Shown here piece by piece: positions 1 to 64,000 of a stretch of 64,000 nt of DNA. Position numbers and translations under genes: made by a program. Position 1 is the first letter of the stretch. Every line of letters begins with the position of its first letter. The notes under the pieces were generated by a model, which was not told the origin of the DNA, did not search any database, and was given only the letters and a program-made list of their open reading frames with translations. Origin of the DNA: Streptacidiphilus rugosus AM-16 (GTDB lineage: Bacteria > Actinomycetota > Actinomycetes > Streptomycetales > Streptomycetaceae); NCBI RefSeq assembly GCF_000744655.1, contig NZ_JQMJ01000004.1, forward strand, positions 744,001 through 808,000. The letters are read 5' to 3'.

Positions 1-886
1 GGGCGCGGGCGGTGAGCCGGTCGCCGGTGGACAGCTGCCGGAACAGCGGACCGGCGATGACTCCCTGGCCCTTGAGCCAGTCCCGCCAGGCCCGGACCCG
101 GCGCACCGGCCGCAGGTCGGGCCGGTCGTGCAGCCGGATCAGCTCCAGCCCCTCCCCCGACTGGTGGTTCTTGTCGGCGGCGAGGTCGATGACGACCTGG
201 TCGTGCAGCAGCTGGGTGTACTCGAGGTCGATGTCCGGGATCTCGCTGCGCCGGGCCAGCATCAGGTACATCACCGCCAGCAGCGCCGCGTCCCGCTTCC
301 CGGTCGCGGTCGTCTCGTCGACGGCGGCGAGCATCGCCAGCACGTCGGGCAGACGCAGCGCCGGGGCCTGCCGCTTCCGGGAGGCGCGCGGGTTCTCCCG
401 CCGGTAGGTCTCCAGCAGCTCCAGCGTCTCCAGCCGGTCCGGCCGCAGCCCGGCGGGCTGCCAGCGCCAGAGGTGGCCCAGGTAGATGCCGATGGTGTCG
501 GGCTTGAGCCGCGGCTGCCGCCGCATCAGATGCCCGGCGTACTCCAGGTACGTGGCGTCGGTGCACGGCCGGGCGACCCGGCCCTCCCCCGCGCACCAGG
601 CTTCGAACCGGCGGATCGTGGCGTCGCGGTTGATCCGGGTGTTGTCCGCCCCGGCGCGGGCGCGGCGCTGCGCGGTGTCCGCGCTGATCCGGAAGTCCGC
701 CTCGGAGTAGCGGGGCAGCTCCTCCATGGTGGGTGGCATCTCCCCGGGACCGAGCACGGTGTGCCGGTCGACCAGGTAGCGCGGCCCGTGGCCGCGAGGC
801 CGGGCCGGGACGAGCGCGGCGGACCAGTCGGGCCCGTCGTCGACGAGCTCGGCGTCGACGACGTCTGCGGCTGGTTCTCGGGTCAC
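1..886 (-). CDS. Tyrosine recombinase/phage integrase, N-terminal part (cut by window edge)
   Basis: A continuous minus-strand frame runs from a GTG at 886 to the window edge, about 295 codons without a stop. Residues ~75-150 read like a SAM-like core-binding domain (RFEAWCAGEGR, then YAGHLMRRQP). This is followed by the start of the catalytic domain: KRDAALLAVMYLMLARRSEI carries the expected catalytic Arg, and DLAADKNHQSGEG matches the beta-hairpin that normally holds the catalytic Lys. The distal H-x-x-R and Tyr boxes lie outside the window. Such enzymes do site-specific recombination for integrative elements, so this gene may mark one end of an element. The start rests on a G-rich stretch just upstream. 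Family assignment is from motif reading; substrate and att site cannot be seen. Confidence 0.85.
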   Translation of the reverse strand, partial: MTREPAADVVDAELVDDGPDWSAALVPARPRGHGPRYLVDRHTVLGPGEMPPTMEELPRYSEADFRISADTAQRRARAGADNTRINRDATIRRFEAWCAGEGRVARPCTDATYLEYAGHLMRRQPRLKPDTIGIYLGHLWRWQPAGLRPDRLETLELLETYRRENPRASRKRQAPALRLPDVLAMLAAVDETTATGKRDAALLAVMYLMLARRSEIPDIDLEYTQLLHDQVVIDLAADKNHQSGEGLELIRLHDRPDLRPVRRVRAWRDWLKGQGVIAGPLFRQLSTGDRLTARA

Positions 887-1100
887 GGGGTACCCCCTGG
901 GGGTGTGGCGGACAGAGGTCGGATTCCTTGATCGAATCTTCCCTCTATTACGGCACTGATCACGTAGCTGGACGCCGGCAGCTTGTCTCGCCACGGGTGC
1001 CTTGCACGTGATTCGGTGGTTCGCGGGGGGGCGGGCTGCCTCGCGCGGGTGCGTCCGGCCGCGGGCAGCCGTCTGGACGATGGCCGATCTTGACGAGTTC

Positions 1101-1129
1101 TTGACGTGCATCCAGCGGTTTCTTAGCTA
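1101..1129 (+). promoter_or_regulatory. Candidate sigma70-type promoter in the 887-1213 gap
   Basis: TTGACG at 1101-1106 and TAGCTA at 1124-1129 are separated by 17 nt and point at the permease gene about 85 nt downstream. A second TTGACG lies at 1090-1095. The rest of the 327-bp gap between the divergent integrase and permease genes shows no coding frame. Confidence 0.4.
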
Positions 1130-1213
1130 GGCTCCGGATCTGGTGTGCCGGGAAGTCTGGTCGGCGGTGCAGTCCGTTCGTCCCCCTTCCCATGAGAAAG
1201 CAGCTCACGCCTC

Positions 1214-2617
1214 GTGACGACCCATATGACGCCTCAGCCCGCCGCAGGGCCCCCACGCTGGCGGTCGCTGCTGCACGCGCGGCCGGTGCTGCTGATCGCG
1301 TTCGCGTTCGCGGTGATGGCCGACCCGGTGTCCTCGGTCGCGTACGCGATCGAGGCCGCGTTGCGGGCTCTGCACGGGGACCTTGAGCTGCTGCCGACCA
1401 TGGGCCTGGTCGTTGCACTGATCGCGCTGGTCATCGTCAACTACCACCAGCTCGTCGCCCGCTACCCGCAGGGCGGCGGAGCCGCGGCCGCCGCCGGTGA
1501 CGCCTTCGGGGAGGCTGCGGCGTTCGTGCCGATCGGCGCGCTCATCGTCGACTTCGTCCTGACCATCGCGATCTCCTCTGCTGCGGGTGCATCGGCGATC
1601 ATCGCTTACCTGCCCGCCGCCGCACCCTGGCGCATCCCCCTCGCGCTCGCGCTCACCGCGCTGGTGGCCGGGCTGACCTGGTTCGGGCACCTGGGCCGCG
1701 CCATCTTCGCGCTGATGACGCTCGTCTTCATCGGTGTCACCGTCGCCGTGCTGTGGGGCGGCCTGAGTGCCCCGGTGCATCCCAGCGGCACCATCAGCCA
1801 CAGTGCGGGCCGCTGGGCTCCCCTCGCGGTCGCGGTCGCCTTTCCCGTCGCGATGGCACTGGCGACCGGGGTCGAGGCCCCCTCCTCCGCCATCGCGCAG
1901 CTCGGTCAGCTCGACGACGCCGGACGCCGCCGCTTCGGCCGTATCACCTTGTGGCTGACCCTGCTGCTGGTCGGCGGAATCACCCTGGGCCTGACGGCGG
2001 AGGCTGTCCACCTGCGCATCGGCATCCCCGCCCCGGACAGCACCCAGATCGCGGACCTCGCGCACGCCGCCGCGTCCGGCCCGCTGTACGCCCTGTTTCA
2101 ACTGCTCACCGCGCTGCTGCTGCTCTCGGCCGCATCCTCGTCCTTCGCTGCGGGCCCTGGCCTGCTCAAGGCCCTCGCCCGGCACCAGTGCGCCGACGGC
2201 GGCGAGGCCGGCATCCTCCCGGCGCTGTGGGGCCGCACCAACAAGCACCACACGCCCTACTGGGGCGTCGTCCTATTCCTGGCCGTCTCTGCCCTGGTGA
2301 TCGTCGCCGCTGGCGGAGACGATCAGCGGCTCGTGCTCTTCTACGCCGTATCGGTCTTCATGGCCTTCCTCGCCGGCCTGGTCGCTATGGCCCGCTTCTC
2401 GCTGAGCGAGCGGCAGTTCGGCCACGCCGTGGTGAACCTGGTCGGCGCGGTCGCCGTCACCTTCGTCTTGGTGGTCAATCTCTCCCGGGGCGAGCCGATC
2501 GCCTCGCTCGCTGCTGCGGTGCTCATCGCGGGCGGGCTGTACCGGATGTGGGTCAAGGCCGGACGCCCCCGGGGCATCCGCGACGTGGCAGCGGAGGCCG
2601 AGTCGGAATCCAGGTGA
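1214..2617 (+). CDS. APC-superfamily permease (amino-acid-transporter-like)
   Basis: The 467-residue product is almost entirely hydrophobic, with about twelve membrane segments, and opens with a short cytosolic leader. The stretch FAVMADPVSSVAYAIEAAL followed by a glycine-rich YPQGGGAAAAAGDAFGEAA is typical of APC-fold permeases, whose first helix is broken by small residues at the substrate site. It sits in the cytoplasmic membrane and probably moves an amino acid or another small solute coupled to ions; substrate unknown. An ATG four codons downstream (1226) is an alternative start. It stands alone, divergent from the integrase. Confidence 0.75.
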   Translation: MTTHMTPQPAAGPPRWRSLLHARPVLLIAFAFAVMADPVSSVAYAIEAALRALHGDLELLPTMGLVVALIALVIVNYHQLVARYPQGGGAAAAAGDAFGEAAAFVPIGALIVDFVLTIAISSAAGASAIIAYLPAAAPWRIPLALALTALVAGLTWFGHLGRAIFALMTLVFIGVTVAVLWGGLSAPVHPSGTISHSAGRWAPLAVAVAFPVAMALATGVEAPSSAIAQLGQLDDAGRRRFGRITLWLTLLLVGGITLGLTAEAVHLRIGIPAPDSTQIADLAHAAASGPLYALFQLLTALLLLSAASSSFAAGPGLLKALARHQCADGGEAGILPALWGRTNKHHTPYWGVVLFLAVSALVIVAAGGDDQRLVLFYAVSVFMAFLAGLVAMARFSLSERQFGHAVVNLVGAVAVTFVLVVNLSRGEPIASLAAAVLIAGGLYRMWVKAGRPRGIRDVAAEAESESR

Positions 2618-2717
2618 CCCCGCCGCCGCGGCCATCGGTGACCGGGTGCGCCGTCCGGTCCCTGCTCCGCCTCGCTCGGCGGGCGCTTCGCCGCCTGGAG
2701 ACCGCACCGCAGCTTTT

Positions 2718-2745
2718 TTGCATGGTGCAAATTTTGCTCTATGCT
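2718..2745 (+). promoter_or_regulatory. Promoter with TTGCA-TGG-TGCAA operator (site A)
   Basis: A perfect 5+5 dyad, TTGCATGGTGCAA, occupies 2718-2730. Its left half doubles as a -35 box (TTGCAT), followed after 16 nt by TATGCT at 2740-2745. The same palindrome recurs near 6210 and 9162 and in weaker form near 10002, so a common regulator is likely. Binding here would block the -35 element of the sIHF-like gene. Confidence 0.6.
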
Positions 2746-2794
2746 GGATATACGACGGCCGCCCCCGCGAGCCGCCTCCGAAAGGAGGGTCACC

Positions 2795-3157
2795 GTGCTG
2801 CCCCTGCACCACGAAACGGAGCTGACCAGCAACGCCGTTGACGCGCCGGCCGGTGGACATCACGCGCGTGCTGTCGCCCTCGCGTCGGTGCGGTCCGGTG
2901 GAGCACCTGCCCTGGCGCGACTGCTGCTGCACGTGAGGCCGGACAGCCCGGAAGCGGCTCTGGAGATGGGCGCACTGCTGCGTTCGCTCCCCGGCGTCGG
3001 ACCGCTGGGTGCCAGGGACCTGCTGCGCCTTGCCCGGGTGAGGGACTCCGACACGTTGGGCCACCTCACGTCTGACCAACGCAGGAGGCTCTCGCCCGTG
3101 CTGGCGCACGTGCCGTACATCCTGGGCTCCAATACCGTCGGCACGCCGGGGCCCTGA
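2795..3157 (+). CDS. sIHF-like (actinobacterial IHF) DNA-binding protein
   Basis: The GTG at 2795 is preceded by AAAGGAGG at good spacing, giving 120 residues. The C-terminal half (ALLRSLPGVGPLGARDLL, then LGHLTSDQRRRLSPVL) follows the helix-two-turn-helix pattern of actinobacterial integration host factor, where LLESLPGVGK and GLGxNQ contact DNA. Known sIHF proteins compact DNA and assist recombination and development. This copy has a divergent N-terminus and lacks the basic helix, so it is a paralogue and not the housekeeping sIHF. It has its own promoter with the shared TTGCAT palindrome, which ties its expression to the stress genes around it. Confidence 0.6.
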   Translation: MLPLHHETELTSNAVDAPAGGHHARAVALASVRSGGAPALARLLLHVRPDSPEAALEMGALLRSLPGVGPLGARDLLRLARVRDSDTLGHLTSDQRRRLSPVLAHVPYILGSNTVGTPGP

Positions 3158-3219
3158 GGCATTCGGTCAGCAGATCGTACGGTGGAACTGGGCCGACAGG
3201 CGGTCAGGAGAGATGGGCG

Positions 3220-3690
3220 ATGGCGCGATGGATCATCCGGCCGGAGCGCGCGCTGCGCCGCATCGGAGTCGCCGTCTTGCTGCTCTGCATGGCCGAGATC
3301 GTCGCGCTCGTGGCCGTGTCCGGGCGGGAGCGGCCGATGGTCGCTGGTGCGCTGGCGGGCGCGGGCCTGACGCTGGCGATCATCGTGCGACTACGCCACA
3401 TCGTGGATGCACGTACCGGCACGCCCGCTGACGGACCATGGGCGCAGCCATGGGTGCTGGCGGCCATGCTGGACGGGTTCCCTGTGGACCAGCTGCGCCC
3501 GGCGCTGCTGGCCGCACCGGAGGGGTCCGACCTGGACCTGCTTTACAGGGCTTGGGCGTGCGCCGTCATGGGACGTGACGCGGGATGGCTTGAGGCGCGG
3601 TTCGCACTGGACCCTTGGATCGCCGACCTGCTGGTGTCGGCGTCGGTGAGCAGCTCTTCTGGAGGCTCTGGTACCCGTCCCGAGGCGTGA
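3220..3690 (+). CDS. Small membrane-anchored hypothetical protein
   Basis: ATG at 3220 follows an AGGAGAG site; 156 residues. Two hydrophobic helices near residues 14-35 and 40-55 (GVAVLLLCMAEIVALVAV and VAGALAGAGLTLAIIV) form a hairpin that leaves about 95 C-terminal residues, probably cytosolic. No family is recognised. It lies 60 bp after the sIHF-like gene on the same strand and may be cotranscribed. Confidence 0.55.
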   Translation: MARWIIRPERALRRIGVAVLLLCMAEIVALVAVSGRERPMVAGALAGAGLTLAIIVRLRHIVDARTGTPADGPWAQPWVLAAMLDGFPVDQLRPALLAAPEGSDLDLLYRAWACAVMGRDAGWLEARFALDPWIADLLVSASVSSSSGGSGTRPEA

Positions 3691-3775
3691 CCGGGGTTCC
3701 GGCGCCGCCGCCACCTTGGCCTTTTCGCGGCCACGGCAAGCCGCCCGCTCTTCGTTGTCATGCGCGGTCGGCGAT

Positions 3776-4176
3776 TTAGGTCTTGGGGTCGTCCGGCGCG
3801 CCGTTCGCGTACTGATAGGCGGCGTCGAGCGCTTGGTAGCGGTCGGTGTGTCCGCGTACGTCGGTGATCTTTCCGTCGGTGATGCGGAAGATCTGGTAGA
3901 GGCGCGGCTTGGCTGCTTCATCGGCCGCGAGGCCGAGGACGACCGCGTCGGGGTAGGGGTGAAGACCTCGTCGAGGGCGGGTCGGGCCCGGTTCTCGCGT
4001 ACCGCGGCGTACCAGGTCAAGACGGCGGCGCGGCCTGGCGTGCTGGGGTCAGCCCCGGGGGTGGGCGCCCAGGTGACGTCGGGGGCCAGCAGACCGAGCA
4101 GGAGACGGAGATCGTCGCCGTCCAAGGCAGCGCGCAGCGCGGAGGTGACCTGGGCCGGTGTCATCTGGTGCTGCAT
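3776..4176 (-). pseudogene. SnoaL/NTF2-like protein, frameshifted
   Basis: Minus-strand translation from ATG 4176 (GAAAGG upstream) reads MQHQMTPAQVTSALRAALDG and continues as an NTF2-like fold up to EVFTPTPTR. The proper continuation (YPDAVVLGLAADEAAKPRLY, then FRITDGKITDVRGHTDRYQA, ending ANGAPDDPKT) is found in another frame, ending at a TAA at 3776. The break lies at about 3950-3965, next to the runs GGGGTAGGGG. Either the gene is inactivated by an indel or the assembly carries an indel there. The family has small-molecule or polyketide-cyclase-like roles, so no specific function is assigned. Confidence 0.7.
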
Positions 4177-4412
4177 GCGGGCCTTTCAGTTCGACGCCCC
4201 CTGGGGGCTGGCGGGTTCAGGGGGATGGGTTGCCCCGGGGTGGCAGCCTCTGGAGCGGCTGCCGATGTGCGTGGCCGGGCGCGGGGACCAGGCCAGGCCG
4301 TGCAGGAGGACGAACGCGATCCGGCTCACTGGCATGGATAGCCACTTGGCGGAGGGGCAGTCCGGCGTCGTCGGGCCGCTGTTCGCGTCCCTGGTGGTGG
4401 ACGCGTGCCCGG

Positions 4413-6215
4413 TCAGTGGGCTTGGGCCATGGCCTTCGGATGATTGGTTCGGGGCGGGTGGTGGAGGGCGTGGAGGATGGCGCTGTGGTCGAGCCAGCCG
4501 ACTAGGACGCCGCCGGGGCGGTCCAGGACGGGCAGTCCGGTCGTGTGCGAGGAGGTGAGCAGGTCCCGTGCGGTGGCGAGCGTGGCGTCGGGTGTGGTGG
4601 TGGGCTGGGTGTCGTCGGCGAACTTGCCGATCGGTGCTTGCAGGTCGACGTCGTCCGCCAGTGCCCGGATGAGGTCGTGGGTGTGGACGGTGCCGCGGTA
4701 CGCGCCGCCGGGGCCGGTGAGCGGGACCACGCCGTGGTGGTGGTGCGTCAGAGCCTTTGGCGCCTGGGCGATGGGGGTGGTGTCGCCGAGCGCGTGGGGT
4801 GGGGCGGTCATGGCCTGGGAGACGGTGAGGTTGTCGGCGGGGTCGACGGGGGCGTCGAGGTCGATGCCGCGGCGCATCAGCTTGGCGGTGTAGATGTTCT
4901 CGTAGCTGAGCAGGTGGCTTACGCCGGTGGCGAGGACGATGGCGGCCATGAGCGGCAGGATGATGCTGTATTCGCCGGTCAGCTCGAAGAGGATGACGAC
5001 GGCGGTGATCGGGGCGCGGGCGGCTCCGGCGAAGACGGCTCCCATGCCGACGATGCCGTAGGCGGCGGCCGATCCGGCGATTGACGGCATGAGCTGGTGG
5101 GCGCCTTGGCCGAAGGCGGAGCCGAGCATGGCGCCGATGAACAGGCTGGGTGCGAACACGCCGCCGGAGCCGCCGATGCCGATGGTCAAGGAGGTGGCGA
5201 TCATCTTGCCGGCGAGCAGGGCGAGCAGGAACAGCAGCGCGTAGCCGCCGGCCAGGGCGTGCTCCAGGACGGGGTAGCCGACGCCGTACATCTGCGGCAG
5301 GGCGAGCAGGAGCAGTCCGAGGAGCAGGCCGCCGACGGCGGGTCGGGCCCATTCGGGGCCGCGCCAGATCGCGTCGCAGGCGTCCTCGATCCGGTACAGC
5401 ACCTTGTTGAAGCCGACCCCGACCACGCCCGCGAGCAGGCCCAGCACGGCGAACAGGGCGTACTGGGCGATGTGCTGCACTTGGAAGGCCGGCAGGGTGA
5501 TGAAGGCGGTGTTGCCCAGGATCGAGCGGCCGATGACGGAGGCGGTGACGGAGGAGAGCACGACCATGCCGAAGGACTCGGCGGCGAAGTCGCGCAGGAT
5601 CAGCTCCATCGCGAAGAAGACCCCGGCCAGCGGGGCGTTGAAGGTCGCGGCGATGCCCCCGGCCGCGCCGCACGCGACCAGCATCTTGATCCGCGACTCC
5701 GACAGCCTGGCTAGCTGGCCGAGGGTGGACCCGAGGGCGGAGCCGATCTGCACGATCGGGCCCTCGCGGCCGACCGAGCCGCCGCCGCCGATGCACAGCG
5801 CGGACGCGAGCGTCTTGACGCCCGCGACCTGGGGTGCGATGCGCCCGCCGCGGCGGGCGACGGCGTACATGACCTCGGGGACGCCATGACCGCGGGCCTC
5901 GCGGGCGAACCGCTGCACCAGCGGCCCGTACAGCAGTCCGGCGACGACCGGGGCAAGGAGCACGAACCAGGGGCCGAGGAAGGGCACGTGCGGGTTGGCG
6001 GCGTGCCCGGCGGCGGCGTAGTCCGTGTGCCCGGACAGGGCTTGCGTGAAGGTCTTGATCAGCCAGCGGAACACCACGGCCCCGAGCCCGGCGCCGGCGC
6101 CGATCACGAGCGCGAGGACGGCGAGTCCTCCCTTGGACGAGCGGAGGAACGTCGTCGCCCGCTGGACCGCGGAGGTCGGCGGGGCTGCGGCGAGCTGCGG
6201 ATTCATACTTTGCAT
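4413..6215 (-). CDS. CLC-type chloride channel/antiporter with C-terminal CBS pair
   Basis: The 600-residue protein has the CLC pore signatures: GGGGSVGREGP near residue 140, including the gating Glu expected in Cl-/H+ exchangers, NAPLAGVFFAMELILRDF, and GIGGSGGVFAPSLFIGAMLG. About 430 residues of membrane domain are followed by two CBS motifs (DNLTVSQAMTAPPHAL and DATLATARDLLTSSHTTGL), which in this family sense nucleotides. It would exchange chloride for protons across the cytoplasmic membrane, for example in acid stress. The start overlaps a TTGCAT palindrome; an in-frame ATG at 6206 is an alternative. The 236 bp downstream (4177-4412) show no gene. Confidence 0.9.
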   Translation of the reverse strand: MQSMNPQLAAAPPTSAVQRATTFLRSSKGGLAVLALVIGAGAGLGAVVFRWLIKTFTQALSGHTDYAAAGHAANPHVPFLGPWFVLLAPVVAGLLYGPLVQRFAREARGHGVPEVMYAVARRGGRIAPQVAGVKTLASALCIGGGGSVGREGPIVQIGSALGSTLGQLARLSESRIKMLVACGAAGGIAATFNAPLAGVFFAMELILRDFAAESFGMVVLSSVTASVIGRSILGNTAFITLPAFQVQHIAQYALFAVLGLLAGVVGVGFNKVLYRIEDACDAIWRGPEWARPAVGGLLLGLLLLALPQMYGVGYPVLEHALAGGYALLFLLALLAGKMIATSLTIGIGGSGGVFAPSLFIGAMLGSAFGQGAHQLMPSIAGSAAAYGIVGMGAVFAGAARAPITAVVILFELTGEYSIILPLMAAIVLATGVSHLLSYENIYTAKLMRRGIDLDAPVDPADNLTVSQAMTAPPHALGDTTPIAQAPKALTHHHHGVVPLTGPGGAYRGTVHTHDLIRALADDVDLQAPIGKFADDTQPTTTPDATLATARDLLTSSHTTGLPVLDRPGGVLVGWLDHSAILHALHHPPRTNHPKAMAQAH

Positions 6216-6237
6216 TATGCAATGCTTGCATCATACT
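6210..6237 (+). promoter_or_regulatory. TTGCA-TTA-TGCAA operator (site B) with plus-strand promoter
   Basis: The perfect dyad TTGCATTATGCAA is at 6210-6222, followed by a further half site TTGCATCATAC at 6226. On the plus strand TTGCAT (6210-6215) and CATACT (6232-6237) are 16 nt apart, the same layout as site A, and would serve the USP gene at 6356. The dyad also covers the first codons of the divergent CLC gene, where TATGAT on the minus strand is a possible -10 for an almost leaderless transcript. One protein bound here could control both genes. Confidence 0.6.
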
Positions 6238-6355
6238 AAAAAGAGTGGGATTGCCCACTGAGACGCCGCCCCCGTCCGCCGCTCCTAGTCGCGGACCCGC
6301 GGGCGGAACGTCGGGCAGCGCGCACAGGGCCTCGGACATTCCAAGAGGAGTTCGA

Positions 6356-7195
6356 ATGACCAGTGACGGCATTCCCGCTGTGGCGGTGAGCGTCGACCGC
6401 CCGGCCGACCCCTGCCGCGCCCTGGACTGGGCCGCCCGAGAGGCAATGGTGCGCGACGCTCCGCTGCTCATAGTCACCGTCTCGACCGGGGTCGTAGGCT
6501 CCAGGAGGGACAAGGCGCACCTACTGCTTCAGCAGTGCGCGCAGCGCACAGAACGATCGCACCCCGGCCTGCGCGTGACCTGGGAGGTCATGGACGCCGA
6601 GGCTCGCCGGACGTTCGAGCGGCGCGGGCAGGACGTGCAACTGCTCGTCGTCGGCGCACGGAGCACCCATCGGCTCAACGAGCGCCTGTTCGGGTCGACC
6701 GCCGTACACACCGCCGCCGCAGCGGTATGTCCAGTCGTGGTCGTCCCCGAAAATCCGCAGGCCAGTTGGCCAGCGCGCGGCCAGGGACCGATTGTCCTCG
6801 GCCTGGACGAGGAGACCGACCACGCCCGTGCCGCGATGGCTTTCGCGTTCGAGGCGGCGGTGCGTGAGGACGCCGAACTGCGCGTGGTGCATGCCTGGCA
6901 GCGGTCCCTCACCGGCGCCGACGGCGCCACTGCGCTGATGATGGCCGCCGAGCAGGACATGCGCCTGCACCGGACGCTCGCTCCCTGGCGGGCACACTAT
7001 CCCGAGGTGGATCTGCAGGCCGAAGCCGTGTACGGCGGTACCCGCCGATACCTGCAGGAGATGTCGCAACAGGCCGGCCTGGTCGTCGTTGGCCGCCGCG
7101 GTCGGCCAACGGGACCACTGGCCCGACTGCACTCCGTCGGCCAGAGCGTCCTGCGCCGTGCACGTTGCCCCGTCGCCGTCATCCCCGCGGCCTGA
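6356..7195 (+). CDS. Universal stress protein, tandem USP domains
   Basis: ATG 6356 has AAGAGGAG upstream; 279 residues. Two USP domains follow each other: residues ~3-130 end in VCPVVVVPENP, and ~142-279 end in CPVAVIPAA. The nucleotide-binding glycine motif is incomplete in domain 1 (GARSTHRLNERLFGST) and changed in domain 2 (GRRGRPTGPLARLHSVG), so ATP binding may be weak. USPs of this type are induced by hypoxia and stress in actinobacteria. It is divergent from the CLC gene and followed by marR, and its promoter contains the shared TTGCAT palindrome. Confidence 0.9.
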   Translation: MTSDGIPAVAVSVDRPADPCRALDWAAREAMVRDAPLLIVTVSTGVVGSRRDKAHLLLQQCAQRTERSHPGLRVTWEVMDAEARRTFERRGQDVQLLVVGARSTHRLNERLFGSTAVHTAAAAVCPVVVVPENPQASWPARGQGPIVLGLDEETDHARAAMAFAFEAAVREDAELRVVHAWQRSLTGADGATALMMAAEQDMRLHRTLAPWRAHYPEVDLQAEAVYGGTRRYLQEMSQQAGLVVVGRRGRPTGPLARLHSVGQSVLRRARCPVAVIPAA

Positions 7196-7224
7196 GCCGC
7201 ACAGCCGCTGATAATCGCCGGATG

Positions 7225-7242
7225 TCAACGCCGAAGCGTTGA
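7225..7242. promoter_or_regulatory. Inverted repeat before marR, likely autoregulatory operator
   Basis: TCAACGC-CGAA-GCGTTGA is a perfect 7-bp-arm inverted repeat ending 18 nt before the marR start codon. Its position fits MarR autorepression. It differs from the TTGCA palindrome found elsewhere, so the two sites may belong to different regulators. A short terminator hairpin for the USP gene is the alternative. Confidence 0.45.
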
Positions 7243-7260
7243 GACGGTAGAAAGGGACCT

Positions 7261-7773
7261 ATGCCCGACGATCGCCGCTCCCCCCGAACCGCCGTCCCCG
7301 CTCCCACCGCCGAGGAGGAGGACCTGGTGACCGCCGTCCTGACCGCCTCCCGGGTCCTGGTGTCCATCTCCGCCCGCTCCCTGGGGACGGTCGCCGAGCA
7401 GCTGACCCTGCCTCAGTTCCGCATGCTCGTGCTGCTCCACTCCCGCGGCGCGATGAACCTGTCCCGGCTCGCCGAGCAGCTGGCCGTCAACCCATCCACC
7501 GCCATGCGGATGATCGACCGCCTCATCGCCGCCGGCATGGTGGTCCGCGAGACCAACGCGCAGGACCGGCGCGAGGTCGCCATCGAGCTGACCGGCAAGG
7601 GCGCGGGCACCGTCGTCGAGGCCACCGAGCGCCGCCGCGCCGACATCGCCGCGATCGTGGGCCAGATGCCGGCCGAGCAGCGCACCGGCCTGGTCCAGGC
7701 CCTTCGTGCCTTCACCGAGGCGAGCCAGGAGCCTGACGCGGTCCAGCGCCAGCTCGACCTGCTGGGCTGGTAG
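7261..7773 (+). CDS. MarR-family transcriptional regulator
   Basis: The 170-residue protein has the MarR winged-helix fold: dimer helix, then LTLPQFRMLVLLHSRGAMNL, recognition helix AVNPSTAMRMIDRLIAAGMV, and wing RETNAQDRREVAIELTGKG with the typical D-x-R. It is a dimeric repressor that usually responds to phenolic or oxidised ligands. An AAAGGGA site precedes the ATG and an inverted repeat lies just upstream. It sits between the USP gene and the convergent deacetylase, and is the only MarR-type protein in view that might act on the palindromic sites nearby. Confidence 0.88.
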   Translation: MPDDRRSPRTAVPAPTAEEEDLVTAVLTASRVLVSISARSLGTVAEQLTLPQFRMLVLLHSRGAMNLSRLAEQLAVNPSTAMRMIDRLIAAGMVVRETNAQDRREVAIELTGKGAGTVVEATERRRADIAAIVGQMPAEQRTGLVQALRAFTEASQEPDAVQRQLDLLGW

Positions 7774-7801
7774 ACCCGACGCTTCCACATGCCCGGGCGG
7801 G

Positions 7802-9070
7802 TCACGTCCGCGCGGGAGTCCTGGCGGGGGCGGGAGCGGTCGGCGTGCCGCCGGTGTAGTCCCGCCAGTCTCCCGGTGCCTGGCCGGGGGCCAGCGTGCG
7901 GAGTTTCGCGAGGACGGCCGGGTCCTGGGCCTCCAGCCACGCGACGAGCTGGCGGAAGGAGACCAGGCGCACGTCGGGCTTGGCGGCGATGTCGCGCAGC
8001 GCCTGTTCGACGGCCTTCATGTAGATGCCGCCGTTCCAGGACTCGAAGTGGTTGCCGACGAAGAACGGCGCGCGGTTGGTGGTGTAGGCGCGGTTGAAGC
8101 CCGCCATGTAGGACCCGTAGGCCTGCTGCTGCCAGTAGGGGCGCTTGGACGGGTCTCCCTTGGGTGTGCCTCCGGTCTGGTTGGCCAGCATGTTGTAGTC
8201 CATCGACAGCACCTGGAAGCTGTGCCCGGGGAACGGGATGGACTGCAGCGGGAAGTCCCACAGACCCAGCTTCTTGCCCGGCCACATCTGCAATCCGCCC
8301 GGGGAGCTGGCGTCGTACTTCCAGCCCATCGCCGCCGCGGTCGGCAGCAGCTGGTTCTGCCCGAGCAGGCAGGGCGTGCGGCCGCCGATCAGCTCCTTGC
8401 GGTAGTCGAACGGCAGCGGGTCCATGTCGTGGTAGCCGGTGTTGGTCTTCCACTTCTCCACGAAGCCGATCGCCTGCTCCAGCTCGCTGCGCCACTGCGC
8501 CGGCGTCCAGGTGCCCACTCCGGTGGTGGGGCTGCAGAAGTGGCCGTTGAAGTGCGTGCCGATCTCGTGGCCCTCCAGCCACGCGAGCCGCACCTGCTCC
8601 AGGGTCATCTTGACGTGATCGTCGGCGAGGTAGCCGATGTCGGAGGCTCCCGGTTCGTGGCCGGGCGGCAGGTAGAGGTCCTTCTTGCCCTCGGGCAGGA
8701 CGTAAATCCCGGACAGGAAGAACGACATCGTTGCCTTCGTCTCCTGGGCGACGGCGCGGAAATGGGAGAACAGCTTCTTGCTGTCCTCCCCCGCACCGTC
8801 CCAGGAGAACACGACGAACTGAGGCGGACGCTGCCCCGGCTCCAGATGCTGCGGCGTCGGCTGGAACGGCTGCGCGCCGGTGTCCGCCATCGACCCGTCG
8901 CCGATCAACGCCGTCGGCCGGGCGGGCATCCGCCCCCTCGCGTCGCCGCCCGGGGCGCTGGGCCGCGCCGGCCGGGGAGGAGTCGCGGTCACCCCGCCGC
9001 ATCCGGAGACCAGGGTCGTGGCGGCGGCAGCCGCGGCGGCCACCACTCCTCGGCGGGAGAAATGGGCCAT
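7802..9070 (-). CDS. Secreted polysaccharide deacetylase-like lipoprotein
   Basis: ATG 9070 (AAGGAG upstream) gives 422 residues. The N-terminus has twin arginines (SRRGVVAA), a hydrophobic stretch and the lipobox LVSGC, so it is probably exported by Tat or Sec and lipid-anchored. From residue ~95 the sequence follows the NodB-like barrel: QFVVFSWDGAGEDS where the metal aspartates are expected, and HEIGTHFNGHF supplying the HxxxH metal ligands. It would remove acetyl groups from a cell-surface polymer. The Asp-Asp motif is altered to WDG, so activity should not be assumed. A TTGCA palindrome lies about 90 bp upstream. Confidence 0.8.
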   Translation of the reverse strand: MAHFSRRGVVAAAAAAATTLVSGCGGVTATPPRPARPSAPGGDARGRMPARPTALIGDGSMADTGAQPFQPTPQHLEPGQRPPQFVVFSWDGAGEDSKKLFSHFRAVAQETKATMSFFLSGIYVLPEGKKDLYLPPGHEPGASDIGYLADDHVKMTLEQVRLAWLEGHEIGTHFNGHFCSPTTGVGTWTPAQWRSELEQAIGFVEKWKTNTGYHDMDPLPFDYRKELIGGRTPCLLGQNQLLPTAAAMGWKYDASSPGGLQMWPGKKLGLWDFPLQSIPFPGHSFQVLSMDYNMLANQTGGTPKGDPSKRPYWQQQAYGSYMAGFNRAYTTNRAPFFVGNHFESWNGGIYMKAVEQALRDIAAKPDVRLVSFRQLVAWLEAQDPAVLAKLRTLAPGQAPGDWRDYTGGTPTAPAPARTPART

Positions 9071-9161
9071 GATGCTCCTTGCTTCGTTACCGGCGCGCGG
9101 GCATGACACACCGTCGGCCGGTCCGCCTGCGACGTCACGCCATGCCATCCTCATGCAAGGT

Positions 9162-9174
9162 TTGCATGGTGCAA
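9162..9174 (-). promoter_or_regulatory. TTGCA-TGG-TGCAA operator (site C) upstream of deacetylase gene
   Basis: This 13-bp dyad is identical to site A. Read on the minus strand, TTGCAC inside it is 17 nt from AGGATG, a plausible promoter for the deacetylase gene. A further half site (TGCAAGG, 9154-9160) is adjacent. The remainder of the 340-bp gap (9071-9410) shows no gene. Confidence 0.55.
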
Positions 9175-9410
9175 TGAACCTGGCAGGGTGAATTCCGCCA
9201 ACCGGGCATCGCCCCAGGTCCTGGCCCCGCACGCTGACGAGTCGCCGAGCGGGCGGCGTGTCGCGGCGCCACGCCCCCATTGCTGGAGCGCCCATGCGGT
9301 CGCGACCGCTGGCCACCGTGCTCGCGCGATCAAGAGCTGGCCCCGGGCGCAGGGCGAGGGATCGGGGACAGGCCGCGCGGCCACGAGCTGCAGGTGGCCA
9401 AGGCCGCCCT

Positions 9411-9977
9411 TCAGATGAACCGCCGAACCACGCGCGGCTGCGAGTCGCCGTCGCGGTGGCCCGTTGGCCGCCGCAGCTCTCCCACCAGCGACGACCCCGT
9501 CGGCGTCAGCGCCACGAAGGGGATGAAGTCGTGGCCGACCTGATAGAACTCGGCCGCCGTGGCCTCCGCCTCAAGGCCGCACAGCCGCAGCAGTTGCAGC
9601 GCGGCGCGCGGGTGCCGCGACGCGTACAGCGCCATCGCCTGCCCCGACTCGTCCGGCGTGAACGGCCGGGCCAGCGCCTCACTGCTACGCCGCCCGACCC
9701 GCACGTGGACGCGGGCGTCGTGGCAGATGTTGCGGTACCACTGCGACGCCTGCCCGAATCCCGACGCGACGAGAATCGCCCCCGTCTCCGGGTCACGTCC
9801 CACCACCTCCAGCACCGTCTGCCGCGACAGTCCACTACTGCGGCCGGTGTGCGTGGGAAGGCAGAACCGGGACCCGAACAGCCAGCCCAGGTGCCACCGA
9901 TACAGCTTCACCGGCGCACGGAACAGCACACGCCGCCACCCCGTCGGCCCGGCCGACGGGCGGACCCGCTTCGCCAT
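9411..9977 (-). CDS. Deazaflavin (F420)-dependent nitroreductase-family protein (Ddn-like)
   Basis: ATG 9977 follows CGGAGGG; 188 residues. The core THTGRSSGLSRQTVLEVVGR, then VASGFGQASQWYRNI, matches the split-barrel Ddn/F420-dependent reductase family, in which the TGR-xSG strand binds the F420 phosphate. Members reduce quinones or nitro compounds with F420H2 and several are linked to hypoxic survival in mycobacteria. A further 70 upstream codons stay open but lack a ribosome site. Two imperfect copies of the TTGCA palindrome lie just upstream. Confidence 0.82.
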   Translation of the reverse strand: MAKRVRPSAGPTGWRRVLFRAPVKLYRWHLGWLFGSRFCLPTHTGRSSGLSRQTVLEVVGRDPETGAILVASGFGQASQWYRNICHDARVHVRVGRRSSEALARPFTPDESGQAMALYASRHPRAALQLLRLCGLEAEATAAEFYQVGHDFIPFVALTPTGSSLVGELRRPTGHRDGDSQPRVVRRFI

Positions 9978-10001
9978 GCGCCCTCCGTGGATCATCATTC
10001 T

Positions 10002-10030
10002 TTGGACAGTGCAATCTTTGTAGGACGCAA
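10002..10030 (-). promoter_or_regulatory. Two degenerate TTGCA-type sites (site D) upstream of nitroreductase
   Basis: TTGGA-CAG-TGCAA (10002-10014) and TTGTA-GGA-CGCAA (10018-10030) each keep most of the TTGCA-N3-TGCAA pattern, with centres 16 bp apart. They sit 25-55 bp before the start codon, where an operator would act. Confidence 0.35.
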
Positions 10031-10032
10031 TC

Positions 10033-10281
10033 TCAACTGTAAAGCGCCAGCTCCGGCCTCCAGCCGCCGTGGACGCCGGGATATGGCAGTGAAACGGCAG
10101 CCGTATGGCATACCCACGCCGGATTTTGCCGACGACTGTTCTTCCCCTCGTAGCGTGGAGTCGTGACCCAATAAGGAGTTGAGTGGCGCTGGACATCGAA
10201 GTCGACGCTCCACTGCCGCCAGCAGTGCCCGCAGGAGAACTCCACGCGCTCCACGGCGAGTTCGGTGATCGTATTTCTCAC
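10033..10281 (-). CDS. Short zinc-ribbon protein, probably C-terminally truncated
   Basis: From a GTG at 10281 the minus strand encodes MRNTITELAVERVEFSCGHC and WRQWSVDFDVQ, the start of a small streptomycete zinc-ribbon family in which a CxxC N-terminal pair and DVQHY are followed by a second CxxC pair. Here the sequence after DVQ departs from the family and ends 82 codons in, without the second cysteine pair. It follows the J-domain gene by 24 bp, apparently in one operon. It may be a remnant. Confidence 0.45.
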   Translation of the reverse strand: MRNTITELAVERVEFSCGHCWRQWSVDFDVQRHSTPYWVTTPRYEGKNSRRQNPAWVCHTAAVSLPYPGVHGGWRPELALYS

Positions 10282-10305
10282 CTCCCGCCCCTGGGCGGGC
10301 TGTCC

Positions 10306-10635
10306 TCAGGTGGGGGAGGCGGGCCGGTGCACGCGCACTGGCCCCGCCACCACCGTCGCGCCCCGCGGCCGCGGTGGTCCGGGGGCCACACGAGTCGGCG
10401 GATCGTCACGGGCGGGTCCGCCCCGGTCGGCCGCGGGGGCGTCGTCGTGCTGCAACTGCCGGTAGGCGTCCACGACGCGGGCGAGGTGTTCGGGCGCGTC
10501 GGGACTGGGGTTGGTGTCCGGATGCCAGAGCCGGGCCAGAGCCCGGTAGGCGCTGGTGATCTGGGCCCGGCTGGCGTCCGGGCCGATCCCGAGGACCCGG
10601 TACGGGTCGGACGGTTTGGGCTTTTCACGCGTCAT
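10306..10635 (-). CDS. J-domain (DnaJ-like) protein
   Basis: ATG 10635 follows ACGGAGG; 109 residues. Residues ~10-70 form a J domain: DPYRVLGIGPDASRAQITSA, then YRALARLWHPDTNPSPDA with the essential HPD tripeptide. The tail is Pro/Arg-rich without zinc fingers. It would stimulate the ATPase of an Hsp70 (DnaK) and fits the chaperone cluster. Its start overlaps the end of the upstream small gene by 11 bp, so translation is probably coupled. Confidence 0.85.
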   Translation of the reverse strand: MTREKPKPSDPYRVLGIGPDASRAQITSAYRALARLWHPDTNPSPDAPEHLARVVDAYRQLQHDDAPAADRGGPARDDPPTRVAPGPPRPRGATVVAGPVRVHRPASPT

Positions 10636-10945
10636 CACGGCCTCCGTCCCGTGCCAGGGGTGAGGTGGGCGGGCCGCGGACCGTGCCCGCCGCCACGGCC
10701 GGGACGCCACGCCCGCAACCGCGAATGCCTCGGCCCGCGATAGGAGGGGCCGACCGGTGCGCCCGCTGGGGGCCGCCGGATCCGGGTCGGTCCGCGGGCG
10801 GCAGACGCCGTCGGGGCGGACCTTCGGGTTCGGCGAGGGGGGCGAACTGGGCCGCGGCCAGCTCCGGATCGGCCAGGATGATGTCCCAGAACGTCTCGTC
10901 CACGGAAGCGGCGGCCTGGACGGCCTCGGTGGTCTGCGTGGTCAT
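10625..10945 (-). CDS. Small hypothetical protein (VDETFWDIILAD motif)
   Basis: ATG 10945 has GAGGTG upstream; 106 residues. The N-terminal VDETFWDIILADPELAAAQF resembles an uncharacterised streptomycete small-protein motif that also occurs beside heat-shock genes. The C-terminal half is Arg/Pro-rich and poorly conserved in composition. It overlaps the J-domain gene. Function unknown. Confidence 0.55.
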   Translation of the reverse strand: MTTQTTEAVQAAASVDETFWDIILADPELAAAQFAPLAEPEGPPRRRLPPADRPGSGGPQRAHRSAPPIAGRGIRGCGRGVPAVAAGTVRGPPTSPLARDGGRDDA

Positions 10946-10971
10946 GGGAGTGCACCTCGCAGGTGATCGGG

Positions 10972-11154
10972 GTGCCGCGCGGCCCGGGGCCCCGGGGAGA
11001 AGCCCGCGGGTGCCGCGCGGCACCCGCCCCTCTTCCTTGCGTTCCAGACCCGAGTGCCTGGTCCGGGTCTGGAGCTCATGGCCCCGGCTGGGCGGGGCGG
11101 TTGTCGGGGTGCCGCGCGGGCGGCCGGGGGGAATGTGTTCCGTCCGCGCGGCAC
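10972..11154. repeat. Cluster of GTGCCGCGCGG repeats, incl. perfect 22-bp palindrome
   Basis: The 11-mer GTGCCGCGCGG occurs at 10972-10982, 11010-11020 and 11109-11119, and its complement at 11013-11023 and 11144-11154. The copies at 11006-11027 overlap into a perfect palindrome with 11-bp arms and no loop, and those at 11109-11154 form a stem with a 24-nt loop. They fill the gap between the first hsp20 gene and the downstream small gene. They could be a transcription-terminator array, a protein-binding site or an RNA structure. Confidence 0.6.
11044..11072. terminator. Stem-loop between hsp20 and downstream operon
   Basis: CCAGACCCG and CGGGTCTGG form a perfect 9-bp stem around an 11-nt loop, about 115 nt after the first hsp20 stop. 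No T-tract follows, which is usual in such GC-rich genomes. Confidence 0.45.
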
Positions 11155-11170
11155 CGGTTCCTTCGGGGTA

Positions 11171-11195
11171 CCAGGCCCGATGGGGTCAGGCCTGG
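11171..11195 (-). terminator. Hairpin overlapping the hsp20 stop codon
   Basis: CCAGGCC and GGCCTGG (7-bp arms, 11-nt loop) flank the TGA of the first hsp20 gene. It may end transcription or protect the mRNA 3' end. Confidence 0.35.
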
Positions 11196-11620
11196 AGTTC
11201 CTTGCGGTCGTCGCCGCCGCTGATCTGGATCTTGCGGGGCTTGGCGGTCTCGGCGACCGGGATCGTCAGGGTGAGTACGCCGGCCTCGTAGGCGGCGCTG
11301 ATCTTGTCGGTGTCGAGGGTGTCGCCGAGGAACAGCTGCCGGGAGAACACTCCCAGCGGCCGTTCGGAGACCTGGACCTCGGCGCCGTCGCCGCGTTCGG
11401 CCGGGCGGCGTTCGGCCTTGACGGTCAGCACGTTCTGTTCAACGTCCAGGTCGATCGCGTCCGGGCTGATGCCAGGCAGGTCGAACTGGACGTAGAACGT
11501 GTCGCCGTCACGCCAGGCGTCCATCGGCATCGCGGACGGGCGCGACCAGGTGCCGGTGGTTCCGAACATCTGCTGGGTGATCCGGTCCAGCTCGCGGAAG
11601 GGGTCAGTGCGCATCAACAT
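11186..11620 (-). CDS. Hsp20/alpha-crystallin small heat-shock protein (copy 1)
   Basis: ATG 11620 follows AGGAGG; 144 residues. The alpha-crystallin domain spans ~35-135 ([29 protein letters not shown]) and ends in the signature [10 protein letters not shown]. It is an ATP-independent holdase that keeps unfolding proteins soluble in the cytosol. The minus-strand promoter TTGTCG-17-TATGAC (11704 to 11676) lies 56 nt upstream of the start, next to a RheA-like dyad. A second hsp20 lies 0.5 kb upstream in a separate operon. Confidence 0.95.
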
Positions 11621-11675
11621 CGTCGAGCACCTCCTGATCGAATCAACGGGCGAGTATCGACGCGCTCACACATCC

Positions 11676-11731
11676 GTCATAACACGTAACCCTTTCAGCG
11701 ACAAGTTCCACCTGTCGCCTATTGGGTGACT
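11676..11731 (-). promoter_or_regulatory. hsp20-1 promoter with RheA-like operator
   Basis: On the minus strand TTGTCG (11704-11699) and TATGAC (11681-11676) are 17 nt apart. Immediately upstream lies TGTCGCC-N5-GGTGACT (11713-11731), which matches the published RheA box TGTCATC-N5-GATGACA in spacing and most bases. A second dyad, GCGACA-N9-TGTCGC (11698-11718), overlaps the -35. Heat-labile repression by RheA is the expected control. Confidence 0.6.
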
Positions 11732-11738
11732 CGGATGG

Positions 11739-12098
11739 TCAGGCGTCCTGAGGGAACAGGGCATAAGTGCCGGTGGCCTTCAGGAGTCGGGTCACCGGGG
11801 GCGGGGTGCCGCGCAGCTTCAGCCGGCGCCCGAGTTCGGCGGCATGGTTGCGGGCGGCGATCAGCGTCCCGAGCGCGGCGCAGTCGGCGAACGTCACCCG
11901 CGTCAGGTCCACCACCACGCCGCCGGGATGCGACTCCAGCTCACGCTGTAGTCGGGCCCGCAGAGCAGGCGTGGTGGCCCAGTCGAGCTCACCTGCGGCG
12001 CGCACCACTCCCATCCCCGCGCCGCCGTTTGGTCGGCGGTTTCGGCGGGAGTGTGGGTCGAGGGAGCGCCGCCGGGGCATCGTTGCCTGGGGACTCAT
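11739..12098 (-). CDS. STAS-domain protein (anti-sigma-antagonist-like)
   Basis: ATG 12098 overlaps the hsp20-2 stop as ATGA, so translation is coupled; 119 residues. After a basic leader the STAS fold begins at VVRAAGELDWATTPALRARL and includes VVVDLTRVTFADCAALGTLI. In anti-anti-sigma factors this loop carries DSxG with the serine that the anti-sigma kinase phosphorylates; here it reads DCAA, so that Ser is Cys. Such a protein could bind an anti-sigma factor without being switched off by phosphorylation. Partner unknown. Confidence 0.8.
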   Translation of the reverse strand: MSPQATMPRRRSLDPHSRRNRRPNGGAGMGVVRAAGELDWATTPALRARLQRELESHPGGVVVDLTRVTFADCAALGTLIAARNHAAELGRRLKLRGTPPPVTRLLKATGTYALFPQDA

Positions 12099-12538
12099 GC
12101 CGCTGCGGGAACGGCCTGGCCGGACTCGTCCGCCGCCCGGTGCGAGCGACTGTCCTGCCCGGCGTGGACGGTGATCGTGCGGCGGCGGGAGGCCTGGGCG
12201 ATGGGGACGGTCAGGGTCAGGACGCCGTCGGCCAGGTGGGCCTGGATGCGGGACGCGTCCAGGGTGTCGGCCAGCTGGATCCGGCGTTCGAGCACCCCGT
12301 GCGGCCGCTCGGCGACCTGTGCGGGGGCTCCCTGCCCGCGCGGGGCGGGACGGCGCTGCGTCCGCACGGTCACCATCTGACCGTGCGCCTCGAGGTCGAT
12401 CGCCTCGATCGGGATGCCGGGCAGGTCGAGGGCGATCACGAAGCGATCGGTCTCGCGCCAGGCGTCCATCGGGATCGGCCTCGGTCGTGCCCCGGATCCG
12501 GGGGGCGCCTGGTGGTTCACCGCAGTGCGCATGGACAT
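12095..12538 (-). CDS. Hsp20/alpha-crystallin small heat-shock protein (copy 2, HSP18-type)
   Basis: ATG 12538 follows GGAGG; 147 residues. The alpha-crystallin domain runs ~27-125 (RFVIALDLPGIPIEAIDLEA, then LADGVLTLTVPIAQ). It differs widely from copy 1, so this is not a recent duplication. It is divergent from rheA, the same arrangement as hsp18-rheA in Streptomyces albus, and shares the intergenic RheA operator. The STAS gene is its downstream operon partner. Confidence 0.95.
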   Translation of the reverse strand: MSMRTAVNHQAPPGSGARPRPIPMDAWRETDRFVIALDLPGIPIEAIDLEAHGQMVTVRTQRRPAPRGQGAPAQVAERPHGVLERRIQLADTLDASRIQAHLADGVLTLTVPIAQASRRRTITVHAGQDSRSHRAADESGQAVPAAA

Positions 12539-12605
12539 CGTCGGACACCTCCGGTCCGGGCAGGTCTCTTTCGGGGTTCGCACCGGTGTGGTGCGGACGA
12601 CAACT

Positions 12606-12634
12606 GTTGTAGCATGTCGTCTAGGCGATGACAA
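12606..12634 (-). promoter_or_regulatory. hsp20-2 promoter overlapped by RheA box
   Basis: On the minus strand TTGTCA (12634-12629), a 17-nt spacer and TACAAC (12611-12606) form a good promoter. The RheA box TGTCGTC-N5-GATGACA (12615-12633) lies across the -35 and spacer and differs from the S. albus hsp18 operator by one base in the arms. A small palindrome ACAACTGTTGT (12600-12610) covers the -10. Confidence 0.8.
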
Positions 12635-12661
12635 ACACTGGGTCAGCGAAAGAGTGACGAT

Positions 12662-13345
12662 ATGGATGTGCAGGATCCCGACCGGGCCGCGGGGGTGGGC
12701 CCGGCTTCGTTCCTGGCCGCAGCTGCGGCGCTGGGCATGATGGACGCCGCCGCCCGAACCGCCCGCCACGCCCCCGCCGACACCAACACGCAGGACGACC
12801 CGCGGCAGGCACTGGCGGCGCTGATGACGCTGCGTCACGTGCGGGAAGAACTCGCGGGCTGGGAGACCGGACTGATCGAAACCGCCCGCACCGCAGGGGC
12901 CACCTGGGCCGACCTCGCCGAACCCCTGGGAGTCCAGAGCCGGCAGGCCGCAGAGCGCCGCTACCTGCGCCTGCGCCCCAACGCCGACGCGGGCACCGTT
13001 GCCGGCAGCACCGGCGAGCAACGCGTCCAGGCCGCCCGCGACCAGCGCGCCGCCGACCGCGCGGTCACCACCTGGGCCCGCGACAACGCCGCCGACCTGC
13101 GGCGCCTCGCCGGGCAGATCGGCGCCCTCGACGACCTCGGAGCCGGCGCCGCCCCCGCGATAGAGCGCCTGCTGGACGCCCTCGGTGACAACGACCCGGC
13201 CCGTCTCCTCGCTCCCCTCGCCGAAGCCCGCCCCCTCCTGGAAGCTGACCACCCGAGGATCGCCGACCGCCTCGACGAACTCACCGCCCGCACGGACCGA
13301 CTGCGCGCCGACAGCGACCGCCAACGCCGCACCCCCACACCATGA
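12662..13345 (+). CDS. rheA: HSP18 transcriptional regulator RheA
   Basis: The 227-residue protein matches the streptomycete HSP18-regulator family: residues ~48-105 (ALMTLRHVREELAGWETGLI, TWADLAEPLGVQSRQAAERR, YLRLRP) form an HTH, and the remainder is helical (AADRAVTTWARDNAADLRRL). RheA is a repressor whose own conformation senses temperature; it binds the dyad before hsp18 and releases it on heating. Divergent placement against hsp20-2 with the operator between supports the call. The ATG is preceded by GCGAAAGAG. The next gene overlaps it by 4 bp. Confidence 0.8.
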   Translation: MDVQDPDRAAGVGPASFLAAAAALGMMDAAARTARHAPADTNTQDDPRQALAALMTLRHVREELAGWETGLIETARTAGATWADLAEPLGVQSRQAAERRYLRLRPNADAGTVAGSTGEQRVQAARDQRAADRAVTTWARDNAADLRRLAGQIGALDDLGAGAAPAIERLLDALGDNDPARLLAPLAEARPLLEADHPRIADRLDELTARTDRLRADSDRQRRTPTP

Positions 13346-13722
13346 CCACCCCCACGACCGATGTGACCGGCGAAGCACTCCACACCGTGGACCCGTTCAC
13401 CACCGGCAGCCTGACCGCGCTCACCTGGTTCCTGCGCGACCGCGTTCGCGACGCTCACGCGGCCGGGCACCCGGGCGCCCAGCAGTTGCAGGACAGCGTG
13501 GAGGACGCGGCGCGAGGCATCCTCACCTACGTCGACCAGGCGGCCCGTACCCCCGACCCGCAGGCGATCGCCCCCGCACGGGTCCGCGCCCACGCGTTGT
13601 GGACCGGGCTCGAGACCGCCGCAAGCTTCTGGCACGACCACCCCGCCCATCCCGCCCACGCTCGCCCCGCGGACCCGCGCAGCGCCTGGCGCGATCCCGC
13701 CCGCTACACCACCGCCCGCTGA
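13342..13722 (+). CDS. Hypothetical protein coupled to rheA
   Basis: ATGA overlap with the rheA stop; 126 residues, mostly helical, with TVDPFTTGSLTALTWFLRDR near the N-terminus and a His/Pro-rich tail. No known fold is recognised. Translational coupling suggests a role tied to RheA or the heat-shock response. Confidence 0.6.
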   Translation: MTTPTTDVTGEALHTVDPFTTGSLTALTWFLRDRVRDAHAAGHPGAQQLQDSVEDAARGILTYVDQAARTPDPQAIAPARVRAHALWTGLETAASFWHDHPAHPAHARPADPRSAWRDPARYTTAR

Positions 13723-13771
13723 CAGCAACCAGTGCGACGACGCGTTGTCGTCCCCGACCCCCGCCGACGCC

Positions 13772-14233
13772 ATGACTCCAGCCAACCTCCAGCAACTGCT
13801 CATCGAGCGTGCCCCGACCATTCCCCGCATCACCGACGCCGGCAAGCGCGACGACGACAGCCCCTACGGACTGACCGTCACCCTGGCCAGCGGCGGCCAG
13901 GTGTGGTGGGCCATCACCGGTGCCAGCGGACCCGCCCCTGCAGCAGATGCCGTCTCAGGGGAGGCGTTGGAGGTGCCGGATCTTACGGGTCCATCGGTCC
14001 CTGTGGCCCTGGTCGAGCAGGCATTGGTCGCCACGGCGGTCGGCGCCGACGACCCGACCGGCGGGGTACTGCGTGCCGACCGGTACAGCATCCGCCCGAA
14101 CCCGCCCGCGGTCCGGTACGGCGCGACGCTCGAGTGCCGCGACGGCTGGAAACTCTTCCTGTCCTGCTACGGCACCGCGCGCCACGGCCACGCCCGCCCC
14201 GAAAAGCCCTACCAGCCCCTCAGCCACATCTGA
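13772..14233 (+). CDS. Hypothetical protein (DUF-type, alpha/beta)
   Basis: From ATG 13772 the product has 153 residues; a TTG at 13745 in the same frame is an alternative. The sequence contains LTVTLASGGQVWWAITGASG, ECRDGWKLFLSCYGTARHGH and VPVALVEQALVATAVGADD, consistent with a soluble alpha/beta protein. No family or role recognised. It lies between the rheA operon and htpG on the same strand. Confidence 0.5.
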   Translation: MTPANLQQLLIERAPTIPRITDAGKRDDDSPYGLTVTLASGGQVWWAITGASGPAPAADAVSGEALEVPDLTGPSVPVALVEQALVATAVGADDPTGGVLRADRYSIRPNPPAVRYGATLECRDGWKLFLSCYGTARHGHARPEKPYQPLSHI

Positions 14234-14282
14234 TCGCACCCCGCGACCCCGACAGCCCACCCTCACGAAGGAGACAGCCCCC

Positions 14283-16232
14283 GTGGCCGGTACGACCGAG
14301 ACCCTGGAGTTCCAGGCGGAGACCCGCCAGCTCCTGCAACTGGTGATCCACTCGATCTACTCGAACAAGGACATCTTCCTGCGCGAGCTGATCTCCAACG
14401 CCTCCGACGCCCTCGACAAGCTCCGCCTGGAGTCCCTCACCCGCACCGACCTCGACGCATCCGACCTGCAGATCACCCTGGAAGTCGACCAAGATGCCCG
14501 CACCCTGACCGTCCGGGACAACGGCGTCGGCATGACAAGGGACGACGTCGTCGACCTCATCGGCACGATCGCCAAATCCGGCACCGCGAGCCTTCTCGCG
14601 AAGATCAAGGAAGCCAAGGACGCCGACGCGGCGCAGCATCTGATCGGGCAGTTCGGCGTCGGCTTCTACTCCGCGTTCATGGTCGCCGACAAGGTCACCC
14701 TGCACACCCGACGCGCCGGCACCGACCAGGGCACGATGTGGGAGTCCGACGGTGAGGGCACGTACACCATCGCCGACGCCGAGGGTCTGCCCGCCGGTAC
14801 CGCCGTCACCCTTCACCTCAAGGCGGAGGACAGCGAGGACGGACTGGGTGACTACCTGGCCGCCTGGAAGATCCGCCAGATCGTCAAGCAGTACTCCGAC
14901 TTCATCCGCTGGCCCATCCGCATGGCCACCGAACCCACCACCACCGAGGCGGCCGAAGTCGCCTCGGGCGCCGAGGGCGAGTCCCAGGCCAAGGCCGTGG
15001 GTGCGCTGGAAACGCTGAACTCGATGAAGGCGCTGTGGGCCCGGTCACGCAGCGAGGTGACCGAGGCCGAGTACAGCGAGTTCTACCAGCAGATCAGCCA
15101 CGACTGGGAGCCCCCGGCCGAGACGATCCACATGCGGGCGGAGGGCACCTTCGAGTACGAGGCGCTGCTGTTCCTCCCGTCCCGCGCCCCGTTCGACCTG
15201 TTCTCCCGCGACACCAAGCGCGGTGTGCAGCTGTACGTCAAGCGGGTGTTCATCATGGACGACTGCGACGCGCTGATGCCGAACTACCTGCGCTTCGTCA
15301 AGGGCGTCGTCGACGCCCACGACCTGTCCCTGAACGTGTCGCGGGAGATCCTGCAGCACGATCGGCAGATCACCGCCGTGCGCCGGCGTCTGGTCAAGAA
15401 GGTCCTCGGCGCGGTCAAGGACATGCAGGCCACCCGGACTGAGGACTACACGAAGCTGTGGGAGCAGTTCGGGCGGGTGATCAAGGAAGGGCTGATCGAG
15501 GACCGCGACAACACCGACGCACTGCTGGAGCTGGTCTCCGCCGCTTCGACCAACGATCCGGTCGAGACGACCACGCTGCGCGACTACGTCTCCCGCATGA
15601 AGGACGGCCAGAACACCATCTACTACCTGACGGGCGAGAACCGGGCGACCGTGGAGCACTCCCCGCACATGGAGGCCTTCGCCGCCAGGGGCTACGAGGT
15701 CCTCATCCTCACCGACCCCGTGGACGAGGTCTGGACCGAGCAGGTCCCCTCCTTCGACGGCCACCGCTTCCAGTCCATCGCCAAGGGCCAGGTCGACCTC
15801 GACCAGACCGACGACGAGAGCGACGAAACGAAGGCGGCCAAGGCCCAGCAGGAGCAGGACTACGCCGCACTCCTCACCTGGCTGCAGACCACGCTCGCCG
15901 AGCACGTCAAGCAGGTCCGCCTCTCCACCCGCCTCACCACCTCCGCCGCCTGTCTGGTCGGCGACGCCCACGACCTGACCCCCACCCTGGAGAAGATGTA
16001 CCGGGCCATGGGCCAGGACCTCCCGAGCGTGAAGCGGATCCTCGAAATCAACCCCACCCACCCGCTGGTCACCGGCCTTCGTGAGGCCCACGGCGCGAAC
16101 CCGGACGATCCGGCGGTCGCCGAGGTTGCAGAACTGGTCCACGGCGGCGCACTCCTGGCCGAAGGCGGGGACCTGCCCGACCCCGCCCGCTTCACCCGTC
16201 TCCTCACCGACCACCTCACCAAAGCCCTGTAA
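14283..16232 (+). CDS. htpG: HtpG, bacterial Hsp90 chaperone
   Basis: GTG 14283 follows GAAGGAGA; 649 residues, normal length for HtpG. The GHKL ATPase domain is intact: FLRELISNASDALDKLR, DNGVGM, and the lid GQFGVGFYSAFMVADKVT. The middle domain holds the catalytic-loop Arg region (LNVSREILQHDRQI), and the C-terminal dimer domain follows. It refolds client proteins downstream of DnaK in the cytosol and belongs with the Hsp20 and J-domain proteins here. A strong hairpin follows the stop. Confidence 0.97.
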   Translation: MAGTTETLEFQAETRQLLQLVIHSIYSNKDIFLRELISNASDALDKLRLESLTRTDLDASDLQITLEVDQDARTLTVRDNGVGMTRDDVVDLIGTIAKSGTASLLAKIKEAKDADAAQHLIGQFGVGFYSAFMVADKVTLHTRRAGTDQGTMWESDGEGTYTIADAEGLPAGTAVTLHLKAEDSEDGLGDYLAAWKIRQIVKQYSDFIRWPIRMATEPTTTEAAEVASGAEGESQAKAVGALETLNSMKALWARSRSEVTEAEYSEFYQQISHDWEPPAETIHMRAEGTFEYEALLFLPSRAPFDLFSRDTKRGVQLYVKRVFIMDDCDALMPNYLRFVKGVVDAHDLSLNVSREILQHDRQITAVRRRLVKKVLGAVKDMQATRTEDYTKLWEQFGRVIKEGLIEDRDNTDALLELVSAASTNDPVETTTLRDYVSRMKDGQNTIYYLTGENRATVEHSPHMEAFAARGYEVLILTDPVDEVWTEQVPSFDGHRFQSIAKGQVDLDQTDDESDETKAAKAQQEQDYAALLTWLQTTLAEHVKQVRLSTRLTTSAACLVGDAHDLTPTLEKMYRAMGQDLPSVKRILEINPTHPLVTGLREAHGANPDDPAVAEVAELVHGGALLAEGGDLPDPARFTRLLTDHLTKAL

Positions 16233-16244
16233 CCCACCGTCGGG

Positions 16245-16278
16245 TGCGGCCGGCCGCGGGGTTCGCCGGCCGGCCGCA
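16245..16278 (+). terminator. Strong hairpin after htpG
   Basis: TGCGGCCGGCCG (16245-16256) and CGGCCGGCCGCA (16267-16278) form a perfect 12-bp stem with a 10-nt loop 12 nt after the htpG stop. There is no T-run. Confidence 0.7.
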
Positions 16279-16422
16279 ACCGGCCCGACAAGCCACGACG
16301 GGCCGCCGGACCGTGTGCGCCGCGCCCGCTCCCACGCCGGCGCACACACAACCCAGCACTCGGCACCCTGAACGGAACCGGCCGCTGCCGACGGCCACCG
16401 ACACCACCACGGAGAGCGAAAC

Positions 16423-17064
16423 GTGTACCAGTACACCGACCGCAAGAACCGCACCCTGGCCGACCGCGTCGACGACGTGGCAGCGCGCCGCCCGAGCCAC
16501 GGCACCGAGCAGGACAAGACGGCCGCAACCGCCCTGCTCGCGGACATGCTCCAGGCCGCCGCGAAGCACGGCATCAACCTGGACAACCTCGACATGGTCA
16601 CCGACCTGCCGGGCGGCTGCTACCGTGCGGTCTCGAAGAACAACGATCTGGACGAACGCATCAACGCCGCCGCCGCCCGGCGCGCCGTCCCCGGCACCGA
16701 ACAGGACAAGGCCGCTGCGACGGCTCTGCTCACCGACATGCTCCAGGCCGCCGCGAAGCACGGCATCACGCTCGACACCTTCGACTGGGTCACCGACCTC
16801 CCCGGAACCTGCTACCGCGCCGTCGCCCGGCACCGCGAACTGACCGCACGCATCAACGAAGCCGCCGAACGCCACAGCACCCCCAGCACCGAGGAAGACA
16901 AGGCCGCCGCGACGGCTCTGCTCGCGGACATGCTCCAGGCCGCCGCGAAGCACGGCATCAACCTCGACGCCTTCGACTGGGTCACCGACCTCCCCGGCGG
17001 CTGCTACGCCGCCGTCGCCGCCAGGCACCGGAACCGAGCCGTGCAATGGGCCACAGCCAGCTGA
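16423..17064 (+). CDS. Unknown protein built of three ~63-residue repeats
   Basis: GTG 16423 follows ACGGAGAGCG; 213 residues. Three successive units, roughly residues 26-90, 91-153 and 154-213, each contain a DK-AATALL-DMLQAAAKHGI helix pair, a LD-FDWVTDLPG turn and a C-Y-AV ending. The units are very similar at DNA level, so they arose by recent tandem duplication. Each keeps one Cys after the LPG turn, and the first unit has DMVTDLPGGC in place of DWVTDLPGGC. No known domain is recognised; a repeat scaffold or binding protein is possible. It stands between htpG and the RbpA gene, with no gene in 17065-17299. Confidence 0.7.
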   Translation: MYQYTDRKNRTLADRVDDVAARRPSHGTEQDKTAATALLADMLQAAAKHGINLDNLDMVTDLPGGCYRAVSKNNDLDERINAAAARRAVPGTEQDKAAATALLTDMLQAAAKHGITLDTFDWVTDLPGTCYRAVARHRELTARINEAAERHSTPSTEEDKAAATALLADMLQAAAKHGINLDAFDWVTDLPGGCYAAVAARHRNRAVQWATAS

Positions 17065-17299
17065 GCCGAGCGGTCGGCCGTCCACGCTCGCCGTGCACTG
17101 CCGCCTTTCGCCCCGCGACGCGCGGCCTGGCATGCGCGTCGGTGGGGAGTCCCGCTGCGCGGACCGAGCACCTCACACCGGACCGATCCTCCAGGTCAGG
17201 TGCGCGTCCAGCCTGCGGCCGCCCACCCTTGGGGCGCCCGGACTCGCTCATGCCGTCGACCGACGATGACGCACGCGCTCGCCACAGTCGCCCGATAGG

Positions 17300-17638
17300 T
17301 CAGCTGGTCCCGCGCAGCTTGGCCAGTGCCTCGTTCAGCAGGGTCTCGCCGTCTTCTTGGGAGCGGCGCTGCCGGACGTAGCCCATGTGAGTCATGTAGG
17401 GGGCGTGGCCTTCGGCGACGGGCACGTCGTCGCGGTCCCGCCCGGCGGGCAGTCCGCACCGCGGGCAGTCCCACGTCTGCGGGACCTCCGCCTCGATCGC
17501 GAAGTTCCGCTGCGTCTGGTGCCCGTTGCTGCACCAGAACGACACCGTCGTGCGCGGCGCGAGGTCACCGCGCTCCGGCTCGCCCAGCGGCCCGGACCCG
17601 ATCCGCGCGCCCCTGATGTTGCTGCTTCCCCGCGCCAC
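17300..17638 (-). CDS. rbpA: RbpA-family RNA polymerase-binding protein
   Basis: GTG 17638 follows GAGGGAGAG; 112 residues, slightly shorter than the housekeeping RbpA. The core domain (DLAPRTTVSFWCSNGHQTQR, then TWDCPRCGLPAG, with CxxxH and CxxC as possible zinc ligands) is followed by the sigma-interacting domain THMGYVRQRRSQEDG and LLNEALAKLRG. RbpA binds the beta-prime subunit and group 1/2 sigma factors and stabilises the open complex. A paralogue beside two stand-alone rpoA genes suggests that accessory transcription machinery is encoded here. It is divergent from rpoA-1. Confidence 0.88.
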   Translation of the reverse strand: MARGSSNIRGARIGSGPLGEPERGDLAPRTTVSFWCSNGHQTQRNFAIEAEVPQTWDCPRCGLPAGRDRDDVPVAEGHAPYMTHMGYVRQRRSQEDGETLLNEALAKLRGTS

Positions 17639-18100
17639 GATGCTCTCCCTCGGCCATGATGTCCACGCCTCGGATGTGCATGGGATAAGCCCAGCGTACG
17701 GGCACCCTCCGGTAGAGCATTCCCCGGCCAGCCCCTGCACACTCGACGGACCGCCCGGGACGGAAGCTCAGGTCACTCCGGCCGGGGGCAGCGGCACACC
17801 GGGTCCGGCGGTCAGGGCTCGGCCGGCGACTGGGAACGGCGGCTGCGAATACCGCGGTGAGCCCGGGCGCCACTGGGGACGGTCGTCGCGGTGATGGTCA
17901 TACTGGACCGCCAGCAGGCGAAGCTGTTGCCCGGCGTTCCGGCCTCCCCAGGGTGCCCTAGGTACGGCCCGGATGGTGGAAGCGAGCAACTGCTCCACCG
18001 CCTCGTGCCCGCGCAGCTTCGACTCGCCGTGCTACAGCAGTGACTCCGGGCTGACATCGAGGCCGAGGCCGTCGGGCGGTGCGGGCCTCTTGTGACGTCG
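17639..18100. other. Divergent gap between rbpA and rpoA-1
   Basis: About 460 bp with no convincing gene; it must carry the rbpA promoter. The leader of rpoA-1 from 18101 belongs to the duplicated segment. Confidence 0.4.
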
Positions 18101-18166
18101 ATTACCGATACCGTGCGGGTCTACGGCGTCAGATAGTGGGCGCCAAAATCTGGAGGCACCAGCCCC

Positions 18167-19177
18167 ATGCTGATTGCTCAGCGTCCTTCGCTGACCGAAG
18201 AGGTCGTCGACGAGTTCCGCTCCCGGTTCGTGATCGAGCCGCTGGAGCCGGGCTTCGGCTACACCCTCGGCAACTCGCTCCGCCGTACGCTCCTCTCCTC
18301 GATCCCCGGCGCTGCTGTCACCAGCATCCGGATCGACGGTGTCCTGCACGAGTTCACCACCGTGCCGGGCGTCAAGGAGGACGTCACCGACCTCATCCTG
18401 AACATCAAGCAGCTGGTCGTCTCCTCGGAGCACGACGAGCCGGTCGTGATGTACCTGCGCAAGCAGGGTCCGGGTCTGGTCACCGCCGCCGACATCGCGC
18501 CCCCGGCCGGTGTCGAGGTGCACAACCCCGAGCTGGTCCTCGCCACGCTGAACGGCAAGGGCAAGCTGGAGATGGAGCTGACCGTCGAGCGCGGTCGCGG
18601 CTACGTCTCCGCCGTGCAGAACAAGCAGTCCGGCCAGGAGATCGGCCGTATCCCGGTCGACTCCATCTACTCGCCGGTGCTGAAGGTCACCTACAAGGTC
18701 GAGGCCACGCGTGTCGAGCAGCGCACCGACTTCGACAAGCTGATCGTCGACGTCGAGACCAAGCCCGCCATGCGTCCGCGCGACGCGATGGCGTCGGCCG
18801 GTAAGACCCTGGTCGAGCTGTTCGGTCTCGCGCGCGAGCTCAACGGCGACGCCGAGGGCATCGACATGGGCCCCACCCCGGCGGAAACCGCGTTCGCCGC
18901 CGACCTGGCATTGCCGATCGAGGAGCTGGAGCTCACGGTCCGCTCCTACAACTGCCTCAAGCGCGAGGGCATCCACACCGTGGGTGAGCTCGTGGCCCGC
19001 TCCGAGGCCGACCTGCTCGACATCCGCAACTTCGGTATGAAATCGATCGACGAGGTCAAGGCGAAGCTGGCTGACATGGGCATGGGCCTCAAGGACAGCC
19101 CTCCCGGATTCGACCCCATCGCCGCCGACGCCTTCGGCAATGCGGACGCGAATTTCCTCGAGACCGAACAGTACTGA
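18167..19177 (+). CDS. rpoA: RNA polymerase alpha subunit, stand-alone copy 1
   Basis: ATG 18167 follows TCTGGAGG; 336 residues, full length. The N-terminal assembly domain (residues 1-~225, with [20 protein letters not shown]) and the C-terminal DNA/activator-binding domain ([20 protein letters not shown], then [18 protein letters not shown]) are complete. It is not in the ribosomal rpsD-rpoA-rplQ context, so it is presumably additional to the housekeeping gene. In the alphaCTD the usual NFGAKSID reads NFGMKSID, next to residues that contact UP-element DNA, and the linker has ELNGDAEG for ELNIDAEG. Confidence 0.97.
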
Positions 19178-19188
19178 ACGCTGCGCCG

Positions 19189-19228
19189 GGTCGCGCGGTC
19201 CGGAAGACGCCTCCCGGACCGCACGACC
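19189..19228 (+). terminator. rpoA-1 terminator hairpin
   Basis: GGTCGCGCGGTCCGG and CCGGACCGCACGACC pair over 15 bp with one mismatch, 11 nt after the stop. The same hairpin with a shifted mismatch follows rpoA-2. Confidence 0.7.
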
Positions 19229-19282
19229 AGGTTGCGGGAAAGACCACCCGCTCCAGGATCTCCGGCTAGGCCCAGAAGGTGA

Positions 19283-19564
19283 CCGGCGACCGGAAGCTGC
19301 GCAAGGCAAGAAGAAGGCCCCGCCACCAGGCTGCCCGCCCTATACACCGCCGCACATGCCTGCCCCGACGGACACCTCGGTCACGCCCTGGACGACGGAG
19401 GCGACCTCCAGGCCGCCGCGTTCTGCTCCGTGCCCGTGGACCAGGTCGTCGAGCACATCGACGTCCTGGTCGCCTCCGGCTGGCTCACCGGTACCGCCAT
19501 CCGCGACGGCCGCCTGTCTGGTCGGCTCACCGAACGCGTCTTGCTGCTTGGCGGGCTCCTGTAG
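19283..19564 (+). pseudogene. Fragment of a small winged-helix-like protein
   Basis: An open frame from a TGA at 19280 to a TAG at 19562 encodes LYTAAHACPDGHLGHALDDG, DLQAAAFCSVPVDQVVEHID and VLVASGWLTGTAIRDGRLSG. That looks like the C-terminal two thirds of a small HTH-type streptomycete protein, but no start codon or ribosome site exists at its beginning. It probably lost its 5' end when the rpoA segment was inserted beside it. Confidence 0.4.
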
Positions 19565-19594
19565 TGCCTGCCGCAGGCACGGCAGGCACTACAG
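19559..19594. terminator. Bidirectional hairpin with 14-bp arms
   Basis: CTGTAGTGCCTGCC (19559-19572) and GGCAGGCACTACAG (19581-19594) form a perfect 14-bp stem around an 8-nt loop. It overlaps the stop codons of the plus-strand fragment and of the minus-strand CBS gene, so it probably ends transcription from both sides. Confidence 0.8.
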
Positions 19595-19993
19595 GTTCCT
19601 GCCACCGGTGCGGCGGGCGGTCAGAACACCCAGGAGGAGGCCGTCGTCGTCGACGACAGGCCATACCCGCAGGTGCTTGGATCGCATCGCTCGTGTGGCG
19701 AGTTCGAGATCCATGGCGGGCCGGGCGAAGGGCCCGCGCTGGTGGGTGATGTCGCGGATGGCGGTGCGCTCGGTGTACCGCGAGCGTGCCATGAAGACGT
19801 GGAGGTGCGACCGGCTGACCAGGCCTTCGCAGCGGCCAGCCTCGTCGTGGACCAGCAGGTACGCAACATGGGGGTCGTAGAAGAGGTCGCCTGCCTGGTC
19901 GAGGGTGGTGTCGTCGGCGACTTGGTTCGGATGCGGTGCCATGGCGTCGGCCACGGTGAGGAGCGTGCCTGCGGGGGGAGGTCGGCTGGCCAC
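19589..19993 (-). CDS. CBS-pair protein (Hrp1-like)
   Basis: GTG 19993; 134 residues made up of two CBS motifs: TVADAMAPHPNQVADDTTLD to GLVSRSHLHVFM, and a second one ending VWPVVDDDGLLLGVLTARR. Stand-alone CBS pairs bind adenine nucleotides; one of them, Hrp1, is strongly induced by hypoxia in mycobacteria. The ribosome site is weak (CAGGTG). It is related to the second CBS gene at 21842 (both contain SRYTER or SWYTERT near the centre). Confidence 0.85.
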   Translation of the reverse strand: MASRPPPAGTLLTVADAMAPHPNQVADDTTLDQAGDLFYDPHVAYLLVHDEAGRCEGLVSRSHLHVFMARSRYTERTAIRDITHQRGPFARPAMDLELATRAMRSKHLRVWPVVDDDGLLLGVLTARRTGGRNL

Positions 19994-20247
19994 GATGGCA
20001 CCTGAGCCCGTCCCCGAGCGGCTTTGCCGCCGCCCGGACCTTTGGTGATCCCAGGACGATGCCGGAACGAGGACCGGATACGAAGTGCCCTGGGCGCCTC
20101 CCAGGCTACTCCCGGTCGGGAGGGGGAGCTGCGGGCAGTTTGAGGCGTACTGTGGAGGTAGCCGAGTAAGCGTCTTCCCATCAGCACTTCGCTGGTGCCG
20201 CCCTGGGTCATCATAGGTTCGCTCGCGGACCGGACGGGCGGCCTGCC

Positions 20248-20688
20248 ATGGCGCCGGCTCCTCTCTCCTTTCCTCCTATGCGCGTGGACGCGCTCGGCGC
20301 CCCGCTGTTGCCCCGACTGCTGCTGGAACCGACGATGTCGCGGACCGGGATGTTCGACGGCGCCTGGTGGCCGCACTCGAACCGGATCCGGGTCGAACTG
20401 CCGGACCTGATCACTGCCCTGACCGCCCACCTGGGCCCCATCGCGCGAGTGGGTCTGGACATCGTGCCTTGGGACGACGTTCCGCGCACCGTGATGGCCG
20501 ACGGGCGCCTGATCCGGATCAGCTGGTTCGCCAGCAGTGACCGGACCATCAGCATCACCCGCGGCTTCCAGGACCACTTCCTGCTTTTGGTCATCCCACC
20601 CAGCACCGACGCGCGCACCGCCTCGGACGCCATGACCGCGGCCGCCGCACAGCACAACCACACCGCCGCCGGCGAACTACTGCCGTAG
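20248..20688 (+). CDS. DUF5994-family protein
   Basis: 146 residues with the family hallmarks LLLEPTMSRTGMFDGAWWPH, ELPDLITALTAHLGPIARVG and ITRGFQDHFLLLVIPPSTDA. The function of the family is unknown; it is widespread in streptomycetes. No clear ribosome site precedes ATG 20248 or the alternative ATG 20278. Convergent with the next minus-strand genes. Confidence 0.75.
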   Translation: MAPAPLSFPPMRVDALGAPLLPRLLLEPTMSRTGMFDGAWWPHSNRIRVELPDLITALTAHLGPIARVGLDIVPWDDVPRTVMADGRLIRISWFASSDRTISITRGFQDHFLLLVIPPSTDARTASDAMTAAAAQHNHTAAGELLP

Positions 20689-20767
20689 CGACCCGTGCGG
20701 CCATGTTGTCCGGCGCGTGGGCCACGCACCGGTAGGCGCTGGACCGGCGAGGCCCGCAAGCTGTTGA

Positions 20768-21028
20768 TCACTGCGGGGCGGCAGCACAGGTCTCGGAGCA
20801 GAAGCGGTGGCGGGCACTGCTGCTCCAACGCTCGTGCGCGGTGCCGCAGCGAGGGCATCGGGTGACCCCGCCTACGGTGGGATCGATCAGGTCCAGAGTG
20901 TTGAGAAGGGCCCGGCAGTCCTCCGCGTTGTCCGCCTGCGAGGCCACGAGTAGGCGGGCCTGTTGGCGGGTGTGTCGGTCGTGAGCGGTGAAGAGGTCGT
21001 AGTCGCTCGAGCCGTGGGGTTTCTGCAT
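20768..21028 (-). CDS. Small zinc-ribbon protein
   Basis: ATG 21028 follows AAGGGAAGG; 86 residues. The C-terminal TRCPRCGTAHERWSSSARHR and FCSETCA give two CxxC pairs, a zinc ribbon; the N-terminal half is a single amphipathic helix (RHTRQQARLLVASQADNAED). A regulator or RNA-binding role is possible but not shown. Confidence 0.6.
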   Translation of the reverse strand: MQKPHGSSDYDLFTAHDRHTRQQARLLVASQADNAEDCRALLNTLDLIDPTVGGVTRCPRCGTAHERWSSSARHRFCSETCAAAPQ

Positions 21029-21093
21029 GGTGGACCTTCCCTTGCGTGCTGCTGTCGGATCTTCGTTCACGAGTTCTCGCGTACAGGGCTCGC

Positions 21094-21363
21094 TCAGGGG
21101 GCCGCGGTGGGCCTCTGTGGTTGCGGCGTGCGGTCACCAGTCCCGGCGACCACGGGCAGCCAGTCCTGCCCGGGCTGATCGGCGGCGAGTGCGGTGGCGG
21201 CGGTGAGCGCGAGCGTGGCGTGAACCTGCGCTTTCAACAGGTCCGTCTGTGACGGTGCCCAGTGGTGTGTGCCGCCAGAGCCGCGGTCACGGTCTGCGGC
21301 GGTTTTCTGCGGGCCGGCGAGCAGGCGTTCAGCCGACAGGTAGTGCTCGGGGCCGGTGGCCAC
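21094..21363 (-). CDS. Small helical hypothetical protein
   Basis: GTG 21363 follows GGAGA; 89 residues. GPEHYLSAERLLAGPQ and LLKAQVHATLALTAATALAA match a common streptomycete small-protein pattern, where a helix hairpin is often found next to phage or regulatory genes. No known role. The C-terminus is Pro-rich. Confidence 0.55.
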   Translation of the reverse strand: MATGPEHYLSAERLLAGPQKTAADRDRGSGGTHHWAPSQTDLLKAQVHATLALTAATALAADQPGQDWLPVVAGTGDRTPQPQRPTAAP

Positions 21364-21428
21364 GGCGGGTCTCCTCGATGCTCGGTGCTTCGGGTTGTTG
21401 ACTGTCCGGTTGCTCGTCCGACGCTGCT

Positions 21429-21845
21429 TCAGCGTGCGCCGTCGCGGATGTCCCAGCTGTCGCAGCCCGGCAGCTGGGGTGGCTTGAGCTTCTCCAGGTG
21501 AGCGCGCAGCCAGGCGATGCGGCGCTCGGCGCCTGCGCCGCGGATGCCGAAGGTGATGCTGTTTCGGCGTCCGCGGTTTCGGCATTCACGGTCGCCGGCA
21601 GCTTCGTCGAAGGTGTCGAGGACCCGCTCGTACAGCAGCGCGTCCTCGTTGCCGCACGGGGCCAGGTTGTCCACGGTCAGGAAGCGCCACCCTCGGGCGA
21701 TGTCGCCGGCCTCCGCCGCGATGAGCTGCTCGGCCAAGCGCTGAGCGTCGTCCCGGCGGGTCACCGCGCTGCCGCCGTACGCCGGGCTGGCGGCGTTCCG
21801 GCCGCGTTGCGGCCTGCCTTCCCGTCGTGTGTCGGCCCAGGTCAT
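21429..21845 (-). CDS. Hypothetical protein coupled to CBS gene
   Basis: ATG 21845 overlaps the CBS stop as ATGA; 138 residues. RDDAQRLAEQLIAAEAGDIA, ARGWRFLTVDNLAPCGNEDA and AERRIAWLRAHLEKLKP suggest a soluble helical protein. Not recognised. Coupling to a CBS sensor suggests a shared role. Confidence 0.5.
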   Translation of the reverse strand: MTWADTRREGRPQRGRNAASPAYGGSAVTRRDDAQRLAEQLIAAEAGDIARGWRFLTVDNLAPCGNEDALLYERVLDTFDEAAGDRECRNRGRRNSITFGIRGAGAERRIAWLRAHLEKLKPPQLPGCDSWDIRDGAR

Positions 21846-22231
21846 GGCCGGCTCTGGAGGCGGAGGAGGCCGACGGCGTGGCCGTCGTGGTCGACAACCG
21901 GCCAGGAGGCCAGGCCGCGCGAGCGCATGTGGGCAGCGGCGGTGTCGGCTGCCATGTCGGTGGTGGCGAACGGGGCGCGGTCGAGTGGGGCGTTGCGGAC
22001 CGGGGTGCGTTCGGTGTACCAGGAGCGGGACCGGAACGGCGTGAGGTGCTGGCGGGTCAGCAGCCCGGCGCATCGGCCTTCGTCGTCTCGGACCAGGACG
22101 TGGTCCGCTCCAGAGCTGTGCAGGATGTCCATCGCGGCATCGACGGTGACGTCGTCGCTGATCTGCAGGTCCGGGCGTGTCATGAGGTCGCCGACCGTGG
22201 CGGTGGTGGTGGGTTCGATGGTGAGGGAAAT
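21842..22231 (-). CDS. CBS-pair protein, probable ATT start
   Basis: The first ATG (22183) would cut off the opening strand of CBS motif 1. The frame stays open upstream through ATVGDLMTRPDLQISDDVTV to an ATT at 22231 that has AAGGAG seven bases before it, so ATT is the likely start; 129 residues. Two CBS motifs follow, the second ending GLASWPVVDHDGHAVGLLRL. It resembles the CBS gene at 19589. Rare ATT starts are used for autoregulated genes; a sequencing change of ATG is the alternative. Confidence 0.75.
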   Translation of the reverse strand: MSLTIEPTTTATVGDLMTRPDLQISDDVTVDAAMDILHSSGADHVLVRDDEGRCAGLLTRQHLTPFRSRSWYTERTPVRNAPLDRAPFATTDMAADTAAAHMRSRGLASWPVVDHDGHAVGLLRLQSRP

Positions 22232-22309
22232 GGCGGGCTCCTTCGTGCTGTTGATTGATGACTCCTGCTCGGGGCGGTGCTGACCTTCGTGGCCGAGCGC
22301 CGGTCGTCG

Positions 22310-23788
22310 CTAGGCGGCGGGGGCGGTGCGTCTGGGCACTGCCGCGCTGCGGGAGGTGTTGGCGCTGTGCGGGTTGCGGCCGCGGTAGGCGGGGCGGCCC
22401 CAGCGGCTTCCGCTCGCGGACGGGTTGCGGCGGGGGCGTTCGATGACGGGCTCGGGGATCACGACGGGGATGCCGCTGGGGACGCGGGCTCCGGTGATGC
22501 GGACCAGTTCCGCGTCGTGGGAGCGGACCTTGGAGGAGGCGGGGGTGATGCCGGCGGTCGCCATCATGCGTTCCATCGCGCGGCGCTGGCTGGGCAAGAC
22601 GAGGGTGACGACGGTGCCGGACTCCCCGGCTCGCGCGGTGCGGCCGCCGCGGTGCAGGTAGTCCTTGTGGCCGTTCGGTGGGTCCAGGTTGACGACAAGG
22701 TCGAGGCCGTCGATGTGGATGCCGCGGGCGGCGACGTTGGTCGCGACCAGCGCGGTCACCTGGCCTGTGCGGAACTGCTCCAGAGTGCGGGTGCGCTGGG
22801 GCTGGGACTTGCCGGCGTGCAGGGCCGCGGCCCTCACCCCGTTCGCGAGCAGGTTCTCCACCAGCTGGTCCGCGTCCTGCCGGGTGTCGATGAACATGAT
22901 CACTTTGCCGTCGCGGGAGGCGATGCGGGTGATCGTGGCGTCCTTGTCCCTACGGTCCACGTGCAGGAGGTGGTGCTCCATCGTGCCGACCGTCGCCGTG
23001 GAGGGGTCCACCGAGTGCGTGACCGGATCCGTGAGGAAGCGCTCGACCAGGCGGTCGACGTTGCGGTCCAAGGTGGCGGAGAACAGCATCGTCTGGCCGC
23101 CTTCCGCGACCTGCTCGAGCAGTTCGGTCACCTGCGGCAGAAAGCCCATGTCGGCCATCTGGTCGGCCTCGTCCAGCACGGTGACCGAGACCGCACCGAG
23201 GTGGCAGTCGCCGCGCTGAATCAGATCCTTCAGACGTCCCGGCGTGGCGACCACGATCTCCGCGCCACGGGTCAGTTCCCGCGCCTGACGGTTGATCGAC
23301 ATCCCGCCCACCACGGTCGCCATCCGCAACCGCACCGCCTCCGCATACGGGGTGAGCGCCTCGGTGACCTGCTGCGCCAGCTCTCGCGTGGGCACCAGGA
23401 CCAAGGCCAGCGGCCGACGCGGCCGGGCGCGGCGCCCGGCGGTGCGGGCCAGCACGGCGAGGCCGAACGCGATGGTCTTGCCCGAACCCGTCCGGCCACG
23501 GCCGAGCACGTCACGGCCGGCCAGCGCGCTGGGCAGCGTCGCGGCTTGGATCGGGAACGGCGAGACAACGTTATTGCGGGTCAGCACCGGCAGCAGTGCG
23601 CTCGGCATGTCCAACTCGTCGAACGAACCGACGGCCGGGAGGACCGGGGTGCTGCTGGCCGTGTTCGCGAACTCGCTTCGCAGCGACAGTCCCGAAGGCG
23701 CCTTCTGATCCGAGGGCCGGTCGTTGTAGTCCCCCATGCGCTGGCCCGAGACGGCGTGATGGTGAGCGGGGCGATCTGAACGATTCAT
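22310..23788 (-). CDS. DEAD-box RNA helicase
   Basis: ATG 23788 follows GAGGAAGG; 492 residues. Motifs in order: Q motif (SFDELDMPSALLPVL, FPIQ), GRTGSGKT (98-105), PTRELA, TPGR, DEAD (LDEADQM), SAT, FIDTR, and ARGIHIDGLDLVVNLD with HRGGRTAR. A basic, Arg/Ser/Pro-rich tail of ~80 residues probably binds RNA. It unwinds structured RNA and, next to a cold-shock protein, fits a cold or stress RNA-chaperone function. Confidence 0.95.
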   Translation of the reverse strand: MNRSDRPAHHHAVSGQRMGDYNDRPSDQKAPSGLSLRSEFANTASSTPVLPAVGSFDELDMPSALLPVLTRNNVVSPFPIQAATLPSALAGRDVLGRGRTGSGKTIAFGLAVLARTAGRRARPRRPLALVLVPTRELAQQVTEALTPYAEAVRLRMATVVGGMSINRQARELTRGAEIVVATPGRLKDLIQRGDCHLGAVSVTVLDEADQMADMGFLPQVTELLEQVAEGGQTMLFSATLDRNVDRLVERFLTDPVTHSVDPSTATVGTMEHHLLHVDRRDKDATITRIASRDGKVIMFIDTRQDADQLVENLLANGVRAAALHAGKSQPQRTRTLEQFRTGQVTALVATNVAARGIHIDGLDLVVNLDPPNGHKDYLHRGGRTARAGESGTVVTLVLPSQRRAMERMMATAGITPASSKVRSHDAELVRITGARVPSGIPVVIPEPVIERPRRNPSASGSRWGRPAYRGRNPHSANTSRSAAVPRRTAPAA

Positions 23789-24149
23789 GGGAAACCTTCC
23801 TCAGGGCCGGCACGTCACGAGGAAGGCACCGCGGCGCGGGCGCCGCCGAGGGCCACAGGGGTGCGGGCCGAAACAGTCACGGATGCAGCGTGGACGGTGG
23901 AACCGTGCGGTACGGCACCTGCGGCCGGCGCTCACCCCGATGGCCGGGAGCGAAGCAGAATCGTGGACCCGCGGCGGTCGGGGCGGTGAGACGCGGACGG
24001 GAAGCCGTGCGCCCGATGGGTACAGCCAATCGGGCAAACAGAAGGCCTGAACAGGCCGGATCATGCATGGCGCAATACCAAGGGGCCCGCACCGGGCATG
24101 AAACGCGGTGCGGGCCCCACGCTGCTAGGCGGGTGCCACGGCAGAAGAA
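23789..24149. other. Gap between DEAD-box and csp genes
   Basis: No gene seen in 361 bp. It contains the palindrome GGCCTGAACAGGCC (24046-24059) and right after it ATGCATGGCGCAA (24063-24075), a weakened copy of the TTGCA-N3-TGCAA operator, about 275 bp upstream of the helicase start. Confidence 0.4.
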
Positions 24150-24353
24150 CTACAGCGGACGAATGTTCTCGGCCTGCGGGCCCTTCTGGCCCTGCGCGAC
24201 GTCGAACTCGACCTTCTGGCCCTCGAGCAGCTCACGGAAGCCGTTGGCGTTGATGTTCGAGTAGTGGGCGAAGACGTCCGGGCCGCCACCCTCCTGCTCG
24301 ATGAAGCCGAAGCCCTTTTCCGCGTTGAACCACTTCACAGTGCCATTAGCCAT
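24150..24353 (-). CDS. Cold-shock protein (CspA family)
   Basis: ATG 24353 follows GAAGGAGA with an unusually A/T-rich gap; 67 residues. The five-stranded OB fold is complete, with RNP1 GFGFI and RNP2 DVFAHY. It binds single-stranded RNA/DNA and melts mRNA structure. Reading on from an upstream in-frame start would add only a leader without a ribosome site. A hairpin with T-run lies ~100 nt upstream on the same strand. Confidence 0.97.
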
Positions 24354-24453
24354 AAAAATAATCTCCTTCAAGGGGCTGTCCGCAGCGTGCACACTGCAGG
24401 CTACGAGTCGCCGCGATGAGCACCCATCCGGGCATCAAGCCGGGAAACAAAAA

Positions 24454-24479
24454 TGCGCCTGCATACACGAGCAGGCGCA
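24454..24479 (-). terminator. Intrinsic terminator/attenuator upstream of csp
   Basis: On the minus strand TGCGCCTGC-TCGTGTAT-GCAGGCGCA is followed directly by TTTTTGTTT, the only textbook intrinsic terminator in the window. It lies 101 nt before the csp start codon. No convincing gene ends just upstream, so it may act inside a csp leader. Confidence 0.7.
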
Positions 24480-25279
24480 CACAAAGTTCATGGGAACCAC
24501 TACTGCAACTACTCACACCCTAACAGGCCGCAGGCCGTCCTGCCGGGAAATTTCACCTACCAATTTCCGCGAAGACCGCCCGCAGGCATGACTGCGGTGG
24601 CCATAAGCATGAAAACGCCTTGAAGCAAGGAGAGTTGGGGCGAGCTGCGCATCGTCCGCGTGACCAGCGGCCGCGCCCGCAGGGTGACGGAATCGGATCA
24701 CCACCCGGGGCTCTCGGCTCCGGCCCGGACGCCCCCGGCACTCATATGTTCGGGCCATCTGAATTCGAGCCCTCCCGAACGCGGTCTGTGGTGGGCCGGT
24801 CAGGCCGAGGTGGCTGACCCAGTTGTGGAAGGGCGCACGGCGGATCCTGGCAAGCGGAGGCTGTGACGAACCCGGCCAGCCAGAACACGAGCGGGCCCAG
24901 GAGGATCAGAAGGCCATCGGCGCGGCTGGCGGCGTCCGAACGGATGATTTGCGAAGCGCCCTCTCTCCCTCGATGCGCGCCCGCCCCGCCCCTTCCCCTA
25001 CTCCCTCCATAAGGCGAGGCGGGCGCGCAGAGGGGGATGTCATGACGTAAGAAGCACTCAGCAAGCCATGTGAGCACCTGTTTTACGCGGGACCGCCGGA
25101 CGGGCCGGTCGCTGAGCGGCGGGGCGGACGGCGAGGCGCAGGGCCGACTTGACGACGCGGTGTGTGACGGGGCGTACGGCGGGACCTCGAAGAACCTCCG
25201 CCATTCGGCTGATCAAACAGGGCATTCGCGAATCTCGCTTGCCTCGGTACGCGGTCGCTCCCCGCCACGGTCAGCGGTC
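24480..25279. other. 800 bp without a convincing gene
   Basis: A minus-strand frame (24742-25077) contains one hydrophobic helix (GLLILLGPLVFWLAGFVTA) but has no ribosome site or recognisable relatives. The AT-richer part near 24500-24610 may hold the csp promoter. Otherwise nothing is seen. Confidence 0.3.
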
Positions 25280-26275
25280 TCACTCGATCGGCGTGGCTTC
25301 GTGTTCGGCGCAGGTCCGGCACAGTGTCTGGCTGGTGCGCAGGGGGCGGCCGCACAGTCCGTCGTCTCCTGGGCATTCGTGGGCGACGGGCCGGTCGCGT
25401 TGGTGTTGTGGGTCGTGGGCGGTCGGGGTCGCGGCGGGTGTGGGGGTGGCCAGGAGGTCGTCGATGCGCCAGGTGATCACGCTGCGGGGGTGGGTGAGGC
25501 CGTCGGTGTCGACGGTCAGCGCGGTGGTCACGCGCCTGGGTGTCCAGCCGCGGCGGAGCAGTTCGTCCACTTTTCCACCGAGCGCGCGGACGGTGGCGGC
25601 GGGCAGGTTGATGGCCGGCACCGCGTCGCAGACCTGCCACAGCAGTTGCTGGCCGGCTGTTGCTTCACCGGGTGCTGCCGGAAGCGGTGGGTTCGCCTTC
25701 GTCCCGGTCTCCCCACCACTTCCTTTCCTGCTCGCGTCAGCAGACTGCGCCGGTTCCGGGGGCAGGAGGGGGGAGGTGGGGTTGGTGTTCTTCCGGCTGG
25801 TGTTCTTCTTCTTGTTGTTCTTAGGGGTGCGATTAACCGCGTGCGGATGAACCGCGTGCGGATATCCGGTAACCGGCTGCGACCTGCGGCTTTGTGCGTC
25901 CTCGCAGGTGGGGGCCGGTTGCGGGTTTTCGGCTACCGGTCCTGAGCTGGGGGTTTGCTCGATCGGCATGTCGGTGATCAGGTACTCGACCTGGCCCATG
26001 GTGCCGTCGGGGCGGCGCTGCTGGTCGCGCACGAGGTAGCCGAACTGCTCGAGTTCCTTCAGGCCGGCGCGGATGGCGGACAGGCCGTCGGTGGACTGGG
26101 CGGCCAGGCGGCGGGGGTTGATGCCGTAGCCGTCGCGGTGGGTGGAGATCAGTCCGAAGAGGCCCTTGGCCTTGAAGCTGATCCGCCCGTCGCGAAAGAG
26201 CCGGTTGGAGATCTGGGTGAAGGCGTCCGCGGCCATCGGGCCGCGGCGGATGGTGGCGTAGGCGGGCGCGGTCAC
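25280..26275 (-). CDS. HTH replication-initiator-like protein with C-terminal zinc ribbon
   Basis: GTG 26275 overlaps the upstream stop as GTGA; 331 residues. A winged-helix domain (ISFKAKGLFGLISTHRDGYG, LSAIRAGLKELEQFGYLVRD) resembles plasmid Rep-type HTH proteins. After an Asn/Lys-rich linker (KNNKKKNTSRKNTN) comes a helical part (QQLLWQVCDAVPAINLPAAT), and the protein ends in CPGDDGLCGRPLRTSQTLC, a zinc ribbon. It is last in the operon with traG and replication-relaxation genes. A truncated relative lies at 38904-39340. Confidence 0.7.
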   Translation of the reverse strand: MTAPAYATIRRGPMAADAFTQISNRLFRDGRISFKAKGLFGLISTHRDGYGINPRRLAAQSTDGLSAIRAGLKELEQFGYLVRDQQRRPDGTMGQVEYLITDMPIEQTPSSGPVAENPQPAPTCEDAQSRRSQPVTGYPHAVHPHAVNRTPKNNKKKNTSRKNTNPTSPLLPPEPAQSADASRKGSGGETGTKANPPLPAAPGEATAGQQLLWQVCDAVPAINLPAATVRALGGKVDELLRRGWTPRRVTTALTVDTDGLTHPRSVITWRIDDLLATPTPAATPTAHDPQHQRDRPVAHECPGDDGLCGRPLRTSQTLCRTCAEHEATPIE

Positions 26276-27159
26276 AGCTCGGACCACCCTCGCCTCGTCA
26301 GGTCGTCTCCGGCCAGCGGCGTCCAGACCGGTGCCGACGGGCCCTGCTCTTGGAGGTCCTCAAGGATGGCTGCGCCGAGCGGGACGACTTGGGCCAGGCG
26401 GGCGGCCAGCGGGTTAGCGACGGCCATCGCCTGCAGGTCCGCAACCCGACGCTCCATCACGGTGCGCGAGGCACCGGTCAGCACGAACAGGACGCGCGGA
26501 TAGACCGGGTAGGAGCGCTGCCAGACCGGGACCTGCGCGGCCGTGGTCTGGCGGCGGCGTGCCGCACCGACCGGGAGTGGGGCGTAGTCCAGGAAGCGCC
26601 CGTAGGCCATGAGTTTTGATGCGAGGCGTTCGCTGGACATGGTGGCGCGGTCGACTTCGACGAAGGCCCGCAGTTGTCGGCGTGAGCCGCTTGGGCCGTT
26701 GATGGTGTAGCGCATCAGCGCGTCCGCAATGACGGCGTCGGCGCGCTGGTCGGACAGGCGGTGGTAGACCTCGGGTTCCCAGTCCAGTGGCCCGTACTCG
26801 TCGCCGCGCTGGCGGGCCTCGGCCAGGAAGGCCAGGTGGGTGCGCAGGACGTCCAGGCTGTGGGGTGCGCGGCGGCGCAGATGGGTGCCCTGGACCAGGG
26901 GGTACTCGCGGCCGCGTACCTCGGGCATGGCCTGGCACAGGTCTCGGCCGGCGGCGGTGAGCAGCCACAGCTTGGTGCGGCCCGGCCCGGGAAGGTTGAC
27001 CGAGATGACCAGCTCGTCAGCTGCCAGTTCGCGCAGCAGGCGGCGGGTGGCGGCTTGCTGGCGCGCGATGCCCACCAGGTGGTGCAGGTGCGCGGTGGTG
27101 GCCATGCGGTGCAGGTAGAGGCAGGCCAGCACCGTGTACGGGACGTCGATGTCGGTCAT
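26272..27159 (-). CDS. Replication-relaxation family protein
   Basis: ATG 27159 overlaps the traG stop (ATGA); 295 residues. A winged helix at the N-terminus (VLACLYLHRMATTAHLHHLV, then ATRRLLRELAADELV) and a nuclease-like part with ADAVIADALMRY and FVEVDRATMSSERLASKLMA, i.e. the E-x-D plus Lys pattern, fit the replication-relaxation family of actinobacterial mobile elements. It may serve relaxation or initiation for element transfer. Coupled with traG and the HTH gene. Confidence 0.8.
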   Translation of the reverse strand: MTDIDVPYTVLACLYLHRMATTAHLHHLVGIARQQAATRRLLRELAADELVISVNLPGPGRTKLWLLTAAGRDLCQAMPEVRGREYPLVQGTHLRRRAPHSLDVLRTHLAFLAEARQRGDEYGPLDWEPEVYHRLSDQRADAVIADALMRYTINGPSGSRRQLRAFVEVDRATMSSERLASKLMAYGRFLDYAPLPVGAARRRQTTAAQVPVWQRSYPVYPRVLFVLTGASRTVMERRVADLQAMAVANPLAARLAQVVPLGAAILEDLQEQGPSAPVWTPLAGDDLTRRGWSEL

Positions 27160-29780
27160 TCGAACTCCGTGGTCGTGGTGGGCTTGGCCAGCTCCACCCG
27201 GGCGGCCGTTTTAGTCGTGCGGGGTGTGGCCGTAGGGCGGCGGAGGAAGTCCGCGACCTTCTGGTCGTGCTGGTCGGCGATGCGGTGCAAGGTGGCCGCT
27301 GCACGGGCACCGAGGGCACGGGCGCTGGCCTGGGTGAGGTCGCCGAGGTGCTTGTCGCTGCGCAGGGCGGCGAAGACTTCTCCTGGTTGGGGGCCGCGCA
27401 CGGTCAGCGGGCCGCGCTGTGTGCCGCCGGCAGTGAAGGAGAGGGCGTGGTGGTAGCGGGGCAGTTCGGCGACCTGCCGTACCGAGAGAGCGCCGTGCCA
27501 CTGCTCGGTGACGGCCCGGACGGAGTCGAGGGAGCCCGCGGTGGTGGAGAGCATGGACGCGTTCTGCAGGAGAGAGGCGCGGGTGCCTGCGTTGATGCGC
27601 TCCAGCAGCTGGACCAGGACATGGAGGCGGATGCCGAACTTGCGCAGCTGCTCGGTGATGTCCGCGATGGTGGAGCCGGCGCCGGCCTGGTCGAGGGAGA
27701 TCATCTCGTCCAGCCAGACGTGGAACGGCTTGCGCTTCGTCTCCGGCAGGTCGCCGCGGGAAAGGCCGGCGCGGAAGACGTCGCGCAGCAGGAGGTTGAC
27801 CAGGAGGCGCTGAGTGGGGCCGGTGCCGCCCAGGCACAGCCACACAATCCGGCGGCGGTCCATGGCCGCACGCGCGTTCCATTTGCCGGTGGGGGCGCCG
27901 AGCAGGGCGCGGGCGACCGGGTCGGCGGCGAGGCGGTCCAGGGGGTTGAGGACCGGGGCGAGCGCGTCGTAACCGTAGCCGGTGAAGGTGGTGGTCCACC
28001 ACGCCTTCGCCGCAGCAGGGAGCTTGGCGAGGACGGCTTCGCGGAACGCCGGGTCGGTGAGCAGGGTGCGGACCTGGAACACGGTGGCCTGCGCGGCCGG
28101 TTGCCCCGCTTGGGCGGCCAGCCGGTTGATCTCGACCAGTGCCTCGAGGGCTTTGAAGAAGATGGTGGTGGCGCGCGGTGCGGTGTGGTCGTCCCAGCCG
28201 AGGACGAGTCCGAAGGAGTCCACTGTTGCGCGCACCACTTCGTCGGCGCGTTGGCCGGCGTCCATGCCGAGTGGGTTCCACGAGGGCAGGCGGGCGGTGT
28301 CGTGGCGGCCGGTCAGGTCGATCCGCCATACCCGATCCCGCAGTTGGTCGTGGGCGAGGAAGGGTGCGGCTGCGGTCCAGGAGTCGGCGTGCGGGTCGAC
28401 GAAGAAGACGCCGTCACCGGCGAGTGCGACGGCGATGGCCTGGACGACGGCGCGGGTGGTCTTGCCGTAGAAACTCTTGCCGACCGACACCGAGAACAGT
28501 GACTCCGAGAGCGGTGAGGCAATGAGCCGGGTGGTGCCGTCGGGGCTGCGGTACCAGCCCTGGGGCATCAGCGGCTCACCCAGTTGGTAGACCGGCAGGG
28601 CTGCGGCGGTCAGCGGTTGGCGGCAGTGGACGGTGGGGGGCTTGAGCCATCCGGCGAGTTCGTGGATGTTCAGCCAGGAGTCCGTGTGAGGGTGGAGCCG
28701 CCCGGTGTTCCAGCGGCGGTCGAAACCGCGGCGGCGCATGGTGTGGTTGGCGCTCCACTGCCACGGGCCCAGGCGGGTGCCGTCCACGCGCAGGCGGGAG
28801 CGTCCGGCGTAGAGGTCCATCGCAGCAGTCAAGGTTTTGAGGGCGCGTTCGGCGCGGCCCTTGTGGTCGGAGGCGCAGCGGACCAGGAGCTGGAGGCGGA
28901 CCAGGCCGATGTCGTCGGCCAGGCGGCCCCAGACCTGGCGGGTGTCGACGGGGCGGGGCCGGACTGGCATCGTCAGGCGCCGAGCGGGAACGCCGGTGCC
29001 GAATCCGCTCTCGAGGAGGTGGGCGAGTTGGTAGGTGACCGAGTCCCTCGCCGTGTCGGTGTCCGCGATCGCACGCCGGGTGGCCTTGCGGGCCTGCGCT
29101 TGGGCGCGGGCCCGGGCTGCTGCGGCGAGCTGCCAGCGCTTGAGTCGCAGGCGCCAGTTCGGGACCGGCTGCAGGTCCAGGACGACCTCGGCCAGGTCGC
29201 CGAGGTCGGCGCGGACCGCGGCGACGGCATCGACGATCGGCTGCAGCGGGTCGGGCTGCAGCGGCACCTGGCGCAGCGTTGCGGCGGGATCGCCTGCCAG
29301 GGCGAACTCGGCGCGCAGGGTGTGCTGTCGCACCCGGTCCCGGACCGGGCGTCCCCGTTGGACGGTGACCTGGTCGTAGGGGGTGGTGGACAGCAGGTGC
29401 CGGGCGCTGACATGCCCTTCGACGCTGTAGGCGAGCGGGGCATCCGTGGTGCCGTCGGCGCGCATCCGGATCCGGACCGCCTTCGCGCACGCCGGCGCCC
29501 ACCACGGTCCCGAGCGTGCGGCCCGCAGCAGCACTGCGGCACCGCGGATGATCTCCTCGGCGCAGGGGTCGAACGAGCGCGCGGGCTGGAGGATGTAGCG
29601 CACCCGGTGGTCGAGGATCTTGGCGGTGAGCCGCTCGCGCAGGAACCAGGCGGCGCTGACCAGTGGCAGCGCGCAGATGGTGATCACGACCAGGTGCCCG
29701 GACAGCCACGCGGGGGTGTGCCCCAGCAGGACCGCGAAGCGGATCAGCAGCCGGAACAGGTCCTTTGTCAGCCCGGTCAC
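27156..29780 (-). CDS. TraG/VirD4-like conjugative ATPase
   Basis: GTG 29780 follows GGGAG; 874 residues. One membrane helix (~18-48) is followed by a large soluble part. The P-loop GKSFYGKT is at residues 434-441 and the Walker-B-like VFFVDPHAD at ~458-466; VWLDEMISLDQAG appears further on. This is the coupling-protein/HerA type of ATPase that feeds DNA to a transfer apparatus. The VirB4-, VirB6- and cell-wall-hydrolase-type genes that normally accompany it are missing, so the system looks incomplete. Coupled on both sides by 4-bp overlaps. Confidence 0.82.
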   Translation of the reverse strand: MTGLTKDLFRLLIRFAVLLGHTPAWLSGHLVVITICALPLVSAAWFLRERLTAKILDHRVRYILQPARSFDPCAEEIIRGAAVLLRAARSGPWWAPACAKAVRIRMRADGTTDAPLAYSVEGHVSARHLLSTTPYDQVTVQRGRPVRDRVRQHTLRAEFALAGDPAATLRQVPLQPDPLQPIVDAVAAVRADLGDLAEVVLDLQPVPNWRLRLKRWQLAAAARARAQAQARKATRRAIADTDTARDSVTYQLAHLLESGFGTGVPARRLTMPVRPRPVDTRQVWGRLADDIGLVRLQLLVRCASDHKGRAERALKTLTAAMDLYAGRSRLRVDGTRLGPWQWSANHTMRRRGFDRRWNTGRLHPHTDSWLNIHELAGWLKPPTVHCRQPLTAAALPVYQLGEPLMPQGWYRSPDGTTRLIASPLSESLFSVSVGKSFYGKTTRAVVQAIAVALAGDGVFFVDPHADSWTAAAPFLAHDQLRDRVWRIDLTGRHDTARLPSWNPLGMDAGQRADEVVRATVDSFGLVLGWDDHTAPRATTIFFKALEALVEINRLAAQAGQPAAQATVFQVRTLLTDPAFREAVLAKLPAAAKAWWTTTFTGYGYDALAPVLNPLDRLAADPVARALLGAPTGKWNARAAMDRRRIVWLCLGGTGPTQRLLVNLLLRDVFRAGLSRGDLPETKRKPFHVWLDEMISLDQAGAGSTIADITEQLRKFGIRLHVLVQLLERINAGTRASLLQNASMLSTTAGSLDSVRAVTEQWHGALSVRQVAELPRYHHALSFTAGGTQRGPLTVRGPQPGEVFAALRSDKHLGDLTQASARALGARAAATLHRIADQHDQKVADFLRRPTATPRTTKTAARVELAKPTTTTEFE

Positions 29781-29842
29781 CGCGCACGCTCCCAGTTCGT
29801 GGGGGCGGTGACGGCATGGAGGGTTGAGTCGATGTGATGCAC
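29777..29842 (-). CDS. 21-residue peptide coupled to traG
   Basis: A GTG at 29842 follows GGAAGG and encodes VHHIDSTLHAVTAPTNWERA plus Arg, ending in a TGA that overlaps the traG GTG start. The overlap and good ribosome site suggest it is translated, either as a leader that loads ribosomes for traG or as a tiny element protein. No relatives recognised. Confidence 0.45.
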   Translation of the reverse strand: MHHIDSTLHAVTAPTNWERAR

Positions 29843-29895
29843 AGTCGCCTTCCAGGGAATCGGTGGGATCCGACACGGGAAGCAGACCCGGGCAG

Positions 29896-29916
29896 GGTCA
29901 CCGCTACGGTCTCCAG
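29896..29916 (-). promoter_or_regulatory. Leader element copy 1 (CTGGAGACCGTAGCGGTGAC)
   Basis: This 21-bp element lies 53 nt before the small ORF that leads into traG. It is shared with 31190-31210 and 32326-32346. With copy 3 the similarity extends upstream over about 42 bp (TCGTGA, GCCGGG and GG in register). Confidence 0.6.
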
Positions 29917-30120
29917 AACCGCCCGGCCAGCTCACGACGCGATAACAACCACCGGTATCCAGGGGGGGCTGACGGGTCACCAGGGTGGCCTGGGCCGTGG
30001 CAGCGAAGGTGGACCGGTGGTCGGTGCTGATGGGCCCATCCGAGAGCAACGCCGCAGGCGCCTTCACCGGCGCCGGCCGGGAGACCAGGGAGCGGATCGA
30101 GGCCCTCACCGAGGAGATGG

Positions 30121-30137
30121 TGGTACCCGGGGTACCA
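30121..30137. promoter_or_regulatory. Perfect palindrome TGGTACCC-G-GGGTACCA
   Basis: 8-bp arms around one base, an operator-like dyad about 280 bp upstream of the traG operon. It lies inside a 505-bp stretch (29843-30347) that otherwise has no convincing gene. GGTCACCAG (29975-29983) in the same stretch is shared with the repeats at 32177-32289. Confidence 0.5.
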
Positions 30138-30347
30138 GGTGCTCAGCAGGATGGGCTGGACGAGCGGGTCTTGCAGCTCGAGGCGATCGCCGCCGCGGTG
30201 AGGGCGGTCAACGACGGAGCGGGCATCGGGCTCGCAGGAGGGTGGCCACTCGGACAGCAAGGTGAACAGGTCCTCGCGAGGCAGTCGTGGCCAGGCAGCG
30301 CCAGCCAGAGCAACTCAGCGCTCACAATGCCGAGGTCACGACCCCCT

Positions 30348-31148
30348 CTACCGCCCACAGCTCGGCACACCTGTGCGCGCGAAGAGCCGGGTGAGCGAAG
30401 CGACTTGCAGCGCGGTGGCCGGGTGCGTCGTGCCAGCTGCGCGGACACCGGACCACAGGGCACGTGCCCGGTCGTAAGCCGCTCGCGCCTCCCAGTGCCC
30501 GGCGCCGAAGTTCTGTGCCCACCCGTGCGCGGCGCGCGCGTACAGCTGGACGGCTCGCACGTCGTCGCCGATCTCGTGGCACACGTGCGCAAGCAGTTCG
30601 GTGGCGTGCCACAGCTGGCTGCTGTTCGGCCCGAAGGCGCGTTCCGCGTCCCACAGCAACGTGCGGGCAGCCCAGGCCGCCTCCAGCAACCGGCGTTCAC
30701 CGAGTGCGTCGACGACCCGGGCGGCGGCAGCCTGCGTCCAGTCTGGCTCTCTCCAGGCGGAATCCTCCTCGGCGCCGACCGTGGCCGTCTGCGCCAGGTA
30801 CACCGGCGGGTCCAGCGCCTCCTCCTCGCAGCCCAGCACCGTGTGCAGGGGAAGCTGCGTGCGGACCGGGTTGCGCAGGGCTGAGCGCGAGCGCACGCGC
30901 TGCGCTTTCCAGCGCCTGGCTGCGGTCCAGGCCACAGGTGCCGGCCACAGGACGATGCCCGCGAAGACCGTCAGGGCCGCGAGAAGCACGCGGGCAGGTC
31001 CGGGTCCGAACCCGTCACGCCCAGGGTGGGCGAGGCGTTCTGGCAGTGGTGCCCCGGCCCGGGCGAGGAACAAGAGCCCACCGGACACGTAGAGGACGGT
31101 CCCCGCGAAAGGCAGGTCGGGGTGGGGTAGCAGCGGAAGGTCGGGCAC
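30348..31148 (-). CDS. Membrane-anchored TPR-like helical protein
   Basis: GTG 31148 has GGAGG four bases before it; 266 residues. Two membrane helices (GTVLYVSGGLLFLARAG and ARVLLAALTVFAGIVLWPAP) are followed by a soluble part of repeated helix pairs (AAAARVVDALGERRLLEAAW, LLAHVCHEIGDDVRAVQLYA) of TPR type. It could be a scaffold of the transfer apparatus. Leader element copy 2 precedes it, linking it to the transfer genes. Confidence 0.6.
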   Translation of the reverse strand: MPDLPLLPHPDLPFAGTVLYVSGGLLFLARAGAPLPERLAHPGRDGFGPGPARVLLAALTVFAGIVLWPAPVAWTAARRWKAQRVRSRSALRNPVRTQLPLHTVLGCEEEALDPPVYLAQTATVGAEEDSAWREPDWTQAAAARVVDALGERRLLEAAWAARTLLWDAERAFGPNSSQLWHATELLAHVCHEIGDDVRAVQLYARAAHGWAQNFGAGHWEARAAYDRARALWSGVRAAGTTHPATALQVASLTRLFARTGVPSCGR

Positions 31149-31189
31149 ATGTCCTCCTCCAGGGATGTGCCAGCAGCCAACGCCACACC

Positions 31190-31210
31190 GGTCACCGCCA
31201 CGGTCTCCAG
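31190..31210 (-). promoter_or_regulatory. Leader element copy 2
   Basis: CTGGAGACCGTGGCGGTGAC plus C on the minus strand, 41 nt before the GTG of the TPR-like gene. It differs from copy 1 by a single base. Confidence 0.6.
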
Positions 31211-31431
31211 TTGCGCCGACGGTGGACTCAATGCCGTAACAGGCTCCGTCCGGCCGTGCGCTGAAGGGGTATCGGCGGGCACCTATCCCCGGGGTGACGT
31301 GGTGTGCATGGGGTGCTGGCCTGCGGTGGATACCTTTGCGGTGACCGGGTGCGAGGAGTAACCAGTCGGTCTGAAGGTGGGGTGCTCTCATGTTGTCCCC
31401 GCGGGCGTGCGAGCCTGCCGCCTGCCGCCGC

Positions 31432-31641
31432 ACCTTGACCGGGCATCTCGACCAGCTCCGCTACGACACCGCCCTCGCCGGCGACTGGGCGATCCCACCG
31501 GCGCCGTTGCAGGCGCCTGCCGCCACTTGCCGACTGGCTCGACCTCACCGGGCCCGCGGGGGCCTTCCTGGGGCCGAAGCCGTCCTCCGCGCGGTCGTCG
31601 CCAACGGCGACTTCGACCTCTACTGGCGTCACTACGCGCGC
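31432..31641 (+). pseudogene. ISKra4-type transposase C-terminal remnant
   Basis: GHLDQLRYDTALAGDWAIPP, then an out-of-frame GACRHLP and finally PGAEAVLRAVVANGDFDLYW match the conserved C-terminus of ISKra4-family transposases (HLxxLRYDTALAAGWPIATG, IEGACRHLV, GAEAVLRLRALxxNGDFD). At least two frame changes separate the pieces and no terminal repeats are seen. The rest of 31642-32150 has no gene; TGCGCA-type hexamers are frequent in it. Confidence 0.7.
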
Positions 31642-32152
31642 GCATCCATGCCGACGGTTACTGCGCAATCGGTGCGCGCAGAACCGCTCTGCGCTGCGCG
31701 TGCGCATCGCTCCCTCCGCCGGTGGCCGAAGTGCGCGGCGATCTGGTGCGCACCCTTCAGTGCGCAGTCGGCGGTGATGCGCAGGAGCAGGGCGGCGCGC
31801 ATGTCCTCTCGATCGGTGCGCGGTGGGCGAGCGCCGCGGCTCGTTGGCCGGGTTGCGTCGCGCGTGACGCAGGGGGTGCTCGGTGATGGACATGGCACTG
31901 CTGCAGCGTTGGTGACGGCCGATCGCATCGGGGTTGGGGTGGATCGCGTTGCCCTGGGTGGTGCCGGCTGGGCGGACGCAGCCGGCCAAGGCGGACTCCG
32001 CCAACACCTCGATCCGGCGGGCAGGCGACGGCAGGCGCCGTGCCGCGATGCCTGGCGCGCGGGCGGCAGGCGAGTGGATTGGGTCTCACTCAAGTGCGCC
32101 TGGGCGGACGGATGGTCGGGGTCTGGCGCGAGCTGCCTCGGGCGGGAGGAGT

Positions 32153-32289
32153 TACTGGTTACCCAGTCCACGCAAAGGTCACCAGAAAGGTCACCAGTGC
32201 GGGTCAACAGCTGTGTCGTGCCGTCAACCCGAGCTCGATGCCGGGTACTGGTTATTTCCGTCCGCGAAGTGCTGGTTACTGGTGACCTT
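32153..32289. repeat. Cluster of AAAGGTCACCAG and TTACTGGTTAC repeats
   Basis: The 12-mer AAAGGTCACCAG is tandemly duplicated at 32174-32185 and 32186-32197 and occurs inverted as CTGGTGACCTT at 32279-32289. TTACTGGTTAC lies at 32152-32162, with variants at 32246-32255 and 32273-32280. It directly precedes leader element copy 3 and the tcpC-like gene. Operator or iteron-like function is likely. Confidence 0.6.
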
Positions 32290-32325
32290 CCTTTCGTGAC
32301 GTTCTCGTGATCGCGCCGGGTGGAT

Positions 32326-32346
32326 CTGGAGACCGTAGTGGTGACC
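32326..32346 (+). promoter_or_regulatory. Leader element copy 3
   Basis: CTGGAGACCGTAGTGGTGAC plus C, 54 nt before the ATG of the tcpC-like gene. It differs from copy 1 by one base. Confidence 0.6.
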
Positions 32347-32400
32347 CTCCCGGGGTTTGGTCTGGGCACAGGATCCGACCAAGTCCCGGAGGCAGACCCG

Positions 32401-32820
32401 ATGTCCCGCTCCCCCGCGCCGACGCCCGACTTCGCCCATGACGACGTGAACGTGGTCGACCCGGCTGATGCCGGCCGTGCCTGGCGCCAGGGCCGGCTGC
32501 GCCGCCTCGCGGTGTGGGCCGCGCTCGCTGCCGGCCCGCTGGGGCTCTTCGCCTCCTGCGCCTCCGTTCGCACCCCGGCACACGCTCCCGCCCGAGTCGG
32601 GAGCGCCGCGGCGGCCCCAGTTGTCGCGCAGGACCCTTCCGGGTTTGCGCAGCTGTTCGTGTCACTGTGGCTGCGCACCGACGGCAGCGCTGACGATGCG
32701 CACCTGGCTGCGCTGCGCGCGCTCGCGCCGAACGTCCAACTGCGCACCGCGCATGATGCGCCCTCGGGCGGCACCGGACTGGTTGCGCAGTGCGCGTCCG
32801 TGCGCAGCACCCGGGTCCGG
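32401..32820 (+). pseudogene. TcpC-like conjugal transfer protein, truncated
   Basis: ATG 32401 follows CCCGGAGG. DAGRAWRQGRLRRLAVWAAL, a membrane helix, an Ala/Pro linker and FAQLFVSLWLRTDGSADD match the N-terminus of actinobacterial TcpC (VirB8-like) transfer proteins, normally over 250 residues. From about 32820 the frame runs antisense into the neighbouring glycosyltransferase operon and loses family similarity, so some 140 residues are left. The truncation explains part of the missing transfer machinery. Confidence 0.7.
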
Positions 32821-32883
32821 GAGCAGTTCGGGTTCGACGGGACCGATCACGGCGATCACCGGCGGGCTGGGCGGTGTGGTCAT
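32662..32883 (-). pseudogene. 5' stub of a fourth gene of the glycosyltransferase operon
   Basis: ATG 32883 overlaps the glycosyltransferase stop (ATGA) and encodes PPSPPVIAVIGPVEPELL, a typical opening of a streptomycete glycosyltransferase-like or methyltransferase-like protein. From about 32820 the frame continues as antisense of the tcpC-like gene until a stop at 32662. The gene is therefore cut at the same point as tcpC. Confidence 0.6.
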
Positions 32884-34097
32884 CGGGGCTCTCCGGGCTG
32901 GCGGTTGGTCAGGAACGCGACCTGGTCGGCCGCTGTGGGGATGCCGAGCAGGACGGCGGCGTCCGGACCGGGTGGCGGCAGCGGCTGGTCGGCGAGCTGG
33001 TCGAGCAGCGCGGCGAGCTGGGCGGGGTCGCCGACGGGGTAGGTGCGGGCCCACGGCTTGCCGGTGAGCTGGCGAGTGAGGTCGGGCCGGTGCTCGGAGC
33101 ACAGCAGGGGGAGGCCGAAGCGGATCGCGTCGGCGACCAGGCCGGACTCCTTCCCGACGCCGCGGTGCCGGGAGACCAGGACGGCGTCGGCCGCCGCGTA
33201 GAGCTCGCGCACTTCCCGGTCGCTGGCCGGCCCTGGGATCAGGTGGACCCGAACACCGGGCAGGGCGTGCCACTGGTCGATCCGCTGGTGGTCCAGCGGG
33301 TAGCCGGTGACCAGCAGGTCGACCGGGCGGGTGAGCTGGGCCAGCGCCCGGTCCACGGTCAGCAGGTCCTTCTCGGGCCACCAGCCGCCGACCAGGGCGA
33401 CGGCGGTGTGACGGCCGGTCAGCCCCCGGTCGGCGCGGGCCTTGGCCCGCTCGGTGGCGCTGACGCGGTCCGTGGGGTCGGCAACGGCGTAGGGGCGGAC
33501 CTGTACCGGCAGGCCGGGGAAGCGTGCGGTGATGTCGTCCTTGACCGGGCTGGTGGGGGCCAGGACCAGCACCCTGGCCCGGCCTGGGCGGGCGAGATGG
33601 CCGATCAGGCGCAGCGGGAGGTCCTCGGTGGTGGTGATCTCGTGGACGAAGCGCAGGTGCCGGCCGCCGAGGAGGCCGACCAGGGCGTGAAGGCCGGGTG
33701 CGGCGGTGAGCACCACGACGGCCGTGCCGGGGCGCAGTCGGTGGGCGGTGCGGACGGCGGCGGCCTCGCGCAGGGCGGTGGCCAGCAGCGCCAGCTGGTG
33801 GGTGAGTCGGCGCATTCGGCGGGGCCAGCGCCGGGAGTGGAACAGCGCGCCGACCGCGGTGGCGGCGTCGGCCGTGTGGCGTGCCGCCGCGTGCAGCACG
33901 GCTGCGGCGGTGCCGTGTGGCCGAACCGCGACGTGGGCGCCAGCCGTCCCGAGCTGTTCGGCCAGGGCGGTGGGGGTGAGCGGTGGGAGGACCGCGAGGG
34001 CGTCGCCGTCGGCCTGGGCGAGCGCGAGCAGGGTGCGGGTGTAGTGCCCGTCGGTGCGGTCGGCCCGGGGCTCGACCAGGGCGAGTGCGGGGGTCAT
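32880..34097 (-). CDS. Glycosyltransferase, GT-B fold (GT4-like)
   Basis: ATG 34097 overlaps the upstream stop; 405 residues. The C-terminal half has the donor-domain features VALVGGWWPEKDLLTVDRAL, VRVHLIPGPASDREVRELYA and AADAVLVSRHRGVGKESGLV. The last of these resembles the ExxxxxxE nucleotide-sugar motif of GT4 enzymes, with a Glu-Ser-Gly loop. It would transfer a sugar from a nucleotide donor; acceptor unknown. Third of four coupled genes. Confidence 0.75.
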   Translation of the reverse strand: MTPALALVEPRADRTDGHYTRTLLALAQADGDALAVLPPLTPTALAEQLGTAGAHVAVRPHGTAAAVLHAAARHTADAATAVGALFHSRRWPRRMRRLTHQLALLATALREAAAVRTAHRLRPGTAVVVLTAAPGLHALVGLLGGRHLRFVHEITTTEDLPLRLIGHLARPGRARVLVLAPTSPVKDDITARFPGLPVQVRPYAVADPTDRVSATERAKARADRGLTGRHTAVALVGGWWPEKDLLTVDRALAQLTRPVDLLVTGYPLDHQRIDQWHALPGVRVHLIPGPASDREVRELYAAADAVLVSRHRGVGKESGLVADAIRFGLPLLCSEHRPDLTRQLTGKPWARTYPVGDPAQLAALLDQLADQPLPPPGPDAAVLLGIPTAADQVAFLTNRQPGEPR

Positions 34098-34795
34098 CCG
34101 ACGACCGCCTGCTCGCCGTGGGCGGCCATGAACCGGGCCTGGAGCCAGTCGGGGTCATTGAGCTGGTCGAACTCGTGCGGGCAGCGGGCGAAGTCGGCGG
34201 CGAACGCGACCCCTTCACGGGCGCCGGATACGGCGTACTGGGCGAAGTCGCCCCGGTCGCAGCCCTTCCAGGCGGTGATGCGGTCGGCCTTGCCCTGGTC
34301 GCTCATGCCGTACTCGCTGCCGCGCGCGAGCATGGCGCACTCGCGGAACGCGGCCTTCCAGGCGTGGTACGGGCTCTGGTTGCAGCGGGTGGTGCCAGCG
34401 ATCTCGCTGGTGAAGTCGACGCGGCCCGGCAGGGCGGCAAGCACGTCGATCGCGTGCCCGAGGTCGCGCAGCGCGGAGCGGCGGATCAGCTTGAGGCCGC
34501 CGTAGCCGTAGATGAGGCCGTTGAGTGGGTTCCTCGCCCGCCACACTCGCATGGAGACGTCGTCGGCGAGCGGCTCGACGGCGGTGATGTCGAACTCGGT
34601 GGCGATGACGAAGTCGCCGTCGGCGAGGAAGAACACCTCGCGGTCGACCAGTTCGGCCGAGAGCTGGTAGGCGCGGCGCATGCCGCGCACTCCGTGCAGG
34701 CGCTTGGCCTGGACGCCCAGGACGCGCTGCAGGCGGGCGTGGAGCTTGTCCGCAAGCGGTTCGTCGTAGGAGAGCATGACGGCGTCGGGAATCAC
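34094..34795 (-). CDS. Probable glycosyltransferase, GT-A-like (DGD motif)
   Basis: GTG 34795 overlaps the upstream stop (GTGA); 233 residues. It opens VIPDAVMLSYDEPLADKLHA and has REVFFLADGDFVIATEFD, where DGD resembles the metal-binding DxD of GT-A enzymes. WRARNPLNGLIYGYGGLKLI and VDFTSEIAGTTRCNQSPYHA follow. It is short for the fold. Role inferred from the motif and from two flanking glycosyltransferases. Confidence 0.55.
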   Translation of the reverse strand: MIPDAVMLSYDEPLADKLHARLQRVLGVQAKRLHGVRGMRRAYQLSAELVDREVFFLADGDFVIATEFDITAVEPLADDVSMRVWRARNPLNGLIYGYGGLKLIRRSALRDLGHAIDVLAALPGRVDFTSEIAGTTRCNQSPYHAWKAAFRECAMLARGSEYGMSDQGKADRITAWKGCDRGDFAQYAVSGAREGVAFAADFARCPHEFDQLNDPDWLQARFMAAHGEQAVVG

Positions 34796-35961
34796 GAGAC
34801 GGCCTCCAGGTAGCGGGCGGCGACCAGGGCGGGGTGGAAGTCGGCGGTGGAGGCGAGGGCCCGCTTGGCGTGCTCCAGGTAGAAGACCGGGTCCGTGGCC
34901 AGGCGCTCGACCAGGGCGAGGGCCTGCGTGCTGGTGGAGAACAGCAGCTCGTCGTCGATGTGCTCGGCGAACCAGCCAGTCCGCGGGGCGATGACGGGCA
35001 GCCCCATGCCCTGGCAGTCGACCACCGACATCGCCCACGGGCAGCCCGGCCGGAACGGGGCGAGGGCGAAGTTCGAGGTGACCAGCAGGTTCCGGTAGGC
35101 GGTTCGGTCGCCGCCGTCGGTCAGGATGTCGACGCCGGGCGTGGCCGCGAGCTGGTCGCGCATCCGCTCGGGGCTGTCGTCCAGCGCGATCCGCTCCGGG
35201 CTGCGCTGCCCAAACAGGTCCATCACCCGCAGCCGCACCTGCACTTCGGCCTCGCTGGTGAGGCGGTCGGCGAGCTTGACGAAGCGAGCGGTGCCGTAGT
35301 GCGCGTACAGGCGGTGGTTGTACATGCCGGTGACCGGCTCGCCGGGGGCGGGTGCGGTGAGTTCGCCGGCGTCGCGGACCAGGCGCTCGTCCCTGGGCGC
35401 GGGCACGACCCGCAACCGCTCGGTGACGTCGGCGCCGGCGCGGGAGGCGGCGGCGCTGACCGAGGACGCGGCGGTCGCGGAATGCACCAGGACCCGGTCC
35501 AGCGCGGCGAGGCCGGCGGCGAAGGCGAGGTGGACCGGCAGGCCCAGGCCGCGGTCGTCCATCGCCGGATCGATCCGCAGCTGGCCGCCCTCGGCGAAGG
35601 AGAACGGCAGGTAGTGGCAGTAGCCGGCCAGCAGCGCGGGCGACTTGGCCTCCAGTAGTGCGGCCCGGATCGCGGGTGCGGCCTCGATCTGGTTGGCGAC
35701 CACGACGTCCGGGTTCGTGCGGCGGATCACCCCGACCAGGTAGTCCATGCCCGGGTCGAAGCGGACCCGGTACTTCGACGCCGGCACGGGCATGCGCTGG
35801 AAGTGGGCGCGCTCGTCGGTGACGCGGGCGGGGGCCGCGACCACCAGCTCGGTGCCCTGGTCGATGAGCGCGGGGGCGAGCAGATCGGCGAACTGCCAGC
35901 CGGAGTCGGCGCTGAGCTGGCTCGGGTTGGAGATGTTCAGCAGGTACAGGATGCGGGGCAC
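34792..35961 (-). CDS. Glycosyltransferase, GT-B fold
   Basis: GTG 35961 follows GAGGAAGG; 389 residues. The N-terminal domain starts MPRILYLLNISNPSQLSADS and the C-terminal domain includes YRNLLVTSNFALAPFRPGCP, then WAMSVVDCQGMGLPVIAPRT, typical of the donor-binding region of GT4-like enzymes. It is first gene of the operon. Divergent from the XRE/deformylase pair. Confidence 0.75.
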   Translation of the reverse strand: MPRILYLLNISNPSQLSADSGWQFADLLAPALIDQGTELVVAAPARVTDERAHFQRMPVPASKYRVRFDPGMDYLVGVIRRTNPDVVVANQIEAAPAIRAALLEAKSPALLAGYCHYLPFSFAEGGQLRIDPAMDDRGLGLPVHLAFAAGLAALDRVLVHSATAASSVSAAASRAGADVTERLRVVPAPRDERLVRDAGELTAPAPGEPVTGMYNHRLYAHYGTARFVKLADRLTSEAEVQVRLRVMDLFGQRSPERIALDDSPERMRDQLAATPGVDILTDGGDRTAYRNLLVTSNFALAPFRPGCPWAMSVVDCQGMGLPVIAPRTGWFAEHIDDELLFSTSTQALALVERLATDPVFYLEHAKRALASTADFHPALVAARYLEAVS

Positions 35962-36115
35962 AGCACGGGTCCTTCCTCGTGTCGGCGACCCGCCGAACAG
36001 GAGGGTGAATCCGGGCCGCTGATGGAAGAAAAGCCCGCACAGGTGCCGTGACGGAGTGGTGAACTGGACTCACTCACGGTTCATTCATCCTCATCACGGG
36101 CGCGGGGGCAGGCAG

Positions 36116-37093
36116 GTGCACCAGCAGCAGCCGACGGACGAGCTCACCGTTGAACAGGCGCACGAGGACTTCGCCGCCGAGGTGTCCTACTGGCGCGAGG
36201 TGCGCGGCGACTCCAAGCGCGGACTCGCCCTCAAGATGGGCTTCGACCCGTCCTACGTCAGCCACATCGAGTCCGGCCGCCACAAGCCCACCGAGGAGTT
36301 CGCCCGGCAAGCCGACAAGCACCTGCAGGCGGGCAACGCGATCTGGCAGCGCTACCTCGCTTACGAGACCGCGCGCCGCACCGGCGGCGGCACCGCCCAG
36401 CCAGTCCCCGCCCAGCGGCACGACATGCCCTATGCGACCGGCTCCGCGCTGGTGGTCGAGCACGACCAGGCGCGCCTGGACTACGACGGCTCCAGCTACC
36501 GGGCCACCATGCGCCGTCGCCTGCGCAACACCGGCAGCGAGCCGATCACGCGGTACCTGATCCGCATCAGCGTCGACCGCTACCCCGGCGACCCCGAGCT
36601 GTCCAACGCCCACTACCGCGCCAACCCGCTGACCTGGGATGAACTCACACTCACGGCCACCTGCCGGGGCGAGGAGATGGTCTGGAGCGCGAAGCACGAC
36701 CGCGACGCGTTCAAGGAGGTCTGGCTGGTCTTCGAGAACAGCCGCGGACGCTTCCCGCTCTATCCCGGCGAGAGCGTGTGGATCGAGTACGCCTACACCG
36801 TCTCGGACACCAAGTGGGGCTGCTGGTTCCAGCGCGCGGTCCGGCTGCCGACCCAGCACCTCCAGGTCCAGCTCGCCTTCCCCGCGCGCCTCGACCCGGT
36901 CGTGTGGGGCACCGAGACCTCGATGACCGCCGAGGCGTCACCGCTGCGGACCCCTCCGGTCCGCAGCGAGGAGGACGGGGCGAGGATCTTCACCTGGTCC
37001 ACGGCTGCCCCCGCCCTGCACGCCCGCTACCGTCTGGAGTGGAGGTTCCGGGCCAGGCCCGAACCGCAGGAACAGGTGAGGGAGTTCGGGTGA
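36116..37093 (+). CDS. XRE-family HTH regulator with beta-rich C-terminal domain
   Basis: From GTG 36116 the product has 325 residues; an earlier GTG at 36056 adds an unlikely His-rich leader. The HTH is near residues 20-75 (FAAEVSYWREVRGDSKRGLA, MGFDPSYVSHIESGRHKPTE). A C-terminal domain of ~200 residues (RYLIRISVDRYPGDPELSNA, FPLYPGESVWIEYAYTVSDT) probably senses a ligand or partner. It overlaps the deformylase gene by 4 bp and is divergent from the glycosyltransferase operon, which it may control. Confidence 0.82.
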   Translation: MHQQQPTDELTVEQAHEDFAAEVSYWREVRGDSKRGLALKMGFDPSYVSHIESGRHKPTEEFARQADKHLQAGNAIWQRYLAYETARRTGGGTAQPVPAQRHDMPYATGSALVVEHDQARLDYDGSSYRATMRRRLRNTGSEPITRYLIRISVDRYPGDPELSNAHYRANPLTWDELTLTATCRGEEMVWSAKHDRDAFKEVWLVFENSRGRFPLYPGESVWIEYAYTVSDTKWGCWFQRAVRLPTQHLQVQLAFPARLDPVVWGTETSMTAEASPLRTPPVRSEEDGARIFTWSTAAPALHARYRLEWRFRARPEPQEQVREFG

Positions 37094-37659
37094 TCCAAGT
37101 GCAGCCCAGCCAGCAGATGCGCGACCTCGGCGTGGTCCAGTACGGCGAGGAGGTCCTCACCCGGCCCGCCCGCCCGTTCCGTCTGCCCGACGAGCGCGAC
37201 CAGGCCGACACCGTCGTCGACCAACTCCTGGCCGCGATGGAACCGATCAGCCGAGTGCACTCCTTCGCCAAGGGCATGGGCATCGCCGCACCCCAGATCG
37301 GCATCGACCGCGCCGCCGCGGTGGTCCAGCCCGCCGAGGCCGGCGCGCCCGCCATCATCCTGCTGAACCCCCGCATCACCGACCACTCCCCCGACAGCGA
37401 CGAACAGTACGAAGGTTGCCTCAGTTTCTTCGACGTTCGCGGCCTGGTCCCACGCCCGCTGGCCATCACCGTGGAGACCACCACGCTGGACGGCCAGACC
37501 ATCTGCACCGTCTACGAGCGCGGCCTCGCGCGGCTGATCCACCACGAGATCGACCACCTCGACGGCCTGCTCTACCTGTCCCGGATGCGCCCGGGTGTCG
37601 AACCGCTGCCAGTGGAGCAGTACCGGCAGACCGGCCGGTCCTGGTCCTACGAGGCCTAA
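37090..37659 (+). CDS. def: Peptide deformylase
   Basis: GTG 37090 overlaps the regulator stop; 189 residues. All three motifs are present: GMGIAAPQIG, EGCLSF and HHEIDHLDG, giving the Cys and two His metal ligands and the catalytic Glu. It removes the formyl group from nascent proteins. A regulator-coupled copy outside the fmt-def locus is probably an accessory, possibly inhibitor-insensitive, enzyme or acts on a dedicated substrate. Confidence 0.92.
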   Translation: MIQVQPSQQMRDLGVVQYGEEVLTRPARPFRLPDERDQADTVVDQLLAAMEPISRVHSFAKGMGIAAPQIGIDRAAAVVQPAEAGAPAIILLNPRITDHSPDSDEQYEGCLSFFDVRGLVPRPLAITVETTTLDGQTICTVYERGLARLIHHEIDHLDGLLYLSRMRPGVEPLPVEQYRQTGRSWSYEA

Positions 37660-37718
37660 TTGACATCACGATCCCCAGCCCCGGCCGCGTCCCGCCCCAT
37701 GGGCGCGCCGGGTGTACC

Positions 37719-37929
37719 GTCTCAGATAAGTCGAGCCACCGCGACGCCGTGACCTGCGGTGGCCCAACTTGAGTGAGACGCGAACCAAAGCCGTCGTCTC
37801 GCACAAGCCGGGCCAACCCTCTCGCGCTTGACCCCGCTGCAGCGCCGCCAACTGCGACGTCTCAGTCAACGTGGACCACCAAGGGCGGATGATCCGGAAC
37901 GCGTGAGACTGGCCCGACTTAGCTGAGAC
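37719..37929. repeat. Five copies of a 20-bp repeat (TGGCCCRACTTRNNTGAGAC), transposon-end-like
   Basis: Direct copies lie at 37760-37779 and 37910-37929. Inverted copies lie at 37719-37738, 37796-37815 and 37859-37878. The first inverted/direct pair also makes an interrupted hairpin (GCCACCGC with GCGGTGGC inside). Such arrays of ~20-bp sites beginning near TGTCTCA/TGAGAC resemble the transposase-binding sites at ends of Tn7/Mu-type transposons. This 310-bp gap has no gene. Confidence 0.65.
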
Positions 37930-37969
37930 GGGACACCGGGGGCGGACCTGCGTCTTGCACCTCAAGCCC

Positions 37970-38689
37970 ATGTCTATCGACTTCGACGGCATCGTCGCCC
38001 GGTACGGCGTGTCGCCGGAGCGGCTGCGTTGCATCGTGGCCCGTGCGTCGGAGACCGGGTTCCCCGCTCCGCGCTCGGATGAGCAGTGGGACGCGGAGGC
38101 CGTTGAGGCCTGGATGGGCGATCTGGTCCGAGCTTCCCACATCGCGGTGCTTCTTCAGCTGAAGCGCGAACAGACGGTGACGGCCTACGTCGCCAAGCCG
38201 GGCTACTTCCCGGAGCCTGACGAGCTCGAGGTCACGCCGGCCGGGTACAAGCGCAAGCAGTGGCGTCGGTCCGTTGTGCTGGCCTGGGACGCCGGACGCT
38301 CGGGGCGTGGCAACCGGGCGCCTGGCAGGGGGCGCTCCGTCCCGCAGGACACGGCCGGTGTCGACGTGAGTCAGCCGACGCTGACGTCCCGTGAGGTGGC
38401 CGCGGTCCTCGGTTTCGCGGACACCGCCAGTTTCGCCTCCGCTCACGCGCAGGGCCGGCTGGACGGCCTGGGTGAGCCGATCGAGCCTGCGGAGGCGAGC
38501 GGTCCTCCGCGCCCGAGCCGGCGGTGGGACACCGTCGCGGTGCTGGCGGAGGCCGAGCGGCGCCGCGGTGCCTCCGACGGGCACCGGGCGCGGGTCAGCG
38601 TTTGCCTGCGCGCACTGGAGGAGGCTGCCTGCGGGCCGGTATCGGCGGTCGCGCTGCAGGCCGGCGACGGGAGCGGCGCGCCGCTCTAG
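37970..38689 (+). CDS. Two-HTH hypothetical DNA-binding protein
   Basis: From ATG 37970, 239 residues. Two short helix-turn-helix-like segments: IVARYGVSPERLRCIVARAS followed by an excisionase-like W-x-A-x-x-V-E-A-W-M, and LTSREVAAVLGFADTASFAS with HAQGRLDGLGEP. AlpA/excisionase-like modules of this kind bind element DNA. It starts 40 bp after the repeat array, so it may be the protein that binds the array. No clear ribosome site. Confidence 0.5.
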   Translation: MSIDFDGIVARYGVSPERLRCIVARASETGFPAPRSDEQWDAEAVEAWMGDLVRASHIAVLLQLKREQTVTAYVAKPGYFPEPDELEVTPAGYKRKQWRRSVVLAWDAGRSGRGNRAPGRGRSVPQDTAGVDVSQPTLTSREVAAVLGFADTASFASAHAQGRLDGLGEPIEPAEASGPPRPSRRWDTVAVLAEAERRRGASDGHRARVSVCLRALEEAACGPVSAVALQAGDGSGAPL

Positions 38690-38903
38690 CAGTGGCAGTC
38701 CGCGCTGGCGCAGGCGCGCCGCCAGTCCAAGCGCGGCTGAACCGGCCGCACCACCCGCGGAAAGGGCAAGCGGCCGGTTCCACGTTCCCTCACGGGATCG
38801 TGGTGGGAGGTTGGCTTCCTCCCCCGGCCGCACTCTCCGGCCGACTGGGACCGCTGGACCCTTACCGGAGGTAGACCCACTCTACCGGGTTCCCTTCCTC
38901 GGG

Positions 38904-39340
38904 CTACGGCTTTTCGACGTGGTGCGCGGGTCCGGCGCAGGTGCGGCACAGGGTCTCGCCGACGGTGAGCGGGCGGCCGCACAGGCCGTCGTCGCCGGGG
39001 CATTCGCGGTGGACTCCTTGGTCGGCGGGACGCTGTGGCTTGGCTGCCGGGTGCACCGTCTCCTGCGGTACGGGTGTGGCGAGCAGGTCGTCGATGCGCC
39101 AGGCAAGCGCTCCTCGCGGATGGGTGAGATCGTCGGTGTCGGCGGTCAGCACGGTCAGCAGCCGGCTCCTGGACCAGCCCCGGTGCAGCAGCTCGTCGGC
39201 TTTCGGGGCCAGGCGGCGCACGGTGGCGCCGGTGAGGGTGAGGTGCGGGATACGGTCAGCGGCTTCCCACAGCAGGGCCTGACCCGGCGTCGGGGCCCGC
39301 GGCGAGGCGGTCGGTTCGGCTGTGTTCGGCTGCCGGGAGT
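38904..39340 (-). pseudogene. C-terminal fragment of a second HTH/zinc-ribbon Rep-like gene
   Basis: The minus frame TPGQALLWEAADRIPHLTLT, ELLHRGWSRSRLLTVLTADT, ALAWRIDDLLATP and CPGDDGLCGRPLTVGETLC parallels the last third of the protein at 25280-26275 at 50-70% identity by eye. The N-terminal winged helix is absent and no start codon with ribosome site is found. It is a remnant of a related element. Confidence 0.7.
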
Positions 39341-39633
39341 TGACGCTGCGGTCTGGTGGTCCCCGATTGCAGGAATGGAGCAGGTGTGGCAGCAGCTCGG
39401 TTGCGGTATGGAACGCGCGCGAGGGGTGTCATGTGCCAAGAACGCTTGTCACCCGACAAGGTGATTTTGGCCAGCCGCGGGAACCGCCCACCAGGGCAGC
39501 CTGCTGAACACCAGCAGGCTGACAGCCCTGCACGACCCCGGGCCGATTGACCAACACACGACAATCAGTCACGCAAAAGCAGTACGATCCGTTCAAGATC
39601 GCTCGCTCCACGCTGAGTAAGGGGGACCCCACC

Positions 39634-40227
39634 GTGCAGCAGAATCAACCTCCGTTCGCACCCGCACGAGCCCGACACCGACACTTGGTCGCCTCCGCTG
39701 TCGCAGCGAGCTGCCTACTCCTCAGCGCATGCGGGACCTCGGCCAAGCACGTCGCCACATCGACCGACACCACCCTCCCGACCCCCAGCGCCTCCCCCTC
39801 GCCCAACGCCACAGACGCGGCAAGGACGAAGCTGCTCACGGCCTACCAGGGCTTCTGGAACATCCAGGTACAGGCCTACTCCACGGGAAGTCTGCAGGGC
39901 CTGCCAGTGAACACCTATGCACTCGGCCCGGCCTTCTACGACATCGAACAGACCCTGCAGTACTACAATTCGCAAAATCTCGTGATGCGTGGGCGTCCGC
40001 AGCTTTCCCCACAGGTCGTTGCGATCAGTCTCGCGAAGCAGCCTTTCACCGCAACGATCAATGACTGCATCGACACAACCAACTTCCTCCCCTACGACAA
40101 GTCAACCGGGAAGCCCGCCCCGCTCACGGATCAGGTCTTCCGTCACCCGTGGACGTTCACGGCATCCTTCGACAACGTTCAGTGGCGAATCACGGACGGG
40201 AAGATCAACCGGAACAAGACATGCTGA
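39634..40227 (+). CDS. Secreted lipoprotein at head of Tad locus
   Basis: GTG 39634 follows AAGGGGGA; 197 residues. Signal peptide with lipobox LLLSAC at residues ~22-30, a Ser/Thr/Pro linker, then a domain with LLTAYQGFWNIQVQAYSTGS and WTFTASFDNVQWRITDGKIN, an NTF2/SnoaL-like layout common in actinobacterial lipoproteins. It overlaps the next gene by 7 bp. It probably assists pilus assembly or surface attachment. Confidence 0.7.
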   Translation: MQQNQPPFAPARARHRHLVASAVAASCLLLSACGTSAKHVATSTDTTLPTPSASPSPNATDAARTKLLTAYQGFWNIQVQAYSTGSLQGLPVNTYALGPAFYDIEQTLQYYNSQNLVMRGRPQLSPQVVAISLAKQPFTATINDCIDTTNFLPYDKSTGKPAPLTDQVFRHPWTFTASFDNVQWRITDGKINRNKTC

Positions 40228-41162
40228 GGGGACGGGTCGCGGGAGCCTTAGCGGCCGCCGTGGCTCTGGCCATCTGCTTCCTCCCGAGCCGGGCAACCGC
40301 GGACGGTGGCGGAGGCGGGGGCGTCAGCTGCGGTCCCTATGCCGGCAACTGCCGCGTTTCCGCGAGCAGTTCCCCAGCGCCCGGAGGCGGAGGCAGCGGG
40401 GGTTCCGGTGGTGGCGGCTCAGGCCGAGGTTCCGCCTCGTGCTCGTTCCATGGACACTCATTCCCCTGCTACGACCAGCTGTTTGGCTGGTTCGACGAGC
40501 AGGACGGCTGCTACTACAAGCTGATGAGCCCCCAACCTGACGCCAGCAGCACCCTCTGGCAGGGCCACAAGCCGGGCGATGGAGCCGTCTACGCGGCCGA
40601 GTGCCCACTGATTTCGGGCACGGGCCTGGCTGGCGGCACCGCAAAGTGGTTCCAGAACCCTCCTCCCGGCTTCGGCGGGGCCGTGAACGTGCAGGCTCTG
40701 GCGCAGCAGGCGGTTTCGCAGATGGCGCTGGTGGGTCCTGCGGTCGGGATCGCTCCACCGCCCGGGTCGAAGGGCGTGGTGGGTCTGCCGGTGTGGTTGT
40801 GGGACAACGTTTCGCCAGCGACGTGGGGCCCGAACACGGCGGCGGCGTCGGCCGGGGGCGTGACGGTGACCGCGACGGGCTCGGCGACGCAGATCGTGTG
40901 GTCCATGGGCGACGGGTCGACGGTCACGTGCGACAACCCTGGGGTGGCCTACCAGGCCTCTTTCGGCGCGCAGGTGCCGGCGTGCGGTCACATCTACACG
41001 GCGACCTCCGACAAGGAGCCGGGCGGGAAGTACGCGATCACCGCGACGAGCACGTGGGTCGTGGACTGGACCGCGACCACCGGGCAGACCGGGCAGATCA
41101 CCGTGACGCGGCAGTCCACCTCAGCCGTGGAGATCGGCGAGCTGCGCAGCGTGAACAACTAG
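40221..41162 (+). CDS. Secreted Gly-rich protein of Tad locus
   Basis: ATG 40221; 313 residues. Sec signal (GALAAAVALAICFLPSRATA), a Gly/Ser-rich spacer (~30-65), Cys-containing domain (CSFHGHSFPCYDQLFGWFDE) and a C-terminal beta domain (VTVTATGSATQIVWSMGDGS to GQITVTRQSTS) with PKD-like features. Homologous proteins are found upstream of cpaB in streptomycetes. Likely an extracellular part of the pilus or its anchor. Confidence 0.65.
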   Translation: MLRGRVAGALAAAVALAICFLPSRATADGGGGGGVSCGPYAGNCRVSASSSPAPGGGGSGGSGGGGSGRGSASCSFHGHSFPCYDQLFGWFDEQDGCYYKLMSPQPDASSTLWQGHKPGDGAVYAAECPLISGTGLAGGTAKWFQNPPPGFGGAVNVQALAQQAVSQMALVGPAVGIAPPPGSKGVVGLPVWLWDNVSPATWGPNTAAASAGGVTVTATGSATQIVWSMGDGSTVTCDNPGVAYQASFGAQVPACGHIYTATSDKEPGGKYAITATSTWVVDWTATTGQTGQITVTRQSTSAVEIGELRSVNN

Positions 41163-41188
41163 ACGACAAGCGGGATCGAGGACAGACG

Positions 41189-41845
41189 ATGGTGACGAAA
41201 CCGCGCACCGCGCCCGACTCCGGCGTGCTGCCGGTGCCGGGCCTGCCGGACGCCCCGCGCCGGGCGCGGCGGCCGGTGCTGATGGCGGCCGGGCTGGCGC
41301 TGGCCGCGGTCGGTGGTCTGGGCGCTTACGCGATGGTCAGTCAGGCCGGGGACCGGATGCCTGTGCTGGCGTTGGCCCACGCGGTGCCGAAGGGGCAGGT
41401 GATCGGCCGCTCGGATCTGGCAGTGGCGCAGGTCGCCCCGGACCCGGCGCTGGCGCCGATCGCGGTCGCCGATGACGGTGAAGTGCTGGGCAAGCAGGCC
41501 GCGATGGATCTGCCGGCGGGCTCGCTGATCACGCTGGCGTCGGTGACAAGCAAGGCACCCTCGAGCGCGGGGAAGACCGTGGTGGGGGTACTGGCGAAGC
41601 CGGGCCAGGTGCCCGCCGGGCTGCTGCAGCCCGGCGACAGCGTCACGGTCGTGGAGACCCCCGCGGCCGGTGCGACGAAGGTCAGCCCGGTCCCGGAGAC
41701 GGTCACCGCGGTGGTCGTGTCCGTCGTGGGTCCGGACGCCAACGGCGCGCTCGTGGTGAACCTGGCCACCGATGCGGGCAGTGCTCCGCAGCTGGCCGAG
41801 TGGGCGGCACTGGGGCAGGTCGCGATCACCGTGCAGGGGCACTGA
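41189..41845 (+). CDS. CpaB/SAF-domain protein (Flp pilus assembly)
   Basis: ATG 41189 follows GAGGACAG; 218 residues. One membrane helix (~31-50), then an SAF domain (PVLALAHAVPKGQVIGRSDL, PAGSLITLASVTS) as in RcpC/CpaB, which work in the outer part of Tad machines; in monoderm actinobacteria it probably acts at the membrane surface. Coupled to the next gene (TGATG). Confidence 0.85.
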   Translation: MVTKPRTAPDSGVLPVPGLPDAPRRARRPVLMAAGLALAAVGGLGAYAMVSQAGDRMPVLALAHAVPKGQVIGRSDLAVAQVAPDPALAPIAVADDGEVLGKQAAMDLPAGSLITLASVTSKAPSSAGKTVVGVLAKPGQVPAGLLQPGDSVTVVETPAAGATKVSPVPETVTAVVVSVVGPDANGALVVNLATDAGSAPQLAEWAALGQVAITVQGH

Positions 41846-42693
41846 TGACGGTCGTCGCGTTGGTGTCGGGAAAGTCCGGTGCGGTCACGGTCAGCGCCCT
41901 CGCGTTGGCGTTGGCGGCGCCGGCAAGGTCGGTGCTGGCTGAGCTGGACCCGTCGGGGGGAACGGTCCGCCCGGGGTTCCAGCAGGGATACGGTTCCACG
42001 GCCGCGATCGGGTTGCACCGGCTGGCGACCGCGGAGCGCTCGGGGACTCTGGGGCAGGTCTTCGACCAGCATCTGGTCCCGCTGCACGGTGGCGACATGT
42101 CCCGCCGGCTGCTGCCTGGGCTGACCGATCCGTCCCAGGCGTCGGCGATGGCCGGGGTGTGGGAGCAGCTGGTGCGCGCGTGGCCCGTGCTGGAGAGTGA
42201 TGGCGCCGATGTGGTGGTCGACGCCGGCCGTGCGGTGGTGGACTCCGGCGAGCTGAGCGCGGTCCGCTCTCCCGCGGCAGTGCTGCGGCGGGCGGACGTG
42301 GTGCTGCTGGTGGTCCGTCAGACTCTCACGCACGTGGTCGCCTCCGCCCCGGTCGCCGCCCTGATGGCCAGGGATCTGCAGCAGCACGGAACGGGCGCCG
42401 ACGCGCTCGGTTTACTGCTGGTGGGCGAGGAAAAAGCCCCGCCCGCCAGCGAGATCAGTCAGCATCTGCGCTTGCCGGTGCTGGCCCACTTCGACTGGGA
42501 CCCCGCCACCGCCAGAGCCCTGGCGCACGGGCCCCGCTCCGGCCGTGAACTGTCCTCGCGTTCGACGCTGCTGCGGCAGGCGCGCTCCAGCTGGGACCAG
42601 ATCGGTGCGCTGGCCAACTGGCGCCGGGTCCAGCTCGCCCCCGCCGCTGCCCCGTTCGGGTCGGTCTACCAGGGCGGGGGCTTCGGTGGCTGA
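41845..42693 (+). CDS. TadZ/CpaE-like ParA-family protein
   Basis: ATG 41845 overlaps the cpaB stop; 282 residues. MTVVALVSGKSGAVTVSALA resembles the deviant Walker A of ParA/TadZ proteins but lacks the usual GKGG-x-GKT lysines in full, so ATPase activity may be low. ADVVVDAGRAV and ADVVLLVVRQTL fit the rest of the fold. TadZ places the pilus machine at a cell site. Confidence 0.75.
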   Translation: MTVVALVSGKSGAVTVSALALALAAPARSVLAELDPSGGTVRPGFQQGYGSTAAIGLHRLATAERSGTLGQVFDQHLVPLHGGDMSRRLLPGLTDPSQASAMAGVWEQLVRAWPVLESDGADVVVDAGRAVVDSGELSAVRSPAAVLRRADVVLLVVRQTLTHVVASAPVAALMARDLQQHGTGADALGLLLVGEEKAPPASEISQHLRLPVLAHFDWDPATARALAHGPRSGRELSSRSTLLRQARSSWDQIGALANWRRVQLAPAAAPFGSVYQGGGFGG

Positions 42694-44251
42694 CACTCTG
42701 CCCCGCGGCACCGCCCCGAGGGACCCGAACGAGCACCTGCGGGCCCGCTTCGAGCAGGCGCTGCAGCAGTCGCGCCCGGCTCCCCCGCCCACTCTCCTCC
42801 CGCCACCGCCGGCCCGCTCGGGCACATCGGGGCCTGCGGCACTTCCCGTCGCCGCCCTCCCAACGGGCGGTGGGGCCGGGCTGTTACCGGTCGACTTCAC
42901 TGTGATCGGGGAGCTGCGCGGGCAGGTCGCCACCCAGCTGGCGGCCCGCACGGCCGAGGCCGGTGCGCTGGAGGTCGAGGACCGTGAGCAGCTGGGCTGG
43001 CAGCTGGTGGTCGAGACGGTCGCGCGGTGGGGCACCGACTACGCGGCCACGACGAAGCCGCTGAGCAAGGCGCAGGAGAGCGAGGTCGCGCAGGCGGTCT
43101 TCGATGACCTGTTCCGCGCCGGCCGTTTGCAGCCGCTGCTGAACGACCCCGGGGTGGAGGACATCCGGATCTGCGGCAACGACCCGGTCGAGGTCATCTA
43201 CCAGGACCGCCCCCGAGCTGTCCTGCCGCCGCTGGTGGCCACGGACGCCGACCTGGTCACGCTGATCAACCAGCTGGCGCGCACCCAGGGACAGGGCGAG
43301 CGGACCCTGTCACCGGCCGGTCCGACGTTGAACATGCGCCTGGTCGACGGCTCCCGGCTCGCGGCCGCCTACCTGGTCACCCCGCGACCGCAGGTCGTCA
43401 TCCGCAAGCATCGCCTGCGCTCCACCCACCTGGGCGATCTGGTCGGCTGGGGCACCCTCGACAGCGTGCTGGCGCAGTTCCTGGCCTCCGCCGTCCGCGC
43501 TCGCAAGAACATCTTCGTGGTCGGCGGCCAGGGCGCGGGCAAGACGAGCCTGTTGCGCGCGATGTCCCGCGAGATCGCGCCCGGGGAACGTATCGGAACG
43601 CTGGAGTCGGAGTTCGAGCTGTGGCTGCACGAACTCGAAGGCGGCCCCCAGGTCGTCCCGTTCGAGGAACGCGAGGGCAACGGCGAACGCGACGCCCAGG
43701 GCCGGCTGCTGGGCCAGATCAGCATGGCCGACCTGTTCCCCCAGCTGCTGCGCATGTCGCTGCGCCGCGTCATCGTCGGCGAGGTCCGCTCGGTGGAGGT
43801 CGTGCCGATGCTGCACGCCATGAACGAGGGCGAGGGCGGGTCGATGTGCACGCTCCACGCCCGCACCGCCCGCTCCGCGATCGACCGCGTCGTCACCCTG
43901 TGCCTGGAATCCGGCATCGGGATGACCACCGAACTGGCCTACCGGCTCATCGCCCAGGCCGTCGACTTCATCGTCTACATCCGCCAAGTCGACGAGACCG
44001 AGATCGGCGGCGTCAAGCACCGCTTCGTCGAAGAGGTCCTGGAAGTGACAGGCATCGGCGAAGGCGGCCGCCCCGCCGTACAGCGGATCTTCGCACCCCG
44101 CGGCGACGGCGAGGCCCGCGACCCCCGCGGCGTCCCCCACACCACCCCGCTGTGCATCGACGACCTCGAACGCGCCGGCTTCAACCGCCAGTGGCTCCAC
44201 AACCCGGCCGGCGCCTGGGGCCCGAAACCGCAGACAGTGAGGCCCCTGTGA
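42686..44251 (+). CDS. tadA: TadA/CpaF secretion ATPase
   Basis: GTG 42686; 521 residues. Pro-rich N-terminus, then the secretion ATPase core: Walker A GGQGAGKTS (280-288), Asp box IGTLESEFELWLHELEG, Walker B RVIVGEVRSVEVVPML, His box GSMCTLHARTARSAIDRV. This hexameric ATPase powers Flp pilin polymerisation at the cytoplasmic face. It overlaps tadZ by 8 bp and tadB by 4 bp. Confidence 0.95.
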   Translation: MADTLPRGTAPRDPNEHLRARFEQALQQSRPAPPPTLLPPPPARSGTSGPAALPVAALPTGGGAGLLPVDFTVIGELRGQVATQLAARTAEAGALEVEDREQLGWQLVVETVARWGTDYAATTKPLSKAQESEVAQAVFDDLFRAGRLQPLLNDPGVEDIRICGNDPVEVIYQDRPRAVLPPLVATDADLVTLINQLARTQGQGERTLSPAGPTLNMRLVDGSRLAAAYLVTPRPQVVIRKHRLRSTHLGDLVGWGTLDSVLAQFLASAVRARKNIFVVGGQGAGKTSLLRAMSREIAPGERIGTLESEFELWLHELEGGPQVVPFEEREGNGERDAQGRLLGQISMADLFPQLLRMSLRRVIVGEVRSVEVVPMLHAMNEGEGGSMCTLHARTARSAIDRVVTLCLESGIGMTTELAYRLIAQAVDFIVYIRQVDETEIGGVKHRFVEEVLEVTGIGEGGRPAVQRIFAPRGDGEARDPRGVPHTTPLCIDDLERAGFNRQWLHNPAGAWGPKPQTVRPL

Positions 44252-45210
44252 CTCCTTCGTTGATGGCCCTGATCGCCGCGGCCGCCGGCGGCGCGGGCGC
44301 GATCGGACTGCTGGTGGCCGTCGCCGCGTGGGCGGGATGGCTCGAGCCCGCTGCCCCCCGTCGGCGTGGCCGCGGCGAGAGGAAGCTGCGGGCTCTTGCC
44401 GGGGTGGACGGCGGCGCGGGACGAGCTGCCTGGTGGGCCGGCCGGCGCACCAGGGTGCTGACCGGCTCCCTGGTGCTGGTGGTGGTGTGGCTGGCGACGG
44501 GCTGGCCGATGGCCGGGCTGCTGTCGGGGATCGCCGCGGCAAACATCAGCTGGCTGTTCAATCCGGGCCGCGAGCACGCCGAGAAGATCAACCGGCTCGA
44601 GGGGCTGGAGGAGTGGGTGCGGCGCATGTCCGACATCCACACCGTCGGCCTCTCCCTCGAGGGTGCGGTCATCCGCTCGGTGGCCACGGTCCCGGATTCG
44701 ATCGCCGCGCCGGTCCGGCTCCTGGCCGGAAGGCTGGGGGCCGGCTGGCCGCCCGATGGCGCCTACCGGGCCTTCGCGGACGACCTGGACGACGTCACCG
44801 CCGACATGATCGTCGCCCTGATGCTGCTGCACGTCCAAGACCGCGGCGCAGGCCTTGGCAAAGCCCTCAAGGACCTGTCCACGTCGGTGGCCGAGGAGGT
44901 ACTGATGCGCCGCAAGGTCGAGGCCGACCGGGCCAAGCCGCGCGCCAACATGCGCTGGATCACCGTGTTCTGCCTGGTCGTGTTCGGGCTGTCGACGTTC
45001 TCCGGCGCCTACACCCGTCCCTACAGCAGCGTCGGCGGACAGCTCGCGATGATCGCCTTCGCGGTCGTGTTCGTGCTCCTGCTGGTGTGGATGCGCCGGA
45101 TGGCGAACCTGCGCCCGGTACCGCGCTTCCTGTCCCGCGCCGACCGCACCCTCTCCCCCGCGGAACGCGCCCACGCCGCCGACGAGCGGACCGGAAGGAG
45201 CCGGAAGTGA
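44248..45210 (+). CDS. tadB: TadB-like inner-membrane platform protein
   Basis: GTG 44248 (GTGA overlap); 320 residues. Membrane helices near 5-28, 72-100 and a pair at the C-terminus; the T2SSF domain reads EWVRRMSDIHTVGLSLEGAV, DDLDDVTADMIVALMLLHVQ and MRRKVEADRAKPRANMRWIT. With TadC it forms the platform on which TadA acts. Confidence 0.9.
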   Translation: MTPSLMALIAAAAGGAGAIGLLVAVAAWAGWLEPAAPRRRGRGERKLRALAGVDGGAGRAAWWAGRRTRVLTGSLVLVVVWLATGWPMAGLLSGIAAANISWLFNPGREHAEKINRLEGLEEWVRRMSDIHTVGLSLEGAVIRSVATVPDSIAAPVRLLAGRLGAGWPPDGAYRAFADDLDDVTADMIVALMLLHVQDRGAGLGKALKDLSTSVAEEVLMRRKVEADRAKPRANMRWITVFCLVVFGLSTFSGAYTRPYSSVGGQLAMIAFAVVFVLLLVWMRRMANLRPVPRFLSRADRTLSPAERAHAADERTGRSRK

Positions 45211-46103
45211 TCTCCGTTGTCCCGGCCGTTGTGGCCGGCACCGCCGCCGGGGCGGGTATCGCGATCGCGGTCGCGGCCGCGCTCCCCGGGCGTTCCGACC
45301 TGGGGGACGTCCTGGCCCGCCTGGACGCCTCCCGCCTGGACGTCATCGCCCCACCCACCCAGGCCAGCACCGCGCACGGGGTGTACGAGCGGATCGGCTC
45401 AACAGTCTTGGCCCGGTTCGGCACGCTCGGGCTGCCGCGGCGCGAGCTGGAGATCCTGCGCGAGTCGCCGGCCCTGTGGCTGGGCCGCAAAGTCGCCGTC
45501 GCCCTGTACGGGCTGATGCTCCCGCTGCTGGGCGGCGCGGTGCTGGCCGCCATGAACGAGCCGCTGTCCTTCACCGTCCCGGGAGCGGCGGGGCTGGTGT
45601 TCGCGGCGGTGTTCTGGTTCCTGATGGACGTCCGCATCCGGCAGCTCGCCGCCGAGGCCCGCCTGGAGTTCCGCGTCGCGGTCGCCTCCTACCTCGAGCT
45701 CGTCGGCCTCGAACGCGCCGCCGACGCCGGTCCCACCGAAGCCCTCAAACGCGCGGCTGCCGTCGGCGACGGCTGGGTGTTCGAACGGATCCGCGACGCC
45801 CTGCTGCGAGCCGAACTCGCCGGCATCGCCCCCTGGGACGGCCTGCGCCACCTCTCGCAGGAGATCGGCGTGCCCGAGCTCGGCGCCCCCGCGGACATCA
45901 TCGCCGTGGCCGGCGAGGAGGGCGCCTCCGTCCACTCCACCCTGCAGGCCCAGGCCCGCTCGCTGCGCGGCGTGCTGCTGACCGATCAGCAGGCCCAGGC
46001 CAACACCGCCTCGGAAAAGATGGTCGTCCCCGTGGCAGCCCTCGTCATCCTCATGACCGTCTACATCGCCTACCCGGCCATCGCCCGCATCATCAACAGC
46101 TGA
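45207..46103 (+). CDS. tadC: TadC-like inner-membrane platform protein
   Basis: GTG 45207 (GTGA overlap); 298 residues. T2SSF domain (EFRVAVASYLELVGLERAAD, ALLRAELAGIAPWDGLRHLS) between membrane helices, the last one being VVPVAALVILMTVYIAYPAI. Partner of TadB. Confidence 0.9.
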   Translation: MISVVPAVVAGTAAGAGIAIAVAAALPGRSDLGDVLARLDASRLDVIAPPTQASTAHGVYERIGSTVLARFGTLGLPRRELEILRESPALWLGRKVAVALYGLMLPLLGGAVLAAMNEPLSFTVPGAAGLVFAAVFWFLMDVRIRQLAAEARLEFRVAVASYLELVGLERAADAGPTEALKRAAAVGDGWVFERIRDALLRAELAGIAPWDGLRHLSQEIGVPELGAPADIIAVAGEEGASVHSTLQAQARSLRGVLLTDQQAQANTASEKMVVPVAALVILMTVYIAYPAIARIINS

Positions 46104-46159
46104 CCCGCACCCACACGACCTCTTCCCCGTCTTCATCCACGCCGCCCGGGAGGCCCGAC

Positions 46160-46369
46160 GTGTTCACCGACCCCGCCGTCCACGCCCTCGTCCACCTGCT
46201 CCGCATACGCGCCCGCCGCGTCCGGGCACTGCACGCGGATCCCGACCGGGACCGCGGTGCACTGTCGATCGAACTGGCGATCCTAGTGGCCGCGCTGGTC
46301 GTCATCGCCGGAATCATCGTCGTGATCGTGACGAACAAGGCCACCCAGAAGGGCAACGCCATCCCCTAG
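46160..46369 (+). CDS. Flp-type pilin
   Basis: GTG 46160 follows GGGAGG; 69 residues. After a basic leader, DRGALSIELAILVAALVVIA begins the hydrophobic helix; the G/ALSIE junction resembles a prepilin cleavage site (G-x4-E). The short tail ends KGNAIP. This is the likely major pilin. Too short to be reliable on length alone, but position and motif are clear. Confidence 0.8.
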   Translation: MFTDPAVHALVHLLRIRARRVRALHADPDRDRGALSIELAILVAALVVIAGIIVVIVTNKATQKGNAIP

Positions 46370-46420
46370 CCGCCCCAGCCGACGCCTTTCCCGTCGTCCT
46401 CACCGGAGCGCGCCTCACCC

Positions 46421-46888
46421 ATGACCTCCTTCCCCTCTCCGAGATCCTGCGGCGGCGCCGCACGCCCGTGGCGTCTGCGGCGTGCCCACCAGCGGCTGCT
46501 GCGTGCGCATCGACGGCCGCAGAAGCGCACGGAGGCGGGGGCGCTGTCGCTGGAGCTGGCGATCCTGGCGCCGGTGGTCATGCTGCTGCTCTTCACCATC
46601 GTGCAGGCAGGGTTCTACTACTACGCCCGCGACGCGGCCCTTACCGCCGCCCAGCAAGGCGTTGAGACCGCCCGCCTGCGGGGCGCGACGCTCGCCGATG
46701 GGGAAACGCAGACCTGGGACCTGCTCAGTCGCACCGGCGGCAGCATCACCGGCCCGGCCGTGACCGGCAGCGACAGCGGCCAACTGGTCACCATCACCGT
46801 CACCGGACAGGTGCCCTGCTGGCTCCCCGGCGTCTCCTTCACGGTCAGTCAGACCGCCACGGCAGCGAAGGAGCAGCCCGGGCCATGA
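46421..46888 (+). CDS. TadE-like minor pilin
   Basis: ATG 46421; 155 residues. EAGALSLELAILAPVVMLLL is the TadE-type N-terminal helix with prepilin-like G-ALSLE. FYYYARDAALTAAQQGVETA and a beta-rich tail follow. Pseudopilins of this type sit at the pilus tip or base. ATGA overlap with the next gene. Confidence 0.85.
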   Translation: MTSFPSPRSCGGAARPWRLRRAHQRLLRAHRRPQKRTEAGALSLELAILAPVVMLLLFTIVQAGFYYYARDAALTAAQQGVETARLRGATLADGETQTWDLLSRTGGSITGPAVTGSDSGQLVTITVTGQVPCWLPGVSFTVSQTATAAKEQPGP

Positions 46889-47445
46889 CCGTTCACAGCC
46901 ACCCCGCATCGACCGTACGCAGCCCACGCCGTGACGGCCCCTGCCGCTGCCGCGACGCTGGTGCGCTGTCGCTGGAGCTGGCGATCCTGGCGCCGGCCAT
47001 CTTGATGTTCCTGGCGCTGATGGTCGTGTGCGGGCGGATCTACCTGACCGGCAGCACCGTGGACGACGCCGCGAGAGACGCCGCCCGAGCCGCGTCCCTG
47101 CAGAACAACCCGAGCGCCGCGCGGACCATCGCGCTGCAGGTTGCCAGCCAGTCGCTGGCCGCCCAGGGACTGCACTGCCTGGCCACCGACGTCCAGGTCC
47201 CCACCGCCGCGTTCGCCACGCCGCTCGGCCAGCCCGCCGCGGTAACTGTGACTGTCACCTGCCGGGTCAACCTGTCCGACGTCGGCTTCCCGGGCCTGCC
47301 CGGCAGCAAGGTCCTCACGGGCTCCTTCACCAGTTCCCTGGACGAGTTCAGGCCCAGGACCGCCCTTGGCCGCGGCACTCCCGGTACCTGCGGCATCCCG
47401 TCTCGCACCTCAGGAGGGGAAGCGGATGCGCCCGCCACGGCCTGA
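46885..47445 (+). CDS. TadE/TadG-like pseudopilin
   Basis: ATG 46885 (ATGA overlap); 186 residues. DAGALSLELAILAPAILMFL and STVDDAARDAARAASLQNNP give the TadE pattern. It shares the ALSLELAILAPA core with the preceding gene, so the two probably arose by duplication. Confidence 0.85.
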   Translation: MTVHSHPASTVRSPRRDGPCRCRDAGALSLELAILAPAILMFLALMVVCGRIYLTGSTVDDAARDAARAASLQNNPSAARTIALQVASQSLAAQGLHCLATDVQVPTAAFATPLGQPAAVTVTVTCRVNLSDVGFPGLPGSKVLTGSFTSSLDEFRPRTALGRGTPGTCGIPSRTSGGEADAPATA

Positions 47446-47872
47446 CCGAAGCAGCAGCCGGCAGCGAGACCAACGCCGCCAGGAGCATGAGCGGGGCAGT
47501 CTCTCCCTGTTCACGGCGATCGTCATCCTCGCGGTCCTGGCCGTTCTGGCCCTGGTCGTCGACGGCGGCGGCCGGCTCCAGGCCCTGGCCAAGGCCGAAG
47601 GCACCGCGCAGGAAGCCGCCCGCACCGGAGCCCAGTCCCTCAACGCCGCAGGCGCGCTGACCGGGCACGGCTTCACCGTCGACAACACCGCAGCCGTCGC
47701 CGCTGCGAACGCCTACCTCAAGGCGGCCGGCGTGTCCGGCACCGTCACCACGGTCGGCAACCGCATCGAGGTCACCGTGACCGCCCCGTTCACACCGCTG
47801 TTCCCACTGCTGGGCGCCGGGACCGTCACCGGCCACGGCAGCGCCCTGCTCCTCTACCAGCCCGGAGGCTGA
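47426..47872 (+). CDS. TadG-like membrane protein
   Basis: ATG 47426 follows AGGAGGGG and overlaps the preceding gene by 20 bp; 148 residues. RGSLSLFTAIVILAVLAVLA is a TadG-type membrane helix, followed by AKAEGTAQEAARTGAQSLNA and a beta-rich region. Probable surface-exposed component of the pilus. Confidence 0.8.
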   Translation: MRPPRPDRSSSRQRDQRRQEHERGSLSLFTAIVILAVLAVLALVVDGGGRLQALAKAEGTAQEAARTGAQSLNAAGALTGHGFTVDNTAAVAAANAYLKAAGVSGTVTTVGNRIEVTVTAPFTPLFPLLGAGTVTGHGSALLLYQPGG

Positions 47873-47873
47873 G

Positions 47874-50800
47874 ATGGCTGCCACCAAACTCGTGCGCGCC
47901 GCGGCCGCCCTGGCCGCGATCGCGCTCCTGGAACTCGGCATCCCCACCGCCCTGCTGGCCGTCGGGGTCCTGCCGTCCTGGGCGCAGCTGACGGGGGCGC
48001 TGACCGGGCCGGACAACGGCACCCTGTTCCTGGGCGCGCTCACCCTCCTCGGCTGGGCTGCCTGGGCCGCGCTGACCCTAAGCTTCACTGTCGAGGCCGC
48101 GGCCGTGCTGCGGCACCGCAGCGCACCCCGGCTCCCGGTCCTCGGCGTCACCCAGCATCTGGCCGCGTCCCTGGTCGCCGCGATCGTCGTCCTGCTCCCC
48201 TCCACCGGCGCTCTTGCCAGCGCCGTACCCGCGACCGCGGCCACACTGCACCTTCCGCATGCCGCCGCGACGACACCGGAGCGGGCCGCAGCCAACGCCG
48301 CGAGAGCCGGCGCCGGATCGGCATCGCCGGACGAGGCGGGCGGTACCCACACGGTGGCCTCGAGCGACGAGACGCTGTGGGGCATCGCCGAGCACTACCT
48401 GGGCGACGGGCTGCGCTGGCGGGAGATCGCCGCCCTCAACCAGGGCGTCCCGCAGGCCGATGGACAGACCCTGACCGCCCACACCGTGCACCTGGCCCCG
48501 GGGTGGACGCTGCGGCTCCCCGCCGACTCCACGAACCATCCCCTCAGCCGGGACGGCAAATCCCCGCGGGGCAATGCAGGCAGCGATGATCAGGCCGGCG
48601 GCACCCGCGCAACCAGCAGCCACGCCCACCGGAGTACAGGAGGAGGCCACGAGCGCGTCCACGTCGTACGACCCGGCGAGACGCTGTCGCAGATCGCCGA
48701 AACCGACCTGGGCGACGCGGACGACTACCCCGCCATCTACGCAGCCAGCACCCACACCCTGCAGCCCGACGGCGCGCACCTGACCGACCCGGACCTCATC
48801 CTGCCCGGCTGGCGCCTGACCATCCCCCGCCCCGGCACCCCCATAACCACCGGCACAACCAGCACACCCGGCGCCCCAGGCACGGTCCACGCCGGCGGCA
48901 CGCACGGCGGGTCCGGATCAGGCCACCACCCTGCCCCCGGCACCCCCACCGCCGACCCAACCCGGACCCCGCCCCCATCAGCCGTGACGACGGCACCCAC
49001 CGGGACCCCGACCGGCACATCCACCACCGCGCCGACCGCAACCGCCACCACGCCCACCGCCTCCCCTCCTCCAATGACCAGCCCGCCCCCAAGCACGACG
49101 GCCGCGGCACCGGCACCGCCCGCCGCAGCGCACACAACCAGCGAGTCAGCGCCGGGCAGCGAACTGCGGATCGGCGCCGCGGTCGCCGCACTGCTCGCGG
49201 GCGGACTGCTCGGCGGATACGCCATCAAACGCGCCCTGCAGCAGCGCAACCGGCGCCCCGGCCAGACCATCGCCGTCCCGGCCCAGACCAGCAGCCTGGA
49301 GCAGGTCCTTGCCGCCCAGGCCGACGTCGCCAGCGCCGACCTCCTCGACCGAGCCCTACGCACCCTGGCCGCGCACCTGTCCGACGGGGAGCCGCTCCCC
49401 CAGCTCGACGCGGCCCGCGTCGGCCACACCGGCATCCAGCTCCGCGCCAGCGGGCCACCCCTCCCCCCGTTCACCGCCGGGCCCGCCGGCTGGTGGACAT
49501 TGGACCCGGCCGCCACGGTGCTCGACCCCGCCGCCGCGGGCCAAATTCCCGCCCCCTATCCACTGTTGGCAACCCTGGGCGCCGAGGCAGACGGCACCCT
49601 CCTGCTGGTCAACCTCGCCGCCGCCGGCACCGTCCTCCTCGACGGCACCCCCGCCCAGGTCCGCGAAGTCGCCCGCGCGCTCGCGCTGGAGGCCGCCACC
49701 TGCCCGTGGGGACAGGAGCTGCAGGTCCTCAGCTCAGGACTGGTCGACACCACCCTGCCCGCCATGATGGCCACCGGTCGCCTGCGGCGCCTCGACACGA
49801 TCAGCCACGCCGTCACCGACCTGGCCGACCAACTCCTGACGGCACACCAGGATCCCGACGCCGCCCTGCCCTGGATACTCGTCGCCAGCGACAGCATCGA
49901 CCAGGACACCGCCTGGGAACTGGCCAACCTCATCCACCACTCCCCCGCCCCACCCATCGCGCTCGCCCTGCCCGGCCGCGACATCGGCCCTCTGTTCCCC
50001 CACGCGCTACGGCTCGACTGCTCCAGCACAGACCCGCAGACACTGCCCACAGGCGTCGCCCCGGTCCGACTCCAGCGCGTCACCGAGACCGAGTACCAGA
50101 TCCTCAGCCGGGACCTGAGCATCACCGAGCAACCGGCCCACCCCGCCGCCGGCGCGTGGACCCACGTCCCAAGCGACACCGACTACCCGCCCCAGCCGAC
50201 CACAGACCCTCCGATCCAGGACGCCGCCACCACCCCAAACACCCGCAAAGGACCGACAACGGCACCAGCCGGCGACCAGCCCGGACACCCCGTCACGCCG
50301 TTCCTGGCCTTCGCGGCGACCACAACCGATTCCGCACGACACAGCTCCACGTCCCTCCCGCGTCCCCTTCCAGCAGCGAACGCCCCCGGCCAGCCAGGCG
50401 CACCGGCCGCGCCCGCACAAACCCGCGACGATGCGCCCGCACAGGTGACGGCTCGGCCAGCACCGCTGCCCGACACCGCCGACCCCCACGCCCCGGAGAT
50501 CCGCATCCTGGGACCCGTCGACGTGACCGGACTGGGCACCAGCGGCCGCGGCAAGCGCCTGGCCGAGGTCGCCGCCTACCTGTACCTGCGCCCCGGCCGC
50601 ACCCGCGACGACCTCGCCTACGCCATGAACCCGAACCAGCCCTGGGGCGAACGCAGCGTCAAGCAGCGGCTGTCCGACCTACGCAGCCTCCTCGGACCGG
50701 CCCCGGACGGCACTCCCCGGCTCGCCCGAAGCGCCCGCAACGGAGCCCTGCCCACCCTCACGGGGGTGCGCAGCGACTGGGACCGTTTCCAAAAGCTCGC

Positions 50801-51215
50801 CGAACGCGGCCTCCTGGCCGGCCCCGCCGGGGTGGGCGACCTCGAAGCCGCCCTCGCACTCGTGCGAGGGCGCCCGTTCGCCGGCAGCACGGCCGCCTGG
50901 AGCATGCCCGACCACCAGGAGATGGTCTCCCGCATCGTCGACACCGCCCACACCCTCGCCCGCTACCGCACCGCAGCCGGCGATCTTCACCCCGCACGGG
51001 CGGCGATCGCCAAGGGGATCGATGTCCACCCCACCGCCGAGCTCCTGTACCGGGACTGGATCGCACTCGAGGCAGCACACGGCAGCCACTCCGAGGTCCA
51101 GCACGTCATCTCCCGCCTCCAGGACGCGCTCCGCACCCTGGACGTCGAGATGGAGCACGCCACCCGGACCCTCATCGAGGCCGTCTACCAGCGGGACCTG
51201 AAGGGCAGCGCCTGA
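47874..51215 (+). CDS. Large LysM-BTAD regulator at end of Tad operon
   Basis: ATG 47874; 1113 residues. Membrane helices within ~8-110, two LysM domains (~158-215, SSDETLWGIAEHYLGDG; ~263-320, RPGETLSQIAETDLGD), a Pro/Thr-rich spacer, another helix (AAVAALLAGGLLGGYAI), a long cytosolic middle, then a C-terminal OmpR-like/BTAD part from ~880 (IRILGPVDVTGLGTSGRGKR, LAEVAAYLYLRPGRTRDDLA). It could sense cell-wall polymer outside and act on DNA inside. Such proteins accompany Tad loci in actinobacteria. A hairpin follows the stop. Confidence 0.85.
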   Translation: MAATKLVRAAAALAAIALLELGIPTALLAVGVLPSWAQLTGALTGPDNGTLFLGALTLLGWAAWAALTLSFTVEAAAVLRHRSAPRLPVLGVTQHLAASLVAAIVVLLPSTGALASAVPATAATLHLPHAAATTPERAAANAARAGAGSASPDEAGGTHTVASSDETLWGIAEHYLGDGLRWREIAALNQGVPQADGQTLTAHTVHLAPGWTLRLPADSTNHPLSRDGKSPRGNAGSDDQAGGTRATSSHAHRSTGGGHERVHVVRPGETLSQIAETDLGDADDYPAIYAASTHTLQPDGAHLTDPDLILPGWRLTIPRPGTPITTGTTSTPGAPGTVHAGGTHGGSGSGHHPAPGTPTADPTRTPPPSAVTTAPTGTPTGTSTTAPTATATTPTASPPPMTSPPPSTTAAAPAPPAAAHTTSESAPGSELRIGAAVAALLAGGLLGGYAIKRALQQRNRRPGQTIAVPAQTSSLEQVLAAQADVASADLLDRALRTLAAHLSDGEPLPQLDAARVGHTGIQLRASGPPLPPFTAGPAGWWTLDPAATVLDPAAAGQIPAPYPLLATLGAEADGTLLLVNLAAAGTVLLDGTPAQVREVARALALEAATCPWGQELQVLSSGLVDTTLPAMMATGRLRRLDTISHAVTDLADQLLTAHQDPDAALPWILVASDSIDQDTAWELANLIHHSPAPPIALALPGRDIGPLFPHALRLDCSSTDPQTLPTGVAPVRLQRVTETEYQILSRDLSITEQPAHPAAGAWTHVPSDTDYPPQPTTDPPIQDAATTPNTRKGPTTAPAGDQPGHPVTPFLAFAATTTDSARHSSTSLPRPLPAANAPGQPGAPAAPAQTRDDAPAQVTARPAPLPDTADPHAPEIRILGPVDVTGLGTSGRGKRLAEVAAYLYLRPGRTRDDLAYAMNPNQPWGERSVKQRLSDLRSLLGPAPDGTPRLARSARNGALPTLTGVRSDWDRFQKLAERGLLAGPAGVGDLEAALALVRGRPFAGSTAAWSMPDHQEMVSRIVDTAHTLARYRTAAGDLHPARAAIAKGIDVHPTAELLYRDWIALEAAHGSHSEVQHVISRLQDALRTLDVEMEHATRTLIEAVYQRDLKGSA

Positions 51216-51235
51216 CCCCCGGTGGACAGCACGAA

Positions 51236-51260
51236 GCCCTCGGTCATCTGGACCGGGGGC
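51236..51260. terminator. Hairpin after Tad operon
   Basis: GCCCTCGGTC and GACCGGGGGC form a 10-bp stem with one mismatch and a 5-nt loop, between the converging BTAD gene and the DUF2637 gene. Confidence 0.6.
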
Positions 51261-51400
51261 CTCTTGTGTGTCCGGAGCCTGTCCGCCCTGGGCTGTGCTC
51301 GCCGTGTGCGAATTCGTCGAGCGTGCGGCACGTACCGCTGAGCCACCGTCGCATGCCCAGGGGAGGTGCGCATTCCGGCGGGACCGACTGAGCATCACAG

Positions 51401-52678
51401 TCAGGGCCGGCCGGGAGCAGAATCTTGACTGTCATTGAGAGGGAGACTACGGGCCGTGTGCTCGGCGTCCCACGCTTCCTTGAAGCCGGGGAGATAGCGG
51501 CGCAGGTGGCCGGAACTGAGAGCCTCGCCGGTCCTGCCGCCGACGCCGTGCTGCTCGAAGAGCCACTTGGCGAGTTGGTCGCCGTCGGGGAAGGTTCCGT
51601 GCTGCTCGGTGTAGTCGACGAACGCGGCCCGGTAGCGGTCCACCGCGCTCCCTTGCCGGGAGATCGCCTTCCTGGTCTCCCTCTGATTGGGGACGGGCGC
51701 CGGCTCTGATTCCTGGGTGCGTGGCCGGCCTTCCACCCGGGCGCGAGCTTCGCCTTCCTCCGCGGCCGCAGGTCTTGTCCGCGTCGCTTCATCGACAGGG
51801 GCAACAGGCTCAGCGACGCCGACGACGGTACCGGTGCCCTGCTCGGCCAGTTCTGCCAGCGCGGATAGCTCGCTCCCGTCCTCGGGCGCGACGACCAGGT
51901 CACCGCTGTGCTGCACGGTGGACGGCTCCTCGCGCGGGGCGGGGATGGCCGCCAGGACACCCGTGGGGTTCGGGATCGAGAATGTCGGGACGGGGAGGTC
52001 CGGAGCGCTCTCCAGCTTGAACTCGGGAAGCTGCTCGCCCAAGTTGGCCAGCTTGAGCAGCAGGAGGTAGTCGACCGGGGCACGATAGCGCCACAGGCGG
52101 CCGAAGGCCGCCCGCAGCCGGGCCCGGTAAACCAGACGGCGGCGTTCCATCTCCAGGGCTTCTTCGTAGGAGCGCAGTTCCCACAGCATCCGGCGGCGAA
52201 AGAGGCGGAGCGTGGCGATGGGCGCCCAGATCCAGCGTCCCAGGCGGGTGTTTTCGAAGAGCTGGTTGGCCTCGATCTGAGCCAGGCGGCCGACCGTGTG
52301 GCGGGCGGCCTCGATCGCGGCGACGAACAGCAGCGGGACGACGGCGTGCATGCCGCTGGAGAGCGGATTGGGCCAGGCGGAGGCGGCGTTGAAGACGATC
52401 GTGGCGCCGGTGAGCACCCAGGCGAGCTGCCGGAGGATGGGCAGCGGGATCCGCATCCAGGTCAGCAGCAGGTCCAGGGCGAGGAAAACGGTGATGCCGA
52501 CATCGATGCCGATCGGCAGGAGGTAGGAGAACCAGCCGAAGCGGTTGCGCTGGGCCAGGCGGAGCACCGCGGTGTAGGAGCCGACAAAGCCGATCACCGC
52601 GATGACCACAGTGCCGAGCACCACCGTGACCACAAGCGCCTTCTGGCCCCGGCTGACCTCTCGGCGATCCATCGCCAT
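51401..52678 (-). CDS. DUF2637/Spd-like membrane protein
   Basis: 425 residues. Four membrane helices in the first ~125 residues with the family core NRFGWFSYLLPIGIDVGITV and FLALDLLLTW; the soluble remainder is Glu/Pro-rich and ends in a helical domain (DRYRAAFVDYTEQHGTFPDG). DUF2637 proteins include SpdB-type plasmid-spread proteins of Streptomyces conjugation. Start 52678 lies after CGGAGGG. Confidence 0.8.
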   Translation of the reverse strand: MAMDRREVSRGQKALVVTVVLGTVVIAVIGFVGSYTAVLRLAQRNRFGWFSYLLPIGIDVGITVFLALDLLLTWMRIPLPILRQLAWVLTGATIVFNAASAWPNPLSSGMHAVVPLLFVAAIEAARHTVGRLAQIEANQLFENTRLGRWIWAPIATLRLFRRRMLWELRSYEEALEMERRRLVYRARLRAAFGRLWRYRAPVDYLLLLKLANLGEQLPEFKLESAPDLPVPTFSIPNPTGVLAAIPAPREEPSTVQHSGDLVVAPEDGSELSALAELAEQGTGTVVGVAEPVAPVDEATRTRPAAAEEGEARARVEGRPRTQESEPAPVPNQRETRKAISRQGSAVDRYRAAFVDYTEQHGTFPDGDQLAKWLFEQHGVGGRTGEALSSGHLRRYLPGFKEAWDAEHTARSLPLNDSQDSAPGRP

Positions 52679-52846
52679 CCCTCCGTGCCGTCGTCGTGTC
52701 CGTGTTCAAACAGAGGGCACCAGCTTCACACACTGCGGTGGGACCCGTCCCAGCCCTTCGCAACCTCTCCTCTCCTCGGTCTCGCGTTGCACGCCACGAT
52801 CCCCCACCGCGTTGGGAGAACCGAGGGGAGGGTGTCGGCGCAGGGC

Positions 52847-53659
52847 TCAGAAGGGACGCTGGTCCGCGGGGATCTGCACGGTAATGGTGGCGCGCTTGTC
52901 TGCGGCGGTGGCGCCCTGTCGGCTGGCCCAGGGTTCATCGGAGCGCATCCAGGCGGGCAATCCTGGGGGGAGGTCGGCTTCGGGAATGGCGCCCAGGTCG
53001 GCCGGGTTCAGGTCGGCCCCGTAGTGGGCCAGGGGCACGGCCTGGTCGGGGGTGATGACGCCGTGGAGGGCGTCGAGGGCGGTGTTCCAGTTGGCGAGCA
53101 TCTTGGCCATGGCCGTGGCGCGGTCCTGGCCCTGCGCAGCGGCGCTGTCGGGGTAGGTGGGGTGGAGGATGTGCTGGTACGCGCCGGTGTAGGCGGTGGC
53201 GGCCGCTGTCGCGTGCCAGGTCTGATAGGCCGTGTCGGCCAGTCCGCCCAGGGCGATGACGGCCTGGATCGAGTTGTGCGCGGTGAGCGTGTCGAGCCAG
53301 GAGTGGCGGTAGGCTGCGATGGCCGGGTCGTGGGCGTGGGCGGTGCCCGCCTGCTGGCCGTAGACGCTGTACAGATACGTGTTGATCATGGTGTAGCTGG
53401 TGGTGACGCCGAGCTTGTTCAGGAAGCCCTGGAAGCGGCGGCCGGCGGTGCCGATGAGGATGCGGCGGGCGATGTCCTCGTGTTCGGCGGGGTCCTGGCC
53501 GATGACCAGGATGCGGGCGGTGCCGTCGAGGCGGCCGCGGTGGAAGATCGGGCCCCATTCGGTGCGGAAGTCCGCGGCCGGGTAGGTCTCCGTGCCCGGG
53601 TAGTTGGCGACGAGCGCCGCATAGGGGGCTTGTCCGTAGCCGGGGTCGAAGTCGTGCAT
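52847..53659 (-). CDS. Uracil-DNA glycosylase-superfamily protein
   Basis: ATG 53659 follows GAAGGGGA; 270 residues. RILVIGQDPAEHEDIARRIL carries the GxDP-type motif 1 of the superfamily, and ILHPTYPDSA provides the H-P motif 2. FQGFLNKLGVTTSYTMINTY is typical of the actinobacterial subgroup. It would excise uracil from DNA; the specific class is not certain. Confidence 0.8.
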   Translation of the reverse strand: MHDFDPGYGQAPYAALVANYPGTETYPAADFRTEWGPIFHRGRLDGTARILVIGQDPAEHEDIARRILIGTAGRRFQGFLNKLGVTTSYTMINTYLYSVYGQQAGTAHAHDPAIAAYRHSWLDTLTAHNSIQAVIALGGLADTAYQTWHATAAATAYTGAYQHILHPTYPDSAAAQGQDRATAMAKMLANWNTALDALHGVITPDQAVPLAHYGADLNPADLGAIPEADLPPGLPAWMRSDEPWASRQGATAADKRATITVQIPADQRPF

Positions 53660-53812
53660 GCGCGGGTCCCCTTCGTCTACTCCATGCGGGCGGTCTCGCC
53701 CGCATGGGTGGCGTGCACACCGTCACGTAGAGGTCAGGATGAGTGGCGAAGCCGGTCCACGCCGCCAGGGCGGGGGCCGTGTCGCGTGAGTTGAGGCGAA
53801 GGGACCAAACCG

Positions 53813-55447
53813 ATGCCCCCGACCGACCCCTCCCCCACCGGCCCGGCGTTCGCGCTGCGCGGCCGCATCGTCTCCATGGACCCCGCCGACACCGTGCTCG
53901 AGGACGGCGTCGTCTACGTCGACCCGAGCGGCACTATCAACGCGGTGCAGTCCGCCGCCGCCCCGCCCCCGCCGGGCTTCGACACCGTCGACGTCACCGA
54001 CTCGGGCGGGACGGTGTATCCGGGGCTGATCGAGCTGCACAACCACCTGCCCTACGACGTACTGCAGCTGTGGCAGGTCCCCAAGAAGTACACAAACCGC
54101 TCCCAGTGGGGTAGCACCCCCGACTACCACCGCCTGGTCACCGGCCCCATGACGGTGCTGGGCCAGGATCCGCAGCTCATGCCCGCCGTGGTCCGCTACG
54201 TCGAGACCAAGGCCCTGGTCAACGGCACCACCACGAGCCAGGGCATCGCCTTGTTCAGCGACGCCGGAGCGCGGCGAATGTACCGGGGCCTGGTCCGCAA
54301 CGTCGAAGCCACCGACGACTCCAACCTGCCCGAAGCCGCCACCCGGATCGCGGACGTCGAAGCTAGCGACGCCGCCCGCTTCCTGGCGCGCCTTCAGCAG
54401 CCGCACAAACTCATCCTCCACCTGGCCGAAGGCACCGACCCGGCCGCCCGAGCCCACTTCCAGGCCCTCCAGTACCAGCCCGGCCAGTGGGCCATCACCG
54501 ACAACCTCGTCGGCATCCACTGCACCGCCCTGACCACCGAGGACTTCCAGGTCCTCGCCGACCACGGCGGCTCCATGGTCTGGTCACCCCTGTCCAACCT
54601 GCTCCTGTACGGACAGACCACCAACATCGCCGCCGCCAAGCAAGCAGGCGTGCCGATCGCGCTGGGCTCCGACTGGTCGGTATCCGGCAGCAAGGGCCTC
54701 CTCGGCGAGCTCAAGGCCGCCCGCCTCGCCTCCACCACCTCGCCAGCGGAAGCGGTTTTCAGCGACAAGGAACTCGTCGCCATGGCCACCCGCACACCCG
54801 CACTCATCCTGAAGTGGGACCAGAAACTCGGCTCCCTCCAGCCCGGCCGCTACGCCGACCTCCTCGTGATCGACGGCACCGCCGGCGACCCCTATACGAC
54901 GCTCGTCGACGCCCGCGACACCGACATCACCCTTCTCGTCATCAGCGGCACCGCCCGATACGGCACCACCGCGCTCATGCACGCCCTCGCCCCCACGGCC
55001 GCACTGGAGAGCCCCGGCAGTGCAGCCCCCGCCGACCGACTGCTGAACCTCCACGACCCAGCCGCAGACCCCATCGTCGCCGGACTCACCCTCGCCGCAG
55101 CCACCGCCCGCCTCACCACCGCCCTGGCCAACCTCCCCACCCACAACGCACCGCCCCCGCCGGCCCATGCCGACACCGCGACGACCCCACGCTGGCGGCT
55201 CGCCCTCGACGAGATCCACCCCACCGGCGCGGAACTACGACCCCGCCTCCCACTCCCCGCCGGAGGCCGGCTCAGCGGACCGGTCATCCAACCGCCGACA
55301 ACAGCCGCCCTCGCCGCAGAGACCACTCTGCCCCTCGCCCTGGACGGTCTCACAGCCACCCAGGACCCTGTCTTCGCCAAGACCCTGACCGCCGAGGCCA
55401 ACCTGGCCGACGCCTATCGCACCACCCTGGCGCGCGACCTCACCTAG
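53813..55447 (+). CDS. Amidohydrolase-family enzyme
   Basis: 544 residues. YPGLIELHNHLPYDVLQLWQ holds the HxH metal motif; LILHLAEG, LVGIHCTAL and IALGSDWSVSGSKGLLGELK give further metal ligands including the final Asp. The tail of ~150 residues is Pro/Ala-rich. Similar proteins hydrolyse N-heterocycles or aromatic amines (metallo-dependent hydrolases). Substrate unknown. A weak GAGGCGAAGGG region lies upstream. Confidence 0.82.
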   Translation: MPPTDPSPTGPAFALRGRIVSMDPADTVLEDGVVYVDPSGTINAVQSAAAPPPPGFDTVDVTDSGGTVYPGLIELHNHLPYDVLQLWQVPKKYTNRSQWGSTPDYHRLVTGPMTVLGQDPQLMPAVVRYVETKALVNGTTTSQGIALFSDAGARRMYRGLVRNVEATDDSNLPEAATRIADVEASDAARFLARLQQPHKLILHLAEGTDPAARAHFQALQYQPGQWAITDNLVGIHCTALTTEDFQVLADHGGSMVWSPLSNLLLYGQTTNIAAAKQAGVPIALGSDWSVSGSKGLLGELKAARLASTTSPAEAVFSDKELVAMATRTPALILKWDQKLGSLQPGRYADLLVIDGTAGDPYTTLVDARDTDITLLVISGTARYGTTALMHALAPTAALESPGSAAPADRLLNLHDPAADPIVAGLTLAAATARLTTALANLPTHNAPPPPAHADTATTPRWRLALDEIHPTGAELRPRLPLPAGGRLSGPVIQPPTTAALAAETTLPLALDGLTATQDPVFAKTLTAEANLADAYRTTLARDLT

Positions 55448-55589
55448 CCTCACGCACAGCGGCCGTGCACCCGGCGCGGGTGTTGTCGGTACCGCACCAT
55501 ACGGTGCTCGCCGCGCTATGTACGTCAGCCGACTGCGGTCTCCACAGCAGGCGGCAGCCGCCCATCTCCGCGAGCGTGATTCTTCCGCG

Positions 55590-55895
55590 GCGACTCCAAT
55601 ACGTGGCACACCTGCGCCGGGGCGCTCGACACCGTTGGGCTGCACAAGCCGAACCTGCTCTTAAAGGTGGCACGCCGCTTCGGCCCCCAGGTCGAGATCG
55701 GGGTCGTGCCGCCCGGCCTGAACAGACACAAGATCGAATACCGCTCCCCGGCGTCATCCAACCCCGCCGACTCGGGCACCGCATGGACCGAGGCATCGAC
55801 GACATCAACAGCCCTGGCGCGGGAGCGCTCAACTACAGGTTGCTGGCCACCCTCACCGCGCAGTGGACCCGATCGGTCTCGACGAGGGCGACGTA
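55590..55895 (+). pseudogene. Degenerate transposase-like remnant
   Basis: [40 protein letters not shown] and [13 protein letters not shown] resemble the C-terminal part of ISAzo13/DDE-type transposases (PPGxSxxNKIEHR) but the match is weak and the frame is broken. The gap 55448-56042 holds nothing else recognisable. Confidence 0.35.
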
Positions 55896-56107
55896 GCAGG
55901 CCCGGTGGGCCTCTTCGTCTCGCCGGCGCGCCTGTCTGCGGCCTGACGGCAAAGGCGCCGAACTTCGAGCGACTCTGCTGTCCCCGTCGGCTGGGCTGGC
56001 CTCTGCCGGCGTCAGGGCGGTGCGAGCCTCGTGCCAGGTCGTATTGCCGGTACCGTGCGGGTCTACGGCGTCAGATAGCGGGCGCCAAAATCTGGAGGAT
56101 TCATCTC

Positions 56108-57115
56108 ATGCTGATTGCTCAGCGTCCTTCGCTGACCGAAGAGGTCGTTGACGAGTTCCGCTCCCGGTTCGTGATCGAGCCGCTGGAGCCGGGCTTCGGC
56201 TACACCCTCGGCAACTCGCTCCGCCGTACGCTCCTCTCCTCGATCCCCGGCGCTGCTGTCACCAGCATCCGGATCGACGGTGTCCTGCACGAGTTCACCA
56301 CCGTGCCGGGCGTCAAGGAGGACGTCACCGACCTCATCCTGAACATCAAGCAGCTGGTCGTCTCCTCGGAGCACGACGAGCCGGTCGTGATGTACCTGCG
56401 CAAGCAGGGTCCGGGTCTGGTCACCGCCGCCGACATCGCGCCCCCGGCCGGTGTCGAGGTGCACAACCCCGAGCTGGTCCTCGCCACGCTGAACGGCAAG
56501 GGCAAGCTGGAGATGGAGCTGACCGTCGAGCGCGGTCGCGGCTACGTCTCCGCCGTGCAGAACAAGCAGTCCGGCCAGGAGATCGGCCGTATCCCGGTCG
56601 ACTCCATCTACTCGCCGGTGCTGAAGGTCACCTACAAGGTCGAGGCCACGCGTGTCGAGCAGCGCACCGACTTCGACAAGCTGATCGTCGACGTCGAGAC
56701 CAAGCCCGCCATGCGTCCGCGCGACGCGATGGCGTCGGCCGGTAAGACCCTGGTCGAGCTGTTCGGTCTCGCGCGCGAGCTGAACATCGACGCCGAGGGC
56801 ATCGACATGGGCCCCACCCCGGCGGAAACCGCGTTCGCCGCCGACCTGGCATTGCCGATCGAGGAGCTGGAGCTCACCGTCCGCTCCTACAACTGCCTCA
56901 AGCGCGAGGGCATCCACACCGTGGGTGAGCTCGTGGCCCGCTCCGAGGCCGACCTGCTCGACATCCGCAACTTCGGCGCGAAGTCGATCGACGAGGTCAA
57001 GGCGAAGCTGGCCGACATGGGCATGGGCTTCAAAGACAGCCCGCCCGGATTCGACCCGACCACAGCCGCCTTCGGCGACGCCGACGCAAGCTTCCTCGAG
57101 ACCCAACAGTACTGA
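56108..57115 (+). CDS. rpoA: RNA polymerase alpha subunit, stand-alone copy 2
   Basis: ATG 56108 follows TCTGGAGG; 335 residues, complete. The protein equals copy 1 over the first ~225 residues. It has the usual ELNIDAEG linker and NFGAKSID in the C-terminal domain, and a different end ([20 protein letters not shown]). Neither copy is beside rplQ or rpsD. Two accessory alphas could form homo- or heterodimers with each other and with the housekeeping alpha. Confidence 0.97.
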
Positions 57116-57126
57116 ACGCTGCGCCG

Positions 57127-57166
57127 GGTCGCACGGTCCGCAAGTCGCCTCCCGGACCGCGCGACC
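57127..57166 (+). terminator. rpoA-2 terminator hairpin
   Basis: GGTCGCACGGTCCG and CGGACCGCGCGACC pair with one mismatch, the counterpart of the rpoA-1 terminator. The remaining gap to 57547 has no supported gene. Confidence 0.65.
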
Positions 57167-57492
57167 AGTGAGGCAAACGGCCACGTGAAGGCAGCCTGTT
57201 GCCGTCAGCCGAGGCCAGCGAAAAGCAGGCTCAGGTCCACGGTGCTACGGGGGTGGGGAAGCACTTCAGAACTTCGGAGCAGGTCGGGTCGGGAAGGGCT
57301 TCCGCGTAGCGGCGCACTGAGATGCAGCCGAGATGCCGTAGCCGGGCCACAGTAAGACCGGGTCTCCGGCGGTTGCGTACGCGAGCAGCTTCACGGCACC
57401 CGTGCCAGCCTGGTCTGGTGCGGGGAAACTGTCAGGAATTCGGACCGTACAGACCCGAGTGAGCGGTGCGGCCCACACCTGTCTGGCATGCT

Positions 57493-57530
57493 GCGGCCCC
57501 GCGTCCCGATAACGTGGGAGGCGGGGCCGC
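57493..57530 (-). terminator. Hairpin after lectin gene
   Basis: GCGGCCCCGC and GCGGGGCCGC form a perfect 10-bp stem, extended inside by TCCC/GGGA, 18 nt after the lectin stop on the minus strand. Confidence 0.7.
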
Positions 57531-57547
57531 TGTGTGCCGTGATGGAG

Positions 57548-58075
57548 TTACAGCGGGAGGGACAGGACGTTCTCTTCCTGGACGTCGGCGCAGGGGTACA
57601 GGCGGGCCTGTGCACCCTGGTAGAGGCCGCCCCAGGAGTTGATGCAGTTGACGGATGCGACCTTCGGCTGAACCTGGAGGCCGTTGCCCTTGGTGACCCA
57701 GTTGAAGTACGTGTCGTTCGCGGAACCCGCGTTGCAGGGGTAGAGGGCCATGTGGTTGCCGGTGTGGTCGCCGCCCTCCCAGTTGTTCACGCACATGACG
57801 CGCTTTTGGGGGTCGTCGCTCCAGGAGGCCTGGATCTCGAAGTGGGTGGAGTCCTCCTGCCAGATCCACCACTGCTGGGCCTGGGTGCCGTTGCAGCCCC
57901 AGAACTGGAGCTGGGCCCCGTCGGTGAAGTGGCCACCGGGGACGTCGAGGCACAGTCCGTTACCGAACTTGATGGGGCCCCAGCTGGAGCCGGCGTGTGC
58001 GGTGCCGGAGCCGATGGTGATCGCGAGCAGTGACGCCGCCGCGACAGTGGCTACCTTGACCGTGCGCTTGAACAT
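57548..58075 (-). CDS. Secreted ricin-type beta-trefoil lectin
   Basis: ATG 58075 follows GGGGGGAT; 175 residues. Sec signal (VKVATVAAASLLAITIGSGT, AHA cleavage), then a single trefoil domain: LCLDVPGGHFTDGAQLQFWG with QQWW, CVNNWEGG and INSWGGLYQGAQARLYPC. The Q-x-W signatures show carbohydrate binding. The promoter region upstream is unusually AT-rich (58085-58150). It probably binds glycans outside the cell. Confidence 0.82.
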   Translation of the reverse strand: MFKRTVKVATVAAASLLAITIGSGTAHAGSSWGPIKFGNGLCLDVPGGHFTDGAQLQFWGCNGTQAQQWWIWQEDSTHFEIQASWSDDPQKRVMCVNNWEGGDHTGNHMALYPCNAGSANDTYFNWVTKGNGLQVQPKVASVNCINSWGGLYQGAQARLYPCADVQEENVLSLPL

Positions 58076-58313
58076 GGTGATCCCCCTGTTGATCAACGTA
58101 TAACGGTGATGATCATAGCGGAATCACAGCTTGATCTTGATCTTTATTCCACGGCCGTGCCATGCCACCGTGGCTGACCGGACTGGCGCTGCCCTCACTG
58201 GTGAACGTGCTCGCCTTGGTGCTCAGGCTGTGACTTTGCACGTTGGGTGGCGTGCTTCTGGTGGAGATCTCTGACGTCACCGGACGGCATGTGGGGGATA
58301 CCGCTGATGGGGT

Positions 58314-58540
58314 TCAACGGCGCAGGTAGGCGTACAGCGCGTACAGGGTCTCGCGGCTGATTCCGAACTCTGCAGGCAGCGCCGTTTTCGGCTCGCCGGA
58401 GGCTGCGCGTGTGCGTGGTTCGTGGGCTTGCTCGGGGGTGAGCGCCGGCTTGCGGCCGGTGTAGGCGCCGCGCCGCTTGGCCAGGGCAATGCCGTCACGC
58501 TGGCACTCCAGGATGAGGGCGCGTCAGAACTCGGCGATGG
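58314..58540 (-). pseudogene. Serine recombinase (resolvase) C-terminal remnant
   Basis: The minus strand reads IAEF, TGA, RALILECQRDGIALAKRRGA, YTGRKPALTPEQ and EFGISRETLYALYAYLRR, the end of the catalytic helix and the HTH of resolvases. A TGA at 58524-58526 replaces the usual residue after AEF, and the upstream catalytic domain is missing. It is a relic of a transposon resolvase. Confidence 0.75.
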
Positions 58541-58631
58541 GTACCCAGACTGTACCGGGCGGGCGTTGTCGAGTTGCAGAGTTCTTCAATTCGTCAGTTG
58601 CGAATGCTGCAGTGGCTCTAGCGTCGGGGTC

Positions 58632-59006
58632 ATGGCGAACACGGACACCGCATTGAAAGAGGCCATGGCGATCACCGGCGCGTTGGGGGTGGCCTTGGGG
58701 GACCTGGACAGTGGTATGAGCCTGGGGGCGCTGGCGTTGATGCCGGATCTGGATCTGGCGGTGGCGGCCGCTGGGCACACGGAGCTGGTGCGGGCGCAGC
58801 AGCGGACGCTGGAGATGCTGGGCGGTGAGGCGGGGGTGATCGAGGACATCTTGGTCACGTTGAGGGGTCAGTACCACGTGATCCGGCCGCTGACCTCGCA
58901 CACCGGGGTGGGACTGTTCCTGGTTCTGGTGCTGGACCGCGGGCGGGCGAACCTGGCGATGGCCCGGCACCAGCTCAAGCAGATCGAGGCAGAACTCGAC
59001 ATGTAG
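58632..59006 (+). CDS. Roadblock/LC7-domain protein
   Basis: 124 residues from ATG 58632. TDTALKEAMAITGALGVALG, DLDSGMSLGALALMPDLDLA and DILVTLRGQYHVIRPLTSHT fit the roadblock/MglB-like fold common in streptomycete GTPase operons; MARHQLKQIEAELDM ends it. Here no GTPase partner is adjacent. It may regulate a small GTPase encoded elsewhere. No clear ribosome site. 59007-59277 has no gene. Confidence 0.8.
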   Translation: MANTDTALKEAMAITGALGVALGDLDSGMSLGALALMPDLDLAVAAAGHTELVRAQQRTLEMLGGEAGVIEDILVTLRGQYHVIRPLTSHTGVGLFLVLVLDRGRANLAMARHQLKQIEAELDM

Positions 59007-59277
59007 TGGCCGTGGCCGCCGGGCGGGTGCGTGTGTGCGCCCCTCGATGTGGTCAGGGTGGGGTGAGTTTGAGGAAAGGAGGACGGCGCGGGCGAGCTGG
59101 CCGTCGACTGCGCCCAGCAGCATGGCGGGCTCGGACCGCCGGCGGCGGGGCCACCAGCGCCGGACAGCCCTCACCGGGGGCCTCCGGGCAGCCGCGCTGA
59201 TGGCTGGCTGTCTCGGCGGGCAGGTTCTGACGGTATGGCTGAGCGCATGCCTGCGGAGCCGCCGACCTGGTGCTGCT

Positions 59278-60759
59278 TCACAGGTCGTTGCCGGCGTAGG
59301 AGAGGTTGAAGCTTTTGTTGGTTAGGGGGAAGTCGGGGACGATCGTGTCGGCCAGGGCGACGGGCAGGGCGGGCCAGTTGAAGAAGGACGGGTCGACGGG
59401 TTTCACGCGGGCCAGGGTGCCGTTGGCGGCGAGCTCGACGCGCGTGGTGATGGTGCCGCGCCAGCCCTCGACCATCCCGATCCCGGCGCCCGGCCCGTCA
59501 GAGCTGAGCGGGACCATGAAAGCCCCCGGTTCCAGGTGCGGGGTGAGCTGGTTCAGCAGGGCCAGGGAGACGTCGATCTCCTGGGCGCGGATCTGGAAGC
59601 GTGCGAGCACGTCCCCACTGTCCAGGGTCGGTACGTGGAGGGCGGGTCCGAGGTCGAGGGCGGGGTGCATGGTACGGGCGTCGAGGGCCAGGCCGCTGGC
59701 GCGGCCGACGTAGCCGAGGCATCCGAGCTCGCGGGCGGCCTGTTCCGGGAGCACGGCGGTGCCGGTGAACCGGTCCTTGACGACGGCGTGGCCGAGGGCG
59801 AGTCGGGTCAGGTCGCGGATGTCGTCCCCGGTTCGGCGCAACTGCGCGGGTGTGGGGAGGGCGAGCAGGCGGGCGCCGCCGGGAATCACGCCGCCGCGCA
59901 GCAGCCGGTGCCCGGTGATCTGCTGGCCCAGGCGCAGGAGTTGTTCGCGGATGCGCTGGGCGTGGGCGTTGAGGACGCCGTGGCCGACGTCGTTGCACAG
60001 GGCGCCGAGGTCGGTGACGTGGTTGTGGACGCGCTCCAGTTCGAGCAGCAGGGCCCGCGCCGCCCGTGCGGCCTCGGGGACCTGGGTGTTTGTGGCGTGT
60101 TCGATGGCTTGGCAGTAGGCCAGGGCGTGGCCGACGGCGGTGTCGCCGCTGATGCGTTCCGCCAGTGGCAGGCCGCGGTCGATGGCCCGGCCTTCGAAGA
60201 GTTTCTCGATGCCCTTGTGGACGAACCACAGCCGGGCCTTCAGTTTCAGGATGGTTTCCCCGACGACGGAGAAGCGGAAGTGTCCGGGTTCGGTGAGGCC
60301 GGCGTGGACGGGGCCGACGGGGATCTCGTAGACGCCGTCGCCTTCGACTTCCAGGAAGGGGTAGGGGCCCTCGGGTTCGGCGAACGGTGGTGGCGGTCCG
60401 GCGTCCGGGCGGCCGGGGTACCAGCCCTGGGGCCAGTGGTAGTGCCGCACCAGCCTGCGTGGCAGGGGGTGGCCGAGGAGTTCGACGCCGTGCAGGTCGT
60501 GCATCTCCCGCTCGAACCGTCCGGCCGGGAAGGACAGGTGCGCCAGCGTCGACAGCTGGGGTTTGGCCGGGTCGAGGCGGACGTGGAGTTCGGTGCGCCG
60601 GTCCGGGGGGCCTGCGACGAACAGGTAGACGATGCGGACGGCGTCGGCGTCGTGGTGCGCGGCGACCAGGGCGAGGCGTTCGCCCCGGGAGAGTCGCTCG
60701 GCTGCGGTGTCGGCGAGTTCTCCGACACCGACCTCGTACACGGTCGTGGTGGGGGTCAT
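59278..60759 (-). CDS. HycE/HyfG-like large subunit without Ni-binding cysteines
   Basis: ATG 60759 follows GGAGG; 493 residues. Residues 1-~125 are NuoC-like (FPAGRFEREMHDLHGVELLG), and ~140-493 NuoD-like (GPVHAGLTEPGHFRFSVVGE). In group 4 NiFe hydrogenases the metal is held by RxCGxC and DPCxxC. Here these positions read ERISGD (201-206) and NKSFNLSYAG at the very end, without cysteines. The subunit therefore cannot hold a NiFe site, and H2 chemistry is unlikely. Last gene of a coupled operon. Confidence 0.85.
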   Translation of the reverse strand: MTPTTTVYEVGVGELADTAAERLSRGERLALVAAHHDADAVRIVYLFVAGPPDRRTELHVRLDPAKPQLSTLAHLSFPAGRFEREMHDLHGVELLGHPLPRRLVRHYHWPQGWYPGRPDAGPPPPFAEPEGPYPFLEVEGDGVYEIPVGPVHAGLTEPGHFRFSVVGETILKLKARLWFVHKGIEKLFEGRAIDRGLPLAERISGDTAVGHALAYCQAIEHATNTQVPEAARAARALLLELERVHNHVTDLGALCNDVGHGVLNAHAQRIREQLLRLGQQITGHRLLRGGVIPGGARLLALPTPAQLRRTGDDIRDLTRLALGHAVVKDRFTGTAVLPEQAARELGCLGYVGRASGLALDARTMHPALDLGPALHVPTLDSGDVLARFQIRAQEIDVSLALLNQLTPHLEPGAFMVPLSSDGPGAGIGMVEGWRGTITTRVELAANGTLARVKPVDPSFFNWPALPVALADTIVPDFPLTNKSFNLSYAGNDL

Positions 60760-60761
60760 GG

Positions 60762-62261
60762 TCAGTGGCCTCCGATGAGCGCGGCGGCGGTGTCCAGCAG
60801 GTGGGTCAGCGGGCCGGTGGAGACACCGAGTGCCGTGCAGGCCAGCAGCCCTGCCAGCAGAGGGAATCCGGCGGTGGCGCCGATGCGGTGCGGGAGGGTG
60901 GCGGCGCCGGGACCTGGCTGTGGGGTGCCGAGGAGCATCCGTGCGGTGCGCGCGGCCAGGGCGGCGAACGCGGCCAGAACCAGCAGCAGGGCGGCGGTGA
61001 CGGGCCAGCCCATCGCCGCGGTGAAGCCGGCCCGGGTGATGGCGATCTCGGAGGCGAAGAGGCTGAACGGCGGCATCCCCAGTAGCGCGATCACGGCGAG
61101 GCCGAAGGCGGCGCCAAGTCCTGGCGCTCGGACCAGGAGCGCGCGCAGGCGGCCGATGCGGCTGGTCTGCTGCCAGGCGAGGATCTGTCCGGCGGAGCAG
61201 AACGCCACGGATTTCGCGAGACCGTGGCCGGCGATGTGGAGCAGGACCGCCGCGATCGCCAGCCGGCTGCCGATCGCGGTGCCGAGCGCGATCAGGCTCA
61301 TGTGCTCCATGCTCGAATAGGCCAGCATGCGTTTGTAGTCGCGCTGGCCGAGCAGGATCGCCGCCGCGAGCGCCAGGGTGAGCAGGGCGGCGATCGTCAG
61401 GAGCAGACGCAGGTAGTGGGGGCCGAGGGCGGCGTCGCAGATGGTCTTGTAGCGCAGCAGTGCGCTGAAGGCGACGGAGAGCAGGACGCCGGACATGAGG
61501 GCGGAGACGGGGGCGGGTGCCTGGCTGTGGGCGTCGGGTAGCCAGGCGTGCAGCGGGATGAGTCCGGCTTTGGCGCCGAAGCCGATGACGATCAGTCCGA
61601 TGCCGATCCGTGTGACGTCGGGGTCCAGCCGGGACGCGTTCGCGGCCAGGGTGGGCCAGTCCAGGGCGGCGGCCTCGGAGAGGCCGGCGTGTCGGGCGGC
61701 GTAGTAGATCAGGACGGTGCCCAGGAACGCGAGGGCAATGCCGACGGAGCAGATGACGACGTACTTCCAGGCTGCCTCCACACTCGTGCGGGTGCGGCGG
61801 TGGCCGACCAGGAACGCGGTGACGATGGTGGTGGCCTCGATCGCGACCCACAGGATGCCGAGGTTCTCCGCCAGCACCCCCAGCGTCATCGCGGCCAGGA
61901 ACCCCTGCACCAGGAGGCAGTAGCGGCGGGCCGTGCGCTCGCTGGCCCGTTCCGCGGTGCGTTCGGCGGCCAGGTAGGTGGGTGAGGCGGCCACGGCGAT
62001 CAGCGCGACGGCGCCGACGACCAGCAGCAGCCACACCGTCAGGGCGTCCGCGCGCAGCAGATGCCCGGCCGCGCGCACGGGTCCGTGCACGGTGACGCGG
62101 GGCACCAGCAACACGGCACAGGTGAGGGTGACGGCGGGCGTGATGATCCCGGCCCAGTCGCCGAAGCGGCGGCGGTAGGGCAGCGGGAGGGCGTAGAAGG
62201 CGGCGCAGGCCAGCGGCGTGGCCACCGGGAGGACCAGCAGGAGCGAATCGGAAGAGGGCAT
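60762..62261 (-). CDS. HycQ/HyfF-like antiporter-type membrane subunit
   Basis: ATG 62261 overlaps the upstream stop (TGATG); 499 residues, about fourteen helices. The Mrp/NuoL-type core is present: GFGAKAGLIPLHAWLPDAHS, APAPVSALMSGVLL and YSSMEHMSLIALG, with the conserved Lys in the broken helix. It would form a proton or sodium channel in the membrane arm. Confidence 0.9.
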   Translation of the reverse strand: MPSSDSLLLVLPVATPLACAAFYALPLPYRRRFGDWAGIITPAVTLTCAVLLVPRVTVHGPVRAAGHLLRADALTVWLLLVVGAVALIAVAASPTYLAAERTAERASERTARRYCLLVQGFLAAMTLGVLAENLGILWVAIEATTIVTAFLVGHRRTRTSVEAAWKYVVICSVGIALAFLGTVLIYYAARHAGLSEAAALDWPTLAANASRLDPDVTRIGIGLIVIGFGAKAGLIPLHAWLPDAHSQAPAPVSALMSGVLLSVAFSALLRYKTICDAALGPHYLRLLLTIAALLTLALAAAILLGQRDYKRMLAYSSMEHMSLIALGTAIGSRLAIAAVLLHIAGHGLAKSVAFCSAGQILAWQQTSRIGRLRALLVRAPGLGAAFGLAVIALLGMPPFSLFASEIAITRAGFTAAMGWPVTAALLLVLAAFAALAARTARMLLGTPQPGPGAATLPHRIGATAGFPLLAGLLACTALGVSTGPLTHLLDTAAALIGGH

Positions 62262-62920
62262 CAGTCTCGGAGCTCCCGCATCGTGTCGAGGTCGGTGCCG
62301 CCGAAGGCTGCCTGGATGCGCAGCGCCAGGAGCTGCAGGACCAGGACGGCCAGGAGCAGGTCGAAGGAGACACCGAGTTCCAGGATCAGCGGGACGCCAC
62401 TGGTGGCCAGCAGGGCTACGGCGGTGATGCCGTTGTCCAGGAGCAGGAAGCCGACCATCTGCGCGACCGCGCGGCGGCGGGTGATCAGGGTGAAGAACCC
62501 GATCAGGACCACGGCGAAGCCGACCGGGATCGCCTCGGCGGCCGGTCCCGGCTCCAGGGCGACCAGCGGCTGGGCCGACGCGTAGGCCAGCAGGGTCAGC
62601 ACGGCCGCGAGCAACAGGGAGGCGGCGACGTTGACCAGGGGTTCGCTCTCGCGCTGCTGACCGGAGCGTTCCAGGGCGCGCCGCATCAGATACGGGAGGA
62701 GCCCGGCGCGCAGCGCCCCGATCCCGACCGCGACGCCGACGAGCACCCAGTGGTGCTGGCGGATGCCCAGGAGCACGCCGATACCGGCCAGGGCGACGCC
62801 CTGGAGGGCGAAGACGCGGACGATCGCACTCAGTTCGCGAAACCACAGCACCATGACCGCGGCGAGGAGGAACGCGCCGCAGGCCAGATCGAGGAACTGG
62901 GTGAACAGGGGCTGGTTCAC
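62261..62920 (-). CDS. HycP/HyfE-like membrane subunit
   Basis: GTG 62920; 219 residues, about seven helices. GFLLLDNGITAVALLATSGV and PLILELGVSFDLLLAVLVLQ match the NuoK-like C-terminal half of HyfE, with the membrane Glu. It starts 4 nt after the upstream stop. Confidence 0.85.
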   Translation of the reverse strand: MNQPLFTQFLDLACGAFLLAAVMVLWFRELSAIVRVFALQGVALAGIGVLLGIRQHHWVLVGVAVGIGALRAGLLPYLMRRALERSGQQRESEPLVNVAASLLLAAVLTLLAYASAQPLVALEPGPAAEAIPVGFAVVLIGFFTLITRRRAVAQMVGFLLLDNGITAVALLATSGVPLILELGVSFDLLLAVLVLQLLALRIQAAFGGTDLDTMRELRD

Positions 62921-62924
62921 AGGT

Positions 62925-63881
62925 TCAAGCTCCGGACAGGAAGTAGGAGGCGGTGACCGCCAGCAGCGCCAGCAGGAACGACCCGGCCAGCAGCTCCGGG
63001 ACACGGAACAAGCGCACCTTGGCCCAGAACACCTCCGCCGCGGCCAGACCCGCCCCGAGCACGGTCACCTTGACCGCCAGCAGCACCAGCGCCAGGAGCA
63101 GGGCGGGCCAGGAGCTGGTGGTGGCGATCCCCCAGGGGACGGCGAGGGTGGCGAGCAGGCCAAGCAGCACCGTCAGCCGCAGCTGGGCGCCGAACTCGAC
63201 CAGCGCCAGGTCGGGGCCCGCGTACTCCAGCACCATGGCCTCGTGAACCATCGTCAGCTCCAGGTGGGTGCTCGGGTTGTCCACCGGCAGGCGCCCCGCC
63301 TCAGCGATGGTCACCACGGCCAGCGCGACCAGGGCGAGGAGGCTGGAAGGGGAGGCGAGCCGGGCGGGCTCGTCGATCCGGCCCGCGACGATCGTGGCCA
63401 GGCCGGTGGACCCGGCCGGTATCGACAACGCGAGCACCGACAGCAGGATCGTCGGCTCCACCAGCGCGGCGATCGTCATCTCGCGAGAGGCGCCCATGCC
63501 GCCGAACGCGGTACCGGTGTCCAGTCCGGCCAGCGCGAGGGTGACCGTGCCCAGGGCCAGCAGCGCCACGACGACGATCAGGTCCCCGTGCGAGGCAGCC
63601 GGGGTCGTGACGGCCGCCAGAGGCAGCAGCGCCGCGACGAGCAGACCGGTCACGACCAGGACGAGCGGCGCGGTGCGGAACGCGGGCCCGCTGCCGGCCG
63701 GGGTGATGGGTTCCTTGCGCAGCAGCTTGCGCACGTCCCGCCACGGCTGCAGGACCCCGGCACCGGCGCGCCCCTCCATCCGGGCACGGACCTGCCGCAT
63801 GACGCCGGTCAGCAGCGGCGCACCGGCCACCACCAGCAGCAGCTGCGCGGCCAGCGCGACCACGCCGAAACCACTCAACAC
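62925..63881 (-). CDS. HycD/HyfC-like (NuoH-type) membrane subunit
   Basis: GTG 63881 follows GAAGGAGGAGG; 318 residues, eight helices. GASREMTIAALVEPTILLSV and EAGRLPVDNPSTHLELTMVH are the signature stretches of the hydrogenase-type NuoH homologue that joins the peripheral and membrane arms. First complete gene of the operon; the order and sizes match Rv0084-Rv0087 (hycD-P-Q-E) of M. tuberculosis. Confidence 0.92.
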   Translation of the reverse strand: MLSGFGVVALAAQLLLVVAGAPLLTGVMRQVRARMEGRAGAGVLQPWRDVRKLLRKEPITPAGSGPAFRTAPLVLVVTGLLVAALLPLAAVTTPAASHGDLIVVVALLALGTVTLALAGLDTGTAFGGMGASREMTIAALVEPTILLSVLALSIPAGSTGLATIVAGRIDEPARLASPSSLLALVALAVVTIAEAGRLPVDNPSTHLELTMVHEAMVLEYAGPDLALVEFGAQLRLTVLLGLLATLAVPWGIATTSSWPALLLALVLLAVKVTVLGAGLAAAEVFWAKVRLFRVPELLAGSFLLALLAVTASYFLSGA

Positions 63882-64000
63882 CCCTCCTCCTTCGGCGGAT
63901 CGGTCAGCACAAGGCATCCCCGTGGCGTTGTCCGGCCGTGACGCCGCCTGACCGCCACGCCGTCTGGCCGCACTGGATCTGCGGATGGCATCGCCGGGTT
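63875..64000 (-). CDS. C-terminal end of upstream gene (partial)
   Basis: An open minus-strand frame from the window edge ends in TGA at 63875-63877, overlapping the hycD-like start by 7 bp. The 41 codons read VLTDPPKEEG near the end. By analogy a HyfB-like antiporter subunit is expected here, but the tail is too short to identify. Confidence 0.4.
   Translation of the reverse strand, partial: NPAMPSADPVRPDGVAVRRRHGRTTPRGCLVLTDPPKEEGC

Follow-up and report, generated by a model that had tools for sequence, protein, structure and literature searches.

What drives a conserved complex that is built like an ion pump, carries one cluster and has neither an electron relay nor nickel? The question is raised by an operon at the right end of the window, a 64,000-nucleotide stretch of DNA from Streptacidiphilus rugosus AM-16 (C4:744001-808000 of a 9.0-Mb genome). 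Members of the family abound in actinobacteria, mycobacteria included: at least 577 loci with HycE relatives were counted in the genome collection, and actinobacteria account for all of the best 80. Our preferred answer, to which we give a probability of about one half, is a redox-coupled ion pump, i.e. a nickel-free, six-subunit complex of the hydrogenase-related (Ehr) kind that would run a reaction other than that of H2 through its one cluster.

The four genes that a sequence-only reading had described are all present where it placed them, on the minus strand (Table 1). The complete operon has six genes, and the right edge of the window cuts off HyfB and HycG, which were read in the stretch L006 (C4:799001-818000). 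Subunit names rest on Pfam and NCBIfam matches, the latter mostly below equivalog cut-offs. Judging from the DNA, the HyfC-like gene would start with the GTG at 63881, behind a GGAGGA site. E. coli HycE (7z0s_E) is the best solved relative of the HycE-like protein (2e-85), and the HyfC-like subunit matches 7z0s_D (6.5e-46). The model of the HycE-like protein (mean pLDDT 87.8) superimposes on 7z0s_E with a Z of 44.3 and an rmsd of 2.4 over 486 residues; the HycG model has a mean pLDDT of 70, and we draw no conclusion from it.

Table 1. Genes of the operon and the adjacent ArsR gene. Coordinates are those of the window unless L006 is given.
Feature	Coordinates	Strand	Basis and remarks
HycE-like large subunit	59278..60759	(-)	NuoC+NuoD fusion, 493 aa; Pfam PF00346, PF00329, PF00374
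HyfF/HycQ-like antiporter subunit	60762..62261	(-)	499 aa; PF00361; below-cut-off matches to NCBIfam models of hydrogenase 4 subunit F
HyfE/HycP-like membrane subunit	62261..62920	(-)	219 aa; below-cut-off match to NF008556 (NCBIfam, hydrogenase 4 membrane subunit)
HyfC/HycD-like (NuoH-like) subunit	62925..63881	(-)	~318 aa; PF00146
HyfB	last base of stop codon at 64000; gene at L006 9000-11030	(-)	gene itself outside the window
HycG small subunit	L006 11027-11518		outside the window; ORF and Pfam
ArsR regulator	L006 12104-12454		upstream of the operon and divergently transcribed, followed by SulP and PPOX (pyridoxamine-oxidase-like) genes

It had been claimed from the letters of the window that all four nickel-ligand cysteines of the large subunit are missing, and an alignment with E. 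coli HycE and HyfG and with L174, a nickel-bearing actinobacterial relative, bears this out. ERISGDT and NKSFNLSYAGNDL match, column for column, both cysteine pairs of E. coli HycE (DRVCGIC and SLDPCYSC); the same columns in L174 read GRACAAC and NKSFELCYACVDR. Residues S204, T207, S487 and G490 stand in place of the four ligands, and the two CxxC NiFe-binding motifs of group 4 [NiFe] hydrogenases are absent. None of 92 HycE family members has a cysteine at any of these positions: residue 204 is Ser in all of them, 207 is Thr or Ser, 487 is Ser in 91 and Thr in one, and 490 is Gly in 91 and Ala in one. The missing ligands are therefore neither a sequencing nor a frame error. The canopy aspartate, reported to be invariant across hydrogenases and complex I (PMC9474812), is Asn485 in 91 of the 92 relatives; the canopy arginine R434 is retained in 92/92 and Glu157 of the beta1-beta2 loop in 82/92. 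The chain stops at NKSFNLSYAGNDL, the former nickel motif, with no C-terminal maturation extension, so the protein is not a hydrogenase. Missing cofactor synthesis does not account for the loss of the site, since HypD and further NiFe hydrogenase large subunits are encoded in the genome. As far as sequence can tell, hydrogenase activity is contradicted.

The operon does have an electron-transfer subunit, since HycG carries one cluster. Its [4Fe-4S] cysteines (46, 49, 113 and 146) are retained in 80/80 sequences of the window's type (type A), and the proximal-cluster motif has the hydrogenase-type CxxC spacing. The extension of the locus to the right was only partly as expected: HyfB and HycG were found there, but ORFs and domains revealed no HycF/NuoI-type or other ferredoxin-type relay gene. 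A CxxCxxCxxxC scan of type A flanks gave one clear ferredoxin-type protein, in L115, nearly all loci having none; Fe-S relay genes of the HycB/HycF kind are absent from the locus and from the flanks of nearly all relatives. NuoE/F/G/I electron input is missing at the locus too, and the genome's single NuoI match above cut-off is found at C4:3624196. With the HycG cluster kept, no relay gene and no ferredoxin domain on HycG in type A, the complex has a single recognisable redox centre.

The ion path, on the other hand, is intact. The E-channel carboxylates of HyfC (E135, E187, D194, E201, E207 and E212) are each found in 86/86 relatives, as are Glu142 in TM5 and Lys231 in TM7 of HyfF, whose Glu405 in TM12 is found in 85/86. 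HyfB, like HyfF an antiporter-type subunit, retains E138 in 77/77 relatives, K221 in 78/78 and E405 in 78/78. In complex I, equivalent residues have been linked to coupling, and those of HycD to the function of formate hydrogenlyase (FHL) (PMC9474812). Since these residues are essentially invariant, ion translocation is the likely output of the complex. That the complex pumps ions with a driving force other than H2, as the sequence-only reading had suggested, is plausible: the ion path and one [4Fe-4S] cluster are kept, and the driving reaction is what we infer.

The operon can be placed among known systems by what it keeps and what it lacks. Its HycE, HycG, HyfB, HyfC, HyfE and HyfF are homologous to those of E. 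coli FHL and hydrogenases 3 and 4 (Hyc, Hyf), here without the nickel site, HycB/HycF/FdhF, HyfD and the maturation tail. The likeness to a mycobacterial locus, also proposed beforehand, is confirmed by the shared order ArsR-HycG-HyfB-HyfC-HyfE-HyfF-HycE and by HycE proteins that are 57-60% identical to ours and fall in the same clade. M. gastri, M. persicum and M. nebraskense lack the nickel cysteines and have an intact HycG cluster, as is the case here; M. tuberculosis Rv0081-Rv0087, where the annotation reads HycD/P/Q/E, is alike in ArsR, gene order and subunit set when judged through such mycobacterial relatives. In contrast to the mycobacterial locus, the ArsR gene here is divergent and adjoins a SulP transporter. 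The six-gene order next to an ArsR gene and the monophyletic HycE make the operon a member of the Rv0082-Rv0087 family, a placement made via the mycobacterial relatives. Rv0082-0087 is under the control of Rv0081, a hypoxia-response regulator of the ArsR type, and papers still call the locus a formate hydrogenlyase or a putative [NiFe]-hydrogenase (PMC6901956). A limited literature search found no published statement on the missing nickel cysteines of mycobacterial HycE, which does not imply novelty. The tuberculosis homologue is hence hypoxia-linked yet named after a reaction that the sequences of the family exclude; in a complex of hydrogenase-like build whose nickel centre and most electron wiring are gone, the name formate hydrogenlyase cannot fit the function.

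Ehr complexes, as far as the accounts of the 2013 work in PMC6349859 and PMC10284858 go, are group 4-like; they have antiporter-like subunits and lack the NiFe ligands. The earlier assignment to this kind stands: the nickel site is absent, and Mrp antiporter-like and NuoH-like membrane subunits are present. Compared with Ehr as described in those accounts, the operon has no ferredoxin-type relay subunit and a single cluster. By sequence criteria, then, the complex is an actinobacterial Ehr of the Rv0082-Rv0087 type; the Ehr kind has already been described, with its reaction unexplained, and this operon adds a member.

The HycE tree includes nickel-less complexes of the same phylum and no named Ehr (Marreiros) reference sequences. 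In it, the window's HycE forms one clade with its counterparts from mycobacteria, Frankia and Acidimicrobiaceae (100/100), and the sister of this clade is a group that we call clade D (100/96). Both nickel-less clades are nested with six-gene hydrogenases having intact nickel sites (100/99), and the family is separate from Nuo and from E. coli Hyc/Hyf; the order of the deepest splits is weak (83/48). Gene order around HycE is nearly fixed across relatives. Distribution is patchy, with 12 of 121 genomes in a family-level sampling carrying the complex at ~70% identity or above. The dN/dS values of 0.19-0.35 (NG86) indicate purifying selection and, together with residue conservation, rule out a decayed pseudo-complex. 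Broken copies do occur in relatives (L046 10743-12184, L047 11676-12813 and L045 11148-12618), the kinds of damage being an hycE interrupted by an IS110-like transposase, a deletion that joins hyfB and hycE, and an hycE with a broken frame. Neighbours conserved beyond ArsR (PPOX, STAS, SulP and PEP carboxykinase-like) are too patchy for a donor or substrate to be named from them.

Within this family the pocket motif NKSFNLSY(A/S)GND is common to L172/L173, type A and clade D, and the wiring differs. In L172/L173, HycG keeps the proximal cluster and is fused to a two-cluster ferredoxin. In clade D (L168, L170 and L180-L185), the HycG ligand positions read Thr/Cys/Asp/Asp in 6/6 genomes; nickel ligands and ferredoxin domain are missing, ion-path residues are retained, and L168 and L170 show the six-gene order of the window's operon. 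Clade D is accordingly a complex in which the sequences offer no recognisable redox cofactor. The series from L172/L173 through type A (one cluster) to clade D (none) provides natural variants of nearly the same pocket, with which the need for redox in coupling within the complex I superfamily can be tested. In type B (L048, L049, L050, L163 and L164), more distant than clade D, the proximal cysteines are mostly replaced by Asp, Glu and Ser; we rejected these as fully redox-free complexes, since a one-cluster ferredoxin domain is fused to the N-terminus of HycG. On the HycE tree, the proximal-cluster ligands were thus lost at least twice. L174, L175, L153 and L154 are nickel-bearing hydrogenase relatives. 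The same six subunits occur with an ArsR gene in L174 and L175, which likewise lack a relay subunit; the absence of the relay may therefore predate the loss of nickel.

Several functions could be assigned to such a complex. Taken at their annotation, the mycobacterial genes would encode an active [NiFe] hydrogenase or FHL; overall homology to FHL and a genome able to make the cofactor fit with this, but given the four ligands absent in 92/92, the canopy Asn, the missing maturation extension and HycB/HycF, and a genome with no over-cut-off match to the formate dehydrogenase alpha family, we lend it practically no credence. A reductase of sulfur compounds acting at the proximal cluster, as in MBS of Pyrococcus furiosus, is very improbable: in its favour, MBS is a relative of MBH that has no NiFe centre and pumps ions, yet it has three clusters, a shortened motif with three-Cys coordination of the proximal one and two of the four nickel cysteines left over (PMC7684303), whereas in type A the CxxC motif is complete, with four cysteines, and no nickel cysteine is left. 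It is also unlikely, if less so, that the old nickel pocket serves a quinone reductase like complex I. The HycE model has the same fold as NuoD and complex I has lost the same four cysteines (PMC7684303); nevertheless, the cluster motif is hydrogenase-type CxxC and not the tandem Cys of cluster N2, the quinone-site His and Tyr of the 49-kDa subunit align with Glu157 and Gly205, the canopy Asp is Asn, and NuoI is absent at the locus.

For the redox-coupled pump that we favour, we propose that a soluble donor would directly reduce or oxidise the cluster of HycG, on the side to which HycF docks in formate hydrogenlyase. The electron would pass to an acceptor, neither H2-related nor a classical quinone, in what used to be the NiFe pocket and is now remodelled (S204, D206, T207, H211, R434, N485, S487 and Y488), and the reaction would shift the loop bearing Glu157 and drive ions via HyfC to HyfF and HyfB, a loop-to-membrane coupling modelled on proposals for complex I, MBH and MBS. 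Against this pump stand a donor and an acceptor that are without a candidate, the replacement of the canopy Asp by Asn485, the missing quinone His and Tyr of complex I, the broken operons of some relatives, and clade D, which shares the pocket and the ion path yet has no cluster ligands, so that redox may not drive this family. The loss of these ligands in clade D makes a non-redox function a serious rival, and one that we regard as a real, if minority, possibility: the complex would be an ion transporter or ligand-gated antiporter, its hydrogenase-like arm having become a module for binding or sensing, with a [4Fe-4S] cluster that is either structural or a redox, NO or O2 sensor gating the membrane arm. 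The gene order of clade D and its lack of a ferredoxin domain, the lost proximal ligands of type B and the missing relay subunit of type A are in line with this, but the four cluster cysteines persist in 80/80 type A sequences, type B retains a ferredoxin domain, and clade D could rely on an undetected partner. Somewhat unlikely, in our view, is that coupling is no longer tied to an electron wire and the pocket binds or converts a small molecule, the type A cluster being a mere switch that clade D dropped. Such a wire-free complex, if true, would be a relative of complex I working without redox chemistry.

Elsewhere in the window there is a stress-type island (4413-22183) with Usp, two Hsp20, HtpG, a CLC channel with a CBS domain, CBS proteins and an F420H2-quinone-reductase-like protein. 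The window also carries two extra copies of rpoA, encoding RNA polymerase alpha, at 18167-19177 (+) and 56108-57115 (+). They lie 37 kb apart and are nearly identical (327/335), and a third copy at C4:3378578 is identical to the second at 320/335 positions. Three complete alpha subunits per genome are unusual.
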